A stretch of 23,902 bases of DNA from a virus: positions 1 through 23,902 of IMG/VR virus record IMGVR_UViG_3300043419_000112, one strand, 5' to 3'. The notes beneath the pieces are model-generated. The model was not told the DNA's origin, searched no databases, and saw only the letters and a list, made by a program, of their open reading frames with translations. Shown one piece after another: positions 1 through 23,902 of this stretch; position 1 is the stretch's first letter, and each line of letters begins with the position of its first letter. Both the position numbers and the translations under genes were made by a program.

Positions 1-237
1 TAGTTTTTCACGCCATTCCATTTCAACACTATATCCGCCTTTGAGATAAATGCCTGAAACTAGTAGCAGAGCACTTACTATCTGTAATATCAAATAATAA
101 GGTGCGATTGCTGGAAAATATCTCAGTAATCTGTTGATAGCAAAAAAAGTAAGGAATGAACTAATAGCTCCTGCAATCAATATAGTGTTAACTATATAGA
201 TCAAAAAAGAATCAGGAACAAAAGAAAAAGCCCACAT
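1..237 (-). CDS. Spanin-like two-TM membrane protein, 3' end outside window
   Basis: This ORF begins with ATG at 237-235, one base after the endolysin stop, and runs off the left edge after 79 codons. The start reads MWAFSFVPDS. Two hydrophobic stretches, about residues 12-34 and 45-65, look like membrane spans. They are followed by a charged segment, KGGYSVEMEWREKL, that continues out of the window. T4-like marine phages often carry such a small membrane protein beside the endolysin, and its charged C-terminal part commonly forms a periplasmic coiled coil. The position directly downstream of a lysin suggests a role in envelope disruption, as an inner-membrane spanin or holin-associated protein. 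That role is inference. A weak AGG lies upstream inside the lysin gene, so translation is probably coupled to it. Confidence 0.75.
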   Translation of the reverse strand, partial: MWAFSFVPDSFLIYIVNTILIAGAISSFLTFFAINRLLRYFPAIAPYYLILQIVSALLLVSGIYLKGGYSVEMEWREKL

Positions 238-238
238 T

Positions 239-865
239 TTATAAACCTAGAACGTGTAGTGCGTGATTGTAATGCTTAATGCGATCTTCAAGACCAATAG
301 TACCGCCGTTAATACGCTTAGTCATTGTTAGGATGTCGCCCTTATCAGCCCATTGGTTTAGGTTGTTTGTTTCCCAGAACCAGCAAGCTGATTGAACAGC
401 ACCTTCAAAGGTTGCTAGGTATTCCGGAACATCTTCAACAGGCATTTCTAAACTTGCTGCAAACCAGCTATAGTTGTCCTTACCGGTCAGCTGAATAAGT
501 CCACGACCACAGTAACGGAAGCCGTCTCCCGATGCTTCGTCTCCGTTGCCCATACGATTACCGTAAACACGGTTAGCAATCATTTCTTGTTTGTTTGCAT
601 ATGCAGCGGCAATAGCATCGTCGGGGAAATATTTAGGAAACACTTTTCTCAAACTAGCGGCCTTATAGTTTAGATTTTCTTTAAGCAATCTAAAGTTTCC
701 AGATTCGTGAGCACACTGAGCAATAAATGATGCTACACGTTGTGGAGTATTGATTTCGTATTCCGGTAAGATTTCGCTTAAAGCACTGTACCAGTTATCC
801 AAGTAAGGATTACCTGGAATCATCTGTGCTAGTTGTTCTTTTGTAAAATCAAATGTGAAACTCAT
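239..865 (-). CDS. Endolysin, glycoside hydrolase family 19 (chitinase-like)
   Basis: This 208-residue protein is a single GH19 catalytic domain, the fold of class I chitinases that many phages use as a peptidoglycan-cleaving lysozyme. Visible family signatures are AHESGNF (residues 52-58, with E54 the likely general acid), the GNGDEASGDGFRY segment (107-119, with E110 the probable second acidic residue) and the GRGLIQLTG block (120-128). There is no signal peptide or separate cell-wall-binding domain, so release probably needs a holin or the membrane protein downstream. The start at 865 is preceded by AAAGGAT at a good distance, lying across the end of the upstream gene. It forms a lysis pair with the membrane protein at 1-237. 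The family is clear; the bond cut (glycan strand) is inferred from the family. Confidence 0.93.
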   Translation of the reverse strand: MSFTFDFTKEQLAQMIPGNPYLDNWYSALSEILPEYEINTPQRVASFIAQCAHESGNFRLLKENLNYKAASLRKVFPKYFPDDAIAAAYANKQEMIANRVYGNRMGNGDEASGDGFRYCGRGLIQLTGKDNYSWFAASLEMPVEDVPEYLATFEGAVQSACWFWETNNLNQWADKGDILTMTKRINGGTIGLEDRIKHYNHALHVLGL

Positions 866-867
866 TG

Positions 868-1620
868 TTATATCCTTTGTAGTAACATTGCTTGACCGTT
901 ATTGTCAAACATAAAGTTGTCGCCTACCTTATTAATGTTGTAGTCGCCTAAAACTTTTGTGAGCCAAAATATTTCGCTCATAGCATCTTGATCCATCGTG
1001 ATAGCATCTGTAACACCTTCTAAGATGGATTCGGTTGTTGCTTCCTTGACCATGCGCAATTGAACTTTTTTATCAAATGCTTTATGTATTGTGATAATAT
1101 CGTTTTCGATAGTTAGGTCATCCATCAGAGTCTTGTTGAAAAACTTTTTGATACCTTCAGTCTTGATGTTTAGCATTAGTCCGTCGTAGTCTCTTGGAGT
1201 TTGAGGAATAACTGATCTAAGTGTTTCTTCAGAGACTTCGTGTTCTCCGCTTTTCTTATGATACTTAAACTTAAAGTCCTCAATGCCTGTTAACTTTTTA
1301 ATACCGTAGGTTAACTCTCTAATATTCTCTGCAAGTTTGCCCGACCTATCTAGTTCGACGAACACGTGATATTCACCTTTGTCATTTTCTCCGGAGCTTA
1401 CATCGGAGTCAAGAACAAAGTGATATCCTTTCTCGATAAACTCCATGAGGTCATTTGCTGGAGCACGATCTTTAACATAGAAACTTAAAACGCAGACATC
1501 TCTATCTTCGCCCATCTTTGATCTAAATGTATCTACGTCGAACATAGGATGTACCATTTCTTTTAGATCCAACGGACGCAGACCTTCATTAAGCTGCTGG
1601 TGCTGATTGTTCTTCTGCAT
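868..1620 (-). CDS. Hypothetical phage protein, 250 aa
   Basis: I do not recognise a named family. The protein is acidic and mixed alpha/beta in appearance. The N-terminal region reads LRPLDLKEMVHP (residues 14-25), a middle part (about 40-135) has alternating strands and helices with a conserved-looking FIEKGYHFVLDSD stretch, and a C-terminal part (about 145-250) ends in GQAMLLQRI. There is no membrane segment or signal peptide. The start at 1620 is ATG preceded by AGGA with an 8-base spacer, and it lies 32 nt inside the upstream gene, so the two are probably translationally coupled. The gene ends two bases before the endolysin start, and the lysin ribosome-binding site lies within its last codons. 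I recall similar uncharacterised proteins in T4-like cyanophages, but this is memory, not a search. Confidence 0.85.
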   Translation of the reverse strand: MQKNNQHQQLNEGLRPLDLKEMVHPMFDVDTFRSKMGEDRDVCVLSFYVKDRAPANDLMEFIEKGYHFVLDSDVSSGENDKGEYHVFVELDRSGKLAENIRELTYGIKKLTGIEDFKFKYHKKSGEHEVSEETLRSVIPQTPRDYDGLMLNIKTEGIKKFFNKTLMDDLTIENDIITIHKAFDKKVQLRMVKEATTESILEGVTDAITMDQDAMSEIFWLTKVLGDYNINKVGDNFMFDNNGQAMLLQRI

Positions 1621-2128
1621 TTGTCATGTCCTGTACTTGTTCGTCGGCCGCTTGTATCTCTCCAGATCTATTATTTTGATTTAATAGATCGTCAACCTTG
1701 TTCTTATCTAATTCTGTATAGCCTCTGTTGATATCGTTCATCAACTTCTTAGGCATTGCAATCTTAACCATCCATATTGGCTTGTGGTCAATCTTGCCTT
1801 TTCGTGTTCCTGGTCTGATATCGCCTGGTGTTTTAATTTTTCTTACAGATGCTATTTCAGATTCTGCAAACTGTACTTTGCATCCGTACTCTAATAATCT
1901 CATGCCGCCCTTGGGTTCGGGCATTTTTTCTTTAGGCCACATAAAAGTACATTCTACCCAGTACTTTGTTTCCTTGGGCCCTTCTACTAGCTCGCCGTCG
2001 ATCCAGTTATCGTAAACATAGGTGTCTAGTTCGTCAATAACACGTTCGAAGTCTTTGAGTAAATTTAGGCTGTTGTTAGAACCGTAAACCTGTTCTATAT
2101 TTGCTATAATGTCTTTAATGTCTGCCAT
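1589..2128 (-). CDS. Hypothetical phage protein, 179 aa
   Basis: The protein starts MADIKDIIANIEQVY and has no family I can name. It has a helical N-terminus (1-40), a strand-rich central part with aromatic residues (KYWVECTFMWP, about 55-65) and an acidic, glutamine- and alanine-rich tail that looks disordered. I chose the ATG at 2128 because GGGAG lies five bases upstream. In-frame starts farther out (TTG at 2155, ATG at 2140) have no comparable site. The 3' end overlaps the next gene by 32 nt in another frame. It is the first gene of the minus-strand run leading to the endolysin, with a late-promoter-like motif just upstream, so it is probably expressed late. Function unknown. Confidence 0.82.
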   Translation of the reverse strand: MADIKDIIANIEQVYGSNNSLNLLKDFERVIDELDTYVYDNWIDGELVEGPKETKYWVECTFMWPKEKMPEPKGGMRLLEYGCKVQFAESEIASVRKIKTPGDIRPGTRKGKIDHKPIWMVKIAMPKKLMNDINRGYTELDKNKVDDLLNQNNRSGEIQAADEQVQDMTNAEEQSAPAA

Positions 2129-2142
2129 GATATCTCCCATTG

Positions 2143-2148
2143 TATTTA
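2143..2148 (-). promoter_or_regulatory. Late-promoter-like motif (ATAAATA)
   Basis: On the minus strand this reads CGATAAATAC, close to the T4 late promoter element TATAAATA. It lies 14 bases upstream of the ATG at 2128 and would start a very short leader near the GGGAG site. It is one of a set of NTAAATA motifs placed before gene starts in this window. The promoter role is inferred. Confidence 0.45.
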
Positions 2149-2192
2149 TCGTCAAAACTTAAACATAACTTATATCTTTTTGAATCTCGTCT

Positions 2193-2198
2193 TAAATA
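2193..2198 (+). promoter_or_regulatory. Late-promoter-like motif upstream of phoH (TTAAATA)
   Basis: The plus strand reads CTTAAATAC here, 73 bases before the phoH start, with the same TAAATA core as the other candidates in the window. The predicted leader would contain the hairpin at 2213-2240 and the ribosome-binding site at 2253-2259. The role is inferred from position and similarity to TATAAATA. Confidence 0.4.
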
Positions 2199-2212
2199 CA
2201 AATGTGTTCGGA

Positions 2213-2240
2213 CACGGACACAAGCGGTTTGAGGTCCGTG
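2213..2240 (+). promoter_or_regulatory. Leader hairpin between divergent genes, upstream of phoH
   Basis: Arms CACGGAC (2213-2219) and GTCCGTG (2234-2240) pair perfectly over seven bases around a 14-base loop. No T-run follows on either strand, so it is not an obvious rho-independent terminator. It lies in the predicted phoH leader and may stabilise or regulate that mRNA, but its function is not known. Confidence 0.5.
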
Positions 2241-2252
2241 CCTAACACGTTA

Positions 2253-2259
2253 AAGGAGG
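2253..2259 (+). promoter_or_regulatory. Strong ribosome-binding site of phoH with long spacing
   Basis: AAGGAGG is a perfect Shine-Dalgarno sequence, but 12 bases separate it from the ATG at 2272, longer than the usual 5-9. No in-frame start codon lies closer. AAGG (2253-2256) can pair with CCTT (2265-2268), which would hide part of the site in a small hairpin. Confidence 0.6.
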
Positions 2260-2271
2260 GCTAACCTTAAT

Positions 2272-3015
2272 ATGAAGCGAAAAAAAGCGCAACAGCAGCA
2301 ATCAAGTCAGCATTATGACCCACGTTTTCAAGATAACGTTATAAATATTGATCAACGTCTAAATGAAAAGCGCAAGCGAGTCCAGATATATCCCAAGAAT
2401 CTAAGTCAAGAGACTTACTTACTCAAACTAAACGATCCCCAGAAAATGATAGTTTTTGCTATCGGCCCAGCCGGTACAGGAAAAACCATGCTGGCCGTTC
2501 AGTGGGCAGTTGATCAGTTGAAGTATGGAGATGTTGATAAGATCATTGTTACAAGACCTGCTGTTTCCGTAGACGAGGAACATGGATTCCTCCCAGGCGA
2601 TCTAAATGAAAAAATGGCGCCTTGGACCAAGCCTATTTTTGATGTATTTTCTGAAAACTTCAATGCTAGAGAAATCGAAAACTTTGTACGAGAAGGAGTG
2701 ATTGAAACTAGCCCTCTAGCATATATGAGAGGAAGAACATTCAAAAACGCGATAGTTATTGCTGACGAGATGCAGAATGCAACGCCAAGCCAAATGAAGA
2801 TGTTACTTACTAGATTAGGAACCGGATCAAGAATGGTTGTAACTGGAGACCTACAACAAGCAGACCGCCCAAGTAACAATGGACTTCTAGAATTTTTGAA
2901 GTTGTATAATGACTTTGATGCACATAGATATGTAGATCTATGTAAGTTTACAGTGCAAGACGTAGAACGTCATGAAGCAGTTAAGGAGATACTAGCTATA
3001 TACGGTGACAAATAA
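2272..3015 (+). CDS. phoH: PhoH-like P-loop ATPase
   Basis: This 247-residue protein has the PhoH ATPase core. The Walker A motif GPAGTGKT is at 65-72, the family segment GFLPGDLNEKMAPW at 105-118, the Walker B motif IVIADE at 161-166, and the sensor-like VVTGDLQQ follows near 189-196. The first 45 residues are a basic, glutamine-rich extension, probably flexible. PhoH proteins are very common in marine phages. They bind and hydrolyse ATP and are suspected to act on RNA or in the phosphate-starvation response, but their phage role is unsettled. The gene stands alone on the plus strand, with its own leader, strong ribosome-binding site and terminator-like hairpin, facing the dCMP deaminase gene. 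The family call is secure. Confidence 0.95.
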   Translation: MKRKKAQQQQSSQHYDPRFQDNVINIDQRLNEKRKRVQIYPKNLSQETYLLKLNDPQKMIVFAIGPAGTGKTMLAVQWAVDQLKYGDVDKIIVTRPAVSVDEEHGFLPGDLNEKMAPWTKPIFDVFSENFNAREIENFVREGVIETSPLAYMRGRTFKNAIVIADEMQNATPSQMKMLLTRLGTGSRMVVTGDLQQADRPSNNGLLEFLKLYNDFDAHRYVDLCKFTVQDVERHEAVKEILAIYGDK

Positions 3016-3041
3016 AAAGTGGGGGATCACTCCCCCACTTT
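3016..3041. terminator. Hairpin terminator between phoH and the dCMP deaminase gene
   Basis: Arms AAAGTGGGGGA (3016-3026) and TCCCCCACTTT (3031-3041) pair over 11 bases around a 4-base loop, immediately after the phoH stop. A-rich sequence precedes it and the right arm ends in TTTG, so it can act in both directions, best for phoH. The right arm also encodes the last codons of the convergent deaminase gene, whose TGA stop falls in and beside the loop. Confidence 0.82.
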
Positions 3042-3470
3042 GTTTACTTCTATCCCTGACTTTTTAAGAAACTCTAATCCCGCCATGTCCCTATAACTAT
3101 TGCGGTAGTATACATTAGATATGCCGCTTTGGTATATAAGTTTGGCACAATCAAGACAAGGAGCATGAGTAATAAAAACACTAGCATTACTACCACTTTG
3201 GCTCGAACGGGCCAACTTTGCAATCGCATTAGATTCAGCATGAAGTACCTCTGGTCTTGTTTTAAGTTCTGTTGTGTAGTCGTTATCTTCTTCTACAAGA
3301 ACTTCATATTCGCAATTATTATCCCACCCAGCAGGCATACCATTGTACCCGTAGCTGATAACACTATCGTCTTTGACAATGACGGCCCCAACCTGTAATC
3401 TTTTAGCATGACTAAGCTGGGCTGCTCTTTCCGCCCAATCCATGTACATGTTAACAAACTTTTCTTTCAT
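3027..3470 (-). CDS. cd: Deoxycytidylate (dCMP) deaminase
   Basis: This 147-residue member of the cytidine/deoxycytidylate deaminase family carries the zinc site HAE (H77, E79) and PCLDC (C105, C108), with E79 the proton shuttle. The N-terminal ER-AAQLSHAKRLQVGAVIVKD and YNGMPAG segments are typical of dCMP deaminases. It would convert dCMP to dUMP, feeding dTMP synthesis for phage DNA, as T4 gene cd does. The length is near the family norm of about 150. Its ATG shares one base with the stop of the clamp-loader gene (TAATG), implying coupled translation. Its last codons form one arm of the phoH terminator hairpin. No pathway partner such as thymidylate synthase is in the window. Confidence 0.93.
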   Translation of the reverse strand: MKEKFVNMYMDWAERAAQLSHAKRLQVGAVIVKDDSVISYGYNGMPAGWDNNCEYEVLVEEDNDYTTELKTRPEVLHAESNAIAKLARSSQSGSNASVFITHAPCLDCAKLIYQSGISNVYYRNSYRDMAGLEFLKKSGIEVNKVGE

Positions 3471-4393
3471 TATAGTCTTGCTAATCTAGCTAATGTTGCG
3501 CTGAGATTAATTTCTGGATCGATTACCAAGGTATGGTCGACCATACCTTGTTTTAGGATCTGAATAGCTTTAAACTGCTTCTCGTCGTCACCGAAGACTT
3601 CGATGTTATCATACAGCCATCTATAGATATCTCCCATATCATCGGCCTGTACTTTACCGCAAAGCATTTTTCTAGCCTCATTAATTTTGCCTGCTTTAAA
3701 AAGTTCAACCATGTCGAACTTCCATTCGGCAAGCCCCGAGTCACTCTTAGCAGGAGGATGCAGTTTTCCTTCACTGCAATTTTGTTGCAGTAGATTGATA
3801 CATTTTCTTAAATCTGGATATGTAGTTGACACATAGAGATCGAGATTGTCGAGATCGAACTCTATATTTTCTTCTACTAAGATAGTTGCGGCTCTTGCAG
3901 TAAACTCAGTTTGATCAAGTTTAGTAAAATGAAACTGCTGGCAGCGACTATGCAGTGCAGGAACAATACGACTAGGAGTGTTGCATGTTAAAATGAATCT
4001 AGCAAATCTAGAATATTCTTCCATAACACCTTTGAGAGCATCTTGTGCCTCAGGGCTCAATCGATCAGCCTCGTCGAGTAGTACAACCTTAAACGGACCA
4101 TATGGAATCATCTGTACAAAGTTTGTAATTTTTTCACGTACAACAACACCGATACCCGTTTCTCGACTGGCGTTAATCTCTAACACATCGAATGGTTCAA
4201 TACCAATCTCGTGTACTAACATTTTAGCCATAGTAGTTTTTCCAATACCAGGTGTTCCGCTCAGCAGTAGGTGAGGAATACTTTTGTCAGTAACCCACGA
4301 ACTAACCTGCCTTCTTTGTCCTTCGTCTCTCCAGACATATTCATCTAATGTTTTAGGTCTATATTTTTCAACCCATAGTTCTTTTATGCTCAT
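3470..4393 (-). CDS. 44: Sliding-clamp loader ATPase subunit (T4 gp44-like)
   Basis: This 307-residue AAA+ ATPase is of the replication factor C / T4 gp44 type. It opens with WVEKYRPKTLDEYV, the classic clamp-loader start. Walker A is GTPGIGKT (46-53), Walker B ends in DEAD (107-110), the sensor 1 region is LTCNTPSRI (135-143) and the arginine-finger SRC motif is at 149-151. The C-terminal third is the helical collar domain. With gp62 it would load the gp45 clamp on DNA for the phage polymerase. gp62 was not recognised in this window. Its start overlaps the stop of the small membrane-protein gene by four bases (ATGA), and its stop overlaps the deaminase start by one. Assignment to the gp44 group is confident. 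Confidence 0.95.
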   Translation of the reverse strand: MSIKELWVEKYRPKTLDEYVWRDEGQRRQVSSWVTDKSIPHLLLSGTPGIGKTTMAKMLVHEIGIEPFDVLEINASRETGIGVVVREKITNFVQMIPYGPFKVVLLDEADRLSPEAQDALKGVMEEYSRFARFILTCNTPSRIVPALHSRCQQFHFTKLDQTEFTARAATILVEENIEFDLDNLDLYVSTTYPDLRKCINLLQQNCSEGKLHPPAKSDSGLAEWKFDMVELFKAGKINEARKMLCGKVQADDMGDIYRWLYDNIEVFGDDEKQFKAIQILKQGMVDHTLVIDPEINLSATLARLARL

Positions 4394-4557
4394 ACCATCT
4401 CCTCTAAAATACCAAGTCCCTCAGCAACAATAAGACTGGCACCACATAACACAGGAAACCCCATGATCAAAGCAATACCCGCGCCAATGCGGATAACACT
4501 TTTTGCCAAGCTAACATAAAAATGTCCTCGGCTTGTATCCTTAGGTTGTATTTCCAT
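4390..4557 (-). CDS. Small membrane protein, 55 aa
   Basis: The protein begins MEIQPKDTSRGHFYVSLAKS and carries one long hydrophobic stretch, about residues 21-48 (rich in I, G, A, L), ending GILEEMV. It is most likely a single-span or hairpin membrane protein with a short N-terminal soluble part. I chose ATG 4557 because AAAGGAT stands at a good distance. ATG 4575 and TTG 4578 lack a site. It lies between the cytidylyltransferase gene (17-nt overlap) and gp44 (4-nt overlap), so it is translated as part of the coupled run. No family was recognised and the function is unknown. Confidence 0.72.
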   Translation of the reverse strand: MEIQPKDTSRGHFYVSLAKSVIRIGAGIALIMGFPVLCGASLIVAEGLGILEEMV

Positions 4558-4975
4558 TTTTAATCCTTTCTGCATCAACTACTCGTTGACGTAATTCTGT
4601 TGTTGAGAAACTATGCCTGCGTTCGTTAAAATGTAGGATTACATTATTATCGATACATTGGTATTTGCCAGTAAATTCAACATCTCGGTATTCTGCACCT
4701 AGTATTCTAACATTTATAGGGTAACTAAGCAATATGTCAACTAGTTCTTTTTCCGTAGCATATACAACTACTTCGTCTACGTACTTACAAGCCTGTAGCT
4801 GTACATATCTTTCAAACACTGATTGTACAGGTTTGTTTTTATTAGGGCGATCGATAGTTGGATCAGTTTGTAATCCTACTATTAGATAGTCACATTGTTC
4901 TTTAGCTTCTTTGAGCATCATAATATGACCTGCGTGAAACAAGTCAAAGGTCGAACATGTAAATCCAGTCTTCAT
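4541..4975 (-). CDS. Cytidylyltransferase-like nucleotidyltransferase (TagD type)
   Basis: This 144-residue protein matches the small HxGH nucleotidyltransferase family of glycerol-3-phosphate cytidylyltransferase (TagD) and related enzymes. The CTP-binding HAGH motif is at 14-17, after the typical GFTCSTFDLF. The ER-(X)n-CKYVDEVV segment follows the first helix-strand pair. The second signature, usually RTxGISTT, appears as FSTTELR at 123-129. Such enzymes join CTP to a phosphorylated alcohol or sugar to give a CDP-activated donor. The substrate cannot be read from the sequence; glycerol-3-phosphate is the family's best-known one. With the UDP-sugar dehydrogenase nearby it hints at phage modification of surface or nucleic-acid glycans. 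The start overlaps the upstream stop as ATGA. Confidence 0.85.
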   Translation of the reverse strand: MKTGFTCSTFDLFHAGHIMMLKEAKEQCDYLIVGLQTDPTIDRPNKNKPVQSVFERYVQLQACKYVDEVVVYATEKELVDILLSYPINVRILGAEYRDVEFTGKYQCIDNNVILHFNERRHSFSTTELRQRVVDAERIKNGNTT

Positions 4976-5271
4976 TCTTCTTCCTCTGGTAACATTTTGT
5001 CAATAATAGGCTCGTCGCTGCCTGGAAAGTATGTAACATGATATTCTGTTTCACCTATCATGTAATAGTCAGTCCAGCTTTGCTGATTGTTAGTTTGTTT
5101 GTAAGGCTTAGTTAAATTTAGTAGAAGCATTGTATGCTGTTTCTCATCGCCCTCTAACGTCTTATGGGGAGGACCCATAACCCTACGCATGAACTCTTTG
5201 AGCTTTACAGGATCTTTCCGTAGCTCGGCTCCGTGAGCTCGTATACGTTTTAAATATTCTTCGTTAGTCAT
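4972..5271 (-). CDS. Hypothetical protein, 99 aa
   Basis: The protein begins MTNEEYLKRIRAHG and is charged, with a helical N-terminal half (to about residue 40), then a strand-rich half with DYYMIGETEYHVTYFPGSDEP and an acidic end (PEEEE). No membrane segment or known motif is visible. I chose ATG 5271 because the only farther in-frame start is TTG at 5292 without a ribosome-binding site. ATG 5271 overlaps the MazG stop by eight bases. Its own upstream site is weak, so it probably relies on ribosomes finishing mazG. Function unknown. Confidence 0.75.
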   Translation of the reverse strand: MTNEEYLKRIRAHGAELRKDPVKLKEFMRRVMGPPHKTLEGDEKQHTMLLLNLTKPYKQTNNQQSWTDYYMIGETEYHVTYFPGSDEPIIDKMLPEEEE

Positions 5272-5635
5272 TCTTTTTAAGGAACGGTGCAAGTTCAGGA
5301 GCCGTCCAACCTAATGGTTTGAGCACCTTGCCATCTTCGCGTTTGCGAACCTTACCTGTTTCACTATCGATCTTAGCAAAGTTAGTACGCATAACTTCTT
5401 TCCATGCGCCTTCGCCGTCTGCGCCCATTGAATGAATAGCACCAATAGTAACAACTAGAATATCGATTAGTGCATCAAGTGTTTCTACTTCATCACCTGC
5501 TGCCAATGCTTCTAGCAATTCTTTGTTTTCTTCTTGAATCAGTTTAACGTACATGTCAAACTGTGGGGTATCACCAGTGACGCTTTGGTCACAGGCTTTC
5601 ATAAACTTCGCTTGATCACGGAACGGATTTGTCAT
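5264..5635 (-). CDS. mazG: MazG-like nucleotide pyrophosphohydrolase
   Basis: This 123-residue all-alpha NTP pyrophosphatase carries the family's magnesium-binding pattern: EENKE at 35-39 (ExxxE type) and ETLDALID at 51-58 (E51, D54, D58). Cyanophage-type MazG proteins are similarly short, with one domain. They hydrolyse (d)NTPs to the monophosphate, with suggested preference for dGTP/dCTP or a role in lowering alarmone. Which applies here cannot be told. The C-terminus (KREDGKVLKPLGWTAPELAPF) extends past the core and resembles that of phage homologues. The start shares one base with the stop of the dehydrogenase gene (TAATG), so the two are coupled. Confidence 0.9.
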   Translation of the reverse strand: MTNPFRDQAKFMKACDQSVTGDTPQFDMYVKLIQEENKELLEALAAGDEVETLDALIDILVVTIGAIHSMGADGEGAWKEVMRTNFAKIDSETGKVRKREDGKVLKPLGWTAPELAPFLKKND

Positions 5636-6441
5636 TATAATTTCCTATGTTTTTTATTAATAGTTTCGACTTGTTGCATTAATTCAAAGTCGATATTTTT
5701 ATCTAATGCTTCTGTTATTATAGCAGCTATGTCCTTAGGAAAACAAGCACCGCCCCAACCTTTCTGACCATCTGTTCCCGGAACATTTATATGAGTTTGT
5801 CCGATCCTGTTATCTAACGTTAATAGGTATTTGATGTCGTTCCAACTGGTATCCTGGGCATCGGCGAGTTCTTTAAACTCGTTCATAAAGGTTACCTTCA
5901 TTGCTAGGTAACTATTCATCATGTATTTGAACAATGCCGCAGTCTGAATTGGAACATTAACAAATCTCTGGCCGCCTGGATTAACACATCTTCCCCTACG
6001 CACGGTTACCTCGGCCTTAGAAGTCCAGTTGGGATGACCTCCCATTACTTGATACTCGGCAGTCTGGTAGTCAACGATATTATTAGCAGCCGTTAGGAAT
6101 TCAGGAATGTGAACAATGTTTGGATATTGTTGTTGTAAACGTACATACACGCTCGGAGGTGCAGTTGTTTTGCAGATGATTGGGATTTGTTTGTTGATCA
6201 GAACAAACAAAAGATCTTTAAGAACTTGTTCTAAGATCGATGTATCGCATCGACCGTCTTCTAATGTAGGATCTACACACGGACTAGGAACGCAGACAAA
6301 AATAGCATCACATTTAGTTAGGTCTGCGTAGTTAACACTATCTGGATATTTTGGATCTTTGATTAGAATCTCATCGCTGTACTTATGAGCTTCTCTTACG
6401 GCCTGTCCAACATATCCGTACCCTACAATGCCAATAATCAT
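5635..6441 (-). CDS. UDP-glucose/GDP-mannose dehydrogenase family protein, C-terminal domain missing
   Basis: The 268-residue protein has the NAD-binding domain (GYGYVG at 7-12) and the central dimerisation domain with PEFL (113-116), the NSYLAMKVTFMNE helix (176-188, K182) and the nucleophile motif GGACFPKD with C233. Typical UDP-sugar dehydrogenases run 390-450 residues and end in a third domain that binds the UDP moiety. Here the chain stops about 35 residues after the catalytic cysteine with a basic end and a clean stop overlapping mazG. It would oxidise a nucleotide sugar to the uronic acid in two NAD-dependent steps if the missing domain is supplied by the dimer or not needed. Substrate unknown. 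It starts three bases after the upstream stop, with no good ribosome-binding site. Confidence 0.88.
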   Translation of the reverse strand: MIIGIVGYGYVGQAVREAHKYSDEILIKDPKYPDSVNYADLTKCDAIFVCVPSPCVDPTLEDGRCDTSILEQVLKDLLFVLINKQIPIICKTTAPPSVYVRLQQQYPNIVHIPEFLTAANNIVDYQTAEYQVMGGHPNWTSKAEVTVRRGRCVNPGGQRFVNVPIQTAALFKYMMNSYLAMKVTFMNEFKELADAQDTSWNDIKYLLTLDNRIGQTHINVPGTDGQKGWGGACFPKDIAAIITEALDKNIDFELMQQVETINKKHRKL

Positions 6442-6444
6442 ATA

Positions 6445-6684
6445 TTAAGACTTTAAAATCTTAATTATACGCTTTTGTTCTAGGTCTTTCAACCATGCAT
6501 CTTCCATTTCTCCGAAGTTTGGAGACTTCTCTAGTTCTCTATCTAAAACTTCTTTGATTAGATACAGGTCTTGTTTGCAGCCCCATTGGGTAAATCCGTC
6601 GTTGTATGAGCTGTTAGTTTCACGAGAGATACTGCGAATAGCATTCGCAATATCCCCAATGTCCCAGTTTTTTCTAAAGCCCAT
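6445..6684 (-). CDS. Hypothetical protein, 79 aa
   Basis: The protein starts MGFRKNWDIGDIANAIRS and is predicted mostly helical and soluble, with a tryptophan-rich, charged character (NDGFTQWGCKQDLYLIKEVL) and a basic end. I recall close relatives next to gp31 in marine T4-like phages, always uncharacterised, but I cannot confirm that here. The start shares one base with the gp31 stop (TAATG). An AT-rich inverted repeat (ATTAAGA at 6444-6450 with TCTTAAT at 6459-6465) covers its last codons and stop. Function unknown; the position suggests co-expression with the co-chaperonin. Confidence 0.78.
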   Translation of the reverse strand: MGFRKNWDIGDIANAIRSISRETNSSYNDGFTQWGCKQDLYLIKEVLDRELEKSPNFGEMEDAWLKDLEQKRIIKILKS

Positions 6685-7079
6685 TACCTTGCACCAAAAT
6701 CCTCGGGACGGACTGTAATACTATCTCCGTTCTTAATTTCATTGCCTATATAGAAATCATTGGGCTCTTCGTCTGTTACTGCTAAAATAGCATTGACATC
6801 GACTCTTTGTACTACTTTTGTGCCAGACCCGTCATCAATAGTGATTCCCCTGGTCCATCGTCCGTGTTCTACTAAAATCCATTGTCCAACATTAACATCT
6901 TTTTGGTCAGGGCCTATACAATAGACCTTACCCCATCTAGGTTTAATACCGTGAGATTTTGCATTGTCACTTTGCACTACAATGCCACTAGCAGTTTTCA
7001 TTTCTCCAAACTCCATGTCAGTGATGATAACATGGTCGTGCAGAGCTCGAATCTTGATATGCTTTACGTTGTAGGACAT
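6684..7079 (-). CDS. 31: GroES-like co-chaperonin (T4 gp31-like)
   Basis: This 131-residue protein aligns well with GroES. IRALHDHVII (10-19) matches the GroES start, the mobile-loop region ends in SGIVV with the hydrophobic tripeptide IVV (33-35) that docks into GroEL, and GKVYCIGP (about 50-57) and VGQWILVEHG (64-73) follow the GroES barrel pattern. It would replace host GroES on GroEL to fold the large capsid protein, as T4 gp31 does. It is longer than GroES (97) and T4 gp31 (111), with extra residues at the C-terminus (PNDFYIGNEIKNGDSITVRPEDF). It sits between two small genes of unknown role with gaps of two bases and one-base overlap. Confidence 0.9.
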   Translation of the reverse strand: MSYNVKHIKIRALHDHVIITDMEFGEMKTASGIVVQSDNAKSHGIKPRWGKVYCIGPDQKDVNVGQWILVEHGRWTRGITIDDGSGTKVVQRVDVNAILAVTDEEPNDFYIGNEIKNGDSITVRPEDFGAR

Positions 7080-7081
7080 TA

Positions 7082-7309
7082 TTAACCTTTCTTTCTAGGA
7101 GCTGTTTCTTCTGGTACTGCTCTTGGATTTGCAGAATAATAATCTTGTAGCAACTGTTCTCTGGTCTTAACAATCTGTCCGCCTGGTCCTAACTGGTCAC
7201 CACGAGCATTTACTTTCATGTTTCCCACTGCCGGCAACAGCTCGTTTTGAATGCTCAACTTTTCCATGTCTACTTGTTTGCCACGAAGGCTTGTGTATGT
7301 CTTACCCAT
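7082..7309 (-). CDS. Hypothetical protein, 75 aa
   Basis: A small basic protein beginning MGKTYTSLRGKQVDM. It has a glycine-rich centre (NARGDQLGPGGQIV) and a proline-rich, lysine-ended tail (APRKKG). Glycine/proline content suggests an extended or partly disordered chain rather than an enzyme. It resembles uncharacterised small proteins I recall from cyanophages, without a known role. The ATG at 7309 has AAAGGAGA upstream and overlaps the DnaE-fragment gene by eight bases. A late-promoter-like motif lies 38 bases upstream inside that gene. Confidence 0.8.
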   Translation of the reverse strand: MGKTYTSLRGKQVDMEKLSIQNELLPAVGNMKVNARGDQLGPGGQIVKTREQLLQDYYSANPRAVPEETAPRKKG

Positions 7310-7781
7310 TTGTTTCTCCTTTGAAGAATTCTTCTATTGGTATGCTGTATTTAATACTGTCGATCTTATGGACCCCTATCAAATAGAGTGCATAACTAGC
7401 TACACTTGATCCACGCCCAACTCCCCAAACTATTTTATTTTTACGCAGAATATCTACAATATATTTCATGACATTTAGTACTTCAAACATATTGTGGTCT
7501 TTAAAGAGTGCGATCTCTTTAATAAGACGTTGACGATTTTCTTCCGGGCATTGCTCGTGTAAAAACTTTTCAATGTCGAGTGTTTTATAATCGTTTGGAA
7601 TAAACCAGTTTTTTGAGTTGATAGAATCTGTTGGTACTGGATAATCTAAACGCTCTGTGAAGATTCTCTGTATATATGATTCTATTATTTGGGGATCTGT
7701 AACAGCATAGTTTAAAATATCAGGACCGTGACGCATCACACCTGCTACTAAATCATCTACGCTGTTAAGTTTAATCGACAT
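7302..7781 (-). CDS. Stand-alone fragment of DNA polymerase III alpha subunit (DnaE), non-catalytic
   Basis: Residues 78-153 of this 159-residue protein match the region of bacterial DnaE just before the active site. ENRQRLIKEI corresponds to the EYxERLExEL helix, and WGVGRGSSVASYALYLIG (119-136) to the GPGRGSxAGSLVAYxLG signature of the palm. The next segment, HKIDSIKYSIPIEEFF, corresponds to TDLDPLxxxLLFERFL. In a real polymerase the catalytic PDxDxDF motif follows within a few residues. Here the protein ends six residues later (KGETNG), so no catalytic aspartate is present. The first 75 residues are unrecognised. It cannot be a polymerase alone. It may bind nucleotide or primer, or interact with host replication proteins. 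It overlaps its neighbours by 11 and 8 nt in a run that also holds gp44. Confidence 0.85.
   Translation of the reverse strand: MSIKLNSVDDLVAGVMRHGPDILNYAVTDPQIIESYIQRIFTERLDYPVPTDSINSKNWFIPNDYKTLDIEKFLHEQCPEENRQRLIKEIALFKDHNMFEVLNVMKYIVDILRKNKIVWGVGRGSSVASYALYLIGVHKIDSIKYSIPIEEFFKGETNG
7348..7353 (-). promoter_or_regulatory. Late-promoter-like motif (TTAAATA) inside the DnaE-fragment gene
   Basis: The minus strand reads ATTAAATAC, 38 bases before the ATG at 7309. It shares the TAAATA core with the other candidates but lies within coding sequence, so chance is more likely here than for the intergenic copies. Confidence 0.25.
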
Positions 7782-8004
7782 TAATTAATTGATCCAAATC
7801 GCCGCTGTCATTGCCTTGCATTTTTTGTCTGTAACGCTTTGACAGCTCTTCTTTATATATTGTAATGAATGTAGCGATTTGTGTCAATAGTTCAGGTTTA
7901 CCTAAACGACTGGCAGTATAGTACTTCCTATTAAGTTCATTTAGCTTATCTTCAACTTCGTTATCTTTCAATAAGCTAAGATCACCTTCAAATGGATGTA
8001 TCAT
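7771..8004 (-). CDS. Hypothetical helical protein, 77 aa
   Basis: The protein starts MIHPFEGDLSLLKDNEVEDKL and is almost wholly predicted helical and charged, with heptad-like leucine spacing (about 10-60) that suggests a short coiled coil, and an acidic end (SGDLDQLINVD). I recall similar 70-90 residue proteins in marine T4-like phages, uncharacterised. Its start overlaps the stop of the 191-residue virion gene as ATGA, and its end overlaps the DnaE-fragment gene by 11 nt, so it links the structural block to the replication block. Function unknown. Confidence 0.78.
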   Translation of the reverse strand: MIHPFEGDLSLLKDNEVEDKLNELNRKYYTASRLGKPELLTQIATFITIYKEELSKRYRQKMQGNDSGDLDQLINVD

Positions 8005-8576
8005 TCAAAAGTACCGAGGTATCGAGCAAAGATATAATCAGTGCTGTGTTGCCAAACTTCAATAAATGTAGGATTGGTTGACGATGTTACTGATAGTGTA
8101 GTTGGAAATCCGGGAGACTTCATTAGTACAGTTCCTCCGGTAGTGATTAGGGACAGGACTCTTTCAGTATCATCTCCGTAGAGTTCTAATGTAACTTTAC
8201 CAACCCCATATCCGGGAACTAATGGATCAGAAGTTGTTGGAAAGTTTAAGAAATCGATATTGATACTTGAACCGATTCTATAAATCTGATAAGGCCCGTT
8301 TTCTAAATCTACTGTTAAAGTAGAAGTAATAGCCCCGCCGTCGAACTTTTTATCAACATTATTTTGAAATACAGCTCTACTGATAATTTTATTTTCAAAA
8401 TCGTTGTCTTCGATTAACTTTGCTGCGTTGGCCTGAAGGTCTGAAATTTCAGAAGCAGCAGATTGGAGACTTGATTTGATTGTATCAAAGTTATCTCTAA
8501 AGGTTTGAGTATCGTTGTCTTGTCCTGCTACAGGAAAAGTTTCGTCAATACTTGCGTAGTTAATAGCACTGGTCAT
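8001..8576 (-). CDS. Virion structural protein, tail-fibre N-terminal module
   Basis: This 191-residue protein starts INYASIDETFP and contains FRDNFDTIKSSLQSAASEI (about 27-45), a divergent version of the N-terminal module seen in the three large upstream genes (FxKxNDNFxELxxS). The rest is strand-rich, with repeated glycine turns (PGYGVGKVTLELYG), and ends in the aromatic EVWQHSTDYIFARYLGTFE. The pattern fits a tail or baseplate-associated protein with a helical docking segment followed by a beta domain. It could be a short fibre, a fibre-attachment protein or a tip adhesin. A late-promoter-like motif lies 33 bases upstream. GGAG precedes the start by ten bases, and the start overlaps the upstream stop as ATGA. 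Confidence 0.75.
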   Translation of the reverse strand: MTSAINYASIDETFPVAGQDNDTQTFRDNFDTIKSSLQSAASEISDLQANAAKLIEDNDFENKIISRAVFQNNVDKKFDGGAITSTLTVDLENGPYQIYRIGSSINIDFLNFPTTSDPLVPGYGVGKVTLELYGDDTERVLSLITTGGTVLMKSPGFPTTLSVTSSTNPTFIEVWQHSTDYIFARYLGTFE

Positions 8577-11041
8577 GGTAGTTTTTCTCCGCGTTGTGGA
8601 AACGCTAGGTATTTATTTTCTATCTCTCCGTCCAACACATCAATCAGATATCTGTCTGCTGTGAAGTTTAGAGATTTAAAATCGTATTCGCTGGCTTTAA
8701 TCCTAGCAATAATGCCAGCTGATGTTCCAGGATTGCAATAGCATAATACAAGTGCTTTTACAAAACCAGTTTCGACAAAGTTGTTACTTTGGATACTTCT
8801 CATCCAAAGCGGTAGGAATTCTCGATCTCTTTCGCCTACAGCACGGATACGAGAACGCATATTTTTGATACTATTTGGAAATATTCGTTGATGATCGCTA
8901 TCGCTAACTAACGGAATATCGCTGTCAATACTGATAGCATCGTAGCTGACCAAAACCTTACTATTGATGTTATTCGCTAACAAGACTGTGGACTGAACAC
9001 TAGTTCCGTTTTTTTCAAGATCGTCGATAACATCGATGTAGACAACTTCGTAAATAGTTTCTTGAGTGTTTGGATCTTTTGCTTCTGCAGATTTGATATT
9101 GCCGAACTTTAGTTGTTTTCTATAATGATTACGACTCATGGCCTGTACGTACTTAACAGCTTCGACACTTTCGATACCTGCAAAAACTAGAGTCTTTAAT
9201 TCTGTTTGGATTCCAAAGTTCGGATCGCCGTAACGATACAGTTCCGTACTTCTAAAAATATTAGCATTAGTAATAAAATCAAACCATTCTAATCTTTTTT
9301 CTTTTGTTTGGAATGCCTTAAGATATAGGTTGGCAAAAGTTTTGGTGTTGTCAGCAACTACGGTTACTGAAAACTCTTTTATAGATTCTGCAAAGTTTGC
9401 ACCGTCTCTTGCTTTGATTAAAAATGTGTATTTTTTGTCAAAGCTAGTTGAACTTCCGTCGAAGGTAGTATTGTAGCTAAATGATCCGACCGAATCAGAT
9501 AGACTAGAATCTCTATCGACAAATCTAGTAAGACCACTACTGGTTGCATCTGCAAATTGCTTTACTTTACCTTCAATGACTCCGGTTGATAATAGCGTTA
9601 GTCCAGGTGGTAGTGTTCCACTAACAAACTCATAGGATGTTCGTCCTCCATAGAATAGACTATTTGCCTTAACAAACAGTCTACTTGGCTGATTGGGTTT
9701 TATTGTTCCTAAATCACTATCGCTTACCCATTCAATAGAACTTTCAATCTCTCCAATGATTTCGAGATTGAATGTTTTTTCTGCGCTTGAAACACCTAAT
9801 GTCCAATACTCCTCGTTGTTTTGCGGGGTTTGGTTTCTGTGTATTTTAACGCAAACATACAATAGATTTAGAAACTTAACAACATCGTTGACTTGATAAA
9901 TCGTATAAGTATTCCAATCTCCTAACACATTGTAACCGGAGGTAGATAGTGTTGGGGGAAAGTTAATGGCCTGTAATGTAAACTGATATGATTTTGATAC
10001 AGCACTTTGATAAGGAACACGACCTGCAATCTCTCCGGTAGATTGGTCTAATGTCATTCCTGGCGGTAGAATACTAGCAGACAAATCTGGATTTGTCGGC
10101 AATAACAAATAGGTAATCAGTCCGGTTAGTGAAGGAGGGTCGTATACGTCAAGGTATAGAGTTATATAGTTGTTGGCTCTATAACGACCTAAGTTGCTGT
10201 CAGTAATCCAAAGTGGCTTTCTATCGCTTGATGAGTCAGCTTGGAATATGTTGGTATCAACTTGTACAATACTGTTGTCTGCTTGTAGAAACTCTTCTGT
10301 AACTACATATATTCTAAACAATCTTCGAACTTCGTTTATACCGTCTGAAACACCTACTACAAATGAATAGAATCGACTAACTCTTTTAGGAGACTGGCTA
10401 GGTTCGTTGTAATCGAATGTAGTGTTATCATATAAGAATGTGTCAAAGCCGTTCGATTTTGATTCGGCTTTGTCTAATGGAAGTATGTCAAAGGCCTGCG
10501 CATCATATGAACCGGATGCACTGTTGTTAAAGTTGACAGCAAATATTGGATCAGTGAATCCGCTGATTCTCCCGTCCTTGCTAAGACTTAGTCCAGGAGG
10601 TAGTTCTCCTCCGCTAGGTACAATATAATATTCTAATGATTCGCCAGCAGTAAGGTCTGTATCAGTTGCCGACAGTTGAAAATCGACATGGGCATTGTCT
10701 AGTACAAAATAGGCATCTCCCGGGCCCACATTAAGAAATCCTTCTGGAGTTAGCCATCTAGGTAGGTCCGCACCATCTACGGATATTCCGAATGTTCTGT
10801 CTAGTACACTGATACCATCAGATGCTCTTATAACAAATCTGCTGTCTGTAAACTTTCTAACTTCGACCGGGCTTCCTTTGATAACTCCGTTATCTAATCT
10901 TAATCCAGTTGGTAGATTTCCTGCAATGAGAGAAAAGGTTACATCACCTACCGTAGAAGTTGCTTCAAGTGGTATGCTAAGAATATTTCTCTCTATAACA
11001 AGTCCCAGGTTACCTGCAGGAGTAATCCATGTAATGGCCAT
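8573..11041 (-). CDS. Large virion protein with putative Ig-like (He_PIG) repeats and a CBM5/12-like insert
   Basis: This 822-residue protein is a chain of beta domains. Four segments match the He_PIG pattern LPxGLxLxxxGxIxG: LPTGLRLDNGVIKG (43-56), LPPGLSLSKDGRISG (147-161), LPPGMTLDQSTGEIAG (325-340) and LPPGLTLLSTGVIEG (477-491). Within the third repeat, about 375-416, WNTYTIYQVNDVV, LYVCVKIHRNQTP and YWTLG match the carbohydrate-binding fold often called CBM5/12, whose aromatic residues bind sugars. The C-terminal 250 residues (LPLWMRSIQ, LCYCNPGTSAG, DRYLIDVLDG) form a different domain that I recall in marine T4-like structural proteins. Probably a baseplate or tail-fibre component that contacts host surface glycans. 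No N-terminal shared module is present, unlike the other four genes of the block. Confidence 0.83.
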   Translation of the reverse strand: MAITWITPAGNLGLVIERNILSIPLEATSTVGDVTFSLIAGNLPTGLRLDNGVIKGSPVEVRKFTDSRFVIRASDGISVLDRTFGISVDGADLPRWLTPEGFLNVGPGDAYFVLDNAHVDFQLSATDTDLTAGESLEYYIVPSGGELPPGLSLSKDGRISGFTDPIFAVNFNNSASGSYDAQAFDILPLDKAESKSNGFDTFLYDNTTFDYNEPSQSPKRVSRFYSFVVGVSDGINEVRRLFRIYVVTEEFLQADNSIVQVDTNIFQADSSSDRKPLWITDSNLGRYRANNYITLYLDVYDPPSLTGLITYLLLPTNPDLSASILPPGMTLDQSTGEIAGRVPYQSAVSKSYQFTLQAINFPPTLSTSGYNVLGDWNTYTIYQVNDVVKFLNLLYVCVKIHRNQTPQNNEEYWTLGVSSAEKTFNLEIIGEIESSIEWVSDSDLGTIKPNQPSRLFVKANSLFYGGRTSYEFVSGTLPPGLTLLSTGVIEGKVKQFADATSSGLTRFVDRDSSLSDSVGSFSYNTTFDGSSTSFDKKYTFLIKARDGANFAESIKEFSVTVVADNTKTFANLYLKAFQTKEKRLEWFDFITNANIFRSTELYRYGDPNFGIQTELKTLVFAGIESVEAVKYVQAMSRNHYRKQLKFGNIKSAEAKDPNTQETIYEVVYIDVIDDLEKNGTSVQSTVLLANNINSKVLVSYDAISIDSDIPLVSDSDHQRIFPNSIKNMRSRIRAVGERDREFLPLWMRSIQSNNFVETGFVKALVLCYCNPGTSAGIIARIKASEYDFKSLNFTADRYLIDVLDGEIENKYLAFPQRGEKLP
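8610..8615 (-). promoter_or_regulatory. Late-promoter-like motif (ATAAATA) upstream of the 191-aa virion gene
   Basis: The minus strand reads AATAAATAC, 33 bases before the ATG at 8576 and within the last codons of the upstream gene. It is one base from the T4 late element TATAAATA. It could give the downstream gene, and the run that follows, its own late transcript. Confidence 0.4.
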
Positions 11042-11051
11042 TCTAGTTTCC

Positions 11052-11627
11052 TTAAATAGAACCCATATCTAAACTTGTATTGCTAGATGGTTGTTCCTCT
11101 CCGTCAACGATATTAATAAGACCAAAATCAATGTTAGCAGATGCTACTGCAAACTGAACAGGACCAATATGATTACCACTAAGTGGACCAAAATCGTATG
11201 ACTGTAATATAGTGTTGAGATCTAGTATTGAGTCAACGGTAACTACTCTCCCGGTAGCTGTTACTCTTAGATTATCTCCACCTTGAATAGTGATGTCTGT
11301 AGTTAGACTGTTAGCATCTGCAACTATTACGCCGGCATTAGTTGTAATGGATGTAAATGCGTCAGGTGCTGTCGAGCTAATAATAACAGCGTCTGAGGTT
11401 CCTGATAAAGAAACTTTAGTACCTGCTAACAGAGATTTAAACTCTAGATTATTCCCTGTCTTTTGTTTGAATAGCCCTTCGCCAGTTGCGCTTAGATTAG
11501 AAGCCGTAACAGTTATGCTATTGCCTAGTTCTGTAAAGTTGTCATTGACTTTTTGAAACGCTGTTCTTAGGTTATCGCCTAGTCCGTCATTGACCAGATT
11601 ACCGATGTTTATTGTTTGTATAGCCAT
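11052..11627 (-). CDS. Virion protein with shared fibre N-terminal module, 191 aa
   Basis: The N-terminus INIGNLVNDGLGDNLRTAF (6-24) followed by QKVNDNFTELGNS is the clearest short example of the module shared with the 746- and 2462-residue proteins. The remaining 150 residues are strand-rich, with short repeats such as GTKVSLSG, VIISS, ITIQGG and DNLRVTATG, typical of trimeric beta-structured fibre proteins. It may be a small fibre, a connector that trimerises with the larger ones or a baseplate plug. The upstream site is weak (AAGAG) and the gene follows the 746-residue gene by 26 bases, where a late-promoter-like motif lies. Confidence 0.78.
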   Translation of the reverse strand: MAIQTINIGNLVNDGLGDNLRTAFQKVNDNFTELGNSITVTASNLSATGEGLFKQKTGNNLEFKSLLAGTKVSLSGTSDAVIISSTAPDAFTSITTNAGVIVADANSLTTDITIQGGDNLRVTATGRVVTVDSILDLNTILQSYDFGPLSGNHIGPVQFAVASANIDFGLINIVDGEEQPSSNTSLDMGSI

Positions 11628-11645
11628 ATTGTTCGCTCTTTTAAA

Positions 11646-11651
11646 TATTTA
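11646..11651 (-). promoter_or_regulatory. Late-promoter-like motif (GGTAAATA), shared 12-mer
   Basis: The minus strand reads TTAAGGTAAATAT across 11657-11645. The 12 bases TTAAGGTAAATA are identical to those upstream of the 2462-residue gene at 21324-21313. The motif overlaps the stop of the upstream gene and lies 18 bases before the ATG at 11627. This shared longer match is the best evidence that the motif is functional. Confidence 0.55.
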
Positions 11652-11653
11652 CC

Positions 11654-13894
11654 TTAACTAATAAACCCTGTACTTGGCGTCCATGCACCGTCTACAAACA
11701 CAGCAGTTGCTAATGCAGGTGTCATTAATCCTGCAGAGTTATATCTGGTTTTATCAAAAGGATTCCAATCGGCAGTAGTTGATACACTGACTACTCCTGT
11801 AGTCCCGTTTATCTTTCTGCCGTCAGATAGTCTTACCACTATCAAATCTACATCAGCACTTGACTGTGGAACAAAATGCATAATCTGTCCTTCAACTCCG
11901 TCTGCTAAAGAGAAGTTGCCTGAAGCTAACTTTTGAATAGATTTTGTTAGATCCAGTGCTGTGAATGTTTGTGTTATTGCAGTTACAGTTACAGTTAGGT
12001 CGTGTGTTGGAGTTAGACCGCCCAATGCTGTTCCTAGTACTGTAATGTTTTGAGATACTGAGAAGCCTGAACCACCGTTAATGATCGACGAACTAATGTT
12101 TCCAGATCCGTCAACAGTAAACTGCACACTGGCATTTGTTGTACCACCAGTTAGATCTAGAACATAGACACCTTCGTCCCAGTTAACGTTAGCTGTGGGG
12201 TTTAATGAGATAGTGGATATTACACCACTTGCTCCGCCTGTCTTCGAAACAAATGATCGAACATTTGGATCCACCCAACTTGCAGTTCCTAAACCATTAG
12301 TTGCTAACACAGCATTAGCACTTCCATCTGTAGCAGGTAGACTAAATCCAGGGGTACTTAGAGTTCCGTTGGCATTGAATGTCCACTCATAACCAGTACC
12401 TTGTGCATCAGCAACGATACTAACAATACCTTCTGCTTCTAGATTAACATCAGTAATACCACGTACTTCGAAGTTACTATCTGCTGAATCGAGTATAGCA
12501 CCGCCGGGAAGTGTTAAAAGTCCAGTAGGACCAAACACCCATCCATGAACAGTTCCGCTAAAATTACCAGCTGAGATCTTTACACCTTCGAGTGCATCAC
12601 CGTCAGTATTAAATCCAATAGTTGCTAGTTTAAGACCACTAGTAGACGACCATCCTAAAAGTGCATGAGAATTATCACCCGGAGTTAGTATGTGAATTGA
12701 TTCATTAGCAGCTTGAATCATCATGGTTCCGAGACTTGGGCTATAATCACTTAACAGAGCAACTTTTAAACCAGTAGGAGTATCCAATGCACCGTTATCA
12801 CCAAACTGCCATTCATAACCTGTACCTTGTGAATCTGAGATTAAGCTGATAATACTTTCTGCTTCAAAGTTAACATTGGTAACACCACGCACTTCAAAAT
12901 TGCTGTCCGAAGAATCTAAGATAGCTCCACCAACCATTGATATTGTTTCTGCAAGAGGCCCAACGATTTGTCCACCAGTAGCGTCGACTAGCATTGATGA
13001 GTTGTCTGCAAAAATAGAACCAACGATATCTACATGATTGTCGAATCCTATTGTGACAGTATCAGAACTAGCGTCTGTTGCTAGGGTGATAGCACCTGTT
13101 CTTGCGATGTTTAGTGTATCGGAGTTATTATCTGCTCTGATTGAAGGTTGACCAGATACTGATACATATTCAAAACTTCTAATAGTTGATGCAGGAGAAC
13201 CATTGGTAACTGTAACGACTCCTGTAGATACGTCAACAATCATTCCGTTGCCAGCTTCTAATCTCGTAACACCTGAGTTAGTTAGTGTTACTGCGCCTAC
13301 GCCTGCGTTTATTCCGATACCATTTCCAGCGGTTAAGGAAGTTACACCTGCATTGGTAATAGTAACGTTTCCAGTACCTACACCACTAACAGCAATACCT
13401 GTCCCTGCAATGTTTCTCAAGACACCTGTATTAGAAATACTTAATGTATCGGTTGCATCATTGGTAGTGATTTCCACCCCAGATCCTGCGGAAAAGTTTA
13501 ATGTGTCAGTTCCCTCATCAGCTTCGATTGTAGTTTGTCCTGCAACTGCAACAAATTTGAAGTAGTTCTCGTCTACCCTGAGTCCGTCAATAGTTGAACC
13601 GGCTGGAAGATTAATAGTTGAACCAGTGGATGTAATCTGGGCGTTGCCTACATACAATGAGTTACCGCTCAGATAAAGATCTTTCCATCTTTTGGTAGGA
13701 GATCCTAAATCGTATACTTCACTGTTTCTAGGGATAAGACTAGTACCCAGAGTTGTAAAGTCTACAACAGCACCCCCGCTTCCTTCTACAGTAGAGTAAA
13801 GTTCTGTAAAGTTATCATTTATTTTTTCAAACTCTTGCTGTACCTTACTCCACACTAATGGAGGAACTCCTGGATTTATTGTTTTTTGTGTCAT
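11654..13894 (-). CDS. Tail-fibre-type protein, 746 aa
   Basis: The N-terminal module ends FEKINDNFTELYSTVEG (about 23-39), as in its neighbours. Residues about 140-232 hold tandem 28-31 residue repeats of the form GVTxLxAGNGIxIxxxxGxVTLTN. Two longer near-identical segments, around 320-370 and 465-515, share GGAILDSxDSNFEVRG and GTGYEWxFxxNGxL. The C-terminal part (about 550-746) is a separate beta-rich domain ending DGAWTPSTGFIS. Repeats of this kind build trimeric beta fibres, so the protein is probably a side fibre or fibre segment, with the repeats setting length and the end forming the tip. The start shares one base with the stop of the giant fibre gene (TAATG), implying stoichiometric, coupled expression. 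Confidence 0.82.
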   Translation of the reverse strand: MTQKTINPGVPPLVWSKVQQEFEKINDNFTELYSTVEGSGGAVVDFTTLGTSLIPRNSEVYDLGSPTKRWKDLYLSGNSLYVGNAQITSTGSTINLPAGSTIDGLRVDENYFKFVAVAGQTTIEADEGTDTLNFSAGSGVEITTNDATDTLSISNTGVLRNIAGTGIAVSGVGTGNVTITNAGVTSLTAGNGIGINAGVGAVTLTNSGVTRLEAGNGMIVDVSTGVVTVTNGSPASTIRSFEYVSVSGQPSIRADNNSDTLNIARTGAITLATDASSDTVTIGFDNHVDIVGSIFADNSSMLVDATGGQIVGPLAETISMVGGAILDSSDSNFEVRGVTNVNFEAESIISLISDSQGTGYEWQFGDNGALDTPTGLKVALLSDYSPSLGTMMIQAANESIHILTPGDNSHALLGWSSTSGLKLATIGFNTDGDALEGVKISAGNFSGTVHGWVFGPTGLLTLPGGAILDSADSNFEVRGITDVNLEAEGIVSIVADAQGTGYEWTFNANGTLSTPGFSLPATDGSANAVLATNGLGTASWVDPNVRSFVSKTGGASGVISTISLNPTANVNWDEGVYVLDLTGGTTNASVQFTVDGSGNISSSIINGGSGFSVSQNITVLGTALGGLTPTHDLTVTVTAITQTFTALDLTKSIQKLASGNFSLADGVEGQIMHFVPQSSADVDLIVVRLSDGRKINGTTGVVSVSTTADWNPFDKTRYNSAGLMTPALATAVFVDGAWTPSTGFIS
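12353..12510 (-). repeat. Intragenic repeat copy 1 in the 746-aa fibre gene
   Basis: This stretch and 12779-12940 encode closely similar segments of about 50 residues (SNFEVRGxTxVNxEAE and GTGYEWxF). The DNA similarity is also high by eye, roughly three bases in four over most of the length. This points to internal duplication within the fibre gene. Confidence 0.7.
12779..12940 (-). repeat. Intragenic repeat copy 2 in the 746-aa fibre gene
   Basis: Partner of the copy at 12353-12510. The two copies are about 270 bases apart, and the stretch between them encodes unrelated beta-rich sequence that ends with VHGWVFGPTGLLTLPGG. Such duplications can change fibre length by recombination. Confidence 0.7.
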
Positions 13895-16800
13895 TATGCT
13901 CTTCCTACGGCAACTTCGATTGTGCCAATATGATCTGAATCAAAGTTTGATAAAGATTTACCTATGATAGTTCCTGCTTTAACATCTCCTTTGGCAGCAA
14001 CAGCTACACCAGGAATATTGGAAGTTACCAACAGATCTCCCTTACTAACTTTTCCTACTACCTTACAAGGTACTCGACCCTGTAAAGCAATACATGCTCT
14101 AGTTCCTTCGCAGCCGCTGTTCATAACATATGCAGGATCTGTAGTAACAACACCTGCTACTCTTGAATCACCATATGTATTTCCTGTTGTAACTTCTTCA
14201 GAACCACCAAATACCAACACGGTACCTGGTGCATAGTCCTTGTCTGCCTTGTAGTACTCTGCCAAGTCGGCATAAGTTGCTTGCAATCTACTACCAGCTG
14301 ATAGACCCCAGTTTCCTGTAATAGTTCCCGCTGTACTAGTACCACCAGTAGTCAGTGCAGTAACTTGAATACTTGATGCTGTGATAGGAGAATAACCAAC
14401 GCCGTTCTGCGGACGGAAGATATGTCCTTCGTTATCATAATAGTTACGTTTGTCTGATGATAGACTTCCGTCGCCTAGTAAGATAGCTGCCTGCCCGGAA
14501 TAACCGTAAAGCTGCATAACACCACCACCACCGGAGGTTGTTGTATCTGCAAATAGTTTAGTATCTAGTTTAAACTGCTCACCGGTAATAACACGACCTG
14601 CAAAGTCGCCGTTGCTGTCTCTCTTGACTAGCGTACTGACAGTGTTAGTTGAAGATTCTTCAACCATTTCATAACTGTCGCCAATACCGTTTCCGGTATC
14701 ACCTGCAGATGTCAACGAGTTCTTTCTGCGTAGATAACCTGTTGTAGTATAGTTGGACTTCTTGATTGCAAGACCTTCGTTAACAACAGTTGCAAACGTT
14801 ACACTAGTTACGTTAGCTGTACTAGCAGATGAGTTACCTAATACAGTATCTGCACCTAGTTGAGGCAATGCACTTAGTGGAGTTCCATTATCTTTTAATG
14901 TTACCCAACCGTTAGTAACTGTAAACTCTGCACTGTCAAAACTTGCTAGTCCTCTGTCAGCTTGTGTAATACCGGTAGCATTTGCTCTAGTACTTGCTGC
15001 TGTCATGTTTAGCTTACTTTGAGCAATTGCAGCAGCGGAGTTAATATCTGCATCAATAATTGTGTTTGGAACAATCTGAGCATCTATTGTATGCGCTGTA
15101 CTGTCAATGCTTAGACTAATATCACCTACTACTGTAGAGTTTTGAATATTGTTACCGGCACCGGTAAATGTTACCAAGTCTGCAGATTGTATGTTTCCAA
15201 AATCTGAATCTTGGAAGTTAGCCCATGTTAAACTTCTTAGGTTTACTGCATCCTGTGCATCGACTGGATCACTTACATTTATAACTCTATTGTTATCTAG
15301 GTTCAACGCTCCCTTCATAGCCAGTTGACCATCAAGGGCCATGTAGCCGCCTGTGATTGAAGGTATTAAACTTTCTGCCGGAACAATAGAACCAGTATGA
15401 CTTAGGCCCAACCTACGTTCGATATAGGTTCTTGCTGCATTTTCTGTTGGTACTGTATCTGTTGCGTTGTCAGAGAATGCAGAGTCTGTTGAGAACTCAG
15501 CAATCGGAACACCACGTTTGAAACCAATACCGTCTAGGTTACTTAAGGCAATAGCTGCGGAGAATGTTACTCGACCAGTACCTTGGTCAACACGGAAATA
15601 TGGACCAACGTTGAAGTTACCAAACTGGTCAGTAGTTACATAGAAGCATCGTCCTACTCCGCGTTCTTCGGTTTCGGCAGCAGCATTAAGCGCATTGACC
15701 GCGGCACCGTAGATTTCGTTCGGATAGTTGGTATCGGCATAAGAACCAGTACCGATTTCTAGCAAGTCATGGCCTGTAACACGAGTTAAAGAAATACGAA
15801 TTGTAAGAGTTCCTGGCTCGTCTTTAGGTACCGCTGATTTTAAAGTTGGCATAGAGTTGTATAGCACAACACTGTCTACTAACGCAGGATTAAGCGTTAG
15901 CATTGAATACGGTTGTCCAGTTACAGATTCGTTATCATATGCAACAACTTCATATTCCTCACCAATCCAAACTAACTTACTTCCTAAGATCCTTGCCTCT
16001 TCGTCGGGCCCAACAGGAACCACAGCAAACTGATTGTCTCCAGCATTTCCAATAACCTTACCTATAGTATGAACTCCGCTTTGTGTTCCTGTAGTCTCAA
16101 TAGGCGACCCGCCGACTGATGCTGTAACCCTAAATGTGCTACCGGATAGAATTGCCTCAACAAAATACATTCTGGTAACAGTTAATCCAGAAGGCAGACT
16201 TCCAGTAGTCTCGAATCTGACAACATCATTAACACTTAACCCGTGACTTGCTTTGGTAACAACAGCAGGGTTGGCAATAGAAATAGTACAGGTACCTGAA
16301 GATTCGTATGGCTGAGTTGGCCATACTGTTAGATCTACATAATTGTAGTTTTCTCTTAGTGTTGTTCTTGCTAATCCTTCTACAGTGTATGAATGAACTC
16401 CACTCTGTGAACCAGAAGTTGCAATAGCAAGCCCGCCCTTAGTAGATCCTATTTGGAAACTATTTTCAGTCCAGTTGTCTGCCAATACATAATAAATGTC
16501 AGAAGTACTTACCCCCGTAGGCAAGCTACCGGTAGTTGCAAATGAGATTTGATACCCTGGTTGAAGTCCGTGTCCTACTTTGGATACCACCGCCGGATCA
16601 GCAATACTGATGGTAAATGTTCTAGCACCTTCTGGGTCGTTATATGCTTCAAACTGTAGAATACGATAAACGTCCGGACTTTCTCTTAAGACCAAACCAG
16701 TTGATGGTCTTGTAGCAACTTCAACAACATCACCGGTTAAGACTGTTTGAGAATTTTGTCTGATTGTTAGTTTAGTACCGTCAGGTATCACATCAAACAA

Positions 16801-19800
16801 TCCATCAACGCCGGCACCTTCAGATGCTGACAAGTTTAGTTTAGCAACACCAGCAGGTAGATCGTCAGTGCTTACAGATGTGATAGGATATCTATAGATT
16901 GCATATCCGTGATCGACTTCGAGTTCTCCGTTGTTTAATGGAGCATAGGTATAGTTGGTTACATAAAGTTGTAGTCCGCCGGCAACGTTGGTATATGTAC
17001 CACCATCGTTATAACATTCGGCACCCTGCGCTAGATCGTAGTATAGTGTAACAGGAGTTGGAATCTCTAACGGGTCAGCTCCCTCGGCAACTAGAGCATA
17101 AACACCGTGTGCTGATGAGCTAGCAACAGAACGAATCTGTCCGCCGTTTAACGAATACATTGAAATATAGCAGTAGTATGAGAACATACTAACAGCTTCG
17201 CATAATCCGCCGTTTGTAACAATAACACCATAACCCATGTCGTTAATCTGTGTGTAGTCGTTACCTAACATAGATCTGTTACCAGGCATCAATACTTCAT
17301 ATATGTTGGCATTGTCTTCAACAAATGCAATAGTTCCAGATTGTATTGCAGACTTCTCAGTGTCAAGAATATCTTTAGCAGACTTCAGTGTTGCTGAATA
17401 TGCATAAGCATCAAGATCTGGATATACTGCTGTAGGAATAGACCCAGTGCCTCCAGTAATAACACTGGAAATCACAGTCATCAAATTGCTAATAATTGTG
17501 GCTTCAGCGGAACTGGCTGCTGTACCTGTTACTCTAGGAGTTGAACTGTAAGTAGATGCTGGTGCAAGATTTTGCACAACACGTTGCGCTAGATAACTGG
17601 CATAGTTTACCGCAGCAGCAGTTTCTTCTTCCTGACCAGCGGCGAGTTGTAGTTCTTCGGCAGATCCTACACCATCATAGTATTTTAATGCAGCGTCTCT
17701 AGTTTGACTGTTACCACCGTATAACAAGTCGTAGATTACGGCTTCGATAATGTAACCAACATCGCGAGCACATCTTACAGAGTCGTATGTAAACAGTGTA
17801 GAAAATGGAGCAATATTTCCAGCAATCTGTGCGTTCATCCAGCCAATAGTCTCATCTTTAATAAATGCGATATTACTGAATAATAAAGACTTAGCATTAG
17901 CTACGTTTGTAGAAACTCCAGTAGGGTTTGTAAATGTTAACGAAGGAGCAAAGGTTGCTCCATTCTGAACAACGTTAGCAATACTGGTCTTGCTAGTTTG
18001 AACAACTAACTGTGCAGAACTGTAACCGTCCAACAATCCGCTGGCAATGTCGTGTGCTTCTTCGATAGCAGCAACAGTTAAGGTCAACTGATCGTTAATA
18101 ACTACCGCAGCATTGGCCTGTCTATAGGTCAATCCTGCTTTGCGGGCATTGTAGTTTGTGCCCAACACCATGTCGTATCCTAGACCGTCGATAATGTAAC
18201 CTACGTCTCTAGAACAGATATCTGGATCATATGTAAACAGATCAAAAGTCCAAGGTGTTGTCTCGTCTAGAATAAACGATGCTGTCGATCCTGAGGTATT
18301 AAATGTCCAATCTCTAATGTAGTTAATACGATAGATGTTGTCATTAACAATAAAGCTACATGGTACGTTAGGCATTCTCTTTAGGCCGCCAACACGTAGG
18401 AATGTATTTGAATCTTTACTTAGGATTTCAAACTTTAAGTTACCGGTAAAACCGTCAATGAACTGACCACCGGCAAACGTGTGAACACCTGTACTCTTAG
18501 TAAAGCTCGCACACTCTTGAGCATACGGAGATTTAGCAAGGATTTGGCCTTCTGGGTCAAGTACCATACCAAAACCACCATGGCCTTGGAAAGTTAGTGC
18601 TTGGAAACGAACAGCATCGTTACACAAGAACATGTCCATCTGATCGTTATCTTTTGGATAGTTAACGCTACCGGAGCCATCAATTACATCAATCAGCGCA
18701 TCAATCAATGCACCAACAACACCTCTTGGTTCTGTTACAGTACCGCCACTTGCATAAACTCCGAAGTCGCTACTGTCGATTTGATCAGATCTATCAGCTA
18801 GTTCATGAATAGTAAACGATGTTGATGTTAGTACTGTAACATAATAGTCGTTACCATTTATTTCAGTAGTACCATTTATACCGCCGATAACAACTTGATC
18901 GCCGTTTGATAATCCATGGTCTGTAGATGTTGTAACAACAATAGGATCAGCATTTGATACATTAGTAATATTGATACTGGTTCCAACAGCTCCTACTTCG
19001 GCAATATATGCACCGTCAACAATCTGTGGAAGTATACCGCCGTACAGTTCTGTTACTTGAATATTCTTGATGACTAGCTGTGCTAGAGTATTGATTCTTC
19101 TTATAGCAGCAGTTGTTTCGGAAAGCTGAGTTGTAATGGCTAGTCGTCCGCTAGCATTACCGTAATACTTTAAACCTGCTGATACAGTTCTATTGCTTCC
19201 ACCCCACTTTAAGTCGAAGATCATAGAATCTAAAATCAATCCTACATCTCTTTCGCATAGTGAAGAATCGTATTGGAAAGCACTAGTATATGGAGCAATG
19301 TTATTTGCAATCTGATGATTGATCCAACCAATGACCTGTTGTTGAATGAACTGTCTGTTCAATCTTAACAGTTCGGCAGCAGATCTGTAATATCCCTTGT
19401 TGTTTACTAATGGATATACAGGTGCAGTTGAATCGGTCAGATAATGATAACCGTAGAGTTGAGTTGCAACAGTTAAACCGTTGATTTCTGGTTCTCTTCT
19501 GAAATAGGTAAACGCCCAAGGGCTTGAACTTACGCCCGGCTTTGGACGAATAATACAGCGTCTAAACTCGTTACCAACAATAGAAACGTTTTGTGGCACA
19601 CGTAGCGGTAAGTTTTCTTCATAGATACCACTTTCTACAAGAATTGTTATCTGGGTAGTCTTTGTAAAGTCACCATAAGAGATTGTTTCTCCTAGTTCAA
19701 ATGTCCCGTATAAAATGTCAACGTCAAATATTTCATTGCCTAGACTGTCTAGTTCGCCGGAGTGAGATAAGATTTGTGCAAGAGCTCCGGAATTTTCACC

Positions 19801-21282
19801 TCGAAGATATAGACCTTCTCTAATATCTCTTCCTCTGATAGCAGTAGGAGTTCCTGTAGTTACATCGCCTGTAAAGTCTGTTCTGTAACCGTCCGTTTTG
19901 ATCAAGAAGCGAGGCAAGTTAACAACAACGTTTGGAAGATTAGTAAAGCCACTACCACCGTCGGTGATTGTAATACTTTGAATAACACCTCCGATAACGT
20001 CAGCAGTACCGAACGCACCACTACCGCCTCCTCCTTCGATACGTACAGACACCAGTCCATACCCGCTACCGCCATCTAATACCTGTGCATTGTTTACTCT
20101 GTAGGTAACATTAAATGTAGCACCTGCCCCAAAGTCGCTATCAGATACAGTTGCAACAGATGCACTGCCGGGTAAGGCCGTATAAACACCAGAACTTAGT
20201 TGCCTAAAGGAAATAACAGGACCCTTAGAAGTCCCCGGTAATGCACCAACGGACAGAACTTCGTATCTAGCAGGCTCGCTAAATGTTCCACCGCTTAGTG
20301 TAATGATGTCACCGACACTGTAGTTTGTACCAGGAGCAGAAAGACTGATAGTATTAACACTCATCAATACCTGACCGCTAAATCCTGCACCGGAACTCGG
20401 AGCAACATCGATATCTTGTAGTTCGCAGAAACCAACTCCGTTGTTGTAGGTTAATACCTTTTTATATGGTCCTATTTCTTTTCTTGATTCTAAAACAATC
20501 TCTTCAGCTCTTTTTAGAGCAGCTTCCAACGATCTGTAAGCATAGGCCAATGCTCGACCTTGTAATGCTATGCTAACACCTACTCGGTCATCTTCACCGG
20601 ATGTTGCAACATATAAGTTAACTGTGCTACCGAACGCAGAGTTATCAACATATCGTTTTGTGGCGGCAATCATTCCTCCGTAGACTTCGTCGTCGTCGGG
20701 TACAGGATCTCTAGCTAAGATCAAGGGCCCGGTCATTGTACCAAATGCACTGTTAGTAGTTCCAGTTGCTGGGTCAATGGCGTTTACACCGGCTCTAGCA
20801 AGTTTAGAATCTGCGTATGCTTTGTTAACAGCTTCATGTGAATATATTGGTTCTAACGGTGCTCCGCTAGTTCCTAAATCTAAAATACGATATTGATTAC
20901 CACCGGATTTTGCACTTAGATTTCCGCCAAGTTGCGGGCTAGGATCTCCCGATATTTCGGAAAATTCTGAGTTGATTAAGATTTCATTTTCGTTAGAAGT
21001 AAAATCTAACGAAACACCTGTGCCTGCTCTAAGGTGTTTAAACTGTATTCCAGATTCTGTACTGTTAATAGTTAATACAGGAGTGGCTCCTGTTTCTGGA
21101 TCATTTTGTCCAACATAAGATAGTGGAGTATCGTCTAGACCGATGAATGTTAGTTTTTCACCTAGTCCTAACGAACTGTATAACTCTCTGAAGTTATCGT
21201 TTACTTTTCTAAACGAGTCACGAATACTATCTCCGGTACCGTCATTACCAACGGTACCAATGTCTATTACTTTTCTTGCCAT
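13894..21282 (-). CDS. Giant tail-fibre protein, 2462 aa
   Basis: The gene takes almost a third of the window. Domains in order: the shared N-terminal module (IDIGTVGNDGTGDSIRDSF then RKVNDNFRELYSSLG, 6-39); fibre repeats such as EAVNKAYAD (about 150); a beta-helix-like stretch ITILVESGIYEENLPLRVPQ (about 543-562); three modules beginning CxRDVGxII (near 675, 1022, 1169); three HGL-type beta domains (about 770-855, 1557-1634, 1660-1740); then DAVNLRSL (about 2020) and ADINSAAAIAQSKL (about 2085), typical of phage fibres. From about 2335 there is a C-terminal domain (DLAEYYKADKDYAPGTVLVF through LQGRVPCKVVGKVSKGDLLV) seen at the end of many marine phage fibres. It is probably a homotrimeric long tail fibre carrying receptor-binding and chaperone-like ends. 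AGGA precedes the ATG, and a late-promoter-like motif lies 30 bases upstream. Confidence 0.88.
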   Translation of the reverse strand: MARKVIDIGTVGNDGTGDSIRDSFRKVNDNFRELYSSLGLGEKLTFIGLDDTPLSYVGQNDPETGATPVLTINSTESGIQFKHLRAGTGVSLDFTSNENEILINSEFSEISGDPSPQLGGNLSAKSGGNQYRILDLGTSGAPLEPIYSHEAVNKAYADSKLARAGVNAIDPATGTTNSAFGTMTGPLILARDPVPDDDEVYGGMIAATKRYVDNSAFGSTVNLYVATSGEDDRVGVSIALQGRALAYAYRSLEAALKRAEEIVLESRKEIGPYKKVLTYNNGVGFCELQDIDVAPSSGAGFSGQVLMSVNTISLSAPGTNYSVGDIITLSGGTFSEPARYEVLSVGALPGTSKGPVISFRQLSSGVYTALPGSASVATVSDSDFGAGATFNVTYRVNNAQVLDGGSGYGLVSVRIEGGGGSGAFGTADVIGGVIQSITITDGGSGFTNLPNVVVNLPRFLIKTDGYRTDFTGDVTTGTPTAIRGRDIREGLYLRGENSGALAQILSHSGELDSLGNEIFDVDILYGTFELGETISYGDFTKTTQITILVESGIYEENLPLRVPQNVSIVGNEFRRCIIRPKPGVSSSPWAFTYFRREPEINGLTVATQLYGYHYLTDSTAPVYPLVNNKGYYRSAAELLRLNRQFIQQQVIGWINHQIANNIAPYTSAFQYDSSLCERDVGLILDSMIFDLKWGGSNRTVSAGLKYYGNASGRLAITTQLSETTAAIRRINTLAQLVIKNIQVTELYGGILPQIVDGAYIAEVGAVGTSINITNVSNADPIVVTTSTDHGLSNGDQVVIGGINGTTEINGNDYYVTVLTSTSFTIHELADRSDQIDSSDFGVYASGGTVTEPRGVVGALIDALIDVIDGSGSVNYPKDNDQMDMFLCNDAVRFQALTFQGHGGFGMVLDPEGQILAKSPYAQECASFTKSTGVHTFAGGQFIDGFTGNLKFEILSKDSNTFLRVGGLKRMPNVPCSFIVNDNIYRINYIRDWTFNTSGSTASFILDETTPWTFDLFTYDPDICSRDVGYIIDGLGYDMVLGTNYNARKAGLTYRQANAAVVINDQLTLTVAAIEEAHDIASGLLDGYSSAQLVVQTSKTSIANVVQNGATFAPSLTFTNPTGVSTNVANAKSLLFSNIAFIKDETIGWMNAQIAGNIAPFSTLFTYDSVRCARDVGYIIEAVIYDLLYGGNSQTRDAALKYYDGVGSAEELQLAAGQEEETAAAVNYASYLAQRVVQNLAPASTYSSTPRVTGTAASSAEATIISNLMTVISSVITGGTGSIPTAVYPDLDAYAYSATLKSAKDILDTEKSAIQSGTIAFVEDNANIYEVLMPGNRSMLGNDYTQINDMGYGVIVTNGGLCEAVSMFSYYCYISMYSLNGGQIRSVASSSAHGVYALVAEGADPLEIPTPVTLYYDLAQGAECYNDGGTYTNVAGGLQLYVTNYTYAPLNNGELEVDHGYAIYRYPITSVSTDDLPAGVAKLNLSASEGAGVDGLFDVIPDGTKLTIRQNSQTVLTGDVVEVATRPSTGLVLRESPDVYRILQFEAYNDPEGARTFTISIADPAVVSKVGHGLQPGYQISFATTGSLPTGVSTSDIYYVLADNWTENSFQIGSTKGGLAIATSGSQSGVHSYTVEGLARTTLRENYNYVDLTVWPTQPYESSGTCTISIANPAVVTKASHGLSVNDVVRFETTGSLPSGLTVTRMYFVEAILSGSTFRVTASVGGSPIETTGTQSGVHTIGKVIGNAGDNQFAVVPVGPDEEARILGSKLVWIGEEYEVVAYDNESVTGQPYSMLTLNPALVDSVVLYNSMPTLKSAVPKDEPGTLTIRISLTRVTGHDLLEIGTGSYADTNYPNEIYGAAVNALNAAAETEERGVGRCFYVTTDQFGNFNVGPYFRVDQGTGRVTFSAAIALSNLDGIGFKRGVPIAEFSTDSAFSDNATDTVPTENAARTYIERRLGLSHTGSIVPAESLIPSITGGYMALDGQLAMKGALNLDNNRVINVSDPVDAQDAVNLRSLTWANFQDSDFGNIQSADLVTFTGAGNNIQNSTVVGDISLSIDSTAHTIDAQIVPNTIIDADINSAAAIAQSKLNMTAASTRANATGITQADRGLASFDSAEFTVTNGWVTLKDNGTPLSALPQLGADTVLGNSSASTANVTSVTFATVVNEGLAIKKSNYTTTGYLRRKNSLTSAGDTGNGIGDSYEMVEESSTNTVSTLVKRDSNGDFAGRVITGEQFKLDTKLFADTTTSGGGGVMQLYGYSGQAAILLGDGSLSSDKRNYYDNEGHIFRPQNGVGYSPITASSIQVTALTTGGTSTAGTITGNWGLSAGSRLQATYADLAEYYKADKDYAPGTVLVFGGSEEVTTGNTYGDSRVAGVVTTDPAYVMNSGCEGTRACIALQGRVPCKVVGKVSKGDLLVTSNIPGVAVAAKGDVKAGTIIGKSLSNFDSDHIGTIEVAVGRA
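16055..16615 (-). repeat. Tandem HGL-type beta domains in the giant fibre gene
   Basis: Two copies of about 70-80 residues share ISIAxPAVVxKxxHGL, a TTGSLPxG stretch, GGxxIxTxGxQSGVH and intervening strands. A third, more distant relative with HGLSNGDQVVIGGING lies at about 18720-18975. The fold may be like the FCCH-type beta domains found in phage tail proteins. Confidence 0.7.
17673..17788 (-). repeat. CxRDVG module, copy 3, in the giant fibre gene
   Basis: Encodes CARDVGYIIEAVIYDLLYGG and about 18 more residues ending LKYYD. It is preceded upstream in the protein by IGWMNAQIAGNIAP, which pairs with the same stretch before copy 1. With the copies at 18118-18232 and 19160-19272 it forms a three-member protein-level repeat. 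Confidence 0.75.
18118..18232 (-). repeat. CxRDVG module, copy 2, in the giant fibre gene
   Basis: Encodes CSRDVGYIIDGLGYDMVLGT followed by NYNARKAGLTYRQ. It is less similar to the other two copies in its second half and lacks their upstream IGWxNxQIAxNIAP segment. Confidence 0.7.
19160..19272 (-). repeat. CxRDVG module, copy 1, in the giant fibre gene
   Basis: Encodes CERDVGLILDSMIFDLKWGG and about 15 more residues ending LKYYG. It is preceded by IGWINHQIANNIAP, as in copy 3. The conserved cysteine may matter for structure or metal binding, but this is unknown. Confidence 0.75.
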
Positions 21283-21312
21283 AATATATCCTGGTTAAAT
21301 GGATTGCTCGAG

Positions 21313-21318
21313 TATTTA
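21313..21318 (-). promoter_or_regulatory. Late-promoter-like motif (GGTAAATA) upstream of the giant fibre gene
   Basis: The minus strand reads TTAAGGTAAATAC (21324-21312), sharing 12 bases with the motif at 11657-11646. It lies 30 bases before the ATG at 21282, leaving room for a short leader and the AGGA site. It is the likely start of the late fibre transcript. Confidence 0.55.
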
Positions 21319-21342
21319 CCTTAAAATTTTATAAGCCTAATG

Positions 21343-21348
21343 TAAATA
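21343..21348 (+). promoter_or_regulatory. Late-promoter-like motif (GTAAATA) at the zinc-ribbon gene start
   Basis: The plus strand reads TGTAAATAAAC, with the core ending only five bases before the ATG at 21354. A T4-type late start would then fall at or beside the start codon, giving an almost leaderless mRNA. It pairs with the motif at 21313-21318 as a divergent set in a 71-base gap. Confidence 0.35.
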
Positions 21349-21353
21349 AACGT

Positions 21354-21641
21354 ATGTTCTTAAAAACAGAAATAGAGCAGTCAGAGTATACCCGTACCAG
21401 CAAAAACAACTTACAGCACACTTATAAGCGTTCTAAGACGGTGGCTGTGTTTCGTTGTGACAACTGTGATGCAGAGTTTAGGCGAGAGTTAAAGAAAGTA
21501 CATCGTAAGAGATTGAGCAATAACTATTTTCATGTTTGCTCAAACTGTGATGCAAAGAGATTTGCCCAACGTAAGGGTGTTGAGCGGAAGCAGATATGGG
21601 ATTTACCCGCTAGTGTTACTCTTCCTGTGGGGAAGTATTAA
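21354..21641 (+). CDS. Zinc-ribbon hypothetical protein, 95 aa
   Basis: This small basic protein has two cysteine pairs, C35-x2-C38 (FRCDNCDAEF) and C62-x2-C65 (HVCSNCDAKRF), spaced like a zinc ribbon, with basic residues between them (ELKKVHRKRLS) suited to nucleic-acid contact. The N-terminal 30 residues are polar and probably flexible. No nuclease signature is visible. It could be a transcription- or translation-associated zinc protein or a small nuclease relative; I cannot say which. No ribosome-binding site precedes the ATG, and no other methionine occurs in the protein. The last 26 bases overlap the 3' end of the convergent acyl carrier protein gene. Confidence 0.75.
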   Translation: MFLKTEIEQSEYTRTSKNNLQHTYKRSKTVAVFRCDNCDAEFRRELKKVHRKRLSNNYFHVCSNCDAKRFAQRKGVERKQIWDLPASVTLPVGKY

Positions 21642-21864
21642 GAAGCTTAGTTAAACTATCAATAGCGTCTTGTACCGTTTTGATCTGTTCTGTATCAGAA
21701 TCAGGAATCACAACATTAAATCGGTCTTCTATTGCTAGTACGATTTCAACAGTGTCTAAACTGTCTGCACCGAGGTGTGCAAACTTTTGAACATTGTTTA
21801 TTCTTTCTACTTGTGTGTATAACTTTTCTGCAATAATTTTTTTGATTTCGAACTCGATATCCAT
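21616..21864 (-). CDS. acpP: Acyl carrier protein
   Basis: This 82-residue acidic helical protein has the acyl carrier protein signature GADSLDTVEIV (32-42). S35 is the site that would receive 4'-phosphopantetheine. The helix I start (FEIKKIIAEKL) and the EDRFNVVIPDSD helix II-III loop fit bacterial ACP well, and the length is usual (about 75-85). In bacteria, ACP carries acyl chains for fatty-acid and lipid synthesis in the cytoplasm. In a phage it might redirect host lipid synthesis, supply an acyl group for modification, or act on host enzymes that bind ACP; none of this can be decided here. It stands alone on its strand, converging with the zinc-ribbon gene. Upstream lie two small inverted repeats, and its own ribosome-binding site is weak (GAG). 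Confidence 0.92.
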   Translation of the reverse strand: MDIEFEIKKIIAEKLYTQVERINNVQKFAHLGADSLDTVEIVLAIEDRFNVVIPDSDTEQIKTVQDAIDSLTKLLNTSPQEE

Positions 21865-21881
21865 ATTTTACTCTAGGTTAA

Positions 21882-21910
21882 TGTAGGGAACCTACTGTAG
21901 GAAACCTACA
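21882..21910. repeat. Pair of tandem inverted repeats upstream of acpP
   Basis: GTAGG-GAA-CCTAC (21883-21895) is followed directly by TGTAGG-AAA-CCTACA (21896-21910). The 14-base units TGTAGGGAACCTAC and TGTAGGAAACCTAC differ at one base. They lie 18 bases upstream of the acpP start, on the side away from the gene body, and about 100 bases before the plus-strand gene. The arrangement resembles a double operator or twin RNA hairpins. Confidence 0.7.
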
Positions 21911-21952
21911 CTGTATGTATTCCTATAAACAGCATAGAGTTTTAAGTCTGAT

Positions 21953-21980
21953 TTGACTCATAATATACCTATATTACTAT
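21953..21980 (+). promoter_or_regulatory. Possible sigma70-type promoter for the basic-protein gene
   Basis: TTGACT at 21953-21958 matches the -35 consensus in five of six positions. After a 16-base spacer, TACTAT (21975-21980) matches -10 in four of six. Start of transcription would be near 21988, about 27 bases before the ATG at 22015. The late-like TAAATA motif lies at 21989-21994, so early and late promoters may overlap. Confidence 0.35.
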
Positions 21981-21988
21981 TTCTGAGT

Positions 21989-21994
21989 TAAATA
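21989..21994 (+). promoter_or_regulatory. Late-promoter-like motif (TTAAATA) before the basic-protein gene
   Basis: The plus strand reads GTTAAATAAAT, 20 bases before the ATG at 22015, with the AAGGAGG ribosome-binding site at 22001-22007 in between. It belongs to the same set as the motifs upstream of the tail genes. Confidence 0.45.
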
Positions 21995-22014
21995 AATCAC
22001 AAGGAGGAATCCAC

Positions 22015-22281
22015 ATGTTAGGATTTTTAAAGAAACTATTTGGCGGTACACCAGCAGAAAAAACTGCGGAAGCCCCATATAAAGTAGAGGCACCAGTTGT
22101 TGAAGTCAAGCCAGTCGTTGAGTCTGCGCCCGAAGTTGCCCCAGTTGAAGCTAAAGCACCCGAAGCAAAACAACCAGCGCCAAAGAAACGACAGTATGCT
22201 AAAAAGCCTGCTGCTGAGAAGAAACCAGCCGCCGCTAAAAAGCCAGCCGGTCGTAAGCCAAAAGCAAAACCAGCAGTTTAA
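22015..22281 (+). CDS. Lys/Ala/Pro-rich basic protein (histone H1-like tail)
   Basis: The 88-residue protein has three parts. Residues 1-10 (MLGFLKKLFG) are a short amphipathic helix. Residues 14-52 are an alternating Pro/Val/Glu/Ala linker with net negative charge. Residues 53-88 are strongly basic, with KKPA at 63-66, 69-72 and 75-78, a period of six, then GRKPKAKPAV. The tail looks like histone H1 and bacterial H1-like DNA-binding proteins. It could bind phage or host DNA or RNA, or a membrane through the amphipathic start. The gene stands alone with a perfect ribosome-binding site (AAGGAGG, 7-base spacer), a promoter candidate and a strong terminator, so it is probably expressed at a high level. 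No family can be named. Confidence 0.85.
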   Translation: MLGFLKKLFGGTPAEKTAEAPYKVEAPVVEVKPVVESAPEVAPVEAKAPEAKQPAPKKRQYAKKPAAEKKPAAAKKPAGRKPKAKPAV

Positions 22282-22294
22282 TGTTGGTCGTAAG

Positions 22295-22320
22295 AAAGCG
22301 GGCCCGGCCCGCTTTTCTTT
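22295..22320 (+). terminator. Rho-independent terminator after the basic-protein gene
   Basis: Arms AAAGCGGGC (22295-22303) and GCCCGCTTT (22307-22315) pair over nine bases around CCG, then a TCTTTT run follows. It lies 13 bases after the stop. On the opposite strand the uvdE gene ends 18 bases to the right, so the hairpin may also serve uvdE, with a weaker T-run there. Confidence 0.9.
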
Positions 22321-22332
22321 TGGCTAAACTGT

Positions 22333-23352
22333 TTAAATAGTTTTCGAGTACTCGTAAAGAGCAGAACTAGCCAAGTTCTTGGCCTTACTCTCACACATGA
22401 TATCGAACTGATCTCGGAATCCCAGCGCCCATTTATTAACCTCATTATTCCAGTAGAAGTCTGAGTGTGCCCGCATCTTTTGTTTTTTGTAGCCTGCTGT
22501 AATCAAGCTGTCGCGGCATGGAAGAGTATTAGGGCAATGACCAACAAGGCAATCTTCACGTGAAACACTGTAATGTAGAGTAGGGCGAAGACCGCGCCAA
22601 GAATCAACAACCCGCTGAACCCGCTCGCTGGATGGCACCAAGTATTCGCCTTCTCGCACCCAATGATGATGTATATCCAAAACAATTGGAAGCAGATTAG
22701 ATAAAGTAAGGCAATCGTCGAGTCCCCAAGCATTTTCTTCGTTCTCGATAGTAATACAGTTACGTGCTTCGGGGCTTAACCGTTGATAGGCCTTGCGGAT
22801 ACCGTCTGGACCTTGCTGACCTGAAATGTGTACATTGATTTTTAGATCCTGGAATGTTTGACCGTAGCCCATCCACCGGGCCATTGTGGCGTGGTACTCG
22901 AACTCTTCGATGGAACGCTCTACAATACCTGGATTAGCAGATGCAAGCACAGTAAACTGGCCGGGATGAAAACTAAGGCGAACACTATTCTTGCGAGCCA
23001 GATCTCCCACCTCTCTAAATGCTCTTTCGCAATATGATCGAACATCGGATAGCCCATAAAAGAACCCCCAACGAGGCTCAGTGAAAACAGGAAGTATATC
23101 GCTACTGAGTCGTACCATTCTAAGATTTTCATCTAATCCGCTTACCTTTTCTACCAGCTTGCGTGTAGATTCGATGTTACCTTTTACTAGGTCCCACAGC
23201 TTTTCTTCTGCAACCTGCTGGCTCTGTCTATTTAACCAGGCAACAGTTGTGCTGCCTGTATTATAGATTTTAGCAGGATCGGTAGCCTTAATACCGTTCA
23301 CTTGATCAGGAGTATCGATCCATTTGCAGGCAAAGCCTATGCGTTTATGCAC
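22333..23352 (-). CDS. uvdE: UV damage endonuclease (UvdE/UVDE)
   Basis: This is a TIM-barrel UV damage endonuclease that nicks DNA 5' to photoproducts. In numbering from the GTG at 23352 (339 residues), visible metal-site residues are H129 (SFHPGQF), H175 (NVHISG), E203 (IENEEN), D226 and H229 (LDIHHHW), H260 (LHYS) and E321 (CESKAK). These fit the set known from bacterial UVDE. The IGFACKWID start matches the first strand of the family, and no family sequence precedes it, so I chose GTG 23352, which overlaps the upstream stop by eight bases, with AAGG about ten bases upstream. The start would otherwise be extended by 28 residues of unrelated sequence. It probably repairs UV damage in phage DNA, a role played by DenV in T4. 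Confidence 0.9.
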   Translation of the reverse strand: MHKRIGFACKWIDTPDQVNGIKATDPAKIYNTGSTTVAWLNRQSQQVAEEKLWDLVKGNIESTRKLVEKVSGLDENLRMVRLSSDILPVFTEPRWGFFYGLSDVRSYCERAFREVGDLARKNSVRLSFHPGQFTVLASANPGIVERSIEEFEYHATMARWMGYGQTFQDLKINVHISGQQGPDGIRKAYQRLSPEARNCITIENEENAWGLDDCLTLSNLLPIVLDIHHHWVREGEYLVPSSERVQRVVDSWRGLRPTLHYSVSREDCLVGHCPNTLPCRDSLITAGYKKQKMRAHSDFYWNNEVNKWALGFRDQFDIMCESKAKNLASSALYEYSKTI

Positions 23353-23560
23353 TTTTAATAACCTTAAAGATTTTGTAATAAGAATTTTGACATTGTTGTA
23401 GTGCCCATTGTAACTGCTTTGCTGGCATGTCGTCAACTACAAAGTTAATGTCTTTAGTTATATCTAGATGAGAATACATTCTTTTGAACGTTAAGCGATT
23501 GTGTTCGTCTAGTAAAGACAGTAGACGCTTGATTTCGGTACGCTTCTGTTTTGGGGTCAT
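23345..23560 (-). CDS. Hypothetical protein, 71 aa
   Basis: A basic, mostly helical protein beginning MTPKQKRTEIKRLLSLLDEH, with a middle segment TFKRMYSHLDITKDINFVVDDMP and QLQWALQQCQNSYYKIFKVI at the end. No motif was recognised. The start overlaps the stop of the upstream gene as ATGA. The last eight bases overlap the GTG of uvdE, which argues for expression from one transcript and coupled translation. It may work with the endonuclease, but that is only position-based. Confidence 0.78.
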   Translation of the reverse strand: MTPKQKRTEIKRLLSLLDEHNRLTFKRMYSHLDITKDINFVVDDMPAKQLQWALQQCQNSYYKIFKVIKSA

Positions 23561-23778
23561 TTGTAGTCCAACTCCACTTCTCGTTCAACATAGGTTGTTG
23601 TAGCCATCTTCAACACGATAGCGGCACTATGACGCCACATGTCCTCACGCATACCAAGATAACTTAGTCCAAGTGCCTCGAAAGCATTGTCTAGTCCATC
23701 GTAGTCCAGTGTGGGTGCGGCTTCGTGAAACTCACGAGCACGGTGCTTAAACTCTTCCCAGGAACATTCAAGCGTCAT
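23557..23778 (-). CDS. Hypothetical protein, 73 aa
   Basis: An acidic helical protein starting MTLECSWEEFKHRAREFHEA. It has two histidines and several aromatic residues in the first half, and GMREDMWRHSAAIVLKMA near the end. No membrane segment or known motif is seen. It overlaps the preceding partial gene and the next gene by four bases each (ATGA), so it is part of the same coupled run that leads to uvdE. Function unknown. Confidence 0.76.
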   Translation of the reverse strand: MTLECSWEEFKHRAREFHEAAPTLDYDGLDNAFEALGLSYLGMREDMWRHSAAIVLKMATTTYVEREVELDYK

Positions 23779-23902
23779 TCTTTAACTCCGAAATGTTGTT
23801 TAATCTTATCTACAATGTGTTCACTTTGTTGTATTCTTGCCCGGTTCCAGACCTCATCCTGAAGGTTATACACTTCCATTTCCTCCACCTGTTTCTTCTG
23901 TT
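23775..23902 (-). CDS. C-terminal end of a gene cut by the window edge
   Basis: The frame on the minus strand is open from the right edge to TGA at 23777-23775. The visible end reads QKKQVEEMEVYNLQDEV then WNRARIQQSEHIVDKIKQHF and GVKE. It looks helical and charged. An ATG at about 23879 has GGAGG only two bases before it, too close for a good start, so the gene more likely begins beyond the window. The stop overlaps the next start as ATGA. No family can be named from this fragment. Confidence 0.6.
   Translation of the reverse strand, partial: QKKQVEEMEVYNLQDEVWNRARIQQSEHIVDKIKQHFGVKE

Follow-up and report, generated by a model that had tools for sequence, protein, structure and literature searches.

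A split minimal DNA polymerase III (Pol III) alpha was described in group 2.2 jumbo phages by Iyer et al. 2021 (PMC7824862), and in the passages of that paper considered here its authors propose that the two units form an active enzyme. Passages of three other reports note a truncated 172-aa copy in phage CBB (PMC5259590), a gene for a Pol III alpha subunit in most RaK2-like phages and in Atu_ph07 (PMC6102473), and a marine jumbo cluster of which 51.9% has the domain PF07733 (PMC9123017). We recognized no laboratory test of a split enzyme in the open-licence PMC full-text literature.

The DNA analyzed here, referred to as the window, is a 23,902-nucleotide stretch of a viral record from IMG/VR. 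On its minus strand lies an intact 159-aa open reading frame (ORF). We consider it likely that this gene encodes the N-terminal nucleotide-binding half (N-half) of a minimal family C polymerase of the Pol III alpha type, made up of two polypeptides. Most probably N-half and the catalytic C-half are encoded separately and belong to a very small DNA polymerase found in many large phages, and N-half is not a leftover or decoy derived from a bacterial enzyme. The gene and the neighbors discussed below are as follows.

7771 to 8004, minus strand: X77, 77 aa, with a weak match to PHROG 15348 (E=6.2e-4); overlaps the N-half start by 11 nt.
7302 to 7781, minus strand: candidate N-half, 159 aa, of a split minimal Pol III alpha (PF07733, PHROG 11127 and predicted fold); a mostly helical extension of about 52 aa leads into the beginning of the DnaE palm, which contains the nucleotide-binding motif GxGRGS.
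7082 to 7309, minus strand: Y75, 75 aa, PHROG 14844; overlaps the N-half stop by 8 nt.
6684 to 7079, minus strand: GroES-like co-chaperonin, PF00166 with E=4.6e-7 (Pfam and PHROG).
3470 to 4393, minus strand: clamp loader of the T4 gp44 type, PHROG 168 with E=1.7e-77.

PF07733 (DNA_pol3_alpha) matched N-half residues 70 to 155 at profile positions 11 to 96 of 260 (E=1.5e-12; 48.1 bits, cut-off 23.9). This was the sole Pfam domain on the 159-aa protein, and PHP and other Pol III domains are absent from the chain. PHROG 11127, labeled "DNA polymerase," matched residues 14 to 154 with an E value of 5.8e-38. Against PDB sequences, the single N-half sequence gave weak matches (best E=0.19); a profile built from 19 relatives matched nine DNA polymerase III alpha chain sequences with E values of 7e-6 to 7e-5, and nothing else in the PDB fell below E=0.5. 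The profile match corresponds to E. coli DnaE 320 to 393 and ends eight residues before the first Asp of the catalytic motif. The GxGRGS motif was invariant in all aligned N-halves of two alignments (46/46 and 19/19). The sequence-only reading had recognized a DnaE palm entry, with GVGRGSSVAS and a protein end just before PDxDxDF. Both features are present in the 159-aa protein, and the palm assignment is borne out by PF07733, PHROG 11127 and the 19-row PDB profile, so that the profile searches returned a strong DnaE match. The catalytic Asp of the DxDxD motif is absent from the chain, as the window protein stops before the motif. The earlier interpretation was right in seeing part of a family C palm that includes the nucleotide-binding (GS) motif; its portrayal as a solitary fragment, decoy or inhibitor is not supported.

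A gene of this kind could be what is left of a decayed polymerase gene, or a full-length one disrupted by a frameshift; N-half is far shorter than cellular DnaE, and the CBB copy is called "truncated" in the part of its report considered here (PMC5259590). We regard the probability of this as next to negligible. In a 102-kb IMG/VR contig, 12,477 bp around the N-half gene equal the window at all but one base, and the N-half coding sequence is identical. The stop falls 29 to 37 residues after GxGRGS in 149/149 N-half loci from IMG/VR and reference phages, which amount to 119 distinct frames since some contigs were fetched twice. Because of this constant stop and the identical copy in the 102-kb contig, the N-half gene is not an assembly artefact. 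The 159-aa ORF is complete and free of internal stops, in agreement with the earlier description of an intact gene. The pattern D[IV]D[IVL]D occurred in none of the 149 related N-half frames, and fused or closely adjacent halves occurred in none of 150 N-half and 167 C-half sequences (duplicate contigs and the window included) with flanks of up to about 6 kb. A neighboring frame continuing with PDxDxDF had been named beforehand as the sign of a frameshift, and no missing half was found in the window. On the constant stop and the lack of a C-half match in the window we reject frameshift or truncation.

Over 660 N-half pairs with dS<1.5, the median dN/dS was 0.29; 80 pairs exceeded 0.5, the maximum was 0.71 and all 660 were below 1, which also argues against a remnant. 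The 15 closest pairs gave values of 0 to 0.26. These data indicate that the N-half gene is kept under purifying selection, a point that the sequence-only reading had left to be checked.

The missing motif was found in relatives. The Pfam PF17657 finger-domain search gave five matches in 4/17 records, all under the family cut-off; four were real C-halves and the fifth was a 558-aa frame of GAP32. These sub-threshold matches led to the C-half gene, a separate gene of about 190 to 215 aa (PHROG 11778) that starts where N-half ends. It begins with the missing motif, as MPDIDIDF in contig G007 and as DIDIDF after a short extension in phage 121Q. The G007 C-half matched PHROG 11778, "DNA polymerase," with an E value of 1.2e-64. 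C-half was present in 63 phage records, and an IMG/VR scan gave at least 553 relatives; of 80 retained IMG/VR matches, 77 begin MPDIDIDF. A second gene with the rest of DnaE, for which a search had been proposed, thus exists elsewhere in the genomes of relatives, and the claim of a solitary fragment fails because in relatives the complementary catalytic half has a gene of its own. C-half has also been annotated as a "putative membrane protein" in CBB and GAP32. Seven loci with C-half relatives (L361 to L367) came from a species-genome collection, all on contigs titled MAG with bacterial or archaeal names, one of 335 kb in a Neomarinimicrobiota bin; these contigs may be misbinned phages.

C-half contains the DxDxD strand, KxDFL with the third catalytic Asp, and the finger motifs RPxK and KSHAxAY. 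D3/D5/D7, K66/D68, R135-P136-K138 and the finger His were invariant in 17/17 diverse aligned C-halves. The DxDxD and third Asp residues have catalytic roles in family C enzymes, in which the thumb is located between the second motif Asp and the third catalytic Asp. That distance is 63 residues in C-half versus 164 in the DnaE structure 5lew, and the RPx Arg is 33 to 34 residues from the finger His versus 120 in 5lew, the 5lew positions coming from weak match stretches. Because these spacings are shorter, C-half probably has neither the thumb nor the middle of the fingers.

With the thumb and some of the fingers apparently gone, activity as a polymerase is uncertain, and a different nucleotidyl-transfer reaction is possible. 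The two halves might then form a nucleotidyltransferase other than a template-copying DNA polymerase, such as a terminal transferase or an enzyme that makes or extends primers, a reading that we consider unlikely. Besides the short spacings, it is favored by a primase annotated three to four genes downstream of C-half in CBB, MIJ3 and Phosso, and as primase/helicase in Slickus01. However, a primase is not annotated near the C-half of RAS14, and neighborhood alone is weak evidence. The DnaE-type finger motifs RPxK and KSHAxAY are kept, and all C-half fold matches with Z above 3.0 are DNA polymerases, both of which weigh against this reading.

The overlay on E. coli DnaE that had been suggested for the window protein was made with AlphaFold models of both halves (mean pLDDT, 81.9 for N-half and 90.1 for C-half). 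Residues 53 to 159 of the N-half model aligned to E. coli DnaE 276 to 398, M. tuberculosis 304 to 418, Taq 293 to 460 and 9qrn 820 to 966. Residues 1 to 190 of the C-half model aligned to 400 to 809, 419 to 858, 461 to 841 and 970 to 1301 of the same chains, respectively. In these models, the two halves map to abutting DnaE ranges without overlap, with the N-half match ending at E. coli residues 397 to 398. For untitled structure chains the species names are presumptive; 9qrn, titled only "DNA polymerase," is probably PolC by its numbering. All ten N-half fold matches were DNA polymerases (Z 6.1 to 10.4), and for C-half thirteen polymerase rows (Z 6.0 to 9.6) preceded the next row at Z 3.0. 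These VIA Z values, 6.0 to 10.4 for both halves, are moderate, and the Foldseek E values are weak (best, 0.0013 for C-half and 0.044 for N-half). N-half residues 1 to 52 lie outside the DnaE fold matches, which begin at residue 53. The C-half profile gave weak but collinear matches to the same PDB chains, on 5lew from residue 412 onward, with a whole-chain E value of 0.0012 and no single stretch significant.

As judged from aligned sequences and predicted folds, the halves are complementary and their active-site motifs are conserved; their docking, activity and role we infer. C-half, about 192 aa long and encoded at a great distance, would supply the strand with DxDxD, the catalytic Asp of KxDFL as the third, and the RPxK and KSHAxAY motifs of the fingers. 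Docked across the palm sheet, the pair would make one active site, in which the N-half GxGRGS loop would hold the incoming triphosphate and C-half would hold two metal ions and the template/primer.

Both halves were found on 11 IMG/VR contigs. In nine of them (G007, G020, G021, G023 to G026, G028 and G029), C-half shares the strand of N-half and lies 159 to 187 kb downstream; in G027 the strand is likewise shared, with C-half about 39 kb upstream. G013 (578 kb) has the two on opposite strands, separated by 186 kb. All seven reference phages compared (121Q, GAP32, MIJ3, SCTP-2, Phosso, RAS14 and Slickus01) contain both halves as separate genes, with the smallest separation, about 11 kb, in Slickus01. 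The record of this Alishewanella phage is circular, 141.6 kb long and titled complete genome; jumbo size is therefore not required for the split pair. No cyanophages were among the matches listed, a listing that may omit records close to the window.

A comparison of 61 N-half accessions with 60 C-half accessions gave 58 phage accessions in common. The N-half set comprised the split-type rows among the best 60 of 100 records in each of two listings; rows H59, H98 to H100 and H102 to H120 had lower identity, looked like full-length DnaE and were left out (the record of H100 is without annotation). The C-half set comprised 60 of 63 rows. OR805294 and MT001829 lacked C-half in the compared list and may be among the three omitted C-half rows, the records of LC768485 (85.7 kb) and PP728206 (109.5 kb) are short and each has a single half, and in the compared list OQ508956 had C-half without N-half. 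The motifs were intact in both halves of 16/16 genomes checked. N-half distances correlated with C-half distances across 16 genomes (Mantel r=0.83, p=0.0001), a correlation that could also arise from shared descent without interaction.

C-half was not found in the window or in its near-identical 102-kb contig with either a single sequence or a 17-row profile, and the same searches were negative in eleven N-half contigs, the 102-kb one included. The 17-row profile detects C-half in 6/6 other contigs, two of them known carriers. Four of the eleven N-half-only contigs (G008 to G011) produced an identical match and appear to represent a single phage. Conversely, the N-half search of 14 C-half records was positive in seven, leaving seven C-half contigs without N-half; a repeat search of G016 and G018 again found none. 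The window and the 102-kb contig probably lack C-half because they are too short, and most one-half contigs could not hold the other half because they are too short for the usual spacing. Two are borderline by that spacing, the 230-kb G009 (N-half only) and the 280-kb G018 (C-half only). As the spacing is taken from contigs with both halves, the contig-length explanation is one of consistency, not proof.

This co-occurrence bears on the idea, put forward by the sequence-only reading, that N-half alone acts as a decoy or inhibitor of host DnaE. N-half does resemble the host palm entry, and its helical N terminus falls outside the DnaE matches. Yet the complementary catalytic gene co-occurs with N-half in phages of very different hosts, and the invariant residues include the whole substrate-binding GS motif, not a host-specific surface. 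In view of the complementary C-half gene we reject a lone decoy as the main reading, and we judge the idea very improbable.

The overlaps of 11 nt upstream and 8 nt downstream agree with the coupling of N-half to both neighbors that had been proposed, and the run with the gp44 clamp loader (3470 to 4393, E=1.7e-77) is real. AAAGGAGA precedes the Y75 start, sitting within the last codons of the N-half gene. Relatives of the neighbors were identified with iterated profiles that started from the window genes, and were counted over 122 N-half loci distinct in sequence, using only those with enough flank. An X77 relative lies within 1 kb upstream of N-half in 114/119 loci and a Y75 relative directly downstream in 113/117. 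GroES relatives lie within 700 nt downstream in 107/110 loci and gp44 relatives within 3.4 kb downstream in 41/46. Y75, GroES and gp44 relatives were all absent from the N-half flanks of the 202-kb contig G005 (L035) and of Slickus01 (L180). X77 matched PHROG 11778, the C-half family, with an E value of 0.034, which we took as chance, and tblastn of X77 in phages gave no match.

The conserved run with GroES, together with two virion structural protein families (PHROG) further along in the window, might suggest that N-half is a virion or assembly protein. Against this, CBB_328 (N-half) and CBB_287 (C-half) are both absent from the virion mass-spectrometry table of 55 proteins for CBB, a single phage, in the part of the source considered here, and a virion role appears extremely improbable. 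CBB_286, which overlaps the start of CBB_287 (L352 3134 to 4097), was detected in virions; CBB_287 was not.

Other genes of the window were also noted; those at 22333 to 23436, 21616 to 21864, 5635 to 6441 and 13894 to 21282 are on the minus strand. A 367-aa ORF (22333 to 23436) matches PHROG 8420 endonuclease (E=6.6e-79), and its product presumably resembles UvdE-type UV damage endonucleases. An acyl carrier protein is encoded at 21616 to 21864 (PHROG 5934, E=3.8e-16). A 268-aa UDP-glucose dehydrogenase-like protein (5635 to 6441) covers profile positions 74 to 295 of 382 and may lack the usual C-terminal part; near it is a nucleotidyltransferase-like gene (4541 to 4975, PHROG 7878). A 2,462-aa ORF (13894 to 21282) stands in a run with ORFs of 746 and 822 aa, and by position and look these are probably tail fibre or adhesin genes.

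Family B polymerase (PF00136) was present in 15/16 records, the window fragment being the exception. The view that a family C piece is foreign to T4-like machinery fails accordingly, as relatives of N-half have a family B polymerase too. In MIJ3 (W03, 124889 to 128666), Slickus01 (W05, 3596 to 5100) and G009 (101670 to 104245), the family B matches are spread over two or three frames, so that gp43 itself looks split or interrupted in these sequences. The likeliest role of the split enzyme, to which we give about even credence, is that of an accessory polymerase beside the gp43-type replicase, filling gaps, serving repair or making one class of strand. More tentatively, it may be the smallest family C polymerase, with about 350 residues in two chains and without thumb, PHP, clamp-binding and OB parts, its genes often about 160 to 190 kb apart. 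It would serve as a second polymerase or primer-extending enzyme beside gp43 in jumbo and non-jumbo phages, perhaps completed by the nearly always adjacent X77 and Y75.

If the halves do form a working enzyme, it would be a family C polymerase cut down to about 350 residues, and would account for a bacterial-type palm being retained by phages that have a family B replicase of their own. The proposal of 2021 can be tested directly, given that the halves are defined, their active-site residues are invariant and relatives are in culture on laboratory E. coli. In the phage records listed, C-half often carries the label hypothetical or "putative membrane protein."

Like bacterial DnaE and PolC, N-half has the first part of the palm, the GxGRGS motif and, for residues 53 to 159, the predicted fold. 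Unlike them, its chain is without PHP, catalytic Asp, thumb, fingers and clamp-binding parts, and it has 159 aa versus 1,160 in the E. coli DnaE chain 5fku. PHROG 11127 and PHROG 11778 match N-half and C-half directly, and their labels do not say that these are halves of one enzyme. The marine jumbo cluster of PMC9123017 shares the Pfam domain, and the passages of that report considered here mention neither a split nor a partner. With the system of Iyer et al. 2021 (PMC7824862), as presented in the passages considered, N-half shares a stand-alone N-terminal NTP-binding unit and a chain from which other Pol III domains are absent; its relatives share a second gene, far from the first, that encodes the C-terminal metal- and template-binding unit, and also have a family B polymerase. 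New relative to those passages, though the supplements of PMC7824862 may hold part of it, are the constant stop and exact split point, the microsynteny with GroES and gp44, the probably missing thumb and the pair in a 141.6-kb phage. Unlike the jumbo phages of that description, N-half here comes from a 23.9-kb fragment of an uncultured phage, and the pair also occurs in a complete 141.6-kb phage, below the jumbo class (>200 kb).
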